This document shows positions 1 to 41,810 of a stretch of DNA of 41,810 nucleotides, in pieces. The notes beneath the pieces were generated by a model that saw nothing but the letters and a program-made list of their open reading frames with translations, had not been told where the DNA came from and did no database searches. Source of the stretch: an uncultured Gammaproteobacteria bacterium (GTDB lineage Bacteria > Pseudomonadota > Gammaproteobacteria > DRLM01). The stretch spans positions 1 through 41,810 of the forward strand of contig CAMYKQ010000052.1 of the NCBI GenBank assembly GCA_947259075.1, in the 5' to 3' direction. The position numbers were made by a program, and so were the translations under genes. Each line of letters opens with the position of its first letter. Position 1 is the stretch's first letter.

Positions 1-276
1 CACCGCGCCGCCCGCCTTGGCGAAGGCCGACACCGCCGCGACGGCCGCGGCCGGACCGGCCCCCGCCCCGCCCGGCCCAAAGGCCGCGAACACCCGCAAG
101 CGCGAAAGCGGCACCCCGGCGGACAACACCGCCGCATCGGCCCCCACGCAACAACCGACGGCCAAGACCTGACCGGCCCCGGCCAACTGCCGCGCCACCG
201 ACCCGGCCACCGCCGCACCCTCGACCGGCAAGGCACGCGACCCCGCCACCGCCACCACACCAACCGTTTCGAACAT
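1..276 (-). CDS. SLOG/DprA-like Rossmann protein, C-terminally cut by window edge
   Basis: An open frame starts at ATG 276 and stays open to base 1, giving 92 residues of an incomplete protein. A purine-rich ribosome site (AAAGGGGGCG) lies just upstream of the ATG. The sequence begins with a beta strand and a Gly-Ser-Arg turn (VAVAGSRALP), then a helix, then LAVGCCVGADAAVL, which is the GS-x-n-GCA-GAD pattern of SLOG-superfamily nucleotide-binding proteins related to DprA and LOG. Such small SLOG proteins are frequent on integrative elements and plasmids, where their role is mostly unknown. The match is by motif only, and the C-terminal half cannot be seen. Confidence 0.6.
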   Translation of the reverse strand, partial: MFETVGVVAVAGSRALPVEGAAVAGSVARQLAGAGQVLAVGCCVGADAAVLSAGVPLSRLRVFAAFGPGGAGAGPAAAVAAVSAFAKAGGAV

Positions 277-983
277 GCCGCGCCCCCTTTACGTGAAACC
301 TGCCCATTTCAATGGGAGGGTGACCCCAACGCCCATGGCGACACCCCGCCCGGAGCGGAAGGGCAGTCAAGGGCGGCCGCAGGCCGTCGCGCAGCGATCG
401 AAGCGCAGCGGAGACCCTTTACGGCCCTGGAGCGGAGGGCATTATGTGCGCCAGGGTGAGGGGGTCGGGAGAGGTGAGGCGGTTGGAGTTCGGGCCGAGC
501 GTTGCACAGGGAGGCGCGCAGCTAGCGCGTGCCTGTGCAACGCGGATCAATGACGGCCGTGGCGCGGGCGCATGCCGGCGCCACACACGACCTTACTCGG
601 AACCTAGAACAACGCCACCAACGTTCAGATGTACCTCCGCGCTAGCCTGGCGCGCGCCTTGCCCGGTGCAAGCGGCGTGACGGCGGGGTTGGATGGCGCG
701 ACGATTGCGCGATGCAAGGCGCGTGACGGGCGGGTTGGTTGATGGGTCAGCAATGCACCATCATGCTGACGGGCCTTATAGCTATAGTGACAAGGTACGC
801 TTCATGTCATGCATGATTTAGTTATTCCCGCTACCGTCAGTCATGACCGGCCCGTCGGGATAGCAACAACTCAGGTCCGTTCCTCGGCCATTGCTGCCAG
901 TGAGAGGCTCGGAGTGATGGGTCTGCTATGTGACCGAAACCCGCCACAGCGCACCCAAGCATGGCCTCATTCGATACCGGTTA
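277..983. other. Gene-free GC-rich stretch with hairpin and imperfect repeats
   Basis: I see no convincing gene here; the open frames are short and lack family features. It holds a strong hairpin (499-543) and an imperfect direct repeat around 668-745, in which GCGTGACGG and GGGTTGG recur. The stretch 740-983 is less GC-rich and may be downstream sequence of the large minus-strand gene that ends at 984. No clear intrinsic terminator was found. Confidence 0.5.
499..543. repeat. Hairpin with perfect 12-bp arms
   Basis: GCGTTGCACAGG (499-510) is matched by its exact reverse complement CCTGTGCAACGC (532-543). The 21-nt interior has a further internal GCGC/GCGC match. Possible roles are a REP-like element, a transcript hairpin or a protein-binding site; nothing decides between them. 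Confidence 0.6.
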
Positions 984-3900
984 TTACTCCTCGAACAACT
1001 CCCGCTCCTTTAGCGATTCGGCGATGTTCTTCTCCGCGTCCTGCTTGATGAGGTCGTAGAGCCTATAAGCGGGGGAGAAACGAGGGAGCGAATCGAGAAT
1101 GGACTTCGCTTTTTCCAAGGCCTCCACGTCACGGGGAAACGGTTCGCCCGGCGTCCCCTGTCTTCCTCCGCTCACAGCCGCGGAATACAGTGCGCTGGTG
1201 GCGGATTCGAGACACTTACTGCCGTGCGACTTGGCCGCCGTGAGATAGCCGACGACGAAGGTCGGATTGTCCAAAGAGAATGCGTGGTCGGCCTCGCGGA
1301 GGATTTCCCCAATGAGTGAAATATCAAGGCTGTCGCCGGAGCACTTATTCCGCATGAAAGACAGCGTCCTGTCGTCCGTTGCGGAAAATACAGCGCCGAA
1401 AAGGTGCGAGGCGAAGTATTGGAACTTGTGGTTGTCATTATCGCCACCTCTCATCCAAGACCAGACGTCCTTGCATAAGTCTTCGAAAGCCGCCGACTCG
1501 GCGAACCGCAAAGGCTCGTGCACGTACGGGCCGAAGTTGCAGGGACGGAACGCGTAATCCTCCGTCGAAGCCGCGTGCGCGACGCGCTTCTTGAAGAAAT
1601 CCAGCGTTTCCACCGGGTACCTCACCGAAGTGGACGCGAGAAATTTCTGGATCCAATACTTTTCCAGAACCGGTATGGGGAACAGTTTGTCCAGCAGGAC
1701 GCTTACCGAGCGGGAATCGAGCAGGTCGGGCGGAATCGGCCCAGGGAATTCAAAGAGGGAGAGGACCTCGTCGGCAACATGCTCGGAACCACAGAAATTC
1801 GTGGCTCCTATGAGCTCCAACGCTTTCGCGGCGTCCAGCGCCCCGACATGGCGTAACTCGCCCGCCGCAGTCGCAACTTCGTGTTCGTCGTCGGATGAGA
1901 GAAACCCCTTCAGGGTGTCGAATTCGTATTCGCCCAAGGATGAGTTCCCAAGGACTTGGCCGAGACAGCGGGCCAGCGATGCTCTCAGTTCCGGATTCCC
2001 GGAAGCCAAGATTCTGGACGTAAACGCCCTTCCACTTGCGACGTCTTCCGAATAGATCCTCGGCAAGGCCATGGGGACGTATCGGGCGATGGCGGATTTC
2101 GGCTTTCCAAGCGCGTACTCCACGACGTATTGCGCCAAGGAGTTTGTGCCGGCGAGCAGTTCGTAGAGCAGGACGTGGGGCGAAGCATTCCTATTCAGTT
2201 TTGTTTCCTCGACCCTCGCCAGCGTCAACGCTACGAACTGCACAATCGCCTCCGGGTTCTGGAATGTGTCGGCTATCTCTGCTGCGGTGTGCCGGATGGT
2301 TGCCTGCCATTCCTTTTGCCTGGTTTCGAAATCCGAATCTTCGACCAGGTGCCCATACCCGTCGACGAACGCGCGTATCGTCCGGAATTCGAGGCTGTCC
2401 GGGGTAAGGGCGAATATCTCGTTTGCTACGTAGCTTGTCCTGCCGCTGGCGAATTTCGCGTGCCAAGAGATCGAAGAAAGCAGTTCGAGCCAAACGAACG
2501 GATCCAGCATCGACGACAGCACCTTGCCCTTAATTGTTTCCAAAGTGCCAACGAATTCGTCGGTCCAACGCTCGCGGTCCGTCTCCGGAACGGCAGCCCC
2601 GAATAGACCCATCGGATACCTGAGCGCATCGGAAAGCGCCCTCGCGGACAGGATCGCGACGTCCAACCGCTCGGAATCGAGTCGGGCGATTGCAGCGGAA
2701 ATCACATCTTTTCGCAGCGAAGCAACGGCTTCCTGCCTCACGAAGTACGGGTTGAACGAAAACGCACGGCCATTCGAAGACGTGGTGTGGCCTTCGGTTT
2801 GGAGGATTCCGCTCAGGAAGTCATATGGCGTGTACGCACCGTTCCACGAGTCGGGGTAATCCAAGAGCGACAGTCCGAATCCGACGACCTCGGCGTTGTA
2901 CTCGACCGGCTTATTGGGCTCCACCGCGCAGAGTTCCTTCAGTATGCGGATGGCGTGGCCGGGGTGTTGGTGCAACTGCCTTTCGTCCGATTTCCCCAAT
3001 TCCCACAGGCAACCGCAGGCTCGTTGCAAGTGCTCGAAATTGTAGGCGGCGTACTTGACGAGTTCCGGCAGGTCCTTGGGAATCCTGCCTTCGGCGATGC
3101 GTTGTTCGGCGAACTGAAGCGCCCTCGCGGGCTGATAGTACGCGACGGACGTCATTGCCTTGAAATGCTTGTCGCCGTATTCCCCCGTGGGCCGCAATTG
3201 CTGCCACAGCCCATCGAGCAATCGGCTGCTGGCGGTGTTTCCACTCGACAGCCGCCAATCTAGCTTCCCGAGGTTTAGCAGAACGTGCTCGACGAGAGAT
3301 TGCGGAGACGCGGCGAAGATTTTTTCCGCGTAGCCGGACGACGCGCCGTTCTCGGTTACACAGTTCTGCTCAATGATGTAGTCGGCGAGGAGGTCCGGAG
3401 CGAGCCTGTACGTCAGGCCCCGCTTGAACGCTACGCCGCCCGTTACCAGGGTCTTGACGAGGCGGTTGCTGTCCGCGACGGAGATTCCTTCGGCATCCTC
3501 CAGCAGTTTCAGGAGCCCGGCGTCGTCCGGGCTGAACGGTTGGACCAATGCCAGGACTCTCAGGATGGAGAGGATGGCCTCCCTGTCCTTGCCTTGGGCT
3601 AGGTCTCCCGCGATCACCTGCTGGAAGCGGGCCAGAAGGGTCGTTCGGAACGCGCCTTCGGTGCTCAGGAGTTCCGGATGCAACTTCTCCTTCGCCACGA
3701 TCTGGGCCGCGACGACCGTGGCCAACGGGCAGTCGAGGGTGTAGCGGCTCACCGCTTCGGCCGCCGATTCTGGGCCACAGTACTCCTTCAGAACTTGGGC
3801 CGCGAGTTCGACCGACTGTTTCTGCGACAGCGGTTCGAGGCCGATTTGGAAAGTGTAGGGAGGCTGGAGAAGGACGGCGGCCGCCTGCAACCTGATCCGC

Positions 3901-5024
3901 CCGAGGCCGTACGTCCGCAGGGAAAGGACCGCTCGCGCCGAATTCTTAGGATTAGCGACGTAGGCGAAAAGCATGGGAAGGTCGTCCCGGTCGTGAGCGT
4001 CGTCGACGACCAAGAGTTTTTCGCCTTGCCCGAGACTCTCTAGATGCTTCGTAGAAAGCTCCTCCGTAGCGGAAAGGACTTTGACTAGTGTTCCAGGCTT
4101 CGCGTCTTGGTAATCGGCGAGGGCTTGGTACAGTAAACGGGATTTCCCGGACCCACCGGAGCCGGTCAGCAGGGTGACGAGTCGATCCTTGTCGCGGATG
4201 CTGTCGAATAAGTTTTTGAGTTCCTCTCTCCGCCCCACCAGTTGCCACAGGTGGTTGAAGGCGCGCTCCTTGCGCAGGAACGCGGAGAAGAAGTCCTCGA
4301 CGGACATCCAAGGGCCGGCCTCGACTTCGCCGAGCAACGCGAGTCGCTGCCCGGGGAAAAAGATGTCCACCAAGCGAATTTGCTCCGACTTCGAGAGCTG
4401 GCGAATCCGTTTTGCGACGTCCTCTTTGTCCCACAGTTCCCAATCGGGATGGACGGCAATCGCGTCCCTCGCCTGCGGACTGGCGATTCTCGTGAGCAGC
4501 AGAACTTTCTTGTCGGCGTGACGGACGTGTGCTTTGACGGCCACTTCGACCTTCGCTGCGCCGAACTCCTTATGCCTCTTGCATTGATAGGTGCGTATCG
4601 TCCCATCTTGCATAACGGCCTCGATATCCAGGCCGTCCTGCTTGTGGCCGGTCCCGCCGAACCGGTGCACGTCGGCGGTCGGGTGGAGTGCGGAGATGAA
4701 GAAGTCGCAAAACCGTTCGAAACCTTCCGCGCTCAGGGAGTCGATTGGAAACGGTTGGTCGAAACTGACCGTCGTCGTTTGCGGATCCAGCCCACGCTCG
4801 CTCACGTTCACTAGATCCTCGGGGCTTACGGATAGCACGTGCGCGAGCCGAAGCATGTCCTTCGCCCTGGGGCGAGATGTGCCGGCCTCCCATCGGCTAA
4901 CTGTCTGCTGCCGGACGCCCATCGCAATGGCCAATTCTCTTTGCGTCTCAATTCCCGCTTGGATGCGGAATTGTTGGAGGCGATGGCCAAAGTCGGTCGC
5001 CCTAGCATCGTTAGTCGTACTCAT
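984..5024 (-). CDS. Xre HTH - PD-(D/E)XK nuclease - STAND-like NTPase - helical tail (Avs-like defence candidate)
   Basis: A single protein of 1346 residues from ATG 5024. Residues 12-70 form an Xre helix-turn-helix (MGVRQQTVSRWEAG). Residues 95-200 look like an Mrr-type nuclease: a Glu in the first helix (103), D130-G-L-D133-I, then Q147-C-K149. Residues about 255-600 hold a P-loop NTPase with Walker A GSGGSGKS (288-295) and Walker B LLVVDDAH (D341-D342). The remaining ~740 residues are helical and repeat-like without a recognised family. Nuclease-STAND-helical sensor is the order of Avs antiviral proteins, in which the tail binds a phage protein and the nuclease is the effector; the fused Xre domain is unusual and suggests self-regulation. 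A TTG at 5066 would add 14 residues encoded by the operator palindrome and is less likely. The function is inferred. Confidence 0.8.
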   Translation of the reverse strand: MSTTNDARATDFGHRLQQFRIQAGIETQRELAIAMGVRQQTVSRWEAGTSRPRAKDMLRLAHVLSVSPEDLVNVSERGLDPQTTTVSFDQPFPIDSLSAEGFERFCDFFISALHPTADVHRFGGTGHKQDGLDIEAVMQDGTIRTYQCKRHKEFGAAKVEVAVKAHVRHADKKVLLLTRIASPQARDAIAVHPDWELWDKEDVAKRIRQLSKSEQIRLVDIFFPGQRLALLGEVEAGPWMSVEDFFSAFLRKERAFNHLWQLVGRREELKNLFDSIRDKDRLVTLLTGSGGSGKSRLLYQALADYQDAKPGTLVKVLSATEELSTKHLESLGQGEKLLVVDDAHDRDDLPMLFAYVANPKNSARAVLSLRTYGLGRIRLQAAAVLLQPPYTFQIGLEPLSQKQSVELAAQVLKEYCGPESAAEAVSRYTLDCPLATVVAAQIVAKEKLHPELLSTEGAFRTTLLARFQQVIAGDLAQGKDREAILSILRVLALVQPFSPDDAGLLKLLEDAEGISVADSNRLVKTLVTGGVAFKRGLTYRLAPDLLADYIIEQNCVTENGASSGYAEKIFAASPQSLVEHVLLNLGKLDWRLSSGNTASSRLLDGLWQQLRPTGEYGDKHFKAMTSVAYYQPARALQFAEQRIAEGRIPKDLPELVKYAAYNFEHLQRACGCLWELGKSDERQLHQHPGHAIRILKELCAVEPNKPVEYNAEVVGFGLSLLDYPDSWNGAYTPYDFLSGILQTEGHTTSSNGRAFSFNPYFVRQEAVASLRKDVISAAIARLDSERLDVAILSARALSDALRYPMGLFGAAVPETDRERWTDEFVGTLETIKGKVLSSMLDPFVWLELLSSISWHAKFASGRTSYVANEIFALTPDSLEFRTIRAFVDGYGHLVEDSDFETRQKEWQATIRHTAAEIADTFQNPEAIVQFVALTLARVEETKLNRNASPHVLLYELLAGTNSLAQYVVEYALGKPKSAIARYVPMALPRIYSEDVASGRAFTSRILASGNPELRASLARCLGQVLGNSSLGEYEFDTLKGFLSSDDEHEVATAAGELRHVGALDAAKALELIGATNFCGSEHVADEVLSLFEFPGPIPPDLLDSRSVSVLLDKLFPIPVLEKYWIQKFLASTSVRYPVETLDFFKKRVAHAASTEDYAFRPCNFGPYVHEPLRFAESAAFEDLCKDVWSWMRGGDNDNHKFQYFASHLFGAVFSATDDRTLSFMRNKCSGDSLDISLIGEILREADHAFSLDNPTFVVGYLTAAKSHGSKCLESATSALYSAAVSGGRQGTPGEPFPRDVEALEKAKSILDSLPRFSPAYRLYDLIKQDAEKNIAESLKERELFEE

Positions 5025-5064
5025 ATCATGTGTGCAAAATATGTTGAACACATGATATGAGTAC
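5017..5064 (-). promoter_or_regulatory. 48-bp palindrome over the start of the HTH-nuclease-STAND gene
   Basis: GTACTCATATCATGTGT (5017-5033) and its exact reverse complement (5048-5064) flank a 14-bp centre that is itself mostly symmetric. The ATG at 5024 lies inside the left arm. On the minus strand TTGTAC and CATATT stand 17 bp apart, a weak sigma-70-like pair, and would place transcription near the ATG with little or no leader. The natural reading is an autoregulatory operator bound by the protein's own Xre domain; this is inference. Confidence 0.65.
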
Positions 5065-5312
5065 AAGAATGCTGAGTCAAATGCGGGCGCTTAAGGATTC
5101 CAAGTGTCTATGCCGCCTCAGTCTGCAATCAACTACATGGCCGACATTGCTAGAGTGGCAGGCCGACGACCGCTTCGGCCGAGAACCGGACCCTCGTGGC
5201 AAACCCCGTCACCGTCTCAAATGGGTCAGTGAAACAGCCCTAGTCCGCAGTTCGTAACCACCGTGTTCCGGCTGTAGATGATGATTCTTTTTCACCTCCA
5301 CATACTCCACCC

Positions 5313-5340
5313 GCCAGTCTGCGCGCCAGCGCAGTCTGGC
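5313..5340. repeat. GC-rich inverted repeat
   Basis: GCCAGTCTGCGC (5313-5324) and GCGCAGTCTGGC (5329-5340) are reverse complements except for one position, with a 4-nt loop GCCA. It is at the left edge of the GC-rich block of this spacer. Confidence 0.55.
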
Positions 5341-5504
5341 ATCAATAGCAAGCGGAGCGCGCAGGCGCGAGGGATGGAAGCCCGCAGGGGCAAGACCCGC
5401 GGTGTGTGCGGGGCTGGCCGCGCAGCGCGACAGCCCGGTGTGCGAGGGCGACAGCCTTCGCGGACGCGCCCGCTCCACTATCAAGGAATCGTCTTCTTCG
5501 TATC

Positions 5505-5526
5505 AAAGAATCTGCATATATTCTTT
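5505..5526. promoter_or_regulatory. AT-rich dyad upstream of the small secreted-protein gene
   Basis: AAAGAAT (5505-5511) and ATTCTTT (5520-5526) form a perfect dyad with an 8-bp spacer, about 80 bp before the ATG at 5607. It is a possible operator in an otherwise promoter-like AT-rich stretch; no regulator can be named. Confidence 0.35.
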
Positions 5527-5606
5527 ACCCCTCGTCCGCTTCCATGCGGCCGGTGACACGGTGTAATCTTCGCCATACAAAGACACACCATAAATTGGAT
5601 AAGAAC

Positions 5607-5900
5607 ATGCGCTCGCTCATTTGTCTGTTGCTGCTGGTTCTGGCTGGAACCGTCCAGGCCGAGGAGGAAAATTACTGCCACGACGCGGCGGCCAACACGC
5701 AATGGCAAGCCTTGTTGGCGCAGGACTACAACAAGGACAGTATCGTGGTGTTGTTCTCGTTGCGCGACGGGTTGTGCCGTTTGGTGGATGCCAAGGTCAT
5801 CCCCCTGGCCCGCGCCACGACGATCTTTGAGACCGAACGTGACCGGGTGTTGATCGAGGCGAAGAAACACAATCAGGGGCTACGGGAGACACCGCTATAA
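5607..5900 (+). CDS. Small secreted protein of unknown function
   Basis: 97 residues. Residues 1-19 are a clear signal peptide: a short basic start (MRS), a Leu-rich core and a signal-peptidase-like site at VQA-EE. The mature part has two cysteines (in NYCHD and GLCRL) that could form a disulphide in the periplasm, and a charged C-terminal helix. I do not recognise the family. The chosen start gives the best signal peptide; a longer frame from 5406 would place the signal in the middle. The stop overlaps the convergent minus-strand gene by 6 bp, which argues that both are real compact accessory genes. Confidence 0.6.
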   Translation: MRSLICLLLLVLAGTVQAEEENYCHDAAANTQWQALLAQDYNKDSIVVLFSLRDGLCRLVDAKVIPLARATTIFETERDRVLIEAKKHNQGLRETPL

Positions 5901-6110
5901 TTTTGGCGCGCGGTGCAGCGGCAACGCGCACGACGTACAACACCACGCCGGGGCATCGATCTCCTCACAGCAGCCGCCCAGCACGACGCGGCCCGCCGCC
6001 AGGTCCGCCTCCAGCTGTTCATTCATAATTGGCATGCCGTATTGAATGCGCGCGATGCGCTCTGCGCCGCAGCGCGGACAGCGTTTGGGTTTGCGTTTCT
6101 TGACGAGCAT
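5895..6110 (-). CDS. Small zinc-ribbon-like protein
   Basis: 71 residues with a basic N-terminus (MLVKKRKPKR), a CPRCG knuckle at 11-15, and a Cys-rich second half with CC (47-48) and CCTSC (57-61). Two pairs of CxxC-type ligands are what a zinc ribbon or rubredoxin-like fold needs. Such proteins often bind nucleic acid or help assemble a complex, but I cannot assign a function. It is convergent with the secreted-protein gene, overlapping it by 6 bp. No strong ribosome site is seen before the ATG. Confidence 0.55.
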   Translation of the reverse strand: MLVKKRKPKRCPRCGAERIARIQYGMPIMNEQLEADLAAGRVVLGGCCEEIDAPAWCCTSCALPLHRAPKL

Positions 6111-6558
6111 GCCGTTCTATTTGCCCCAAGCATCTTGCGCCGTCAAGTGAAAAAGTTTGTCTCACGCCTTTCTCACTAGATGTGCGGCGGGCCTGGGAGA
6201 GTAAATCAGCCGCACGGACGGGCGCGGGCCTTGCCCGGCCCAGAGCTGGCGGCGGGGTGTGCCGCGAGCGGCGGGCCGGAGCTGCAAGGGCCGTGACCGG
6301 CCGGGCACCGCGCCAACCCGCCGCCGTTGAACAAAGCCGCGGAGCGCCGTGCCGCGCGGACGGCGGCCTGGGCGAGCGCTTTTGGCGAGCCGAGGCGGAC
6401 GGCCGGGCGGCGCAAGCGGGGGTGGGGCGGACGATGCGCTAGCCCGGCGCGACGCTTGCGGGCTTGTTTGCAAGCGGCGTGCCGGGCGGGCCGCGTGGCG
6501 AATGTGTGGACTTGGGGTCAAGCGAGCACAGCACACCGCGCAATCGGGCATTCCCCTC
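6111..6558. other. Gene-free GC-rich block
   Basis: From about 6180 to 6500 the sequence is extremely GC-rich, with many short GGGCC/GGCCC and GCGG/CCGC inversions and no family-like open frame. Its style resembles 277-780 and 5313-5480. It separates the zinc-ribbon gene from the higBA promoter. Confidence 0.45.
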
Positions 6559-6590
6559 TTGCATAATATATCGCATACCGATATACACTA
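6559..6590 (+). promoter_or_regulatory. higBA promoter with overlapping operator
   Basis: TTGCAT (6559-6564) and TATACA (6582-6587) are separated by exactly 17 bp. A perfect dyad TATATCG (6567-6573) / CGATATA (6579-6585) with a 5-bp spacer lies between and over the -10 box, where a bound HigA dimer would block RNA polymerase. Transcription should begin only a few bases before the ATG at 6598. Confidence 0.65.
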
Positions 6591-6597
6591 TACGGGC

Positions 6598-6888
6598 ATG
6601 ATACGGAATTTCGCCAGCAAGACCGCGCAGGATGTCTACGACGGGGTGAACAGCCGCCAGGCCCGGCGGCTACCGCGCGCGTTGCACGCCAAGGCAAGGC
6701 GACTGCTGGACCAAATCAATGCCGTCCCGTCGGTCGAGGTGCTGCGGGTGCCGCCCAGCAACCACCTGGAAAAACTCAAGGGCGACCGGGTGGGGTTTTG
6801 GAGTCTGCGCGTCAACGATCAATGGCGCATCGTCTTCCGCTGGCAGACGGGCCAGGCCCTGGACGTGGACATTATCGATTATCACTGA
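6598..6888 (+). CDS. higB: HigB-type RelE-family toxin
   Basis: 96 residues, the usual HigB length. The beginning MIRNFASKTAQDVYDG, the basic helix RQARRLPRALHAKARRLLDQ, and the segment LKGDRVGFWSLRVNDQWRIVFRW are the hallmarks of HigB/RelE ribosome-dependent mRNA endonucleases that cleave translated mRNA. The toxin gene comes first and the antitoxin second, the order typical of higBA. HigA starts 13 bp downstream. A dyad operator overlaps the promoter, so the pair is likely repressed by the HigBA complex. Such modules stabilise mobile elements or act in phage defence; which applies here cannot be read from sequence. Confidence 0.9.
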   Translation: MIRNFASKTAQDVYDGVNSRQARRLPRALHAKARRLLDQINAVPSVEVLRVPPSNHLEKLKGDRVGFWSLRVNDQWRIVFRWQTGQALDVDIIDYH

Positions 6889-6901
6889 GAGGTTTGAAGA
6901 T

Positions 6902-7192
6902 ATGTTGCCAAAGAAACGACCCCCGACCCACCCGGGCGAAATGCTGCTCAAGGAATTTCTGGAGCCGATGGGTTTGACGCAAAAAGACTTCGCCGAGCAC
7001 TTGGGCTGGACCTATGCCCGGATCAACGAGATAGTGAACGGCCACCGCGGCGTGACGCCCGAATCGGCCCTGATGCTGAGTGACGCCCTGGGAACGGGAC
7101 CGGAGTTGTGGCTGAATCTGCAGCGGGATTGGGATTTGTGGCATGCGCAGCGTGAGCATACGCCGGTTGCGCGGCTACGCAAGACGGGGTAA
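6902..7192 (+). CDS. higA: HigA-type Xre antitoxin
   Basis: 96 residues with the family start RPPTHPGEMLLKEFLEPMGLTQ and an Xre helix-turn-helix (KDFAEHLGWTYARINEIVNGHRGVTPESALMLSDAL). The tail PELWLNLQRDWDLWHAQ is also characteristic of HigA. It neutralises HigB by binding and, with it, represses the operon at the dyad in the promoter. An AGAGG ribosome site precedes the ATG. The gene is intact and directly follows higB, as expected for a functional pair. Confidence 0.92.
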   Translation: MLPKKRPPTHPGEMLLKEFLEPMGLTQKDFAEHLGWTYARINEIVNGHRGVTPESALMLSDALGTGPELWLNLQRDWDLWHAQREHTPVARLRKTG

Positions 7193-7398
7193 TCAAAGCA
7201 CATAGTCGCAATATTGAAAGAGGCCATGCGCAAGTAATTGCGCCTCGCGCCTTCCCAGCACATCAATATGCAGACTATGTGGATAAGGTCAAGAGGCGCG
7301 AAGAGGAGGTAGCAGCGCTAAGGCACGAAATAACTATCATACTGTTTAATATAGTAATATCATTCATTAACTTGATAGAACTTGATTAAACGCTTCAA
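7193..7398. other. Spacer with AT-rich promoter region
   Basis: The left part (7193-7310) has a frame without start codon that stays open from 7157 to the TAA at 7387 and may be a gene remnant. The right part (7325-7398) is sharply AT-rich, in contrast to its surroundings, and must carry the promoter of the Xre/ImmA gene at 7399. Confidence 0.4.
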
Positions 7399-8541
7399 AT
7401 GGCCGATGATTCTCGTATGCGCAAAGCTATCAATATCAACTCGCTCCACGCCGCACTTGCGAGCCGTGGGTGGACCCAGGCAGAGTTGGCTGCCGCAGTC
7501 GGGGTCTCCCCCCAATCTATTACGAATTGGTTAAAGGGCAAGGATTTTCCCAGACCCTCGGCCCTCCTCAAGCTGGCCACGACCCTTAAATTGAGTTTTG
7601 ATCGCTTGGTAGTCGTGACCGACGAGAGCCGCCCCATCGTCGCCTTTCGCAAGAGAGGCAACGCAAAAACCACTGCTGCGCACATCGCCAAGGCGGATGG
7701 CATTGGTATGCTACTCAAACCACTGGTGCCTTACTTGCCAGAGATCCAGGCGCTGCGCACCTTAATCACATCACCCTCCACTGACTATCACAAACTTGAG
7801 ATCGCAGTGGCGCAGACACGAACCCGTCTGGGTATCGGTGAGCGCGCCGTATTGGAGTACGAACACCTGATCAGTGATTTCAAGAGCAGCGGCGCCATAC
7901 TTGTACCCGTGCTGTGGGGAACGAAGCAACGCCATGAAAACGCCCTTCACATCCGCCTACCTGAGGAAGACGTTACATTTATCTTTCTAAACCTCGATAC
8001 CCGGCTCGAAGACTTCAAATTCTGGATGGCGCACGAATTGGCGCATGTTTACACGCCGGAACTCGCAGGCAGCAACGAAGGGGAAGACTTTGCGGACGCC
8101 TTCGCTGGCGCCTTGCTCTATCCCAAGGCCTGCGCCGAACTCACCTATAATGAAGCCATGCAACAAGCCAGCGCCGACGGCATAATTCGTGTTCTGCTTA
8201 CCCAAGCACATGCACATATCATTTCTATAAATACGGTCTATCAGCAGATTAAAAACTATGCGATGTCCTCTGGGCGCCCTGCGCTAGATGTTGAGGAGAA
8301 GACAATTCATGCCGTGCGCAATAGCAACCAGGGCCCGTTAATCAGTGCGGCGCTCTTCGACCCTATGCCGCCTGAACCCATGCGCTACATTGCCGCGTGT
8401 GAGCACGTATTCCAATCCGATTTCTTCGCGGCTCTGAAGCGTATGATCCACGAAAGCGGCACCGGGCCATCCTATGTACAACAGGTGCTTGATACCTCTA
8501 TGCAGGACGCCTTTGCGCTGCATGAGGCACTGCGCCATTGA
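7399..8541 (+). CDS. Xre HTH + ImmA/IrrE-type zinc peptidase (putative antitoxin/regulator)
   Basis: 380 residues. Residues 13-70 are an Xre helix-turn-helix (WTQAELAAAVGVSPQSITNWLKG). Residues about 195-245 hold the metallopeptidase signature HELAH (212-216) followed by NEGEDFADAFAGALLYP, which supplies the third zinc ligand, as in ImmA and IrrE. ImmA of ICEBs1 and IrrE/DdrO of Deinococcus cleave a repressor after DNA damage; here repressor and peptidase are fused. The stop codon overlaps the start of a PIN-domain gene by 4 bp, so the two are translated together. Xre-peptidase plus PIN pairs have been predicted as toxin-antitoxin systems, and that is the best guess here. Base composition is lower in GC than the neighbours, a sign of transfer. 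Confidence 0.8.
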   Translation: MADDSRMRKAININSLHAALASRGWTQAELAAAVGVSPQSITNWLKGKDFPRPSALLKLATTLKLSFDRLVVVTDESRPIVAFRKRGNAKTTAAHIAKADGIGMLLKPLVPYLPEIQALRTLITSPSTDYHKLEIAVAQTRTRLGIGERAVLEYEHLISDFKSSGAILVPVLWGTKQRHENALHIRLPEEDVTFIFLNLDTRLEDFKFWMAHELAHVYTPELAGSNEGEDFADAFAGALLYPKACAELTYNEAMQQASADGIIRVLLTQAHAHIISINTVYQQIKNYAMSSGRPALDVEEKTIHAVRNSNQGPLISAALFDPMPPEPMRYIAACEHVFQSDFFAALKRMIHESGTGPSYVQQVLDTSMQDAFALHEALRH

Positions 8542-9128
8542 CACTGGTTCTGCTTGATACCAATGCTTATCTGCGATTGGCCAAGCGCATCAAACCCATG
8601 CTGGGTGTTGAATTCGGACAGAAAGGCTATGTCCTTACGATTCTGAAACAGGTCGAAGATGAAGTTCTCGCAAGTGCAAAATTACGATTCAATTACCCCT
8701 GGTTTGACAATGCGGAGCTTGTTGCTGAGCGCCTAGCCCAAAGAATCAGGCTTAGACAGGACGAAAAAGAACAAGTAGAAGCGGCGACCAGCGTGCTTCG
8801 GGCACATGTCCTTGGCAATGCAGCTGCCTACACCTCGCAAGGCCGTTCCCCACCTTCACCAACTGACTGCTTTATTCTCGCCTTTGGTCAGATTCGACCG
8901 GCCATTGTGACGACCGATGATCTCGGAATGCACCTGCTTGCGAAAGACTTCGATATTCCTATCTGGCATGGTCATGAGTTGTTAAAGAAAATGCTCAGCG
9001 CAAAACTCATCGACAACGCACGAGTGCGTGAAATCTACGAGGCCATAGAGAACAACGACGATCTGCCACGCAGTTGGCGGGCTGTGAAACACACTGCCTT
9101 CATAAAAATATTTGGCCCAGCACCTTAG
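8538..9128 (+). CDS. PIN-domain ribonuclease (putative toxin)
   Basis: 196 residues from a TTG start that overlaps the upstream stop (TTGA). The N-terminus LVLLDTNAYLRLA carries the first catalytic Asp; SPTDCFILA and IVTTDDLGMHLLAKD carry the later acidic residues of the PIN fold, and the segment ends in an IPIWHG strand as in many PIN domains. PIN toxins are Mg-dependent ribonucleases that cut tRNA, rRNA or mRNA. The coupling to the Xre/ImmA-like gene points to a two-gene toxin-antitoxin or damage-triggered module. No ATG start fits better, because the conserved LLDTN begins four codons in. Confidence 0.75.
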   Translation: MTLVLLDTNAYLRLAKRIKPMLGVEFGQKGYVLTILKQVEDEVLASAKLRFNYPWFDNAELVAERLAQRIRLRQDEKEQVEAATSVLRAHVLGNAAAYTSQGRSPPSPTDCFILAFGQIRPAIVTTDDLGMHLLAKDFDIPIWHGHELLKKMLSAKLIDNARVREIYEAIENNDDLPRSWRAVKHTAFIKIFGPAP

Positions 9129-9519
9129 GCCCTTTTTTACTCGTCCAGTTTGCATCTCTGCTCGAATGTTTCAAAGAGCTCCGCCATGGCTTCGCAATGT
9201 AGCTGCTCTTGCGGGGACGTGATATCGAACTATAAAGCGCTTTCGGCGTCCTTGGACGAAAAGCAGTTGGCGTGAATCAAAGCGCTGTCGACCTGAGTTT
9301 GCCGCACTGAACATGTCCACCTCCTTGCTAATGGGGACGAAGCCCTTAAGCGAAATTGAAGTGACGATGCTAAACGAACGGCTCACGCGTCTTGCGCAGT
9401 CAACCGCCATTCTAGGTTTGTCACAGTTGGCATGAGTGTCGCTGTACGATCTGCGAGAGGCAAGCAATAACAGGCATCAGAAACTCTCCCCCGCTCGTTA
9501 CACCAACACGGTGCGTACA
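9129..9519. other. Gene-poor gap, possible gene remnant
   Basis: Between the PIN gene and the end of hsdR. A 98-codon minus-strand frame (9171-9467) exists, and inside it AAGGAGGTGGACATG (reading minus, near 9312-9326) looks like a ribosome site and start, but the protein has no feature I recognise. A degraded coding fragment is possible. No terminator with a T-run is evident at the hsdR end. Confidence 0.35.
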
Positions 9520-12500
9520 TTATTCGTCATCATACGTCATCCCAAAAACCGTGTCGGTCAACCAGTGGCGGAATGACTCGTTATCCTGAAATTGCTTAAA
9601 GAGCTGCGCGTCGTCGGTGAACAGCGCGGTGATCACTCGCTTTAGCGCCTTATCATGTTCGATGCGGGCGTTTTGGCGATCGGAGTGTTTCTTGGCGTTT
9701 TGGTAGGCTTGATCAGCGGCGACTTTCGTGGGAATCTCACCCGTGATGCGCTGCTCCATCCGTTTCGGATCGGCGAACAGCCCGCCAAACTGCTCATTGA
9801 ATGCCTTGACGATGTTCGACAACTTGTCCATCTCTGGCTCAGGTTTGCGGCCACCTCCCGACGTTGGCACAGGTTCTATTTCGGCGTTGGCGTCAGGCAA
9901 TGAAATCGCCATTGTTGCCTTTTTCTCCGCGCGGTAGCTGTCCATGTCGATGGCGTCGAGAATGCCTTTGGCGAGGTCTTCTTCAATGGGTGCGGGCAGC
10001 TTTGAGATCAGGAAGTTAAGGAAGATGGAGAGCTTCTCCCAGTCCTGCACGCCATAGGGCAGGATGGTGGCGAGGAAGTCGTATGTGCGCGTGAAGGCCT
10101 TGGCCTTGCCCTTGAAATCCACTTGCCCGTCTTCGTCGAGGTCTGTTACATAGACCGCGACGCACGCATCGAGGATGGGGTCCAGCTTGTCGCGATCGGC
10201 GCCTGCGAGATACAAACCCACCAGTGCGGTAATCTGCTCAGGGGAATAAACCTGATATTGATCCAGCTCCGCCTTCAGCGTGTGGAGTTTGTTCGGGTCG
10301 GTCTCCTTGCTGAGAATAGTCGTGCGATAGTAATCCGCGAAGGATTTCTCGATGGTAGCGGTGTCGTTCTGGAAGTCGAGCACGAAGACATCGTGCTTCT
10401 TCGGGTGCGCCCGGTTCAAGCGGGAAAGCGTCTGCACCGCTTTAATGCCGGAGAGTGGTTTGTCCACATACATGGTGTGCAGCAGCGGTTCATCGTAACC
10501 GGTCTGGAACTTCTCGGCACAGATGAGGAAGCGATACGGGTCTTCTTGAATTTTGTCGGCGATGTCGTTGCTGGGAAACCCATTTAGTTTTGCTTCGCTG
10601 ACCTTATCGCCTTTGTATTCCGGCTCGCCTGAGAACGCGACGATGGGCTTGTAGGGGCTCTTGATTTCCGTAAGGTAGGCGTTGAACGCAAAGTAGTATT
10701 CAATCGCGCGCTGGATGCTGCCCGTTACGACCATCGCTCTGGCCTGGCCGCCAATCTTCCGTTGGCCCATCACCTGCTCAATGAAGTGGTCCACCATGAT
10801 TTCCGCCTTGTCGCGTATGGCCTTGCTGTGGCTTTCCACATACACGCGGAGCTTCTTGCGAGCTTTCTTCACATCATACTCTGGGTCGCCTTCGACGGTC
10901 TTGGCGAGGCGGTAGTAGCTCGCAACGGGCGTGTAGTGCTTCAGCACGTCAAGGATGAAGCCCTCCTGAATGGCTTGCTTCATCGTGTAGGCATGGAAGG
11001 GGCGATGCTTTACCTCGTCTCCCACTTGGTATGCAATCCCAAAAATCTCCAGAGTCTTATTCTTCGGTGTCGCGGTAAAGGCGAAGTAACTGGCATTGGT
11101 GAGGAGCTTGCGGCTCTCGATAATGCTGTTGATCTTATCCTCCGTGGCCTCCTCTTCCACTTCCTCGCCACGTTCGGAGAGCGCCATGTTCATCTTGGCG
11201 GCGGTGCGTCCGCCCTGGCTGGAGTGCGCCTCGTCGATGATGATGGCGAATTTCTTACCCCGATGGGTCTCGCCTATGCTGTCGAGCACGAAGGGAAAGG
11301 TCTGCACCGTGGAGATGATGAGCTTTTTCCCGTCCTTGAGGAACTTGGCGAGCTGCTCGGTCTTCGAGCTGCCCGCGCCCTCCTTCACCGCGCCGATAAT
11401 GTTGCCGACCTGGGCAAAGCCTTTAATCGTCTCCCGGATCTGCTTGTCGAGGAGGCGCCGGTCGGTGATGACGATGATGGAGTCAAACACGTCCGCCCCG
11501 TCCTGGCGCAGACCGATCAACTGATGCGCCAGCCAGGCGATGGAATTTGACTTGCCGCTGCCAGCGGAATGCTGGATGAGGTAGCGCTTGCCGGCGCCAA
11601 ACCAGGCCGCATCGGCGAGGAGTTTGCGCACCACGTCCAACTGATGATAGCGGGGAAAAATCTGTACCCGTTTTTTCTTGCCCGTCTTCTCGTTCTTCTC
11701 CTCCACGATCTGGGCATAGTTCTCCAGAATATCGGTGAGGCCGCCGGGCGTGAGAATGCGCCGCCACAGATAGTCCGTCATGATGCCATAAGGATTGGGC
11801 GGATTGCCCGCGCCCTGGTTCCAGCCCTGATTAAAAGGCAGAAACCACGAATCCTTGGCCATGCCCTTCGCACCCTTCAGCGCGGTACACATCCGCACCT
11901 CATGGTCATCCATCGCAAAATGCACCACGCAGCGGCCGAACAAGAACAGCGTCTCGCGCGGGTCGCGGTCGCGCTTGTATTGCTCCTCGGCATCCTCGGC
12001 GGTTTGTTTGGTCAGGCTGTTTTTCAGCTCGAAGGTCGCCACCGGCAGGCCGTTGATGAACAACGCCAGGTCGAGCGCCCGCTTCGTTTGCTCGCGGCTG
12101 TAGTGGAGTTGGCGGGTGATGCTGAACCGGTTCGCCGCATGACGGGCCACCGCCTTCTCGTTCTCCGGCGAGGGCGTCCCATATAACAAGTCCACGTGAT
12201 ATTTCTCGTGGCTGACGCCCTTTCGCAACACGTCGATGATACCCCGGCGGGTGATTTCTCCCTGCAGGCGCGCGAGGAACTTGCGGCGCGTCGGACCATC
12301 GGTGCGCAAATCCAATGCCGTAGCAACGTCTTCCTGCGTCGCTTCGAGGAAGGTGGCCAACTGCGCCAAATCCACCGCATATTCCCGCTCGTAATCTGCA
12401 TTCGTGCCCGCGACCCAGCCAAAGCTCGTCATGGCGTTCACGATCAAAGACTCCAGCCCCTCCTCTTTCACGTTCGTCACCGGCGGCTTGTCGGGTGAGG

Positions 12501-13131
12501 CGGGCCGGGCGGTTTCGATGCGCTTGATGCCCCCGTCCGGGCCGAGCGGGGAAAACTCGATGCCATACGCCGCCTTCGCTGCATGAGGGCTGCCGGGAGA
12601 GAGCGCGAACTCATCCAAGAAGGCGATGAGCCGCGGGTCTTGTGACTGGAAGCCAAAAATGACACGCTCTGCAGCGTCCTTCGGCATTTCTAGCCTGACC
12701 AGCGAACTGTTGCTCGGGGTAACGGCCACGACCTTTACTTCGGTGTAGGTGACACCCGCGTAGGCCGCGGTCATCATGGCGAGCCGCAGCCGTTCCTTTT
12801 CCGTCATCCGCTCCACGTCGCTGGCGAGGATGAAATCCACCATCGCTTTCTGGCCGGCGGTCATGGCCGGCAACCGATCCCGCTCCAGCGCGCATGGCTG
12901 CTCTTTGAATCGCCGCAGTTGCGACGCGGGCCATTTCTCCGCATGGGAGCGGGTATGACAGTTGGCACAGAGGACGACCAAGTTGGCGGGGCTGTGATCC
13001 TGCGTATCACTCCAGGGAATGATGTGGGCCTTCTCCAGCGACACCGGCTCGCAATCGCAGGCGCATCGGTAGCGACACTCGAACAACAGTTCGCGTTGGG
13101 TCTCGATGGGGATGGCGGGCCGCTTGCTCAT
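9520..13131 (-). CDS. hsdR: Type I restriction endonuclease R subunit with N-terminal HNH domain
   Basis: 1203 residues. Residues 17-65 are an HNH/zinc-finger nuclease (HIIPW at 36-40, N50, CANCH at 55-59, H63), not part of normal HsdR. After a ~130-residue unassigned region, HsdR proper starts near 222: a PD-(D/E)XK nuclease with D353 and E367-L-K369, then the superfamily 2 motor with Walker A SAGSGKS (521-527), DEAH (632-635), AFTATPK, and QTLSRLNRAHPKK late in the motor. It translocates DNA and cuts unmodified DNA in complex with HsdM and HsdS. The ATG overlaps the hsdS stop by 4 bp (ATGA). The frame is intact throughout. The extra HNH gives the protein two potential nuclease centres. Confidence 0.93.
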   Translation of the reverse strand: MSKRPAIPIETQRELLFECRYRCACDCEPVSLEKAHIIPWSDTQDHSPANLVVLCANCHTRSHAEKWPASQLRRFKEQPCALERDRLPAMTAGQKAMVDFILASDVERMTEKERLRLAMMTAAYAGVTYTEVKVVAVTPSNSSLVRLEMPKDAAERVIFGFQSQDPRLIAFLDEFALSPGSPHAAKAAYGIEFSPLGPDGGIKRIETARPASPDKPPVTNVKEEGLESLIVNAMTSFGWVAGTNADYEREYAVDLAQLATFLEATQEDVATALDLRTDGPTRRKFLARLQGEITRRGIIDVLRKGVSHEKYHVDLLYGTPSPENEKAVARHAANRFSITRQLHYSREQTKRALDLALFINGLPVATFELKNSLTKQTAEDAEEQYKRDRDPRETLFLFGRCVVHFAMDDHEVRMCTALKGAKGMAKDSWFLPFNQGWNQGAGNPPNPYGIMTDYLWRRILTPGGLTDILENYAQIVEEKNEKTGKKKRVQIFPRYHQLDVVRKLLADAAWFGAGKRYLIQHSAGSGKSNSIAWLAHQLIGLRQDGADVFDSIIVITDRRLLDKQIRETIKGFAQVGNIIGAVKEGAGSSKTEQLAKFLKDGKKLIISTVQTFPFVLDSIGETHRGKKFAIIIDEAHSSQGGRTAAKMNMALSERGEEVEEEATEDKINSIIESRKLLTNASYFAFTATPKNKTLEIFGIAYQVGDEVKHRPFHAYTMKQAIQEGFILDVLKHYTPVASYYRLAKTVEGDPEYDVKKARKKLRVYVESHSKAIRDKAEIMVDHFIEQVMGQRKIGGQARAMVVTGSIQRAIEYYFAFNAYLTEIKSPYKPIVAFSGEPEYKGDKVSEAKLNGFPSNDIADKIQEDPYRFLICAEKFQTGYDEPLLHTMYVDKPLSGIKAVQTLSRLNRAHPKKHDVFVLDFQNDTATIEKSFADYYRTTILSKETDPNKLHTLKAELDQYQVYSPEQITALVGLYLAGADRDKLDPILDACVAVYVTDLDEDGQVDFKGKAKAFTRTYDFLATILPYGVQDWEKLSIFLNFLISKLPAPIEEDLAKGILDAIDMDSYRAEKKATMAISLPDANAEIEPVPTSGGGRKPEPEMDKLSNIVKAFNEQFGGLFADPKRMEQRITGEIPTKVAADQAYQNAKKHSDRQNARIEHDKALKRVITALFTDDAQLFKQFQDNESFRHWLTDTVFGMTYDDE

Positions 13132-14543
13132 GGGCTGTCCTCGGTGTCGATGTCTTCCAGCGCCTCGTCGACGACGGGTTCGTCAAGCGTAGCAACGGGC
13201 AGGTCGGGCAGCTTGGCCGCCGCCGCGCGCACGTCCAGCTTGCCCGTTACGATGTCGGCGGTCAGTCGGGTGCGGTATTCCTGCATCAGCGCGATCTCTC
13301 GCTCGGTGCGGGCGATGGCGGTGTTGAACTGCGCTAACTCACGATCCAATCGAGAAGCAATGACGCTTGCTTCTGCGAGTGGAGGAATGGCAAATGTAAA
13401 ACTCTTCAGTTCGGAAAGTGGAAGGTTATTTGCCATTCCTTCTGCTCCGCTTATTGCCTGTTCTACTTGTTGCCTGTAGTAAATACTGTTCATCGCATAG
13501 ACCATGAAATCGGTATAAACGATTGGGCGGAAGACAGCTCGGAAGGTCTTGTCCGACAAGATGAGTTTATAATCGAGCGCTTTAACCTTGCCCACTGACC
13601 CAACGAGCCTTGGCGAGCCGCAAGCTCGCGATATAAGAACATCATCGACTTTCACTATGATGGCTGGGTCAATCTCAAAATCAGCAGAAAGCTGCTTATG
13701 TTCGAACTGCCGGAATGTGCCGTGATTAACGCAACCTGACTTGAGAACGCCCCATGTGTTACCGACTGCTAGGAAGCCTGTAGCCTGCGGACTGACCCCC
13801 TGTTCGATCCTGCTGACAATTGTTCGTAACCTTCGCACCTCCCAATGCGCCGGTATGTCACCGATCCAGGGGATGCCGGAGGGCTTGAGGGGGACGTCGG
13901 GGTTAAGGCCGCGGGTGACGGCACGGTGGATGATGGCCTGCTTCTGCTCGTTCAGCAGCCCAATCAGCTTGCGCTTGGCGCGGATGAAGCCATCAATCTT
14001 GCGGTTCGCGTGGTCCAGAAACCGCACGATGGCGGCTTGTTCGTCGGGGGGTGGGAGCGGCACGAACTGATTGCCAAACATCTCATAGCGGAAGTCAGTG
14101 GACCGTTCTCGAATCCCTTTTGCTAACGCGAGAATCCATTGAGCCCGCGACATCTCACGAACGGTGTGCGCGTAGTAACGAGCCACGACGCCGGGACGCG
14201 GTTGGCAGACGTTGTAAACGGGCGTGCCTTTCCCATCGCTGTCAGAAACGCCAATCGCCCCTGCGAACGCATCCATTCCATGAATGACCAAGTCGCCTTT
14301 GCGTATTCCTTGGTAGCCTGATTCGACCGTCGCCTCGGTGAAGCCCCGAAGACGCCGGTTCTTTCGCAGAGTTACCATGCCATCACGAAAGCAGGTAACT
14401 ACTTCGTCCTGCGGTCTCACAGGGCGGTCCATCTTTGTAAAGAGCCATTTCGCCCGCTCTGTTTGCCATTCCGATGGTAAAGAACGCGCCCACGGAATAT
14501 CAGACTCCTTGTACTCCGCATACGGCTTAAGCCCTTCAATCAC
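13128..14543 (-). CDS. hsdS: Type I restriction specificity subunit S
   Basis: 471 residues from GTG 14543, whose GTGA overlaps the stop of the upstream gene; a longer frame to 14711 would read into that gene and is rejected. Two target-recognition halves are seen, each starting with the HsdS pattern: IPWARSLPSEWQTERAKWLF near the start and IPWIGDIPAHWEVRRLRTI in the middle. Each is followed by a conserved helix: PPPDEQAAIVRFLDHANRKI, and later PPLAEASVIASRLDRELAQF. The protein sets the bipartite DNA target for both methylation and restriction. The two recognition halves differ strongly, as expected, since they read different half-sites. Confidence 0.93.
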   Translation of the reverse strand: MIEGLKPYAEYKESDIPWARSLPSEWQTERAKWLFTKMDRPVRPQDEVVTCFRDGMVTLRKNRRLRGFTEATVESGYQGIRKGDLVIHGMDAFAGAIGVSDSDGKGTPVYNVCQPRPGVVARYYAHTVREMSRAQWILALAKGIRERSTDFRYEMFGNQFVPLPPPDEQAAIVRFLDHANRKIDGFIRAKRKLIGLLNEQKQAIIHRAVTRGLNPDVPLKPSGIPWIGDIPAHWEVRRLRTIVSRIEQGVSPQATGFLAVGNTWGVLKSGCVNHGTFRQFEHKQLSADFEIDPAIIVKVDDVLISRACGSPRLVGSVGKVKALDYKLILSDKTFRAVFRPIVYTDFMVYAMNSIYYRQQVEQAISGAEGMANNLPLSELKSFTFAIPPLAEASVIASRLDRELAQFNTAIARTEREIALMQEYRTRLTADIVTGKLDVRAAAAKLPDLPVATLDEPVVDEALEDIDTEDSP

Positions 14544-16366
14544 GACTGGCCCCCTTTCAGCAGGTCTGCCGGATTCCAGATGCGCTCGGCGATCTGGCGG
14601 TAGAGCTGGCTGCGGGTTTCGAGGTCGGTTTTCTTGAACTCGGCCAACGGGGCGAAAGGCAGGCCGCTTTGTTCCTTGAAGCGAAGGAAGCCGGGGTTGT
14701 GCTGGTAGCACTGCGGGTGCAGGGAGCGGGCCAGCAGGTTCTGGGTGTTGTAGTGCGGCAGTTTGTCCGCATAGGTGAGGTCGCCGTAGCTGGCGTTGAA
14801 GCTCTTGGGTAACAGCAACAGCCCGCCGATGCGGTTGCGGTGTTCGGCGAAGTCGGCGGGATGGCTGAACTCGTCGCTGTGGCGTTGCGGGTGGTCGGCC
14901 CAGATGTGTTCCACCTCATAGCGGGCCTTGCCTTCGCTGATGTAGTCGAGATAGCGCGAGGGTTGGCCGGACTGTGTTTCCACATAGTCGGTGAGGCGAG
15001 CGAGGATGCGGTGGAGCGGATAGCGGTTTTGCTGGTGCATTCGCAGGCCGTCGTTGCTGGCGAAGGTCTCGCTTTCCTTGCCGAGAACGTCGTGCAATTT
15101 GTGCGCAAGGGCATCGGGGTCGAGGCCGCGAATGTCGCGCATGACGAGGAACATGGCGTATTGCAGGGTCGAATACGCGATGGAGCGGAAATTCCACAAG
15201 CGCCAGGTGAGCAGGATGTCGAGGTAGTGCGCCACCAGGCCGATCTTACGCACGACGACCGCCTCGCCGTCATCCGGCCGCAGCGGGGCGAGCAGGAGCA
15301 TGTATTGCAGGGTGAAGCCGTGCTGAGCGTTGTACAGCACATGTTCCAGGCCGGGCACGGGTTGCCGTGCGGCCTCGATGAGGCGCAGGTATTGGCGGCT
15401 GTAGAAGTCGAAGTCGCGGTCTATGAAGCGGTAGAAGTCGTCGCTCTGCTTAAGGCCGACCGTGTCGGCGACATCGCGTAGCCAGCGGTGGAACTCGGTG
15501 CCGATACGGTCGAAGTCTTCCGGTTTCGCGCCCTTCTTACGCTCGCGGATTTTGGTGGCGTGCTGGCTGCGTAGCCAGGCCTTGAAACAATCGGCTTCCA
15601 CCTCCTTGCCCGCGTCATTGAGTTCGCGGATACGGTCGCGCCAGCGGCTGTTGGCGGCGGTGCGTTTGCTCTCGTCGATGTTGGCGAGCAGGTAGCCCTT
15701 GAGCATGTCCGTGGGGCTGAGGGAGAGACCACGGTCGTTCATGGTTTCGAAGATGGTGTAGGCGTCGTCGTCAGAGTAGGCGGTGATCTCGATGAGGTGG
15801 ACGTTTTCCAGCAGCCAATCGATGAAGTAGGGCAGGGCCACCTCGCCCAGCTCCTCGGGGAAGCAAGTTTCGAGGTCGGCGTAACGCTGCACGAGGTTTT
15901 GCACCGACTCGGGACGGTCGGTCACGTCGAAGGGCTGGCCTTCGTAGAGCGCGTTCATGGCGGGGGTACGCTCTTCGACGTGGAGGTTGAAGGACTTTTG
16001 GCCGTAGCGCTCTGAGAAGATCAGCTCATCGACATTCACTTTATCGGCGTGGTCTTTTTGCAGGTTGCGTAGGAGGATGAGCAATAGCGTAAGGCTGGTG
16101 AGACGCTGCTGGCCGTCAACGATGTAGCCGATGCTGTCTTTCTTGCTGATGATGATGGAGCCGAGGAAATAGTGCGGGTAGTCGGCGACTTTGCCGCGCG
16201 GATGGGCGGGCTGGTATTCCTCCAGGAATTTGCCGCACAGGTCATCCATGAGTTCGTGGATCTGTTTCTCGTGCCACTTGTATTCGCGCTGATAATAATC
16301 AATGGAATATTTCACGCCCTTGAGCAGCTCCCGCACGGTCTTGGCTTTGCCGAGGATTTCTCTCAT
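14540..16366 (-). CDS. GmrSD/SspE-like nuclease (DUF262 + DUF1524) inside the type I operon
   Basis: 608 residues. The N-terminal DUF262 domain shows YYQREYKW (24-31), DGQQRLTSL (84-92) and FETMNDRGLSLSPTD (206-220). The C-terminal part has a DUF1524-type HNH core: EVEHIW (484-489), RNRIGGLLLLPKSFN (510-524). This is the fused GmrS-GmrD arrangement of type IV enzymes that cut glucosylated-hydroxymethylcytosine DNA, and of SspE and BrxU. DGQQR is the nucleotide-binding motif and HNH the nuclease. The gene sits between hsdM and hsdS with 4-bp overlaps at both ends, so it is co-translated with the type I enzyme. It may attack phages whose modified bases defeat HsdR, or act with the methylase; its substrate is unknown. 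Confidence 0.88.
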   Translation of the reverse strand: MREILGKAKTVRELLKGVKYSIDYYQREYKWHEKQIHELMDDLCGKFLEEYQPAHPRGKVADYPHYFLGSIIISKKDSIGYIVDGQQRLTSLTLLLILLRNLQKDHADKVNVDELIFSERYGQKSFNLHVEERTPAMNALYEGQPFDVTDRPESVQNLVQRYADLETCFPEELGEVALPYFIDWLLENVHLIEITAYSDDDAYTIFETMNDRGLSLSPTDMLKGYLLANIDESKRTAANSRWRDRIRELNDAGKEVEADCFKAWLRSQHATKIRERKKGAKPEDFDRIGTEFHRWLRDVADTVGLKQSDDFYRFIDRDFDFYSRQYLRLIEAARQPVPGLEHVLYNAQHGFTLQYMLLLAPLRPDDGEAVVVRKIGLVAHYLDILLTWRLWNFRSIAYSTLQYAMFLVMRDIRGLDPDALAHKLHDVLGKESETFASNDGLRMHQQNRYPLHRILARLTDYVETQSGQPSRYLDYISEGKARYEVEHIWADHPQRHSDEFSHPADFAEHRNRIGGLLLLPKSFNASYGDLTYADKLPHYNTQNLLARSLHPQCYQHNPGFLRFKEQSGLPFAPLAEFKKTDLETRSQLYRQIAERIWNPADLLKGGQS

Positions 16367-18693
16367 GGCTTGACCCCTGCTGTGATCTCGCTCAGCAGAC
16401 CTTCCGTTTCCTGCTCCAGCGCGAGGATGTCGGCGCTGATTTCGGCGAGGGTGCGCAGCTTTGGCGGCTTATAGAAATGGCGGGTGAAGCTGATCTCATA
16501 GCCGATCTTGGTGTCGGCCTCGACGATCCAGGCGTCGGGGGTATAGGGCAGCACCTCGCGGCGGATGAAGGCTTCGATGCCGCCCTCCTCCAACAGCGGG
16601 ATTTGCTCGTGGTCACGCAGCTCGCTGTCGGGTTCGTATTCGACGACGCAGAGCTTGCCGTCGATCTCGGCCTCGAAGTGGCCGCGCAGCGGATCGGGGT
16701 GGGCCTTGCCGGGCTTGTGGATTTTTTTGATGACGCGGGCTGCGTCTTCCACGCGCCAACTGACGGCATTGATAATGAGCTTCAGGTCGGCGGCACTGGG
16801 TTTCAGGCTGAGCTTCTTGAGTGAGGCTACAAGCTTTTCGAGAAAGACATTGTGGTCTTCAAAGAGGCCGTCGCCGAGCGTTTCGCGGAGCCGAGTAGCG
16901 ACAGCGATGAGCATGGCATCGCGCTTCCATGTGGCCTCGTTGAGGAGCTTCTTTTTCTTCCCTTCCGGTAGCGTTTTTTTGGCCGTGCCGCCATCGCCTT
17001 CCTCGTCATCCTCCTCGACATCGCTTTTGCCCCAGTTGTTGACGAGTTTCTCCAGTTCCTTACGAACGGCGGCCGGCTTGTCAAAAAGGTCGTCGCCGAG
17101 CTCCTCGTAAAGCGCGGTGCGGATGTCTTCATCGCCCGAGGCATAGCGCAGAGTCTCGACGCGCTGGCGGCTGAGTTGGCTGTGCAGCCGCAAGGGGCGC
17201 TCGACCTTGACCTTCCAGTAACCGAAGGCGGCGTTGGGGAAGATTTTCGACTGCTCGGTTTCCTTGAAGGCGAGGAAGGTGTCACAGATGCGCTGGATGT
17301 CCTCCGGCGCGAGCTCGCAGTTCTTTTTGCCCATGTTCTTGCGCAGGGGCCGGAACCATTGGGTGGCGTCGATGAGCTGTACCTTACCCCGGCGGGGTTT
17401 GGGCTTGCGGTTCGAGAGCACCCAGACGTAGGTGGCGATGCCGGTGTTGTAGAACATGTTGAGCGGCAGAGCGACGATGGCCTCCAGCCAGTCGCTTTCG
17501 ATGATCCAGCGGCGGATGTTGCTTTCACCCTGACCGGCATCGCCGGTGAACAGGGACGAGCCGTTGTGTACCTCGGCGATGCGGCTACCGAGCGGGGTGT
17601 CGTGTTTCATCTTGCTCAGCATATTGGCCAGAAAGAGCATTTGGCCGTCACTGGAGCGGGTGACGAGGGAGTACTCCGGGTCGTCCCCGTGCTGGATGAC
17701 GAAGCGCGGGTCTTTCAATTCTTTCTTGCCACCCATGCGTTCGAGGTCGCTCTTCCAACTCTTGCCGTAGGGTGGATTGGCGAGCATGAAGTCGAACTCG
17801 CGGGAACGGAAGGCGTCGTTGGCCAGTGTCGAATGTTCCGGGCCGCCGACGATGTTGTCCGCGGCATCGCCGTCGCCCTTGAGCAGGAGGTCGGCCTTGC
17901 AGATGGCGTAGGTCTCGGCGTTGATCTCCTGGCCGTAAAGATGCGTGGCGACCTGCTTGCCGTGATCTTTCGCAATCTGCTGCAAGGTTTCCTCCGCCAC
18001 GGTCAGCATGCCGCCGGTGCCACAGGCGCAGTCGTAAAGAAGATAGGTGCCAGACTCGATCTTTTCGGCCACCGGCAAGAACATGAGGTTGGCCATCAGC
18101 CGGACCGCATCGCGAGGCGTCCAGTGCTCGCCGGCCTCTTCGTTGTTCTCTTCGTTGAAGCGGCGCACCAGCTCCTCGAACAGCGTGCCCATCGAATGGT
18201 TATCGAGGGCGGGCAACTCGCCCATGGGCTGCGGGCTGAGGTTGATGTCTTTGTCCAGGAATCTTTCGATGAGCTGGCCGAGGGCGTCGGCCTTGGACAG
18301 ACGCGGGATCTGATGGCGGAACTCGAAGTTGGTGAGGATGTCCTGCACGTTCGGCGAAAAGCCGTCGAGGTAAGCCTCGAAGTCGTCCTTGAGTTTCTGT
18401 TGGGTGGCGCGGGACTTCAGATCGCGGAGCAGGAACGGCGAGGTGTTGTAGAAGGCTTGGCCGGCGGCGGCGCGGAGGGCATCGTCTTGGTTGGCGACCT
18501 GCTCGCGGTCGAGCGCGGCTTTCATTTCTAGGACTGCCTGTTTGGTCGGTTCGAGCACAGCATCGAGGCGACGCAGAACAGTCATAGGCAAGATGACGTC
18601 ACGGTATTTGCCACGCACATAGACATCGCGCAGGATGTCGTCGGCGATGTTCCAGATGAAGTTGGTGAGCCAATTAAGTTGAGCTTGATCCAT
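16363..18693 (-). CDS. hsdM: Type I restriction modification methylase M subunit
   Basis: 776 residues, longer than the ~530 of classical HsdM. An HsdM N-terminal helical domain (1-150) precedes the N6-adenine methylase with AdoMet motif DCACGTGGM (221-229) and catalytic ANPPYG (305-310). The ~280-residue C-terminal extension carries an acidic tract (DVEEDDEEGDGG) and ends in a helix ILALEQETEGLLSEI that may contact HsdS. It methylates adenine in the HsdS target. It is the first gene of the four-gene operon; an AT-rich promoter region lies upstream. Its ATGA stop overlaps the GmrSD-like gene. Confidence 0.93.
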   Translation of the reverse strand: MDQAQLNWLTNFIWNIADDILRDVYVRGKYRDVILPMTVLRRLDAVLEPTKQAVLEMKAALDREQVANQDDALRAAAGQAFYNTSPFLLRDLKSRATQQKLKDDFEAYLDGFSPNVQDILTNFEFRHQIPRLSKADALGQLIERFLDKDINLSPQPMGELPALDNHSMGTLFEELVRRFNEENNEEAGEHWTPRDAVRLMANLMFLPVAEKIESGTYLLYDCACGTGGMLTVAEETLQQIAKDHGKQVATHLYGQEINAETYAICKADLLLKGDGDAADNIVGGPEHSTLANDAFRSREFDFMLANPPYGKSWKSDLERMGGKKELKDPRFVIQHGDDPEYSLVTRSSDGQMLFLANMLSKMKHDTPLGSRIAEVHNGSSLFTGDAGQGESNIRRWIIESDWLEAIVALPLNMFYNTGIATYVWVLSNRKPKPRRGKVQLIDATQWFRPLRKNMGKKNCELAPEDIQRICDTFLAFKETEQSKIFPNAAFGYWKVKVERPLRLHSQLSRQRVETLRYASGDEDIRTALYEELGDDLFDKPAAVRKELEKLVNNWGKSDVEEDDEEGDGGTAKKTLPEGKKKKLLNEATWKRDAMLIAVATRLRETLGDGLFEDHNVFLEKLVASLKKLSLKPSAADLKLIINAVSWRVEDAARVIKKIHKPGKAHPDPLRGHFEAEIDGKLCVVEYEPDSELRDHEQIPLLEEGGIEAFIRREVLPYTPDAWIVEADTKIGYEISFTRHFYKPPKLRTLAEISADILALEQETEGLLSEITAGVKP

Positions 18694-19123
18694 TAATAAT
18701 CATCTTTCTGAATCATTAGAATTTTTTTAAAATGCAATGATTGTAGAGTTAGCATTTTGTGGACCAACCCGGTTGTCTATCCACTAGTTGGTTTGATTAT
18801 GCTGCTGGCAATCAAGCGGCAAAGAGTGTTGCTCCGGCGTCACGACAGCGCGCCGCCTGTTTAAACCCTCCCACCGCAACCCCACTTGTCGGCATGCTGA
18901 CTAGATCGTAAACATGCACGTTCAATAGAAGGGCCGACTGATCGCTAAGGTGAGCGCGGCATTTTTTATATGAACCGGCGTCCTTATCGTTATTCTGCTC
19001 ACCCTGCACAGTCCGGGCATGTTATGCGCCACGCGCAACAAATTGCGCCTCACTATATGGCAATTGGGATGGATCGTACAGACGCTAGATTGGTCAGCTT
19101 GGCGTTGAAGCAGGGACGGTGAA
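18694..19123. other. Intergenic region upstream of the type I operon
   Basis: The part 18694-18760 is AT-rich and should hold the hsdM promoter, reading left. The rest has no recognised gene. A 50-codon plus-strand frame runs from ATG 18970 to TGA 19122 and a 65-codon minus frame from 19009 to 18812; neither has a good ribosome site or a family feature, and they overlap, so at most one could be real. Confidence 0.4.
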
Positions 19124-19699
19124 TTACCCCCGCCGCCATTCCCACGGACGTTGCTGTAAACCCGGTTCCCGCCATATGCCCACCCGCGCGGATTGGACAA
19201 TGCGCTGGGCATCTGTGTAGCTAGGCTCGCGACAGTATTTGGGATACACCGCGACGGCGCCGTCACGGACCATTTCCAGATTGAGGTTCACTCTCCCCCG
19301 CCACACCTCCCCCACAGTGCGGCCGTAGCGGTCGCGGGCTTTGACGTGCACGTCCACGGGGTCGTCGTCCACCAGTTCGCGCAGGTGATCGCGGGCCTGG
19401 CGGCCCCAGGGGGCTTGTTTCAGTTCCGGGGCATCGATGCAGTAGAGGCGGATTTTGAGTTTGCGCGACTGGTCGCGGTGGCGGTCGCAGTGCACGGTCA
19501 TCGTGTCGCCGTCGTGGATGTTGAGCACGGCGCAGTCGTCGAGGACGACTTGGTCCTTGGCCACGTGATGGATGCGGGCCTGGGCGATCCACGGTAGGGT
19601 GAGCGCCAACAGGGCCACAAACCAAAACAGGACGATGCGGCGGTGGCTCAGGTAGTCCGTGGCGTGACGGGGAAGCAATTTATAACTGAAGTCCGGCAT
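19124..19699 (-). CDS. Staphylococcal-nuclease-like exported or membrane-anchored nuclease
   Basis: 191 residues. A hydrophobic segment at 22-40 (IVLFWFVALLALTLPWIAQA) is a signal peptide or anchor, so the enzyme should act outside the cytoplasm. The SNase fold follows: NIHDGDTMTVHCD, then RLYCIDAPELKQAPWG with the Arg, Asp and Glu of the active site, then KARDRYGRTVGEVW with the second catalytic Arg, and QSARVGIWREPG near the end. It hydrolyses DNA or RNA with Ca2+ in known members. Such thermonuclease-like proteins are common on conjugative elements. It lies downstream of the LexA-polymerase cassette but has its own TATAAT-like promoter box. Confidence 0.85.
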   Translation of the reverse strand: MPDFSYKLLPRHATDYLSHRRIVLFWFVALLALTLPWIAQARIHHVAKDQVVLDDCAVLNIHDGDTMTVHCDRHRDQSRKLKIRLYCIDAPELKQAPWGRQARDHLRELVDDDPVDVHVKARDRYGRTVGEVWRGRVNLNLEMVRDGAVAVYPKYCREPSYTDAQRIVQSARVGIWREPGLQQRPWEWRRG

Positions 19700-19706
19700 G
19701 CGCCGG

Positions 19707-19712
19707 ATTATA
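19707..19712 (-). promoter_or_regulatory. -10-like box for the SNase gene, leaderless start
   Basis: On the minus strand TATAAT ends 7 bp before the ATG at 19699, inside a strongly AT-rich tract (19707-19740). Transcription would then begin at or next to the ATG. The -35 region is weak (TTTAAT-like). Confidence 0.4.
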
Positions 19713-19790
19713 TATAATTTTAACTTATATTAAACCTGCGCATAATGATTCCTGCCAGCTTTGGCCGGTGTGATCGCCTCGTTCCGCCAA

Positions 19791-20201
19791 TCAGCCGCAC
19801 AGGATCCGCGGCCAGCGCGTATGGATGGCATCCTCGACTCGGGGCTCGACGGTGACCACGTAGACGCGCCGCTCATGACCGTCACGCGCCACTAGACCTT
19901 GTACCCACTTGCCAGCGGTGATGTCGTACCAGCGGGCTTGGCCTTCGATGTCTTTTTCCATGAAGCTGAGCAGCGGCAGTTTCACCGGCTGGGGAAACCA
20001 GCGGTCCCAGTGGCCGGCGTAGATGCCTTCGAGCCGGGCCCAGCCGCCCAGCGGCAGTTGACCTTGTTGGTGTTGGCGGCGGCCCCAGGGCAGCAGCTCG
20101 ACGTCGCCGCAACGAATGCGCACCGGCAGCTGTGCGTGGGCGGTGGCGAAGGCAAGTCGCCACTCACGGCCGTCGTGGCAGTAGAGAACGGTTTCGCACA
20201 T
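19791..20201 (-). CDS. Short SRAP/YedK-like protein (SOS-response-associated)
   Basis: 136 residues, shorter than the ~220 of YedK/HMCES. By eye the SRAP landmarks are in order: Cys2 directly after the initiator Met, PWGRR (WG), WARLEG in place of NARxET, SFMEKD in place of the FxEW segment with its Glu, and IHTRWPRIL for the IHxRMPxIL motif with its His. In YedK, Cys2 forms a thiazolidine crosslink with abasic sites in single-stranded DNA, and the Glu and His assist. The Asn of NARxE is replaced by Trp here. The ATG starts one base after the polymerase stop (TGA G ATG), so it is translationally coupled to an error-prone polymerase, a fitting context for lesion handling. Confidence 0.7.
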   Translation of the reverse strand: MCETVLYCHDGREWRLAFATAHAQLPVRIRCGDVELLPWGRRQHQQGQLPLGGWARLEGIYAGHWDRWFPQPVKLPLLSFMEKDIEGQARWYDITAGKWVQGLVARDGHERRVYVVTVEPRVEDAIHTRWPRILCG

Positions 20202-20202
20202 C

Positions 20203-21438
20203 TCAGCGCCGCTGCTGAATGGTGTCGCGATGGCCGTAAGGTTTCCACGCCGGGGCGATGACGTTGGGCATGCTGGAGCGGCCCAGAAGCCGCGCGGGGG
20301 CGAGCGCGAATTCGCCGTAGCGTTGATTGATGGCGTCCATCACTTGATTACACGCGGCACGGCGCGGGGCGCTGTCGCCGAACATATCGCCCTGCGCCAG
20401 GGCGGGACGCGGATCGAGCGCGGTGACTTGCACTTGATGCACGCCTTGCCCGCGCCAGTGTTGTTCCAGCATGTTGCGGCACAGCGCCAGTACAGGCGCG
20501 GCATCGTCCGTGGGATATTCGCTGCGGTAATGCCCGCCGAGCCACTCATCCGCACGCAGGCCGATGAAAAATGTCCGTGCGTGTAATTGGTGGCGGCGCA
20601 AACGCACGGCGACCTTGAAGGCCATGTGTTCGAGATAGGTGATGATCACTTCGTGGGAACGCGTATTGGGCGGCATGACCTTGCCATGGCCCACGCTCTT
20701 GGGCGCGGCCACCTGCGTTTGCACCGGCGCGGGATCGAGGCCTTGCGCCATGAGCCAGATGCGGCGGCCGATATCGCCCCAGCGCCGCGCCAATTCACTG
20801 ATGGGCAGCTTGGCCATGTCGCCGCAGCTGCGCACGCCGCGCGCGGCGAGGTAGCCGCCGATGCCGTGGCTGATGCCGCACAAGTCGGTGACGGGCACGT
20901 CACGCAAACGCGCCGCCGTCTCCCACGGCGGGATGACGGTGAGGCCGTCGGGCTTGCGGAGTTTGGCGGCGTATTTGGCGGTGGTCTTGTCGCCCGAGAC
21001 GCCCACCGAACACAGCAGGCCCGAGGCCTCGTACACCGTGCGTTTGATGCGGCGGGCGACCGTGTCGGGCGGCCCCCACAGCGACTGGCAGGCGGTGAGG
21101 TCGAGATATGCTTCGTCCACCGAGAACACTTCGACATCGGGCGTGATGGTGATGAGCGCGTCCATGATGGCGGTGGACACCGCGGCATAGCGCTCGGGGC
21201 GCGCGGCCACGGCAAGGAAGTGCGGACACAGGCGCCGCGCCTCTTTGACGCGCATGCCGGTGCGGATGCCGAAGGCGCGCGCCTCGTAGGAGCAGGTGAT
21301 GATGCAGGTGCCCTGCGCGCCGTTGGTGATGCCGATGGGGCGGCCTTGCAGCTCGGGCAGATCGCGTTGCTCGATGGCGGCGAAGAAGGCGTTCATGTCC
21401 ACCAAGGCGATGACGCGGGGCCAGTGCGGCGTGGTCAT
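20203..21438 (-). CDS. Y-family (DinB/UmuC-type) translesion DNA polymerase
   Basis: 411 residues. Catalytic acids are in place: ALVDMNAFFAAIEQRD (first Asp and the Phe steric-gate region) and SVDEAYLDL (Asp-Glu). SVGVSGDKTTAKYAAKLRKPDG matches the conserved finger/palm segment, and a little-finger domain follows. QGDMF near residue 350 resembles a beta-clamp-binding motif. The protein copies past DNA damage at the price of mutations. It is the second gene of the cassette, 7 bp after lexA, followed by the SRAP-like gene. Length and sequence fit UmuC/DinB-like polymerases carried by mobile elements; I cannot say whether it acts as Pol IV or Pol V, and no umuD-like partner other than the LexA-type protein is present. 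Confidence 0.92.
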   Translation of the reverse strand: MTTPHWPRVIALVDMNAFFAAIEQRDLPELQGRPIGITNGAQGTCIITCSYEARAFGIRTGMRVKEARRLCPHFLAVAARPERYAAVSTAIMDALITITPDVEVFSVDEAYLDLTACQSLWGPPDTVARRIKRTVYEASGLLCSVGVSGDKTTAKYAAKLRKPDGLTVIPPWETAARLRDVPVTDLCGISHGIGGYLAARGVRSCGDMAKLPISELARRWGDIGRRIWLMAQGLDPAPVQTQVAAPKSVGHGKVMPPNTRSHEVIITYLEHMAFKVAVRLRRHQLHARTFFIGLRADEWLGGHYRSEYPTDDAAPVLALCRNMLEQHWRGQGVHQVQVTALDPRPALAQGDMFGDSAPRRAACNQVMDAINQRYGEFALAPARLLGRSSMPNVIAPAWKPYGHRDTIQQRR

Positions 21439-21445
21439 GGCGGCC

Positions 21446-22036
21446 TCAGCGGTAACCGCGCAGCAGGCCGACCACGATGCCCTGAACGGTCACGCGCGCG
21501 CCGCTGTAGGTGACGGCTTGCAGCGCGGCGTTGGCCGGGATCAGGGTGACGCCGCCGTCGCGCCGGTGCTTGATGCGCTTGAGGGTGGCGTTGTCGCCGT
21601 CGATGAGCGCCACCACGATGTCGCCGTCCTCGGCGCGGTCGCGCTGTTGCACGATGACCGTGTCGCCGTCGAGTATCCCCGCCTCCACCATGGAGTCGCC
21701 CTGGACGTGCAGGGCAAAACGATCCGGCCCCAAGAAGAAATCGGCGAGGTTGAGGGTGTCCCTCCCCGGAATGGCCTCGATGGGCTGCCCGGCGGCGATG
21801 CGGCCCAGCAGCGGCAGGGACAGCGGCGCCACCTGCCCCGTGAGCCGCAGGGCGCGCCAGCCCTCGCCGCGCTCCAGATAGCCCTTGTCCACCAGGACCT
21901 GCACCAGGCGGTGCACCGCGCCCTTGGAGCACAGGCCCAGGGCCGTGCCGATTTCCGCCAGCGTGGGCGCGTGCCCCTCCCGCGCGAGCTGGTCGCGGAT
22001 GACGTGCAGGGTCAGGGATTGCTGGCGGGTGAGCAT
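21446..22036 (-). CDS. lexA: LexA-type SOS repressor (element-borne)
   Basis: 196 residues from ATG 22036, which gives the standard LexA start MLTRQQSLTLHVIRDQL; the longer frame to 22135 reads through the operator. The winged helix has APTLAEIGTALGLCSKGAVHRLV with Lys-Gly in the recognition helix. The S24 domain has an Ala-Gly cleavage pair in GRIAAGQP, the nucleophile Ser in GDSM and the Lys in ATLKRI. RecA-stimulated self-cleavage would open the promoter. It heads an operon with a Y-family polymerase and an SRAP-like protein. Its promoter holds two arms of a 12-bp inverted repeat, so it is probably self-repressed. It may also serve as a UmuD-like partner, but the full DNA-binding domain favours LexA. 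Confidence 0.9.
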   Translation of the reverse strand: MLTRQQSLTLHVIRDQLAREGHAPTLAEIGTALGLCSKGAVHRLVQVLVDKGYLERGEGWRALRLTGQVAPLSLPLLGRIAAGQPIEAIPGRDTLNLADFFLGPDRFALHVQGDSMVEAGILDGDTVIVQQRDRAEDGDIVVALIDGDNATLKRIKHRRDGGVTLIPANAALQAVTYSGARVTVQGIVVGLLRGYR

Positions 22037-22041
22037 GGGGT

Positions 22042-22093
22042 AAGTTCTCAAAAGGTTCCCATTCAGCATAGGGGAGGTTTTGAGAACTTTCAA
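22042..22093 (-). promoter_or_regulatory. lexA-polymerase promoter with inverted operator sites
   Basis: On the minus strand TTGAAA (22088-22093) and TATGCT (22065-22070) stand exactly 17 bp apart. AAGTTCTCAAAA (22042-22053) and its exact reverse complement (22078-22089) flank the -10 region and overlap the -35 edge. The left site reads GTTC-N7-GTTC on the plus strand (22044-22058), the form of the SOS box known from alphaproteobacteria. LexA bound here would cover the transcription start. Confidence 0.7.
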
Positions 22094-22159
22094 GCGGGGT
22101 CGGACCGGAACACATCTTAACCCGTAACCAGGCACAGTGCGTTTAGGCGCGTGTTGCTA

Positions 22160-22456
22160 TCACATCAAATCGATAAGCGCGAGGAACATCGGTGGAAGCA
22201 AGGCGATAAGCAGCGCCGCAAGCCACAAACGGACCGGGCGTAACCGGCGCCAAGCCACGATCAGACCGATGAAGGCGACCACTACCAGCGCGACGGACGC
22301 GTAGAATGACAATGGGACTGCAAAGGAAAAGACCAAGGCCAAGCCCATGTCGCCTTGGCCGAGGGCCTCTGCGTTGCGGCCCCAGAAGCTGATGAAGAAG
22401 GCACTGGCCACCATCACCGGCAGCATGAGAAAAACGGCATGGTCCTGCTTCATCAT
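22160..22456 (-). CDS. Small membrane protein, unknown
   Basis: 98 residues that are almost wholly hydrophobic, with three likely membrane segments (about 9-25, 38-66, 75-95) and a basic loop WRRLRPVR before the last. No family is recognised. It lies between the YdjM-like gene and lexA, in the same direction. An overlapping frame (22143-22475) is a poorer candidate because it lacks membrane character. Holin-like or regulatory roles are possible, but nothing supports either. Confidence 0.5.
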   Translation of the reverse strand: MMKQDHAVFLMLPVMVASAFFISFWGRNAEALGQGDMGLALVFSFAVPLSFYASVALVVVAFIGLIVAWRRLRPVRLWLAALLIALLPPMFLALIDLM

Positions 22457-22481
22457 TTGCGCCGTCGATAAACACCGCCAG

Positions 22482-23576
22482 CTAGTTAGGCAATTGCTTC
22501 ATCAGTGATGTCGGCAAACCTGCCTTAGTTTCCGTCAACTCAATCACCGGCGTCCTGCTCCGCGGTGGATGCCGCAGCTGTACCTGCAATGACACATTCC
22601 GCAACGAGCGTGGCAACACCGTATCAATGCCGATTACATCGGCCAGAGATAGCGCAATGTTGTCACCCGCCACCCCGACAGTCGATGGCATCGGCTTCAC
22701 GCCGCGCGCGTTCAGCATGCCGCTGACATAAACCCGCCCCGCTTCCTCGGCCTCTTGCAATGCCTTTATCAACGCTTCTTTCGTCGTGCGCTTGGCGGTG
22801 AGGGTGATCGTGCTAATAACCTCCGGCTCACCGCGTTTTAACACCACATGCTCGGCATACCAATCACACTCGCTGCTCTTGCACGCGGTGACGGCGCCGT
22901 GGTCGGTGTCGAGCAGGAAGCCGTTGGCTTTGTAAGGCGCGATGACGTAGTAGCGGCCACTCACTGGCTTGAACGCTCTATTGTCTTGGCCTTCGATGTC
23001 CAGCCACCACGCATACCCTGATTTGTGCGCGTCGTAGTGTTCGCGCGCGGCGCCGATGTCGGCCACCCAGTCACGGATGAGGCCCAGCGGGCCGCTGGCG
23101 CTTTGCGCGGCCCAGGCGACCGGGAGTGAGAGCGCGACGATCAGAACGGCGAAGGCCAGTTCGCCCCAGCTCATGGCGGCGATGCGGTATTGGGCGTTGC
23201 CGGGAATGACGCAGCGCACGCGCGCGGGCCAGAACCAGGCCACGCCGGCCGGGGTCATCATGTCGGCGATGGGGTGGGAGGCAAACCCCGCGATGAGCGC
23301 TAGCCACCAGCCATAGGGCAGCGGCCACGCCAGCGCGGCGAGCAGCGATAACGCGATGAGCGAGTGCGTGGCGGTGCGGTGCCCGACCCAGTGCTCAAGG
23401 GGACCGGACAACCACGGCACCAGACGGCCGACGATGCCTTCGCGTTTGTCGAGATCGGGCAGCAGGGCTGCGAACGCGGCGGCGGTGGCTTCGGGCGCGG
23501 TGGGGGCGTGGCCGGTTGCCAGGGCGGCGGTCAAGTAAGCGAATTGTCCGACGATGAGGTGGGTGGGCGTCAGCAT
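22482..23576 (-). CDS. YdjM-like membrane-bound metal-dependent hydrolase
   Basis: 364 residues. The N-terminal half carries the YdjM/COG1988 pattern: MLTPTHLIVG, LLPDLDKREG, HWVGHRTATHSLIAL and FASHPIADMMTPAGV with conserved His and Asp that could bind metal, set among four to five hydrophobic segments. The C-terminal ~190 residues are hydrophilic and unusual, with two cysteines in TACKSSECDW. E. coli ydjM is LexA-controlled, so its place near an element-borne lexA is notable, though no GTTC-N7-GTTC box was found before it. The substrate is unknown. Start chosen because THLIVG follows directly. Confidence 0.75.
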   Translation of the reverse strand: MLTPTHLIVGQFAYLTAALATGHAPTAPEATAAAFAALLPDLDKREGIVGRLVPWLSGPLEHWVGHRTATHSLIALSLLAALAWPLPYGWWLALIAGFASHPIADMMTPAGVAWFWPARVRCVIPGNAQYRIAAMSWGELAFAVLIVALSLPVAWAAQSASGPLGLIRDWVADIGAAREHYDAHKSGYAWWLDIEGQDNRAFKPVSGRYYVIAPYKANGFLLDTDHGAVTACKSSECDWYAEHVVLKRGEPEVISTITLTAKRTTKEALIKALQEAEEAGRVYVSGMLNARGVKPMPSTVGVAGDNIALSLADVIGIDTVLPRSLRNVSLQVQLRHPPRSRTPVIELTETKAGLPTSLMKQLPN

Positions 23577-23619
23577 TAGGCAGACTCTGGTATAGAGAGA
23601 TAACTTAGGGGTAACGCCA

Positions 23620-24027
23620 TCATGCCAAGAGTGGATGAAGCAGGATGTATACCCAGAAGGCCGTCAGCGCGAGAGGGATCACCTTCCATGGATACAATTT
23701 GGTGATCAGCTTCGGCGTGATCTCAGCGCTGCGCAACGCAATCACTCTCGGTCCCGCATCAACGCCTGAACGGTGCTTCTCCCAGTCATCGGCCAGTTTA
23801 CGTATCGCCAAGGTATTGCAGTGGAGCTTTGCGCTGATCGAAACGCAGAAGATCAAGCCCACCAGGGCGATGGGCGCAATCAGATAGGGATCTTTTCCCC
23901 AGATAAAACCCAGCGCTGCCATTAACAAACCATTCGAGGCGACCAGCCAATTCAAGGCTTGGTCGCGCAGGACGTTCTCATGCTCGATCATTGAGCGCAC
24001 GATTGCGGCATAATCCACGTCGTCCAT
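23620..24027 (-). CDS. Small multi-pass membrane protein, unknown
   Basis: 135 residues from ATG 24027, preceded by GGAG at a good distance; a longer frame to 24162 has no such site. A polar N-terminal helix (IVRSMIEHENVLRDQALNWL) leads to hydrophobic segments at about 28-42, 48-65 and 112-132 with a polar stretch between. Proteins starting with EHENxLRDQRLNWL and two to four membrane helices are widespread hypotheticals. I cannot assign a function; membrane effectors of defence systems have a similar build, but that is only a resemblance. Confidence 0.55.
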   Translation of the reverse strand: MDDVDYAAIVRSMIEHENVLRDQALNWLVASNGLLMAALGFIWGKDPYLIAPIALVGLIFCVSISAKLHCNTLAIRKLADDWEKHRSGVDAGPRVIALRSAEITPKLITKLYPWKVIPLALTAFWVYILLHPLLA

Positions 24028-24158
24028 GTTGCGCGTCTCCGTACTGAATGGGGCGAGTTCCATCCAGATGAAAACGCCGGCCACCTGCGAGCGTCGACAC
24101 TCATGAAACTGCCTACCTATCAGTATAGGCAACGCTGCGGTTGAGGATGTCACCACGC

Positions 24159-25088
24159 TCACCGCAGCCTACCCACAAAAAACCGCACCCCCAAAAACAA
24201 CGCAATCGCCACGCCCGAGAGGATGTAGAGTTCGTTGTCGCCGATGCCGCGGGCGATGTAGCGCGCGGCGATGGCGAGGATGAAGCCGAGGATGAGCGTG
24301 GGGGTCATGTCGAGGTAGCGCACGCCCGCCTCATGCACGAAGCCACGCACTTGGGAGCGGGTGACTTCCGCCTCGGCCGCCGCCGATTCGAGCATGCCGC
24401 GTATCGCGGCGGGCACGCCGCCGGAGTCTTGCGCCACGGCGCGGAGGAAATGGGCGCGCACGGCCTCGGAGGCGAAGCGCACCGGGTTCTCCTTTAGCCA
24501 ACGGGCGGCGATGTCACGGCAAGCCTCCAAGGGCAAGGGTTTGAGTTCCAAACGCGCATTGAAACGCCATAGCAAGCGGGCGATGCGTGAACGGCGATTG
24601 AGGTCGTCCATGGCGGCGGCCACTTGCGCGACGTCGATCAGGGCGGCGTAGAACAGCGCCTGCGAGGGCGGCACTTCCAAGGTTTCAATGAACACCAGCA
24701 CGCCTTTGCCGCGCACGCTGGCGACGATGAGGTCCATCAAGTCCTTGGCGGGCATGCGCCCGACGTTGCGGGCGAGGGTGCGCCAACTGACATGCCCGAG
24801 GCGTTGCGCGCGGGCGCGGTAGCGTTTGGGAATGCGTTCGACCGGCAGGGCCAGGCCGACGGCCTCGTGGGTCTGGCGCGCGAGATCGAAGACGGCGTGT
24901 TTGACATTGCCCGCCGCCGCCCACAGGCACACGCGATCGGCGCGCAGGTCTTGGCAGAGGGTGCGCAGCAGCGCGCTTTTGCCGATGCCCGCGCGGCCGG
25001 TGACCAGGAGATGATGCCCCTTGGCCAGCGCGGCGCGCGCCTCGCTCAGTTCGCGATCGCGGCCAATAAGGCCTGTAACCGTGTCCAT
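24159..25088 (-). CDS. AAA/STAND-type ATPase with C-terminal membrane anchor
   Basis: 309 residues. Walker A GRAGIGKSALL lies near residues 31-41 and a hydrophobic strand VLVFIETLE takes the Walker B place, with Glu instead of the usual Asp pair. The last ~50 residues form two membrane segments (PTLILGFILAIAARYI and LYILSGVAIALFLGVRFFV). A perfect GGAGGTGA ribosome site precedes the ATG. The start lies 43 bp inside the TolC-like gene, so the two are coupled. A membrane-tethered ATPase beside a periplasmic protein suggests an envelope-linked task such as export, exclusion or sensing. No family closer than AAA_16/AAA_22 is recognised. Confidence 0.65.
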   Translation of the reverse strand: MDTVTGLIGRDRELSEARAALAKGHHLLVTGRAGIGKSALLRTLCQDLRADRVCLWAAAGNVKHAVFDLARQTHEAVGLALPVERIPKRYRARAQRLGHVSWRTLARNVGRMPAKDLMDLIVASVRGKGVLVFIETLEVPPSQALFYAALIDVAQVAAAMDDLNRRSRIARLLWRFNARLELKPLPLEACRDIAARWLKENPVRFASEAVRAHFLRAVAQDSGGVPAAIRGMLESAAAEAEVTRSQVRGFVHEAGVRYLDMTPTLILGFILAIAARYIARGIGDNELYILSGVAIALFLGVRFFVGRLR

Positions 25089-25663
25089 TGCTCACCTCCA
25101 AACCGCCGCGCGATGGCCTCACGCGCCGTCTCGAGTTGGCCGCGTGTTTTGCGCTGTGCGATCTCGGCGCGTTTCAGCGCTTCGGCTTCCGGCCACAGCA
25201 TCTCGGGTTCCGCCGCGCCCTGCTCCACCGCCTCGCGCACGTAGTCGAGCTTGTCGCGGCGAAAGACGCGCAGCGCTTCGGCCTCCCGCGCCGCGGCGTT
25301 CAGAACGTGCAGGCGTTCGACCTCAGCGAGAAAGGCGGCGAGCACCGCATCGCGTTCGCGCGCCAGGGCGGCGCGCTGCTCGGCGGCCTTGAGGTCCGCG
25401 CTGCGCGAGAACAGCGGAATGCGCAGGGTGAAGGCCGCGTTCGCCCCGGCCGCGCCGCCGTACTCCGTGCCGCTCTGCGTCCAACCGAAACTCACCGCGC
25501 TGCGCCAGTCATGCTCACGCGCGCCCTCCGCCGCCAGCGCGGCGCGCGCGACGAGCGGCGGGTGCGCGGACGCGATGAGCGCCACGGCCTCGTCGAGCGG
25601 CGCGGCGGCGACGGACGACGTCCAGCCAACGAAGGCGAGCACAGCCAGCACGCCGCGCCTCAT
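25046..25663 (-). CDS. Half-length TolC-like outer-membrane efflux protein
   Basis: 205 residues with a signal peptide (MRRGVLAVLAFVGWTSSVAAA). The rest resembles one of the two repeats of TolC-family proteins: LDEAVALIASAHPPLVARAALAAEGAREHDW, then a strand region ending NAAFTLRIPLFSRSADL, then long coiled-coil helices rich in Ala, Glu and Arg. Full TolC proteins are ~450 residues with two such repeats and three subunits per channel; this one holds a single repeat. It is not visibly truncated: it starts by ATGA overlap with the upstream gene and ends within the ATPase gene. Its place in a replication-type operon is odd. Confidence 0.6.
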   Translation of the reverse strand: MRRGVLAVLAFVGWTSSVAAAPLDEAVALIASAHPPLVARAALAAEGAREHDWRSAVSFGWTQSGTEYGGAAGANAAFTLRIPLFSRSADLKAAEQRAALARERDAVLAAFLAEVERLHVLNAAAREAEALRVFRRDKLDYVREAVEQGAAEPEMLWPEAEALKRAEIAQRKTRGQLETAREAIARRFGGEQWTRLQALLAAIAN

Positions 25664-25941
25664 GCGTCGAACAGATCCCGTTGCAACGGCGTGAAGCTCA
25701 CGTGCACGGCGCAGGTTTGTTGCAAGGTGAACATGTCCTTCACCTGCATGAGCAAGGCGTCGTTCATGCCTTCACTTTCCATCACCACCTGCAGCTTGCC
25801 TTCGTCGGTGGTGGTGATCTTGCGGATGCGCGCGGTCATGCCGTGCACGCCCACGGCGGGCAGGGACTCGGGCTCACCGGCGCGGACAAACACCGCGTCG
25901 CCGTCGCCGGGTTCACGTGGAACGGGAAATTGGGCATTCAT
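25660..25941 (-). CDS. Small protein with C-terminal beta-clamp-binding motif
   Basis: 93 residues, preceded by a strong ribosome site (AGGAGGTCAAC ATG). The first part (PGDGDAVFVRAGEPESLPAVGV) looks structured, the middle ITTTDEGKLQVVMESEGMNDALLMQVKDMF is sheet and helix, and the end is QRDLFDA. QRDLF closely fits the QxDLF sliding-clamp-binding pentapeptide, and its place at the very end is typical for clamp partners. It lies between the VRR-NUC gene and the TolC-like gene with ATGA overlaps. A role in DNA replication or repair is likely; the exact function is unknown. Confidence 0.6.
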   Translation of the reverse strand: MNAQFPVPREPGDGDAVFVRAGEPESLPAVGVHGMTARIRKITTTDEGKLQVVMESEGMNDALLMQVKDMFTLQQTCAVHVSFTPLQRDLFDA

Positions 25942-26402
25942 GTTGACCTCCTGACGCGGGGCAGTGAGTGAACGTGCGGGCGCGCCGCCCCGCTATGGCG
26001 CGCGTCACGGTGTAGGCTTAAGGATTCTTGCGGCGCCACGTCCGCGTCGCCCTGCAGATAGGCGACGATCAACGCGCGCGCCTCGCACCAGCCGCGGCAC
26101 ACTTCGGCGCGGTAGCCTTGCAGGCGCAGCGCGACGACCCAGCGGCGTTGTTCGCGCGTCGCCGTGCCGTCGAGTGCTTTGAGTTCGATGTACAAGCCGT
26201 GAAAGCCACCGCGCGCCACCGGCAGGCACAGATCGGGCACACCGCGCTTGACGCCCTCGGCCTTGAGCTTGCGCGCGACGCGAATGTCGCGGTGACCGCC
26301 GTTGGGAATGGCGTGCAGCAGATGCAGCGCGGGGTGACGCGCGCTGGCCATGGCGGCCCAACGGAACAGCGCGGCTTGTTCGGCATGCTCGTGGTGTTTC
26401 AT
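25938..26402 (-). CDS. VRR-NUC domain nuclease
   Basis: 154 residues. The VRR-NUC signature is clear: HAIPNGGHRDIRVARKLKAEGVKRGVPDLCLPVARGGFHGLYIELKALDG gives the Asn-Gly-Gly, the catalytic Asp of GVPDL, and the Glu-Leu-Lys of the PD-(D/E)XK core; it is followed by a helix and YRAEVCRGWCEA. Stand-alone VRR-NUC proteins of phages act as structure-specific nucleases in recombination or replication. A GGAGAG ribosome site precedes the ATG. It follows the loader-like gene by 25 bp and overlaps the clamp-motif gene by 4 bp. The ~30-residue C-terminal tail after EALIVAYLQGDAD-like sequence is low in structure. Confidence 0.88.
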   Translation of the reverse strand: MKHHEHAEQAALFRWAAMASARHPALHLLHAIPNGGHRDIRVARKLKAEGVKRGVPDLCLPVARGGFHGLYIELKALDGTATREQRRWVVALRLQGYRAEVCRGWCEARALIVAYLQGDADVAPQESLSLHRDARHSGAARPHVHSLPRVRRST

Positions 26403-26427
26403 TGCAAACTCTCCATGCGTGCGCGCC

Positions 26428-26739
26428 TCAACGGCGCAATTGAGCCTTGAGTTTGTGCATCAAGCGCGCGATCTTCTCGCGCTCCGGGCGCGTGCCGGCG
26501 GGCAGCCGTGGCGCGGTCATCGCCTGCTGGCGCAGCACGTCGTGGTACACCTCTCGCAGGCGCGCCACGGTGGGAAAGCGCGGCTCACTGCTGACCGCCA
26601 GGGTGCAGGCGCGGCGAAAGGCGTCATCACGCAAGCTACCCAACTGGTCCCAGTACACCGCCGCGCGTTCCGGCGTGAGCTCCACGTCGAACGCCGCTGC
26701 CAGGTACGCCAGGCTGTGTTGAAACGTCGTCTTGTCCAT
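26428..26739 (-). CDS. Helicase-loader-like replication protein (G39P type)
   Basis: 103 residues. The layout LTPERAAVYWDQLGSLRDDAFRRACTLAVSSEPRFPTVARLREVY resembles the small phage helicase loader/inhibitor family of SPP1 G39P: an acidic helix with Tyr-Trp, a helix of alternating Ala and Arg, then FPTxAxLRE. The C-terminus is basic and flexible (REKIARLMHKLKAQLRR), as in G39P, where it binds the DnaB-type helicase. It starts 104 bp inside the O-like gene, after a GGAGAG site, and is followed by the VRR-NUC gene. Its neighbours support a helicase-loading role; the similarity is weak in sequence. Confidence 0.6.
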   Translation of the reverse strand: MDKTTFQHSLAYLAAAFDVELTPERAAVYWDQLGSLRDDAFRRACTLAVSSEPRFPTVARLREVYHDVLRQQAMTAPRLPAGTRPEREKIARLMHKLKAQLRR

Positions 26740-27778
26740 GACTCGACTCTCCGAACAGGGTTTGCAAGGCGTTCACCGTGCCGTGCATGCGGCGGTGCGT
26801 GGCCGACTGAAACGCATCGCCCTTGACAGGGAACAAACCCTTCCAGCCGTTGACGATGCTTTGCCCGAGGACCGCCTCCACCGCGTGCCCCGCCGTGCGC
26901 AAACGCGCCAGCTCGGTGAACGCCCGCCGCTGTGCGACCGCGGTCATCGGCGCCTTGATCGCGCGGCGGTGGTCCAGGAACTCGGACCACAAGGCGGCGG
27001 GTAACCACGGCGGCAATTCGGGTGGCGGCCCTTCTCGCGCGTGCGTGCGTGTACGCGCGCCCACGTGCGCGCGTTGGTTTGTTTTTAATATTTGATATAG
27101 TTTTAACTGCTTAGAACTACTGTTGTTTACAGCTGTAATTTGTTTAGCTGGAGTAGTTATGGGGGCGGGTGACGCCACCCGCCTTTTCTGAGGGAAAACA
27201 CCCGCCTTTTGCGCCGTGTGCAAGGAAAGGGCGGGTGATTCGCCCGCCTTTTCCCCGGCCATAAAGGCGGGTAAATCGCCCGCCTTTTCTACATTGGGTT
27301 GTGAAAAGGCGGTTAAACCACCCGCCTTTTCGATGGCTGAAAAGGTGGGTAACTCACCCGCCTTTTGTGCCGAAAGGGCGGGTAAAACACCCGCCTTTTC
27401 ACGTTCCAAAAAGGTGGGTGGATCGCCCGCCTTTTGTTGGTGATGGCCGGCTGCAGCACGCGACTTTTCTGGCGTCGTTAAGGCGGGCGAATCACCCGCC
27501 TTATCCGCGAACGGCCCGAGGCGGTAACGTGATGGTTTGCCCCGCCCCTGCCCGGCCAACACCCGCACCCAGCCACCCGTCTGCAATCGCCGCACACTGC
27601 GTTGCACATCGCGGCGGTCGATGCCGGTCAAGGTCACCAGCACGGCCAAGGGCGCCACGCACTCACCGCGCGCGTCGACGCAGGCGAACAACACCCCGAG
27701 TACGCGCAAATCACGCGCGCCGAGCCGCGCATCGGCGAAGACCGCCAGCGGCAGCGTGGCGAACGGCGCGGCGTTCAT
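26636..27778 (-). CDS. Phage O-like replication initiator with repeat-rich middle
   Basis: 380 residues. The N-terminal ~90 are a winged helix (LRVLGVLFACVDARGECVAP, LTGIDRRDVQRSVRRLQTGGWVRVL), as in phage lambda O-type initiators. Residues ~94-200 are an imperfect repeat, consensus EKAGDLPAF, encoded by palindromic DNA repeats. Residues ~205-245 are encoded by an AT-rich tract. A C-terminal domain (LPPWLPAALWSEFLDHRR to ILGQSIVNGWKGLFPVK-like sequence) resembles the helicase- or primosome-contact part of phage replication proteins. The last ~30 residues overlap the next gene and look like read-through past a lost stop. It should bind the origin within its own gene and recruit a helicase. ATGA overlap with the cro-like gene. 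Confidence 0.75.
   Translation of the reverse strand: MNAAPFATLPLAVFADARLGARDLRVLGVLFACVDARGECVAPLAVLVTLTGIDRRDVQRSVRRLQTGGWVRVLAGQGRGKPSRYRLGPFADKAGDSPALTTPEKSRAAAGHHQQKAGDPPTFLEREKAGVLPALSAQKAGELPTFSAIEKAGGLTAFSQPNVEKAGDLPAFMAGEKAGESPALSLHTAQKAGVFPQKRRVASPAPITTPAKQITAVNNSSSKQLKLYQILKTNQRAHVGARTRTHAREGPPPELPPWLPAALWSEFLDHRRAIKAPMTAVAQRRAFTELARLRTAGHAVEAVLGQSIVNGWKGLFPVKGDAFQSATHRRMHGTVNALQTLFGESSHGQDDVSTQPGVPGSGVRRGAHAGTRGGVLGPVG
27081..27150. other. AT-rich tract beside the repeat array, candidate unwinding element
   Basis: Within the GC-rich O-like gene this stretch is about 73% A+T by hand count (51 of 70). It directly adjoins the repeat array on the side of the C-terminal domain, as the AT-rich region does next to the lambda iterons. 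It encodes a Thr/Asn/Ser/Lys/Gln-rich linker with no need for such composition at protein level. Confidence 0.5.
27162..27503. repeat. Array of about nine palindromic repeats, candidate replication origin
   Basis: A ~26-bp inverted repeat recurs, with arms close to AAAGGCGGGT and ACCCGCCTTT and a 4-9 nt centre. Its conserved right arm cccgcctttt begins at 27178, 27201, 27243, 27279, 27321, 27357, 27390 and 27426, with a variant at 27495. The first two are partial or out of phase. From 27201 on, distances are 42, 36, 42, 36, 33, 36 and 69 bp, all multiples of 3, so the repeats keep the reading frame of the O-like gene. Iterons inside an initiator gene are the arrangement of the lambda origin. 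A palindromic insertion element that multiplied in frame is the other reading. Confidence 0.7.
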
Positions 27779-27975
27779 GCCGCCCGCTCCTGGTCGCCGT
27801 CCAGCAAGGCCGCGGGGCTCAGCCCCAGCGCCGCCGCAAAGCGCCGCAACCGCGCCACCGACAAGGCCCGCGTGCCGCGCTCGATGCGGCTCACCCCGCT
27901 CTGGTGCAACCCGACCCGCCTGGCCAGTTCCGCTTGTGAGATACCGACCCGCTTCCGTGCCTCCTTGATGTCCAT
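27775..27975 (-). CDS. Cro-like Xre regulator
   Basis: 66 residues, essentially one Xre helix-turn-helix: RVGISQAELARRVGLHQSGVSRIERGTRALSVARLRRFAAALGLSP. Length and place fit a Cro protein: it is the first gene of the leftward replication operon and is divergent from the CI-like gene across a 112-bp operator region. A strong GGGGGAGGGGG ribosome site precedes the ATG. It likely represses the CI-like gene or tunes its own operon. The stop overlaps the O-like start (ATGA). Confidence 0.8.
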   Translation of the reverse strand: MDIKEARKRVGISQAELARRVGLHQSGVSRIERGTRALSVARLRRFAAALGLSPAALLDGDQERAA

Positions 27976-27992
27976 CCCCCTCCCCCTATCAT

Positions 27993-28048
27993 GTCATTGA
28001 GTCATAGTTTATTGTCTTTTTGTCAATTTACAAGCCGTCAGCACGTCA
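27993..28048. promoter_or_regulatory. Three operator-like repeats between cro-like and CI-like genes
   Basis: Three copies of GTCW-N4-GTCA lie at 27993-28004, 28014-28025 and 28037-28048, spaced 21 and 23 bp start to start, close to two helical turns. The minus-strand TTGACA (28021-28026), a -35 for the leftward operon, lies in the middle site. On the plus side CATAAT (28076-28081) is a -10 for the CI-like gene, which would start transcription at its ATG (28088) without leader. This is a lambda-style tripartite switch by layout; binding is inferred. Confidence 0.55.
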
Positions 28049-28087
28049 TTCTCTGTACTTAAATTGCCAATGAGGCATAATGCGCAC

Positions 28088-28546
28088 ATGAATACCCTCG
28101 GCAACAAACTCCGCAGCGCACGGAAAGCGAAACACCTGTCGCAGATCGAACTCGCCCGCCTGGTCGACACCGACCCCTCGCACATCAGCCGCATCGAGAA
28201 AGGTGAACGCACGCCCACCCTCGAACTGGCCAAGGCCCTCGCCCTCGCCCTGGCGCCCCACCTCAGCGCCGAGGAACTGCTCGATCTGGGTGTGCGCGAA
28301 GCGCGGCCCGGCTACGGCGCCGACGACGCCCTGCGCCGCATCCTGACCGACTACACCGCCCCGCAGGGGCTGCGCGAACTCGCCAGTGACCACGACCTCA
28401 TCGCCGCGCTGCGCATCACCGCCGACGAATGGCGCGCGCTCACCACCTGCGCCCTGCCCGCAAACGTCAGCAAAGAAGGCTATGTGCAATTGCTGGTGAC
28501 CTTGCGCGCGATTACGCCGAAGACGCATGGCGTGACTGGAACGTAG
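28088..28546 (+). CDS. CI-like Xre repressor
   Basis: 152 residues from ATG 28088. The first 65 form an Xre helix-turn-helix (KAKHLSQIELARLVDTDPSHISRIEKGERTPTLELAKALALAL). The rest is helical (YGADDALRRILTDYTAPQGLRELASDHDLIAALRITADEWRALTT) and has no S24 Ser-Lys pair, so it is not a LexA/CI-type self-cleaving repressor. Derepression must then come from an antirepressor, a peptidase such as the ImmA-like protein of this element, or the Cro-like protein. The upstream ATG at 28064 would lie across the -10 box and is rejected. GC-rich like the neighbours; intact. Confidence 0.8.
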   Translation: MNTLGNKLRSARKAKHLSQIELARLVDTDPSHISRIEKGERTPTLELAKALALALAPHLSAEELLDLGVREARPGYGADDALRRILTDYTAPQGLRELASDHDLIAALRITADEWRALTTCALPANVSKEGYVQLLVTLRAITPKTHGVTGT

Positions 28547-28585
28547 TTTCTGAGAAAAGCGATGTAGCCGAAAAAGGAACCGGTG

Positions 28586-28741
28586 ATGTTTTCCGCCCCC
28601 TCAGTTTCATCGGATACGAACCTACCACTGAAGATCTTGCCCACAACTGATGACACCCTCTTAATCGAGCACGACGTGGCAGCGTTGGCCGATCAATTAC
28701 AAACTAAACAGACTCGAGGGAGAGAACAGTCACTCGCGTGA
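28586..28741 (+). CDS. Possible 51-residue small protein
   Basis: A short frame after the CI-like gene, from ATG 28586 to TGA 28741, with an AAAGGAA ribosome-site-like sequence 7 bp before the start. The product is acidic in the middle (TTDDTLLIEHDVAALADQL) and polar at the end. No family is recognised; an excisionase-sized or antirepressor-type product is conceivable from its place next to the attachment site but has no motif support. Confidence 0.25.
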   Translation: MFSAPSVSSDTNLPLKILPTTDDTLLIEHDVAALADQLQTKQTRGREQSLA

Positions 28742-28839
28742 ATTGAACTCACACCCGACTGGGTATCTCAGTCAATCAGCGTGACCAAATCGTGACCGAC
28801 CGTGGTCACACGCTGTAATTTTCAGTCACGTTTAGTCAC
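28729..28839. repeat. Cluster of GTGAC/GTCAC motifs next to the attachment site
   Basis: GTCAC occurs at 28729, 28805, 28825 and 28835, and GTGAC (its reverse complement) at 28781 and 28792, six copies in 111 bp. They lie 60-170 bp inside the attachment core. Arm-type integrase or excisionase binding sites of phages are arranged this way. Confidence 0.4.
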
Positions 28840-28902
28840 AATTGCGCGGGGCCGGTGCGCCTAAGTGATTGACTTATACGGTCTCATAATGAGAAACTTG
28901 GA

Positions 28903-28947
28903 TTCGCAATGCAGAGGTCGGGAGTTCGATCCTCCTCCGCTCCACCA
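28903..28947 (+). other. Attachment site: 3' part of tRNA-Ala(CGC)
   Basis: The sequence reproduces a tRNA from the anticodon loop to CCA: loop TTCGCAA (28903-28909, anticodon CGC), stem strand TGCAG, a T arm GGGAG-TTCGATC-CTCCT, acceptor strand CCGCTCC with U70 as in tRNA-Ala, then A-CCA (28944-28947). The D arm, the 5' acceptor strand and a matching 5' anticodon stem are missing; the upstream bases do not fold into them. This is the duplicated core left by tRNA-directed integration; the full gene should be at the other end of the element. Confidence 0.75.
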
Positions 28948-28982
28948 ACACACCCATTGGCGTCGCGATCTCGCGCACCTGA

Positions 28983-29059
28983 GCCCCGGTAGCTCAGCTG
29001 GATAGAGCATCCCCCTCCTAAGGGGAAGGTCGGACGTTCAAATCGTCTCCGGGGCACCA
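28983..29059 (+). tRNA. tRNA-Arg (anticodon CCU)
   Basis: A complete 77-nt tRNA with encoded CCA. The acceptor GCCCCGG pairs with CCGGGGC, the D arm has TAGCTCAGCTGGATAGAGC, the anticodon loop is CTCCTAA (anticodon CCT) and the T arm is CGGACGTTCAAATCGTCTC with a standard TTCAAAT loop. It stands 35 bp right of the tRNA-Ala fragment and is probably the first intact chromosomal gene outside the element. Confidence 0.95.
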
Positions 29060-29205
29060 ATCTCTCTATCCAATCTCTCTATCGGTTGCATCCTATTTGG
29101 GTGGCGCGCTTTCTTGCCGATGCGGCCCGCATCGTGACCAAGCATCTTCAAGTTGTCATACCGCGATGCGCATATTCTCTAATGCGAGCCGCGCATAGCG
29201 CTCGG

Positions 29206-29874
29206 TCATATTGATGGCGCCGCGCGAAAAACATCTGAGATTCCAGCACCAGCGCCTAACTCCATTACAGAATATCTGCGGCGGCTGAACCCCAGCCCAA
29301 CCAGACCGAAACCCATTAGCACTAGGCTCGCCGGTTCCGGCACGTTAAAAATAGCGAGCGGCGTAAGGCTCCCGGTAAACTCCCCCCCGGCAACGAAGGT
29401 GAGCGCGGTGATGAAGGGCGGACTTAAGCCAGCGTTTGTTTCGATACCCAAGATACGGAAGCGATCCACCCCCGTCCCCCCGAAGACATGCTCGACACCC
29501 CCGATAAGATCGATGCCGCTATCCACATAATCCACGATCCCGGTATCAAAGAGAAATAAGTCATATTGATTGTCGCCCAAGCCGCCGGGCAGCGTCACCG
29601 AAGCGAACTGGGGATCACCGCCACCGATCTCGAAGTCAAAACCGGCCGCCGGCAGCGGATCAATGAAAATCGTAAGGGGTATAAACACGTTTTCCGGCGG
29701 ATCCAACGCGATCACGCCGGTCACGCCCCTCGACGGGCAGGGAGGAATCGGACCCTTACATTTAATGATGATGTCGATACCCTTGACGTCGTTAGTGGCG
29801 CTCCATGCCACGTCTGAAACCAGCAGCCCCGCCAGCAACACAGCGAACCAGAATTCAATTTTGATGATTCTCAT
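29206..29874 (-). CDS. PEP-CTERM sorted exported protein
   Basis: 222 residues from ATG 29874, supported by the strong ribosome site AAGGAGGAAGT and by a signal peptide right after it (MRIIKIEFWFAVLLAGLLVSDVAWSA); the longer frame to 30075 has neither. The C-terminus shows the PEP-CTERM sorting signal VPEPASLVLMGFGLVGLGFSRRR, recognised by exosortase/EpsH for export to the cell surface or matrix. After the Arg cluster a 22-residue tail follows, unusual because the signal normally ends the protein. The middle is a beta-rich domain with two Cys (CKGPIPPC) and no named family. Such proteins go with exopolysaccharide in floc- or biofilm-forming Proteobacteria. Confidence 0.82.
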   Translation of the reverse strand: MRIIKIEFWFAVLLAGLLVSDVAWSATNDVKGIDIIIKCKGPIPPCPSRGVTGVIALDPPENVFIPLTIFIDPLPAAGFDFEIGGGDPQFASVTLPGGLGDNQYDLFLFDTGIVDYVDSGIDLIGGVEHVFGGTGVDRFRILGIETNAGLSPPFITALTFVAGGEFTGSLTPLAIFNVPEPASLVLMGFGLVGLGFSRRRYSVMELGAGAGISDVFRAAPSI

Positions 29875-30223
29875 ACTTCCTCCTTGGAATTCCGCATGAG
29901 CCCATCGACCGAAAAACAGCCCCCCTCGCCGCACGCCCGGCAGAAAAAACCTGTTTCGCGCCAAAGCAAATGCCAGCATAAAAAAGCCGGGCAACGTGGA
30001 GCCGTTGAGCGCCACTGAACGGCAAAGAGTCAGGCCACCGCACACCCCCAGTTTTGGATGCAGTAGCCGCGCCATCGAAAACGAAAACCGTTAAATCACT
30101 TGCGTAATCGCAGACCTATAGCGCCAGCATTTTGCGGCAGACTGATGAGTTGTCGACGAAATGTAAAAAGGCTCGACATACGCTGATGAGAAAGCGGCCT
30201 GGCTTTACAGACACGAAGGCGCG
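29875..30223. other. Gap between der and the PEP-CTERM gene
   Basis: It holds the leader of the PEP-CTERM gene (ribosome site at about 29878-29887). The rest has no recognised gene; a frame extending the PEP-CTERM gene to 30075 lacks support. No T-rich terminator hairpin was seen after der. Confidence 0.45.
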
Positions 30224-31624
30224 CTACGAACGCGACTTTTTCTTGATGTGCCGCTGCAGGCGTTTACGCTTTTCTACTTGACGCGGGTTTAACACATTCT
30301 TCTTGCCCGCGAAGGGATTGGCGCCGGTCTTGAATTCCATGCGCAGCGGCGTGCCGAGCAGACGCAGGACTTTACGGAAGGTGTTGACGAGATAGCGTTG
30401 ATACGTGGCCGGCACCGCCTCGGCTTGATTGCCGTGAACGATGATGAGCGGCGGATTGCTGCCGCCTTGGTGGGCATAACGCAGTTTGATACGGCGGCCG
30501 TGCACCAAGGGCGGCGGATAGGCGCTGACGGCATCTTCCAAGGTGCGCGTCAATTGCGGCGTGGGGAATTTGCGCATCGCCGCCTTGTAAGCATTGACGA
30601 TGGTAGTGAACAGATCGCCGACGCCGCTGCCATGCAAGGCGGAGATGTAATGAAACTTAGCGAAGTCGAGAAATGGCAAGCGGCGGTCGATTCCGGTCTT
30701 CACCACTTGCCGTTGTTCCTGCGGCAGGCCGTCCCATTTATTGATGGCGATCACCATGGCGCGGCCGCGCTCCACCACCATGCCGGCCAGACTCACGTCC
30801 TGCGCATGCACGCCCTCGGCGGCGTCCATCACCAAAATAACTACATGCGCGGCGTCGATGGCCTGCAAGGTTTTCACGATACTGAATTTCTCGATGGCAT
30901 CCTCGACCCGCGCCTTGCGGCGCACGCCGGCGGTGTCGATCAAGGTGTAACGCTGACCATCGCGTTCGTAAGGCACGTAAATACTGTCGCGGGTCGTGCC
31001 CGCTTCATCGAACACCACCACCCGCTCTTCACCGAGCATGCGGTTGATGAGGGTAGACTTGCCTACATTGGGCCGCCCGACGACGGCGACGCGGATGCTG
31101 CCGTCTTCTTCCTCATCGGGCGTCTCCGCCGCATTGGGTAAGCCGGCGAGCACGGCGTCCATCAAACGCGGGATGCCATCGCCGTGCGCGGCCGAGATGG
31201 CGTAAGGCTGACCTAGTCCCAAGCTTTGAAAGTCGGCGGCGATGACATGAGGATCGGCGCCTTCGCTTTTATTGACCGCGAGAAACACCTGCTTGCCCAG
31301 CTGGCGCAGATAAGCGGCGATCTGTTCGTCGCCCGCGCTCAAGCCGCCGCGGCCATCCACCAAGAGCAAGATGGCGTCGGCTTCCTGCATCGCCAGCCGC
31401 GCCTGCAACGCCATCTGCCCGGTGATATTGTCCTCGTCGCCGCCCAGGCCGCCGGTGTCGACCACGATGTAAGGGCGATCACCGACTTTGCCGTCGCCGT
31501 AGATACGGTCGCGGGTCAAGCCCGGCAAATTCGCCACCAAGGCATCACGCGAACGGGTGAGACGATTGAACAAAGTGGACTTGCCCACATTGGGCCGTCC
31601 CACTAAGGTGATTACGGGTTTCAT
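30224..31624 (-). CDS. der: Ribosome-assembly GTPase Der (EngA)
   Basis: 466 residues. Two GTPase domains in tandem, each with a P-loop GRPNVGKST ([14 protein letters not shown] near the start, [14 protein letters not shown] near residue 185), with DTGG and DTAG as G3 motifs and NKSE and NKWD as G4 motifs. A KH-like domain follows, and the end is basic ([15 protein letters not shown]), binding rRNA. Der is needed for 50S ribosome maturation. The ATG at 31624 gives the usual start [16 protein letters not shown]; an ATG at 31636 would add four residues. It comes after bamB in the cluster, with 58 bp between. Confidence 0.96.
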
Positions 31625-31682
31625 AACAGCGGTCATGGCTGCGATTCTCGACTGGCGCGGACTAAATTAAAGAACCGGCGCC

Positions 31683-32816
31683 TCAACGGTGGGCACGCAC
31701 GGCGGTAATAGACCCATCCTCGGCCACGACATAGAGCAACTCATCCGCCACCAGCGGCGCGCCCACGATCCTTTTATCACTGATGTGAAAGCGTCCGGCC
31801 AAATGGCCGTCGCCGCGCGCCAGCCAATGCAGATAGCCTTCGACGTCGGCCACCACTAAATAATGGCCGTGGATCACCGGCGCCGACCAGGCGCGATGGA
31901 GCAATTTATCCTGCTTCCACAGGGCCGACCCGCTGCGGCGATCCAAGGCCCACACATAACCGTCCTCGTCACGCACATAAATATTGTCCGCGTCATATGC
32001 CAGGTCGTTGTAGGCGGAGAGATCACGCGCCCACAACACCCGCCCGTTGGCGCGCGCCACGGCCACGATCCGGCCATGATAGGCCGCGGCGTACACCACA
32101 TCGTCGAGCACCAAGGGCTGAACGTCCACATCCACCATGCGCTCCAATTCGGAACGGCCCTGCGGCGTGGCCACCGCCACCTCCCATTGCACCGCGCCGT
32201 CGCGCAAGGACACCGCCAGTAATTTACCGTTGGCGAAACCGGCGTAAACGCTGCCACCGGCGATCACCGCCGCGCCCACGCCGCGTAAAGTCAGCGTGGG
32301 CACCGGACGATCCACCACCCAACGCCGCGCGCCGTCGCGCAGATCCAGCGCGAATAATTTGCCGTCGCCCGCGCGCACCACAACCGCGCCTTCGCCCACC
32401 GCGGGCGGCGTCAGCACTTCACTGGACACCGCCGCGCGCCACACCGGCGCGCCGTCTTTTTTCGCCAGCGCCAGCACCTCGGCCTGACGCGTACCCAACA
32501 ACAACAAGTCGCCGGCGGCGGTGATGCCCGCGCTCACATCCGCCTCAAGGCGCCGTTCCCACAACAGGCTCCCGCCCCGCGCGCGATAGGCGCGCAAGCG
32601 GCTTTTACCGTCCACTACGTACAGCACGCCGTCCACCACCACTGGCCGCGTGTCGCCTTGCGGCGGCGTATCCCACGCACCCATGGGCCGCGACCACGCC
32701 GACTTGGCGTCCACCTCTTTGGTGAAAGAAGCCAGCGGCGCCGGCTTGCCGCTGTCCGGCGCCGAGGCGCAAGCACCCAGCAGCAAAACCAGCAGCGAGA
32801 AAGAGAGTGCGCGCAT
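31683..32816 (-). CDS. bamB: Outer-membrane assembly lipoprotein BamB
   Basis: 377 residues. A lipoprotein signal ends in LLLGAC, so the mature Cys is lipidated and the protein sits at the inner face of the outer membrane. Then a beta-propeller of repeated PQQ-like blades: VVVDGVLYVVDGKSRLRAY, LLLLGTRQAEVLAL, KLFALDLRDGARRW, VYAGFANGKLLAVSLRDG, YVWALDRRSGSALW. BamB supports BamA in inserting outer-membrane proteins. The ATG at 32816 shares one base with the yfgM stop (TGATG). Length is near the E. coli protein (392). Confidence 0.93.
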   Translation of the reverse strand: MRALSFSLLVLLLGACASAPDSGKPAPLASFTKEVDAKSAWSRPMGAWDTPPQGDTRPVVVDGVLYVVDGKSRLRAYRARGGSLLWERRLEADVSAGITAAGDLLLLGTRQAEVLALAKKDGAPVWRAAVSSEVLTPPAVGEGAVVVRAGDGKLFALDLRDGARRWVVDRPVPTLTLRGVGAAVIAGGSVYAGFANGKLLAVSLRDGAVQWEVAVATPQGRSELERMVDVDVQPLVLDDVVYAAAYHGRIVAVARANGRVLWARDLSAYNDLAYDADNIYVRDEDGYVWALDRRSGSALWKQDKLLHRAWSAPVIHGHYLVVADVEGYLHWLARGDGHLAGRFHISDKRIVGAPLVADELLYVVAEDGSITAVRAHR

Positions 32817-33457
32817 CAAGAGGCGTCCGCGCCACCCAGCGCCGTCAATTTCATTTGCAAGCGTTCCGTCTCCGCGCCGCCCTGCTGCGAGGCGGTGAGC
32901 GCCGCTTGATACGCGGTGCGTGCCTCGTCAAGACGATTCAAACTCACCAAGACATCACCCTTCAATTCCTGCGCCGGCACCGCGAAGGTAGTGATATCCA
33001 CCGCCTGCGCCAGACTCAAAGCCGCCGCGCCATCGCCAGCGGCCAGCAACACCCGCGCCAAACGCAAGCGCGCCACGTCCTTCATCGACGCCTCGGTGGC
33101 GTTGTCCACTACCCACTGCAAAAAGTGGCGCGCGCCATCTTGGTCCTGTTCATTAATTTTGATCTTGGCCAGCACCAAGGCCGTCAGCGTCGCGTAGGGG
33201 CTGGTGCGCTTCTCCTCCAGCAGACGCGTGCCGCGATCGACGGCCGCGGCGATTTCGCCGCGCTGCATATCGGCCAGCACTTGTTCATATTGCTCGGCCG
33301 CCTGTTCCGCCTGCGCGCCTTGATGGCTGATCCACCAGCGTCCGCCGAACAACACCGCCACGCCGATGAAAATACCGAACAACACCGACTTGCCGTTGGC
33401 GCGCCACCAGCGTTTGATGGATTCGATTTGTTCCTGTTCCGATGCGTAACCTTCCAC
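32816..33457 (-). CDS. yfgM: YfgM-type ancillary SecYEG translocon subunit
   Basis: 213 residues from a GTG preceded by GAGGA. The start EQEQIESIKRWWRANGKSVLFGIFIGVAVLFGGRWW gives a short cytoplasmic part and one membrane helix; the rest is TPR-like and periplasmic (YATLTALVLAKIKINEQDQDGARHFLQWVVDNA, VARLRLARVLLAAGDGAAAL). YfgM with PpiD assists proteins leaving the Sec channel. The order hisS-yfgM-bamB-der is the usual gammaproteobacterial one. Confidence 0.92.
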   Translation of the reverse strand: MEGYASEQEQIESIKRWWRANGKSVLFGIFIGVAVLFGGRWWISHQGAQAEQAAEQYEQVLADMQRGEIAAAVDRGTRLLEEKRTSPYATLTALVLAKIKINEQDQDGARHFLQWVVDNATEASMKDVARLRLARVLLAAGDGAAALSLAQAVDITTFAVPAQELKGDVLVSLNRLDEARTAYQAALTASQQGGAETERLQMKLTALGGADAS

Positions 33458-33565
33458 GGTCCGTTCCTCGTTTTAATTTACTAAAACAACATCGCCCTCA
33501 CCGTTTGGTTCCCGCGCCCTTTAAAGGGGAACGGGCGGGGGCAGTGAAAACAACCCGGTTTACTT

Positions 33566-33594
33566 AAAGCCGTGACTTAGTTGACCACGGCCTT
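33566..33594 (-). terminator. Weak hairpin after hisS
   Basis: On the minus strand AAGGCCGTG pairs with CACGGCTTT (one G-U) around an 11-nt loop, just past the hisS stop at 33600. The trailing T-run is only three long, so it is a weak terminator or a processing hairpin. Confidence 0.35.
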
Positions 33595-33599
33595 AATCA

Positions 33600-34904
33600 T
33601 TAATCATTTCGCGCGAGCAGCCGCGGCACATCCGCCGCCGTGCAACCCGACACCGCCTGTAATAAATCCGGCCACAACCACGTGCATTGCCGCACATCGT
33701 GGCGCAGGGGCTTAACGCCCACGCTGCCTTGCGCCACCTCGTCATCACCGAGCACCAAGGCCAGGGCGGCGCCGCTTTTGTCCGCGCGCTTAAGTTGCGC
33801 CTTGAAACCGCCGCCGCCGCAATTGACCAGCACCCGCAAGGCGGGACAGGCGTCGCGCAATTGCTCGGCCCACAACAAACCTAGGCTCTCGGCCTGCTCG
33901 CCCAGCACGGCGAGATACACATCCGGCGCGGCGCCCGGCGGCGGCGCGGCCTGCTCTTCCAGCAGCGCCACCAAACGCTCCACGCCCAGGGCGAAGCCCG
34001 CCGCGGGCGTAGCGCGGCCGCCCAATTGCGCCACCAAGCCGTCGTAACGCCCGCCCGCGCACACCGTGCCTTGCGCGCCCAAACGGTCGGTCACCCATTC
34101 AAAAACCGTTTTGGTGTAGTAATCCAAACCGCGCACCAAACGGGGATTGACGCGATAAGCGACGCCCGCGCCATCGAGCAAGCGGCGCAATCCGTCGAAG
34201 TGCGCACGGGATTCATCATCGAGCGCAGCGGATAATTGCGGCGCCCCGGCGATGAGATGGTGCAGCGCGGGATTTTTACTGTCCAAGATCCGCAAGGGAT
34301 TACTCTGCAAGCGGCGGCGGCTGTCTTCATCCAATTGCGCCTGATGCGCGGTGAAATACGCGACCAGCTCGGCGCGATAGGCCATGCGCACCGCGGGCGT
34401 GCCGAGAGAATTGATCTGCAATTCCAAACCCTCCACCCCCAAACGCCGCCACAGGCGCTGCGTCATCAGCAGCAACTCGGCGTCGATATCGGGGCCGGCC
34501 ATACCGAAGGTCTCCACCCCGATCTGATGGAACTGGCGATAACGGCCCTTCTGCGGCCGCTCGTGGCGGAACATCGCGCCGCCGTACCACAGACGCCGCA
34601 CTTGATTGTGCAGCAAGCCGTTCTCGATGCCGGCGCGGACACAACCGGCCGTGCCTTCGGGACGCAGGGTCAGGCTATCGCCGTTGCGGTCGGTGAAGGT
34701 GTACATCTCTTTTTCGACGATGTCGGTGACCTCGCCGATGGTGCGCTTGAACAGCTCGGTGCTCTCCAGCAAGGGCAGGCGGATTTCTTCATAGCCGTAG
34801 GCCGTCAACACTTCGCGCGCGCAATTTTCCAGCAGCGCGAAATAGCGGCTGTGCTCAGGCAAAATATCGCGCATGCCGCGTACGGCTTGTAGCGTAGTGC
34901 TCAT
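33600..34904 (-). CDS. hisS: Histidine-tRNA ligase
   Basis: 434 residues. Class II synthetase motifs are in place: [11 protein letters not shown] at the start, motif 2 with [20 protein letters not shown], and the HisRS-specific [16 protein letters not shown] and GGRYDGL. The C-terminal anticodon-binding domain ends in [21 protein letters not shown]. It charges tRNA-His. Usually ispG stands directly before hisS; here rodZ is 65 bp upstream and ispG is absent. The start fits other HisS proteins. Confidence 0.97.
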
Positions 34905-34969
34905 AATGGAAAATTTATTGAATTAAATCGCGCCGTCAAAACCCAAAAACGCCCCACGCGCCACCGCAA

Positions 34970-35857
34970 TTACAAACGGCCGGCGCCATCCTCGCTCACC
35001 TTGAAACGCGCCGTTTCCTTGCGCGTGTACGGTCCGTGATCGACCAGTTTACCGTTGAATTCCACCGTCACGCCCGGGGCGTAGCCTAATAACACCTCGA
35101 AGGGCGGCACGCCGTCCAAATTGCGCATCGCGCCCGGATCGAGCAAGTCATACAACAAACGCCGGCCGCTGGCGTCGCGCACCTCCACCCACGAGGCTTG
35201 ATCGGCCTTGAGCGACAACGTTGCCCGCGCCGTGGATGGCGCGGCCCGTGACGGTGCTTGCTCCACGAGCGCGGCAGGCGCGCTTTCCATCGCTACGGGC
35301 GGCGTCTGCGCGCCCGCGTCATCCGATTCACCCTCGAATTGCATTGCAACACCGCCACCATCAAGCTCCGGCGGCGCACTAAAGACCGGCGCCTCGGGCA
35401 AGGGCGATTCCGCATCGTTCCCCGGCGCGAAAGTAGGCAATTGCGCGCCATCGCGCCAACCCAGAAACAACAACACCGCGACGGCCACGGCCAACAAGAC
35501 GATGATGGCCGGCGTGAAAGACGGTGAGGAACTCAGCCGTGGATAACGCTTAACTTGCTTCAGGGCCGGCGGCTCATCGCGCCCTAAACCGTGATAAGCA
35601 TCGAGCAAAGGCTCGGGCGGCAAATCGAGCAAGCGGGCATAGGCCCGCAGATTACCGGTAATAAAAATCGGCGCGGCGAACTTGCCGTAATCGTCTTCTT
35701 CCAAGGCGCGCACCAGCGCCGGGTCGATGCGCATCTGCCCCGCCGCCGCTTCGATGCTCAACTTGCGCGCCTCACGCGCCTCGCGCAAACGCGAGCCTGG
35801 ACCGATTTTTTGCTCGGGTTCCCGCTCGGCGAGGGTTTCCATCGTGGAGTCCGTCAT
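34970..35857 (-). CDS. rodZ: Cytoskeleton/cell-shape protein RodZ
   Basis: 295 residues. A cytoplasmic helix-turn-helix (PGSRLREAREARKLSIEAAAGQMRI, then ITGNLRAYARLLDLPPEPLL) precedes a basic juxtamembrane stretch (KQVKRYPRL), one membrane helix (TPAIIVLLAVAVAVLLFLGW), a Pro/Ala-rich periplasmic linker and a C-terminal DUF4115 beta domain (SWVEVRDASGRRLLYDLLDPG). RodZ links MreB to the wall-synthesis complex. The ATG overlaps the pilF stop by 4 bp (ATGA). Confidence 0.93.
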   Translation of the reverse strand: MTDSTMETLAEREPEQKIGPGSRLREAREARKLSIEAAAGQMRIDPALVRALEEDDYGKFAAPIFITGNLRAYARLLDLPPEPLLDAYHGLGRDEPPALKQVKRYPRLSSSPSFTPAIIVLLAVAVAVLLFLGWRDGAQLPTFAPGNDAESPLPEAPVFSAPPELDGGGVAMQFEGESDDAGAQTPPVAMESAPAALVEQAPSRAAPSTARATLSLKADQASWVEVRDASGRRLLYDLLDPGAMRNLDGVPPFEVLLGYAPGVTVEFNGKLVDHGPYTRKETARFKVSEDGAGRL

Positions 35858-36603
35858 CGCCCTTGCCGTTCCTGTAATAAAGCCGTCTCATTCGCTAGCG
35901 GGAAATCCCGCTTCAACTGTTTCGCGTATTTATCGGCGGTAAGCCCATCACCTAATTGCCGTTCCAGACGCACGCCCAGCCATAAACTCCGCGACGAGGG
36001 ACGCTCGACCTCGAAATAACGTTGCAGGAAGGCGCGCGCGGTCAAGTATTCCCGTTGTTTGAATTTGAGTTCGGCCAGTTCGAACAAAGCCGCCGGCATC
36101 TTAGGGTTTAAGCGCAGCGCGGCGCGTAAATATTCCTCGGCCTTCACTTCATCGGGCACTTCCAGCATGCACAATGCGGCGTTGCTGTAGGCCACTTCCG
36201 GTGTTTTGTAGAAAGGCTGTTTGGCCGCGAGCATAAAATTAGCTTGCGCCTCCTCCAGATGCTTTTGCCGGCACAGAAACACGCCGAAATTATTGAGCAG
36301 CATCGGATCATTGGGCGTGGAAGCGACGGCCTTGCGGTAATGTGTTTCAGCCTCTTCGTTCTTGCCAATTTTCAGGTAAAGCTCGGCGATGTAATGATTG
36401 GCGCTGGCCAGCCGCGGGTCGATGGACAAGGCATGTTTGAGTTTTTCCATGGCGAGTTCGTAATCGCCCTGCTGCATATAGGCCAGACCGAGTTGCGCGT
36501 TGACGTCGGCGGCGTTACGGCCGGTGGGTTTGTTGTTATTGCTGGCGCAGCCGGCCAGCAGGCACGCCAAGGCAATAGCGAACAAACGGGTCACGCGCTT
36601 CAT
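35854..36603 (-). CDS. pilF: Type IV pilus assembly lipoprotein PilF/PilW
   Basis: 249 residues from ATG 36603, which gives a lipoprotein signal ([18 protein letters not shown]); the longer frame to 36684 would hide the signal. Then TPR repeats: [98 protein letters not shown]. PilF pilots the secretin PilQ to the outer membrane and supports its oligomerisation. Its place between rlmN and rodZ is as in Pseudomonas. Both neighbours overlap by 4 bp. Confidence 0.92.
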
Positions 36604-37709
36604 TCCAAGCCCCGGGCGCCAGCCGCGGCACCGCGTTGCGAACGGCGGGTGCGGTCCATCACCCGGCCCACCAATTGACCGCACGCGGCGTCGATATCAT
36701 CACCGCGCGTTTTACGGGTCACCGTCACCAGACCGGCGCGGGTGACGATGTCGCGAAACACTTTAATCACCTCGGGCGATGAACAGGTGTAGCTCGTGTT
36801 CGGAAAGGGATTGAAGGGAATTAGATTCACCTTGGCGGGTATATCCGCCAAGACCTTCACCAATTCGCGCGCATGTTTCGGCGTGTCATTGATCCCGGCG
36901 AGCATCACATACTCAAAGGTAATCTTACGGTGCGGCACGCCGTCGAGATAACGCCGGCACGCCGCCATCAATTCCGCGATGGGGTATTTCTTGTTGAGCG
37001 GCACCAGTTGTTCGCGCAGCGCGTCGTCGGGCGCGTGCAAGGACACCGCCAGGCTCACGTGACAGACTTCGCGCAGGCGATCGATGGCCGGCACCACACC
37101 CGCGGTGCTCAAAGTCACGCGGCGCTTCGACAAGCCATAAGCGAAGTCATCAATCATGATGTTCATCGCCTTCACGACGTTGTCGAAATTGAGCAAAGGC
37201 TCGCCCATGCCCATCATCACCACATTGGAGATGCGGCGCTCACCTTTCGGCGTGTCGCCGAGCGCGCGATAGGCGACGAACAACTGGCCGATGATTTCCG
37301 CGGTACTGAGATTGCGATTAAAACCCTGCTGCGCCGTCGAGCAGAAACTGCAATTGAGCGTGCAGCCGACCTGCGAGGAGATGCACAGCGTGCCGCGATC
37401 GTCTTCGGGAATAAACACCGTCTCGACGCTGTTGCCGCCGTCGACGCGGATCAGCCATTTGCGCGTGCCGTCGCGCGAGGCCTGCTCCATCACCACTTCG
37501 GGCAAACGGATTTCCGTGGCCTCTTCAAGACGCGTGCGCAAGGCCTTGCTGATATTGCTCATCGCCTCGAAATTATCGACGCCGCGTTGATGCACCCACT
37601 GCAACACCTGCGAAGCACGAAAGGCCTTCTCCCCCCATTGGGTGAAGAAGACCTCCAGTGACTGCCGGTCGAGATCCAGCAAGTTAATCTTGGCGGCGGA
37701 AGTCTGCAA
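36600..37709 (-). CDS. rlmN: Dual-specificity RNA methyltransferase RlmN
   Basis: 369 residues from a TTG; no in-frame ATG or GTG exists between the ndk stop and the conserved region, and the start [16 protein letters not shown] aligns with other RlmN. The radical-SAM motif CTLNCSFC and the segment [14 protein letters not shown] are followed by [16 protein letters not shown] and the C-terminal CGQLVG with the second catalytic Cys. It makes m2A at 23S rRNA A2503 and in tRNAs at A37. ndk lies 6 bp upstream. Confidence 0.95.
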
Positions 37710-37715
37710 AGACGT

Positions 37716-38147
37716 TTACCGGGTGCGGGCGCAGATCTCGCCCGGTTTAAAAAAGAACTCGATTTCCTGGCGCGCGGTGTCCGCGGCGTCGGAACCGTGC
37801 ACCACGTTCTCTTCCACGCTGTCGGCGAAGTCGGCGCGGATGGTGCCGGGCGCGGCGTTCTTAGGATTGGTGGCGCCCATGATGTCACGGTGTTTGGCCA
37901 CGGCGTTGTCACCTTCTAGCACTTGCGCGATCACCGGACCGGATGTCATGAATTTAACCAAATCGTTATAGAACGGCCGCTCTTTATGTACCGCGTAAAA
38001 GGCCTGAGCCTGCTCGGTGCTGAGGTGCAGCATGCGCGCCGCGACGATGCGCAGCCCGGCTTGTTCGAAACGGCGATAGATTTCTCCGATGATATTTTTT
38101 GCAACGCCATCGGGCTTGATGATCGACAAAGTACGTTCGCTGGCCAT
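37716..38147 (-). CDS. ndk: Nucleoside diphosphate kinase
   Basis: 143 residues. [14 protein letters not shown] at the start and the active-site His in [20 protein letters not shown] are diagnostic. It transfers phosphate among NTPs and NDPs. A GGAG ribosome site precedes the ATG. Full length and intact; tightly followed by rlmN. Confidence 0.97.
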
Positions 38148-38285
38148 GCCTGAAACTCCACGACAAAAGGGTAATGAATGGACGGACCCGCGCCGAGGCG
38201 CGGACCCATAAGTAAAAAAGGTCCGATAGTTTAACGTCTTACCGTTGAATCCGCAATGCGGGCTAAAGCGTCGGCGCGGTTTAAT

Positions 38286-38612
38286 TTATACGCTGAAACT
38301 CTCGCCGCAGCCGCAACTGTCTTTGACGTTGGGATTGTGAAATTTGAAGAAGGCGTTGAGGCCCTCGCGGACGTAGTCCACTTCGGTGCCGTCCAGAAAC
38401 GGCACGCTGTCGGCCGCCACGATGACTTTAACCCCCTCGGCCTGCTCGAACACGACATCTTCGGGGCCGATGGCGTCGGCGTAATCGAGGACATAGGCAT
38501 AGCCGGTGCAGCCGGATTTCTTGACGCCTACCCGCAAACCCTCACCCTTGCCACGGCGAGCCAGGGTGGTTTTAACATGCTCTACGGCGGATTGGCTCAG
38601 TGCTACGCCCAT
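38286..38612 (-). CDS. iscA: A-type iron-sulphur carrier (IscA family)
   Basis: 108 residues. The three cluster cysteines are present: [14 protein letters not shown] and CGCGESFSV at the C-terminus. IscA binds Fe or an Fe-S cluster and delivers it to target enzymes. A GAGGT ribosome site precedes the ATG. It follows iscS by 103 bp, where iscU would be expected. ErpA is the main alternative, but the place next to iscS and the CGCGESF end favour IscA. Confidence 0.9.
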
Positions 38613-38715
38613 GGGACTACCTCGTTATTTCGTAAAAATCATTACTGCTCTAGGACCTTAACGGCTCGCGGGGAGTTCCGGTGCAGTCCGGCGCAGCCGC
38701 GTGCCGGGGCGTACT

Positions 38716-39864
38716 TTACCACGCGGCGGAGGCACTCTTCTTCGTCATTACCCAAATTTCATGCAGCGCGGTGATTAAGGCATCCACCTCGGCATCGGTG
38801 TTGCGTTTACCAAAACTCACGCGGATCGCGTTGCGCGCCAAGTCATTCGGGAAACCCATGGCCACCAGCACATGACTGGGTTCGGTGCTGCCCGCGGCAC
38901 AGGCGGAACCGCTGGACACCGCGATGCCCGCCTGGTCCAGATTCATCAATAAGCTGGGGCCGTCGATGCCCGGCACCGCCAGCATCACGGTGTTCGGCAA
39001 GCGTTCGGCCTCGCGCGCCGCCACCACCAGCTCGGGCAGCTCCGCCTGTAAACGCGCCTCGAAACGCGCGCGCAGCGCCAGCTGGTGCTGGCGGCGGTCC
39101 GGCCATTCCGCGGCGGCCAACTCGGCGGCGGCGCCGAAACCGACGATGCCCGCCACATTTTCCGTGCCCGCGCGCAGCCCGCGCTCGTGACCACCGCCGT
39201 ACAGCAGCGGCCGCAGGTCCAGACTTTTATCGACGATCAAGGCCCCCACGCCCTTGGGACCGTATATTTTGTGGGCGGACAGACTCATGAGCTGCGCCCC
39301 GCTGGCGAGGAAATCCAGCCCCAGTTTGCCCGCCGCTTGCACCGCGTCGCAGTGCATCACCGCCCCGGCCGCGCGCGCCGCCGCGCTGAGGGCGGCGATG
39401 TCTTGCACCACGCCGGTTTCATTATTGGCCAGCATCACCGACACCAGCCGGGTGTCTGGCCGCAGCGCCGCCGCCAGCGCCTGCGGGGTGACGCGCCCCT
39501 GCGCGTCCACCGCGACCAGGTCCACACCCCAGCCTTGTCCGGCCAGCGCGCGCGCGGCGCCCAACACCGAGGAATGCTCGATGGCACTGACCGCGAGACG
39601 GCCAGGGGGCAAGCTCCCCGCCAGCCCCGCCAAAGCAAAATTATTGGCCTCGGTGCCGCCGCTGGTGAACACCACCTGCGAGGGGTGGGCGTTTACCAAG
39701 GCCGCCACCTGCCCGCGGGCCTGGTCCAGCGCGGCGCGCGCCACCCGGCCGGGCTGGTGCAGACTGGACGGGTTGCCGTAATACTGGCGCAAATAGGGCA
39801 GCATGCGCTCCAGCACCCGCTCGTCAATCGGCGTGGTTGCGTTGTGATCGAGATAAATAGGCAT
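38716..39864 (-). CDS. iscS: Cysteine desulfurase (IscS/NifS family)
   Basis: 382 residues. The PLP Lys is in SLSAHKIYGPKGVGAL, the PLP-phosphate site in TSGGTEANNFAL, and the active-site Cys loop is SSGSACAAGSTEPSHVL. It takes sulphur from cysteine for Fe-S clusters and tRNA thiolation. IscS of E. coli is 404 residues and has SACTSAS; this loop (SACAAGS) is closer to NifS-like members. It follows iscR; the gap between them has a hairpin. The C-terminus lacks the longer IscU-docking tail of E. coli IscS. Confidence 0.92.
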   Translation of the reverse strand: MPIYLDHNATTPIDERVLERMLPYLRQYYGNPSSLHQPGRVARAALDQARGQVAALVNAHPSQVVFTSGGTEANNFALAGLAGSLPPGRLAVSAIEHSSVLGAARALAGQGWGVDLVAVDAQGRVTPQALAAALRPDTRLVSVMLANNETGVVQDIAALSAAARAAGAVMHCDAVQAAGKLGLDFLASGAQLMSLSAHKIYGPKGVGALIVDKSLDLRPLLYGGGHERGLRAGTENVAGIVGFGAAAELAAAEWPDRRQHQLALRARFEARLQAELPELVVAAREAERLPNTVMLAVPGIDGPSLLMNLDQAGIAVSSGSACAAGSTEPSHVLVAMGFPNDLARNAIRVSFGKRNTDAEVDALITALHEIWVMTKKSASAAW

Positions 39865-39873
39865 TTTTATGCG

Positions 39874-39897
39874 GCGGGCGGCCGTGCAGCCGCCCGC
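39874..39897 (-). other. Hairpin between iscR and iscS
   Basis: GCGGGCGGC (39874-39882) and GCCGCCCGC (39889-39897) form a perfect 9-bp stem with a 6-nt loop. It follows the iscR stop by 9 bp and is not followed by T residues, so it is not an intrinsic terminator. An mRNA-stabilising or uncoupling structure is possible; in E. coli the iscR-iscS gap also splits expression. Confidence 0.45.
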
Positions 39898-39906
39898 GGG
39901 GACGGA

Positions 39907-40371
39907 TTAGACCAAACTGACCGGCCGCTCAATGAAGCGGACGTCTTGACGCGCGGCCACTTCACGCACGGCGCGCCGTTCAACCAGCTCGCCCAAGGTG
40001 ATGCGGCTCAGAAAATCGTGGATTTGCTTGCTGAGATCGAACCACAACTCATGGGTGAGACAGGACTGGCCGTCCTGACAATCGCCGCGGCCCTCGCAGC
40101 GGGTGGTATCGATTTTTTCGTCAATGGCATTGAGCACATGCACCACCGCGATCTCTTTCGCCTCGCGGCTGAGACGGTAACCGCCGCCCGGCCCGCGCGC
40201 GCTCACCACCAGGCCTTGACGCCGCAAACGGGCAAACAACTGCTCCAAATAGGACAGCGATATACCCTGCCGCTGTGAGATATCCGCCAAGGGCACTGGC
40301 TTGTCATTGGCATGTACCGCTAAATCCAGCATCGCGGTCACGGCATAACGCCCTTTCGTCGTGAGCTTCAT
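39907..40371 (-). CDS. iscR: Rrf2-family regulator IscR
   Basis: 154 residues. An N-terminal winged helix ([49 protein letters not shown]) is followed by the three cluster cysteines in the IscR spacing [13 protein letters not shown] and an adjacent His-containing LTHELW. It senses [2Fe-2S] and represses its own isc operon when clusters are plentiful. AGAGGTG precedes the ATG. The promoter region has an ACCATATGGT dyad. Confidence 0.95.
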
Positions 40372-40389
40372 GGCACACCTCTGTGAATT

Positions 40390-40399
40390 ACCATATGGT
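40390..40399 (-). promoter_or_regulatory. Dyad in the iscR promoter region
   Basis: The 10-bp palindrome ACCATATGGT lies 19 bp before the iscR ATG in a 60-bp gap that must hold the promoter. TATGGT inside it could serve as a -10 box. IscR autorepression through this site is possible; the match to known IscR boxes was not convincing. Confidence 0.3.
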
Positions 40400-40431
40400 G
40401 TATGCAGATTTAACGCACTTGAGCTACACCG

Positions 40432-41247
40432 TCAACTTTTTTCTACCGGGGCCTCCCCCGGGGCGCCTTGACCGGCCGCCTTCGGACTGGGCTCATCGCC
40501 GATCTCGCAGGGGCCGAGGTCCGGCAGCGGCACGTTTTCTACCTCCATACCAGCCTTTTTCATGCTCGCGCACATCGCCTCCATTTTATTATCCATCGCA
40601 TGTACGTGATCGAGCATGCGATCCAAGGCCTTGGCCACCGGGTCGGGCATGTCTTGGGTGGTGCCGTAGGCGTCGAAGCCGATTTTTTTGGCGAAGGCGC
40701 GGCGCCGTTGCTCCGCGTGATCCACCGCGTCCGGCTCGCGCCGCACCACCCGCCCGGGGATGCCCACCACCGTGGCGCCGGCGGGCACGTCTTTGACCAC
40801 GACCGCATTGGAGCCGACCCGCGCGCCGTCGGCCAGCGTGATGGGGCCCAACACCTTCGCCCCCGCGCCCACCACCACATCGTTACCCAGCGTGGGATGG
40901 CGCTTGCCTTTATTCCAAGTCGTGCCGCCGAGGGTGACGCCGTGATACAGCGTGCAATCGTCACCGATCTCCGCGGTCTCGCCGATGACCACGCCCATGC
41001 CATGGTCGATGAAAAAGCGGCGGCCGATCTTGGCGGCGGGGTGGATCTCGATGCCCGTCAGCCAGCGGCCGATGGTCGAGATAAAGCGCGCCAGCCATTT
41101 CAAGCCGCTATTCCATAGCCAGTGACCCAGCCGGTAAAACAACACCGCATGCACACCGGGATAGGTGGTGAGTACTTCAAACGCGGTGCGCGCCGCCGGG
41201 TCGCGGTCGAACACGATACGAATATCTTCACGCAAACGTTCAAACAT
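40432..41247 (-). CDS. cysE: Serine O-acetyltransferase
   Basis: 271 residues from ATG 41247, giving [21 protein letters not shown] as in related proteins. The left-handed beta-helix is evident: [42 protein letters not shown], then [19 protein letters not shown] with the catalytic His residues. It makes O-acetylserine for cysteine synthesis, feeding the sulphur donor used by IscS next door. The N-terminal domain is shorter than in E. coli CysE, and a ~90-residue C-terminal tail is added, Met-rich in [23 protein letters not shown] 60-bp gap with a promoter separates it from iscR. Confidence 0.93.
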
Positions 41248-41304
41248 AAATAATCCCGTTGGCCGGTAATCCCCGTACTGCAGTGTGACGCGCAAGCGGC
41301 CGCT

Positions 41305-41810
41305 TCATTCCGCGTCACCGCCGTGCATTCTAACGGAATTCGCCGTGCTTACGGCGCTCATGCGCCGCTGCATCGAGGTCAGAATACCGCGCAGCACATT
41401 GACCTCGGTCTGATCCAGGCTGGCCTTGTTATAGAGCCGCCGCAAGCGGCGCATGAGGTGTTTGGGATTGACCGGGTCGAGAAACTCCAGCTCGGTGAGC
41501 ACCTGCTCCAAATGCGCGTAATAACGCTCACGCTCATCGGCGCTAGCCAAGGGCGTGGCGTCCGGCGCCATCACCGGACCCTGCCGCTGCGCCATGCGCA
41601 GCTCATAGGCCACCACCTGCACCGCCGCCGCCAGGTTGAGCGAGCTGTAGTCCGGGTTGGTGGGGATGTGCAGCAGATAATTGCAGCGGTCCAATTCCTC
41701 GTTACTCAGTCCCGAGTGTTCGCGGCCGAAGACCATCGCCACCGGCGCGCCAGCCGCCGCGGTGCGGGCCAGGGCGGCGGCCTCGCGCGGGTCCACCGCC
41801 GGCCAGGGGA
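41305..41810 (-). CDS. trmJ: tRNA (Cm32/Um32) methyltransferase TrmJ, N-terminally cut by window edge
   Basis: The frame is open to the right edge (PWPAVDPREA precedes the first possible start at 41796), so 168 residues of the C-terminal part are seen. The SPOUT knot is clear: VFGREHSGLSNEELDRC and IPTNPDYSSLNLAAAVQVVAYELR, the AdoMet site. The tail (YAHLEQVLTELEFLDPVNPKHLMRRLRRLYNKA, EVNVLRGILTSMQRR) is the TrmJ C-terminal domain. It 2'-O-methylates position 32 of tRNAs. trmJ before cysE-iscR is the order found in Chromatiales and Pseudomonas. Confidence 0.93.
   Translation of the reverse strand, partial: PWPAVDPREAAALARTAAAGAPVAMVFGREHSGLSNEELDRCNYLLHIPTNPDYSSLNLAAAVQVVAYELRMAQRQGPVMAPDATPLASADERERYYAHLEQVLTELEFLDPVNPKHLMRRLRRLYNKASLDQTEVNVLRGILTSMQRRMSAVSTANSVRMHGGDAE

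Follow-up and report, generated by a model that had tools for sequence, protein, structure and literature searches.

A GmrSD-type nuclease gene as probable exchangeable cargo of the hsdM–hsdS slot in a type I restriction operon

We analyzed a 41,810-nucleotide stretch of DNA from an uncultured Gammaproteobacteria bacterium (the window), in which a GmrSD-type gene lies between the hsdM and hsdS genes of a type I restriction operon. The gene probably encodes a self-sufficient, NTP-controlled DNA endonuclease of the GmrSD family with an anti-phage role, carried as translationally coupled, exchangeable cargo of the hsdM–hsdS slot and resembling TgvAB. We favor this reading because the domains and catalytic residues are intact, the slot and its 4-bp overlaps are conserved, related genes switch frequently between embedded and standalone contexts, and the gene co-evolves poorly with hsdM.

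The operon and its nuclease gene

The operon is located on the minus strand in the order hsdM, GmrSD-type gene, hsdS and hsdR. The hsdM gene (16363..18693) encodes a 776-aa type I N6-adenine methyltransferase subunit (Pfam N6_Mtase, 1.6e-51; HsdM_N, 2.3e-24; PADLOC MTase_I PDLC03029, 1.5e-255), and the GmrSD-type gene (14540..16366) a 608-aa protein composed of DUF262 and DUF1524. The specificity subunit encoded by hsdS (13128..14543) has 471 aa when read from a GTG start (Methylase_S, 9.9e-8; PADLOC Specificity_I, 4.2e-102). The translocase/nuclease subunit encoded by hsdR (9520..13131) has 1203 aa, including an N-terminal extension of ~215 residues (HSDR_N, 2.9e-19; SWI2_SNF2, 5.1e-24; ResIII), and matches the hsdR model TIGR00348 with 193.9 bits, below the cut-off of 284.55 (E = 4.6e-57). 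With HsdM, HsdS and HsdR encoded together, the type I set is complete (Pfam, PADLOC, TIGR00348).

All three junctions of the operon are 4-bp overlaps: ATGA between hsdM and the nuclease gene (16363..16366), GTGA between the nuclease gene and hsdS (14540..14543), and ATGA between hsdS and hsdR (13128..13131). Because the GTGA overlaps the stop codon of the nuclease gene, the start of hsdS is likely the GTG at 14543, rather than that of a longer ORF from 14711, as judged from the sequence. A promoter scan of the operon returned 4 sites, against 3.7 expected. The original prediction of a GmrSD-like nuclease built into a type I operon, between hsdM and hsdS with overlaps on both sides, is confirmed; it did not mention the hsdS/hsdR overlap, nor the HNH domain that we find at the N terminus of HsdR (residues 19–65; 12937..13077, minus strand; PF01844, 2.9e-7). 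In the class sample, HsdR has 47 further matches, and none of them aligns before residue 159, where this extra domain would lie; a scan of viral contigs with the HsdR N terminus gave 7 pattern matches and no relative. On the HNH–HsdR fusion nothing stood out in a brief literature search, which is weak evidence of absence. The fusion adds a feature met nowhere else in the sets searched.

Both Pfam domains of the nuclease score above their curated cut-offs: PF03235 (GmrSD_N) at residues 12–226 (111.6 bits versus 33.2, E = 6.9e-32) and PF07510 (GmrSD_C) at residues 446–547 (28.9 bits versus 23, E = 1.2e-6). DUF262 is a predicted NTPase and modification-sensing domain, and DUF1524 a predicted HNH, His-Me finger nuclease. 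When the window protein was aligned with 74 relatives, the DUF262 motifs QR, DGQQR and FxxxN were all present, with Q26-R27, D84-R88 and F206..N210 invariant in the 75 sequences. The DGQQR motif (residues 84–88; 16103..16117, minus strand), which serves NTP hydrolysis in the family, and the FETMNDRG motif (residues 206–213; 15728..15751, minus strand) are both invariant. In the HNH core, which runs from E486 to K535 (EHIWA..RN..N..K; 14762..14911, minus strand), E486, H487, W489, N524 and K535 are invariant and N511 is conserved in 95% of the sequences; A490, also conserved in 95%, replaces the proline of EHxxP, and the RNRIGGLLLL stretch begins at residue 510. The motifs named in the original prediction (DGQQR, FETMNDRG and an EHI...RNRIGGLLLL core) are therefore present. 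The window ORF is intact and a decayed gene was rejected; internal stops occur in 5 of the 79 relative intervals tested (L019, L043, L070, L079 and L081). The best PADLOC models for the protein are those of HEC-06 (E = 8.6e-37), and the second-best model group is named 'Orf5'.

Distribution and co-evolution of the nuclease gene

We fetched 80 relatives, 53–89% identical to the GmrSD-type protein. The hsdM..hsdS slot is occupied by 29 of them, across 14 named phyla (the labels follow the titles of the records, most of which are short contigs from metagenome bins, and some may be mis-binned), and the hsdS..hsdR slot by 4. A further 18 are standalone, meaning that at least 4 kb of sequence is available on each side and that no HsdM/S/R-like ORF occurs on the same strand up to 6 kb away; 3 are probably standalone, 4 lie near other restriction genes, and the context of 22 is undecidable. 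At one relative locus (L021), hsdR- and hsdS-like ORFs are found on the opposite strand. A gene order unique to this strain would have counted against the original prediction; the order recurs among the 80 relatives and uniqueness is rejected. A GmrSD-type enzyme in the hsdM–hsdS slot is a widespread and apparently exchangeable type I module, not a local oddity.

The 4-bp hsdM/nuclease overlap is found in at least 12 of the 22 relatives with hsdM directly upstream, an undercount where the tblastn match starts past the start codon (e.g. L050), and the 4-bp nuclease/hsdS overlap in 20 of 28. Beyond these operons, a 58%-identical Rhodococcus and a 43%-identical Pantoea plasmid copy have no hsd gene annotated nearby in the PLSDB gene tables, which are incomplete, and tblastn with HsdM, HsdS and HsdR on both loci gave no match either. 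A blastn search of E. coli genomes was negative. An 89%-identical copy (L013) is intact in an operon with no hsdR found. We fetched 17 further operons with a close HsdM from the class; in none of them is the slot filled by a member of this family, and the gene is therefore dispensable to that HsdM. Other defence genes take the same slots in related operons (DarT with a macro domain, AbiEi, AbiD/Abi_2, SIR2 with HerA).

On a tree with 55 labelled rows, at least 9 changes between the embedded and the standalone context are needed. Here, four relatives first labelled embedded on distant or weak hits (L022, L072, L076, L084) are treated as unknown, the Deinococcus copy (L004) is counted as embedded, and the rows with internal stops, each represented by its best-scoring ORF piece, are kept as standalone (L019, L070) or embedded (L043); the R and S matches of L085 are weak. 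In the clade nearest the window, as sampled, the slot is strongly preferred (6 of 7 rows embedded). The same nuclease gene accompanies HsdMs that are only ~42–48% identical to the window HsdM. Across the 20 operons with all four genes (the window and 19 of the 29 hsdM..hsdS loci), pairwise distances correlate at 0.97 for hsdM–hsdR, 0.64 for hsdM–hsdS, 0.33 for hsdM–nuclease and 0.28 for nuclease–hsdS. The hsdM–nuclease correlation is weak yet not nil (Mantel p = 0.0105). Together, the distance correlations and the tree disfavor the nuclease as a dedicated partner of HsdM.

Structural relatives and competing explanations

Matches of the AlphaFold2 model of the GmrSD-type protein (pLDDT 88.7) to DndI, SspE and BrxU extend through most of the protein. 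The closest solved structure is DndI (9jfl; Z = 22.6, 515 residues aligned, rmsd 7.0), ahead of SspE (Z = 17–20) and BrxU (Z = 11–12), a ranking that may be affected by the intertwined dimer conformation of BrxU; a sequence profile likewise finds DndI and SspE, and not BrxU. As modeled, the GmrSD-type subfamily is structurally nearer to DndI and SspE, which read phosphorothioate as a self mark, than to BrxU. The original prediction had proposed HsdM methylation as such a mark, and on these matches DUF262 would read the operon's own HsdMS m6A in the way that DndI and SspE read phosphorothioate; methylated self DNA would release or license the enzyme, and unmethylated phage DNA would be cleaved by this nuclease in addition to HsdR. 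Tight coupling of the gene to hsdM and hsdS is consistent with this proposal, as are Y25 and Q26 of the DndI sensing patch, which are kept. However, the patch (P-x-Y-Q; P23, Y25, Q26) is incomplete, with D23 in place of P23 in 99% of the 75 sequences, and while the DndI/SspE patch recognizes a sulphur in the backbone, m6A marks a base and is located in the groove. A phosphorothioate partner was sought: the single genome of origin gave no match to TIGR03183 (DndC) or PF14072 (DndB); an SspC model gave none either, but its control matched nowhere, which makes that search uninformative. Standalone homologues, context switching, divergent HsdMs and the nuclease's poor tracking of hsdM and hsdS also speak against self-mark reading, which we consider rather unlikely. 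A distinctly improbable form of it has a DndI-like reader licensed by HsdMS methylation, so that one methylase would serve two unrelated nucleases, the translocating HsdR and the DUF262–DUF1524 protein. If true, base methylation would here play the part that phosphorothioate plays in the systems that sense it, and in this strain the operon would gain a third nuclease active site from the HNH domain fused to HsdR.

The nuclease could instead guard the type I enzyme: bound to HsdM/HsdS it would stay inactive, and it would be set free once an Ocr- or Stp-like inhibitor from a phage knocks out the type I enzyme, as happens with PrrC in EcoprrI. The abortive-infection and toxin–antitoxin genes in the same slots of related operons fit such a role. 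Standalone and plasmid copies have no adjoining type I enzyme to guard, and with the poor co-evolution with hsdM and hsdS they make a guard quite unlikely. A third possibility, an extra nuclease subunit that binds HsdM2S and cuts DNA translocated by HsdR, would explain a gene placed between both methylase subunit genes with an overlap on each side, but in other genomes the gene follows hsdS or sits outside the operon, it is swapped independently of hsdM and hsdR, and L013 retains it with no hsdR found; we regard this as very improbable.

We return to exchangeable cargo. The operon would supply expression, and translational coupling would keep the nuclease level with HsdM and HsdS. DUF262 would sense modified, probably phage-borne, DNA and hydrolyze NTP, thereby enabling the HNH domain, DUF1524, to cleave or nick the sensed DNA. 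The nuclease may work without HsdM or HsdR, as argued by the intact L013 copy and by TgvAB, a 'type I-embedded GmrSD-like' pair in the type I operon of V. cholerae VPI-2 that blocks phages with modified cytosines also when HsdR is inactivated (PMC11411939). If so, the operon would handle both kinds of DNA together, unmodified DNA through type I restriction and modified DNA through a type IV-like action, a pairing that had been predicted and for which only the analogy with TgvAB argues. Certain observations point the other way: the mark used by DndI and SspE belongs to the host and not to a phage, the hsdM–nuclease correlation is not nil, the nearest clade is mostly embedded, and TgvAB alone gives 10–100 fold less protection than the whole cluster, for which its authors suggest stoichiometry (PMC11411939). 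Given the nearness to self-mark readers, which mark the nuclease reads is a real question and cheap to test.

Comparison with known systems

The embedded arrangement is already known in kind, having been noted in 2015 and named in print in 2024, and the novelty that the original prediction implied was overstated. TgvAB shares a DUF262/DUF1524 enzyme within a type I operon, the same motifs and the logic of complementary defence; it differs in being a pair of proteins that are both required and are encoded between hsdS and hsdR, whereas here a single 608-aa chain lies between hsdM and hsdS. The type IV enzymes GmrSD, Eco94GmrSD and BrxU likewise combine DUF262 and DUF1524 with DGQQR and HNH motifs, but carry EHxxP where the window protein has EHIWA, and BrxU is a weaker structural match than DndI or SspE. 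RloF of Campylobacter jejuni is also a DUF262 protein in a type I locus, but between hsdS and hsdR (PMC4619093). HEC-06, a PADLOC Hma-embedded candidate, supplies the best models here, yet its description places it in Hma, not type I, clusters. In the case of DarTG2, a type I operon again carries a defence cargo, though a different one in a different slot, between hsdS and hsdR, a site that the authors call a potential hotspot (PMC12255303).

Gene order and relatives of the embedded nuclease

The 608-aa GmrSD-type protein D (Pfam GmrSD_N and GmrSD_C, that is, DUF262 and DUF1524) is encoded at 14540-16366, between hsdM (16363-18693) and hsdS (13128-14543), with hsdR (9520-13131) following and each hsd gene carrying the type I domains expected of it by Pfam. 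The four genes form a single minus-strand run, with a 4-bp overlap at all three junctions. The DGQQR, FETMNDRG and HNH motifs named in the original prediction are present in D and are invariant or near-invariant across 75 aligned sequences.

Scanning one genome per species, we kept the best 80 loci (53–89% identical) of at least 472 relatives. With contexts assigned by profiles made from those same loci, the hsdM–D–hsdS order, part of the four-gene order that the original prediction had left to be checked across genomes, does recur: D lies 3′ of hsdM in the hsdM–hsdS slot in 29 of these best 80, with hsdS seen downstream in 27 and the other two (L030 and L031; L-numbers denote fetched loci) cut by a contig end. 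The record titles of the 29 come from 14 named phyla and one unnamed bacterium. Among the same best 80, D follows hsdS in four (L026, L038, L092 and L085, the last by weak hits), is standalone in 18 and probably so in three, and stands near other restriction genes outside the slot in four; 22 contexts are undecidable. D is rare in the window's own family (one of six genomes) and occurs in four of the 369 genomes of the class sample at E 1e-40, its own genome counted. On plasmids, relatives are standalone in Rhodococcus (58%) and Pantoea (43%) and one directly follows hsdM–hsdS in Deinococcus, and viral contigs hold 25 loci with relatives, ten of which (L138–L147) are 38–54% identical over most of the query.

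GmrSD homologues most often have type I components as neighbours (PMC4619093, citing also the Campylobacter case in which RloF lies between hsdS and hsdR), and embedded defences are the subject of a preprint by Payne and colleagues (2024). The presence of D in the operon is known in kind; modest added interest comes from the slot, from the structure resembling that of self-mark readers and from the HNH–HsdR fusion. The literature searched, mostly papers outside subscription, yielded no description of the hsdM–hsdS slot or of that fusion.

Probable mark sensing, and exchange between operons

The AlphaFold2 model of D (mean pLDDT 88.7, pTM 0.72) aligns with DndI (9jfl) at Z 22.6 over 515 residues (rmsd 7.0), with SspE at Z 16.6–19.8 and with BrxU at Z 11.3–11.8, and these three score far above every other chain (Foldseek, too, gave these matches). 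The sequence profile reaches DndI and SspE, whereas BrxU is out of its reach. DndI and SspE sense host DNA bearing phosphorothioate through a patch that includes P23, Y25 and Q26 in DndI and Y30 and Q31 in SspE, and they link this sensing to NTP hydrolysis and nicking (PMC11662687, PMC9646914). D keeps the Y25 and Q26 of DndI, but the proline position is D23 in 99% of its family, and no DndC or DndB is detectable in the window's genome. BrxU cuts DNA with 5mC, 5hmC or glc-5hmC (PMC8565348), and TgvAB, a GmrSD-like pair within a Vibrio cholerae type I operon, blocks modified-cytosine phages, also with HsdR inactivated (PMC11411939). Because of these precedents, a general mechanism is well grounded for D in its relatives: DUF262 would sense a mark and hydrolyse NTP, and would thereby control the DUF1524 HNH cut. 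Which mark D senses we infer, and we consider it probable that D is an autonomous enzyme acting against modified (phage) DNA. That it instead reads HsdMS methylation is unlikely.

The relation of D to its operon was compared across loci. In a tree of 95 D sequences, at least nine changes are needed between embedded (35 rows) and standalone (20 rows) labels; the smallest starred group with the window comprises one standalone row and six embedded ones, which span five named phyla (the window's own row bears no phylum label). Pairwise distances among 20 operons with all four genes correlate at 0.97 for hsdM–hsdR and 0.64 for hsdM–hsdS, but only at 0.33 for hsdM–D (Mantel p 0.0105) and 0.28 for D–hsdS. 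HsdM is 88% and 84% identical to the window's in L032 and L035, where D is only 62% identical; for HsdM and D the values are 69% and 79% in L017 and, by tblastn, 71% and 89% in L013. These correlations and identities argue that D is swapped among operons still more freely than hsdS, the specificity gene. L013 holds an intact D, and no hsdR was found there. A role for D as guard of the type I enzyme seems somewhat less likely again than methylation reading, and we give very little credence to D being a type I subunit.

Other cargo and the HsdR extension

Close HsdM relatives (E 1e-150) occur in 18 of the 369 class genomes (19 rows), and 17 of the 18 rows besides the window's own were fetched, genome G212 being omitted at a contig end. 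None of these 17 operons holds a D of the window's family between hsdM and hsdS. hsdM runs straight into hsdS in nine (L117–L120, L126–L130), four carry identified cargo there and four (L115, L121, L122, L124) gave no clear slot assignment. The cargo is a YhcG/DUF1016 PDDEXK nuclease after hsdM in L114 and L116 (no hsdS seen in the latter), Abi_2 with Hypoth_Ymh in L123, and a SIR2-like and HerA pair in L125 (9022-12551). Directly upstream of hsdM, a third position for the family, L112 (7238-8968) and L118 (223-1971) encode a DUF262 protein of more distant kinship (27% identical); such a protein likewise lies upstream of hsdM on an Enterobacter plasmid.

Operons bearing D hold extra cargo as well: YhcG (L013, L016), RhuM (L016), an AbiEi antitoxin (L055), DUF4062 proteins (L035 and, just under the cut-off, L032), AlbA_2 (L029, L083), a PLD-like protein just under the cut-off (L033) and a HEC-01A-type ATPase (L082). 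Between hsdS and hsdR, L035 carries DarT and a macro domain (14316-16050) and L127, among the 17 operons above, a DarT and macro-domain-like pair (5512-7220), DarT coming after hsdS; DarTG2 has this position in the published EPEC island, and the site itself has been termed a potential hotspot (PMC12255303).

The window's HsdR has an N-terminal extension of ~215 residues (12487-13131, minus strand), with HNH PF01844 at residues 19-65, in frame from an ATG that overlaps the hsdS stop. At E 1e-120 the class sample yielded 48 HsdR rows, from 44 of its 369 genomes, and in none of the 47 rows other than the window's own does the alignment start before residue 159, most starting at 211-238. The HNH part matches only small HNH ORFs, in 3 of 397 other genomes of the phylum (37–41%) and in one of 72,556 plasmid records, with no match on viral contigs; a weak match to CBASS HNH-SAVED effectors covers residues 45-140. 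Since the extension takes the place where other operons hold separate genes between hsdS and hsdR, it may represent such cargo, since fused to hsdR.

Surroundings of the operon

Adjoining the operon, on the plus strand (7399-9128), are genes for an HTH and M78 peptidase-like protein, RmrA being its best PADLOC model, and for a 196-aa partner without a Pfam match; the two genes overlap by 4 bp. The 1360-aa protein encoded at 984-5066 (minus strand), possibly by another defence gene, combines an HTH at its N terminus with an nSTAND NTPase domain and weakly matches a nuclease of Mrr type. The region 19124-28528 separates the operon from tRNA-Arg (28983-29059), with core genes on the far side of the tRNA gene, and holds SNase-like, YdjM, VRR-NUC and HTH_36 genes and a pair of UmuC-type polymerase and LexA-like repressor. 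It looks like a mobile island, and no attachment repeat of at least 22 nt was found for it. A tandem array of ~33-69 nt units, each partly self-complementary, lies at 27303-27437.

Follow-up and report, generated by a model that had tools for sequence, protein, structure and literature searches.

Previous studies showed that phage lambda carries nearly perfect 19-bp inverted-repeat iterons inside gene O, which are bound by O dimers and followed by a 40-bp A+T-rich region (PMC5043065). Stx phages have six iterons, and their O is 13 residues longer as a result (PMC7466680), which gives a direct precedent for the in-frame gain of iterons. Repeated initiator sites adjoining an AT-rich unwinding element are also found in the iteron plasmid origins (RepE, RK2 TrfA, R6K pi). 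The plasmid iterons are directional repeats and usually lie outside the rep gene. Moreover, they bind monomers (PMC5043065).

The DNA that we analyzed (the window, a contig of 41,810 bp from an uncultured gammaproteobacterium) contains an array of palindromic repeats and an adjoining AT-rich tract, both located inside an O-like initiator gene. We consider the array and the tract, with a probability of about 0.88, to be the lambda-type intragenic replication origin of an integrated element. The original prediction had inferred a replication origin from the array, and this inference is now supported by the O-like family of the gene, its domain order, the AT-rich tract and the arrays in relatives. 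An intragenic origin of the lambda type is itself already known, and what is new is the unusual copy number and spacing; the locus is where an element without a close database relative probably starts its replication. An iteron plasmid origin does not fit, since the repeats of the window are palindromic and inside the gene. The features of the locus are as follows.

26636..27778, minus strand: O-like replication initiator gene, 380 aa (HTH_36, phrog_678, AlphaFold2), with a winged HTH at aa 9-87, a linker at about aa 92-220 and a C-terminal domain at aa 252-331
27161..27506, minus strand: array of ten palindromic repeats (candidate iterons) in the linker-coding DNA
27478..27504: iteron 1, an 11-5-11 palindrome
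27442..27468: iteron 2, decayed (5/11 arm matches), still in register
27409..27435: iteron 3
27373..27399: iteron 4, plus-strand centre AAAAC as in lambda
27340..27366: iteron 5
27304..27330: iteron 6
27262..27288: iteron 7
27226..27252: iteron 8
27184..27210: iteron 9, right arm lost, left arm kept
27161..27187: iteron 10, longer centre, out of codon phase
27074..27165: AT-rich tract, candidate unwinding element, immediately adjoining the array on its C-terminal side
26428-26739: 103-aa ORF, overlaps the initiator gene at its 3' end
25938..26402, minus strand: VRR-NUC protein (phrog_824), downstream of the initiator in the same direction
28064..28546, plus strand: divergent phage-type repressor (HTH_3), an element control gene beside the initiator

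The gene had been called O-like, which is borne out by the match of residues 252-331 to phrog_678 ('replication initiation O-like', E 3.2e-23) together with the winged helix-turn-helix at the N-terminus. Residues 18-71 match HTH_36 (E 1.8e-5) with 24.9 bits (curated cut-off 25, missed by 0.1 bit), and the winged-helix order was also seen in the alignment with relatives. In the AlphaFold2 model, which was built from twenty aligned sequences, the winged helix-turn-helix (about residues 9-87) and a helical C-terminal domain (about residues 255-310) are confident, with pLDDT around 90 or above, and most residues from about 96 to 191 have pLDDT below 50, the remaining linker being little better; the linker is thus predicted to be disordered. 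Foldseek against viral predicted structures found phage HTH replication proteins, including one annotated as phage replication protein O. Against the PDB, Foldseek gave weak matches only, to winged-helix proteins including the plasmid initiators 4pt7 and 5kbj (weak E-values), and a phmmer search with the N-terminus found no matches there.

The array sits between the DNA-binding and C-terminal domains and starts about 270 bp inside the gene. Its unit is a palindrome with GC-rich half-sites (AAAAGGCGGGT) and arms and centre of 11-5-11 bp. Seven of the ten copies are good and three degraded; the 11-5-11 form, with 9-10/11 arm matches, is kept in copies 1 and 3-8. Read in gene direction, the spacings are 36, 33, 36, 33, 36, 42, 36, 42 and 23 bp. 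The right-arm distances given earlier from 27201 (42, 36, 42, 36, 33, 36, 69) were re-derived identically from the sequence, and the last of them is 36+33 and spans the decayed copy at 27442-27468. The palindromes described at 27162-27503 are real, and their number, put at about nine, has to be corrected to ten. Likewise, the in-frame EKAGDLPAF-like repeat holds for the first nine copies, which share codon phase 2 and encode the peptide [EQD]KAGxxPAF, and fails for the tenth, the only one out of phase. New with respect to the original prediction are the location of the gene on the minus strand, the tenth copy, and the AT-rich tract on the C-terminal side. From the pattern of spacings, the copies may form dimeric blocks of 69, 69, 78 and 78 bp, consistent with a 77-nt direct-repeat family. 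Helical phasing of the copies is absent (Rayleigh R 0.11, versus 0.74 for a 21, 21, 24 array).

The array is beyond chance. We counted 12 near-palindromes in the array region, versus a mean of 3.2 and a maximum of 7 in 200 synonymous-codon shuffles of the gene, and a mean of 1.0 and a maximum of 3 in 100 codon-order shuffles. Ten copies of a 14-mer were present (maximum 2 in 10 codon shuffles), and single-strand folding of the array gave z = -10.5. As the palindromes exceed those of the synonymous shuffles, the constraint acts on the DNA itself and not only on the EKAGDLPAF-like peptide. The strand opposite the array is also largely open (27228-27524 and 27301-27939, both plus strand) and encodes a similar peptide (tblastn self-match of 43% identity, one TGA), because the palindromes are codon-symmetric; these opposite-strand reading frames are probably spurious.

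We compared the locus with ori-lambda using the lambda record and its iteron positions. Both have imperfect inverted-repeat iterons in the initiator gene, a copy number varying by in-frame steps, an A-rich palindrome centre, and the same order of initiator domain, iterons, AT-rich tract and C-terminal domain. However, the A-rich centre of the window lies on the opposite strand relative to the gene, and the window has ten copies of a GC-rich 27-bp palindrome at 33-42 bp, whereas lambda has 19-bp iterons at 20-24 bp and lambda and Stx phages have 4-6 copies. Two further differences are the strict codon phase (nine of ten copies) and that no P-like gene was recognized. The gene has 63% GC, and the AT-rich tract within it falls to a GC of 0.28 at its lowest (85 bp). 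Only two spots of the window have a lower GC, at 18674 and 7327, and both are at gene boundaries. Of 35 array-bearing diverse relatives, 28 had a higher AT content in the 80 bp that follow the array than in the gene on average (Wilcoxon p = 5.7e-6); these 80 bp were also more AT-rich than the 80 bp preceding the array (p = 0.005).

Close relatives of the initiator were absent from the viral contigs, phages, plasmids and 144 related genomes searched, where only C-terminal-domain or weak N-terminal matches were obtained, and an N-terminal profile run over 369 genomes gave no closer one; its full-length relatives are distant. It had been proposed to align the repeats in sister elements; a survey of relatives revealed arrays at the same place, each with a lineage-specific sequence. 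We assembled a diverse, redundant set of 66 O-like genes (600 nt or longer) on the basis of similarity in the C-terminal part or to phrog_678, with the window gene and lambda among them, and 36 of these had a clustered intragenic array with three or more copies. Each lineage had its own repeat, often palindromic with an A-rich centre, such as GACACCAAAACGGTGTC and GGGGGACAAAAATGTCCCCC. A closely knit family of 75 distinct proteins with a common KLADNANDxGECWPSY helix-turn-helix (the KLADNAN family, L115-L194) carried 3-6 copies directly after the HTH domain in 73 members, mostly 21 or 24 bp apart. This family is similar to the window protein in the type of winged helix, in the array placed directly after it and in the mostly in-frame spacing, but differs in the lower copy number, the 21/24 bp spacing, an unrelated iteron sequence and low identity to the window protein. 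The spacings were multiples of three in 105 of 124 cases in the KLADNAN family and in 57 of 114 in the diverse set. Several relatives have copies in all three codon frames (for example L055, with a spacing of 23 bp five times), so that the DNA and not the peptide is conserved in them. The window array is extreme in this survey, with the highest copy number (10) and the widest regular spacing (33-42 bp versus the usual 21-24). Candidate origins buried in the initiator gene are thus common and recognizable from sequence alone.

Within the KLADNAN family, iteron consensus and recognition helix vary together, and by analogy the same may hold for the window protein. Over 44 distinct sequences of this family, we computed the co-variation between pairwise iteron similarity and residue identity. 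The helix (residues 48-62) gave a Mantel r of 0.75, versus 0.18 for residues 1-40, 0.15 for 41-47, 0.56 for 63-80 and 0.35 for the last 95 residues of the protein. When the helix and the four other protein regions were entered in a joint regression, its coefficient was the largest (0.64, reached in 0/2000 permutations). The strongest single columns (55, 69, 50, 52, 71, 64 and 53) fall in the recognition helix, in the wing and in the turn that connects the two. Linkage of neighboring sequence could add to the correlation, but the helix has more explanatory power than the stretch that separates it from the array. That the array follows the recognition helix argues that the encoded protein reads the repeats in that family, and by the same analogy the initiator of the window would bind its own repeats. 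Through this co-variation of helix and iteron, the DNA specificity of such initiators can be tested directly, and origins could be assigned in many unannotated phages. One genome (G568) has two O-like initiators, L108 and L110, with identical N-terminal starts and near-identical C-termini; they differ in their recognition helices and in their intragenic iterons, and the pair is a natural specificity swap.

Further, we propose how such an origin may work. The winged-helix N-terminal domain, probably as a dimer, would bind each 27-bp palindrome, and several bound copies would assemble into a nucleoprotein complex, whose strain on the neighboring AT-rich tract at 27074-27165 would open this tract, where the helicase would be loaded. 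The disordered linker would tolerate the repeats, so that the array could grow or shrink by in-frame steps. Opening of the tract, loading of the helicase and continued replication of the element are what we would expect if the locus works as in lambda. The genes following the initiator encode the 103-aa protein, VRR-NUC, a 205-aa protein and a 309-aa P-loop protein outside any assigned loader family, and no P-like or DnaC-like helicase loader was recognized among them. The 103-aa ORF, which has no family match in Pfam, PHROGs or NCBIfam, is by its position a candidate for the missing loader function. As there is no recognized loader and phage structural genes were not seen in the scanned parts of the contig, the element may be a remnant whose origin no longer works. 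More tentatively, and with considerable doubt, a ten-site, codon-phased, GC-rich array with non-helical spacing of 33-42 bp might form an initiation complex that differs from the compact O-some of lambda, and helix, wing and iteron might evolve across these phages as a swappable one-gene cassette, which would amount to a readable origin specificity code.

Other explanations of the array were weighed against a replication origin. The repeats might be an autoregulatory operator array through which the initiator represses its own transcription, the origin being elsewhere. Binding of the repeats by the encoded protein, probable by analogy, would suit this as well, but the array lies about 270 bp inside the gene, away from the promoter, and has an AT-rich tract next to it like ori-lambda, so we regard an operator as very unlikely. 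Bidirectional terminators, or an RNA structure controlling initiator expression, could also be formed by hairpins with short T runs; the strong single-strand folding and 8 terminator-like sites in 26600-28100 (2.1 expected) point in this direction. However, the hairpins are inside a coding gene, which would then be terminated ten times, the T runs are only 3-4 long, all Rfam matches in the array stayed below the gathering scores of their families, and relatives keep the array while its sequence changes along with the DNA-binding helix, which makes a function in RNA highly improbable.

The evidence on codon register bears on two more explanations. If the repeated peptide EKAGDLPAF had a function in the protein, such as that of a binding motif or flexible spacer, the palindrome in the DNA would be incidental; the register is indeed kept across nine copies, but the excess of palindromes over synonymous shuffles (12 versus at most 7), the predicted disorder of the linker, and the different codon frames of the copies in L013, L038, L055 and L091, where no single peptide is encoded, leave this explanation with hardly any weight. 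We considered least probable of all a spreading protein-coding palindromic nano-element that inserts in frame (RPE-like). The original prediction had offered an expanding nano-element as its alternative, which the palindromic copies and the single codon phase of nine of the ten would fit, and had named copies of the palindrome in many unrelated genes as evidence against an origin. In the 3.1-Mb genome, palindromes with at most one mismatch in the 16 specified bases numbered 7 in the array and one elsewhere, so that the palindrome is confined to the initiator gene apart from that single copy. Outside the window we found a single exact ACCCGCCTTTTC, an isolated arm that lacks its partner, and a search of viral and genome collections with three units (CCCGCCTTTT) returned unrelated-looking tandem arrays among the matches listed. 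Relatives hold arrays of unrelated sequence at the same place, and the in-frame spacing needs no nano-element, because multiples of three also prevail in the KLADNAN family (105/124).

The lambda-type origin would belong to an element that is probably integrated, with its right end near 28947, since a tRNA 3'-end-like fragment at 28916-28947 (TCGGGAGTTCGATCCTCCTCCGCTCCACCA), comprising T arm, acceptor and CCA without the 5' part, separates the repressor from host genes (tRNA-Arg, a PEP-CTERM protein, EngA, a BamB-like protein and HisS). This fragment looks like an attachment-site scar at the right end of the element. There was no second copy of it in the assembly, and the other end of the element is outside the sequence because the contig ends at both ends of the window. 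A tmRNA-like match at 28848-28947 was rejected as a tmRNA gene, an intact tmRNA gene being present on another contig. The region 9520-18693 is a defense cluster carried by the element, with type I restriction-modification genes HsdR, HsdS and HsdM and a GmrSD/HEC-06-like gene between HsdS and HsdM. At 984-5066, a 1360-aa protein that combines a Cro/C1-type HTH at the N-terminus with a STAND-type NTPase domain is possibly a defense or regulatory protein, and a Y-family DNA polymerase (UmuC/DinB-like) is encoded on the element at 20203-21438.
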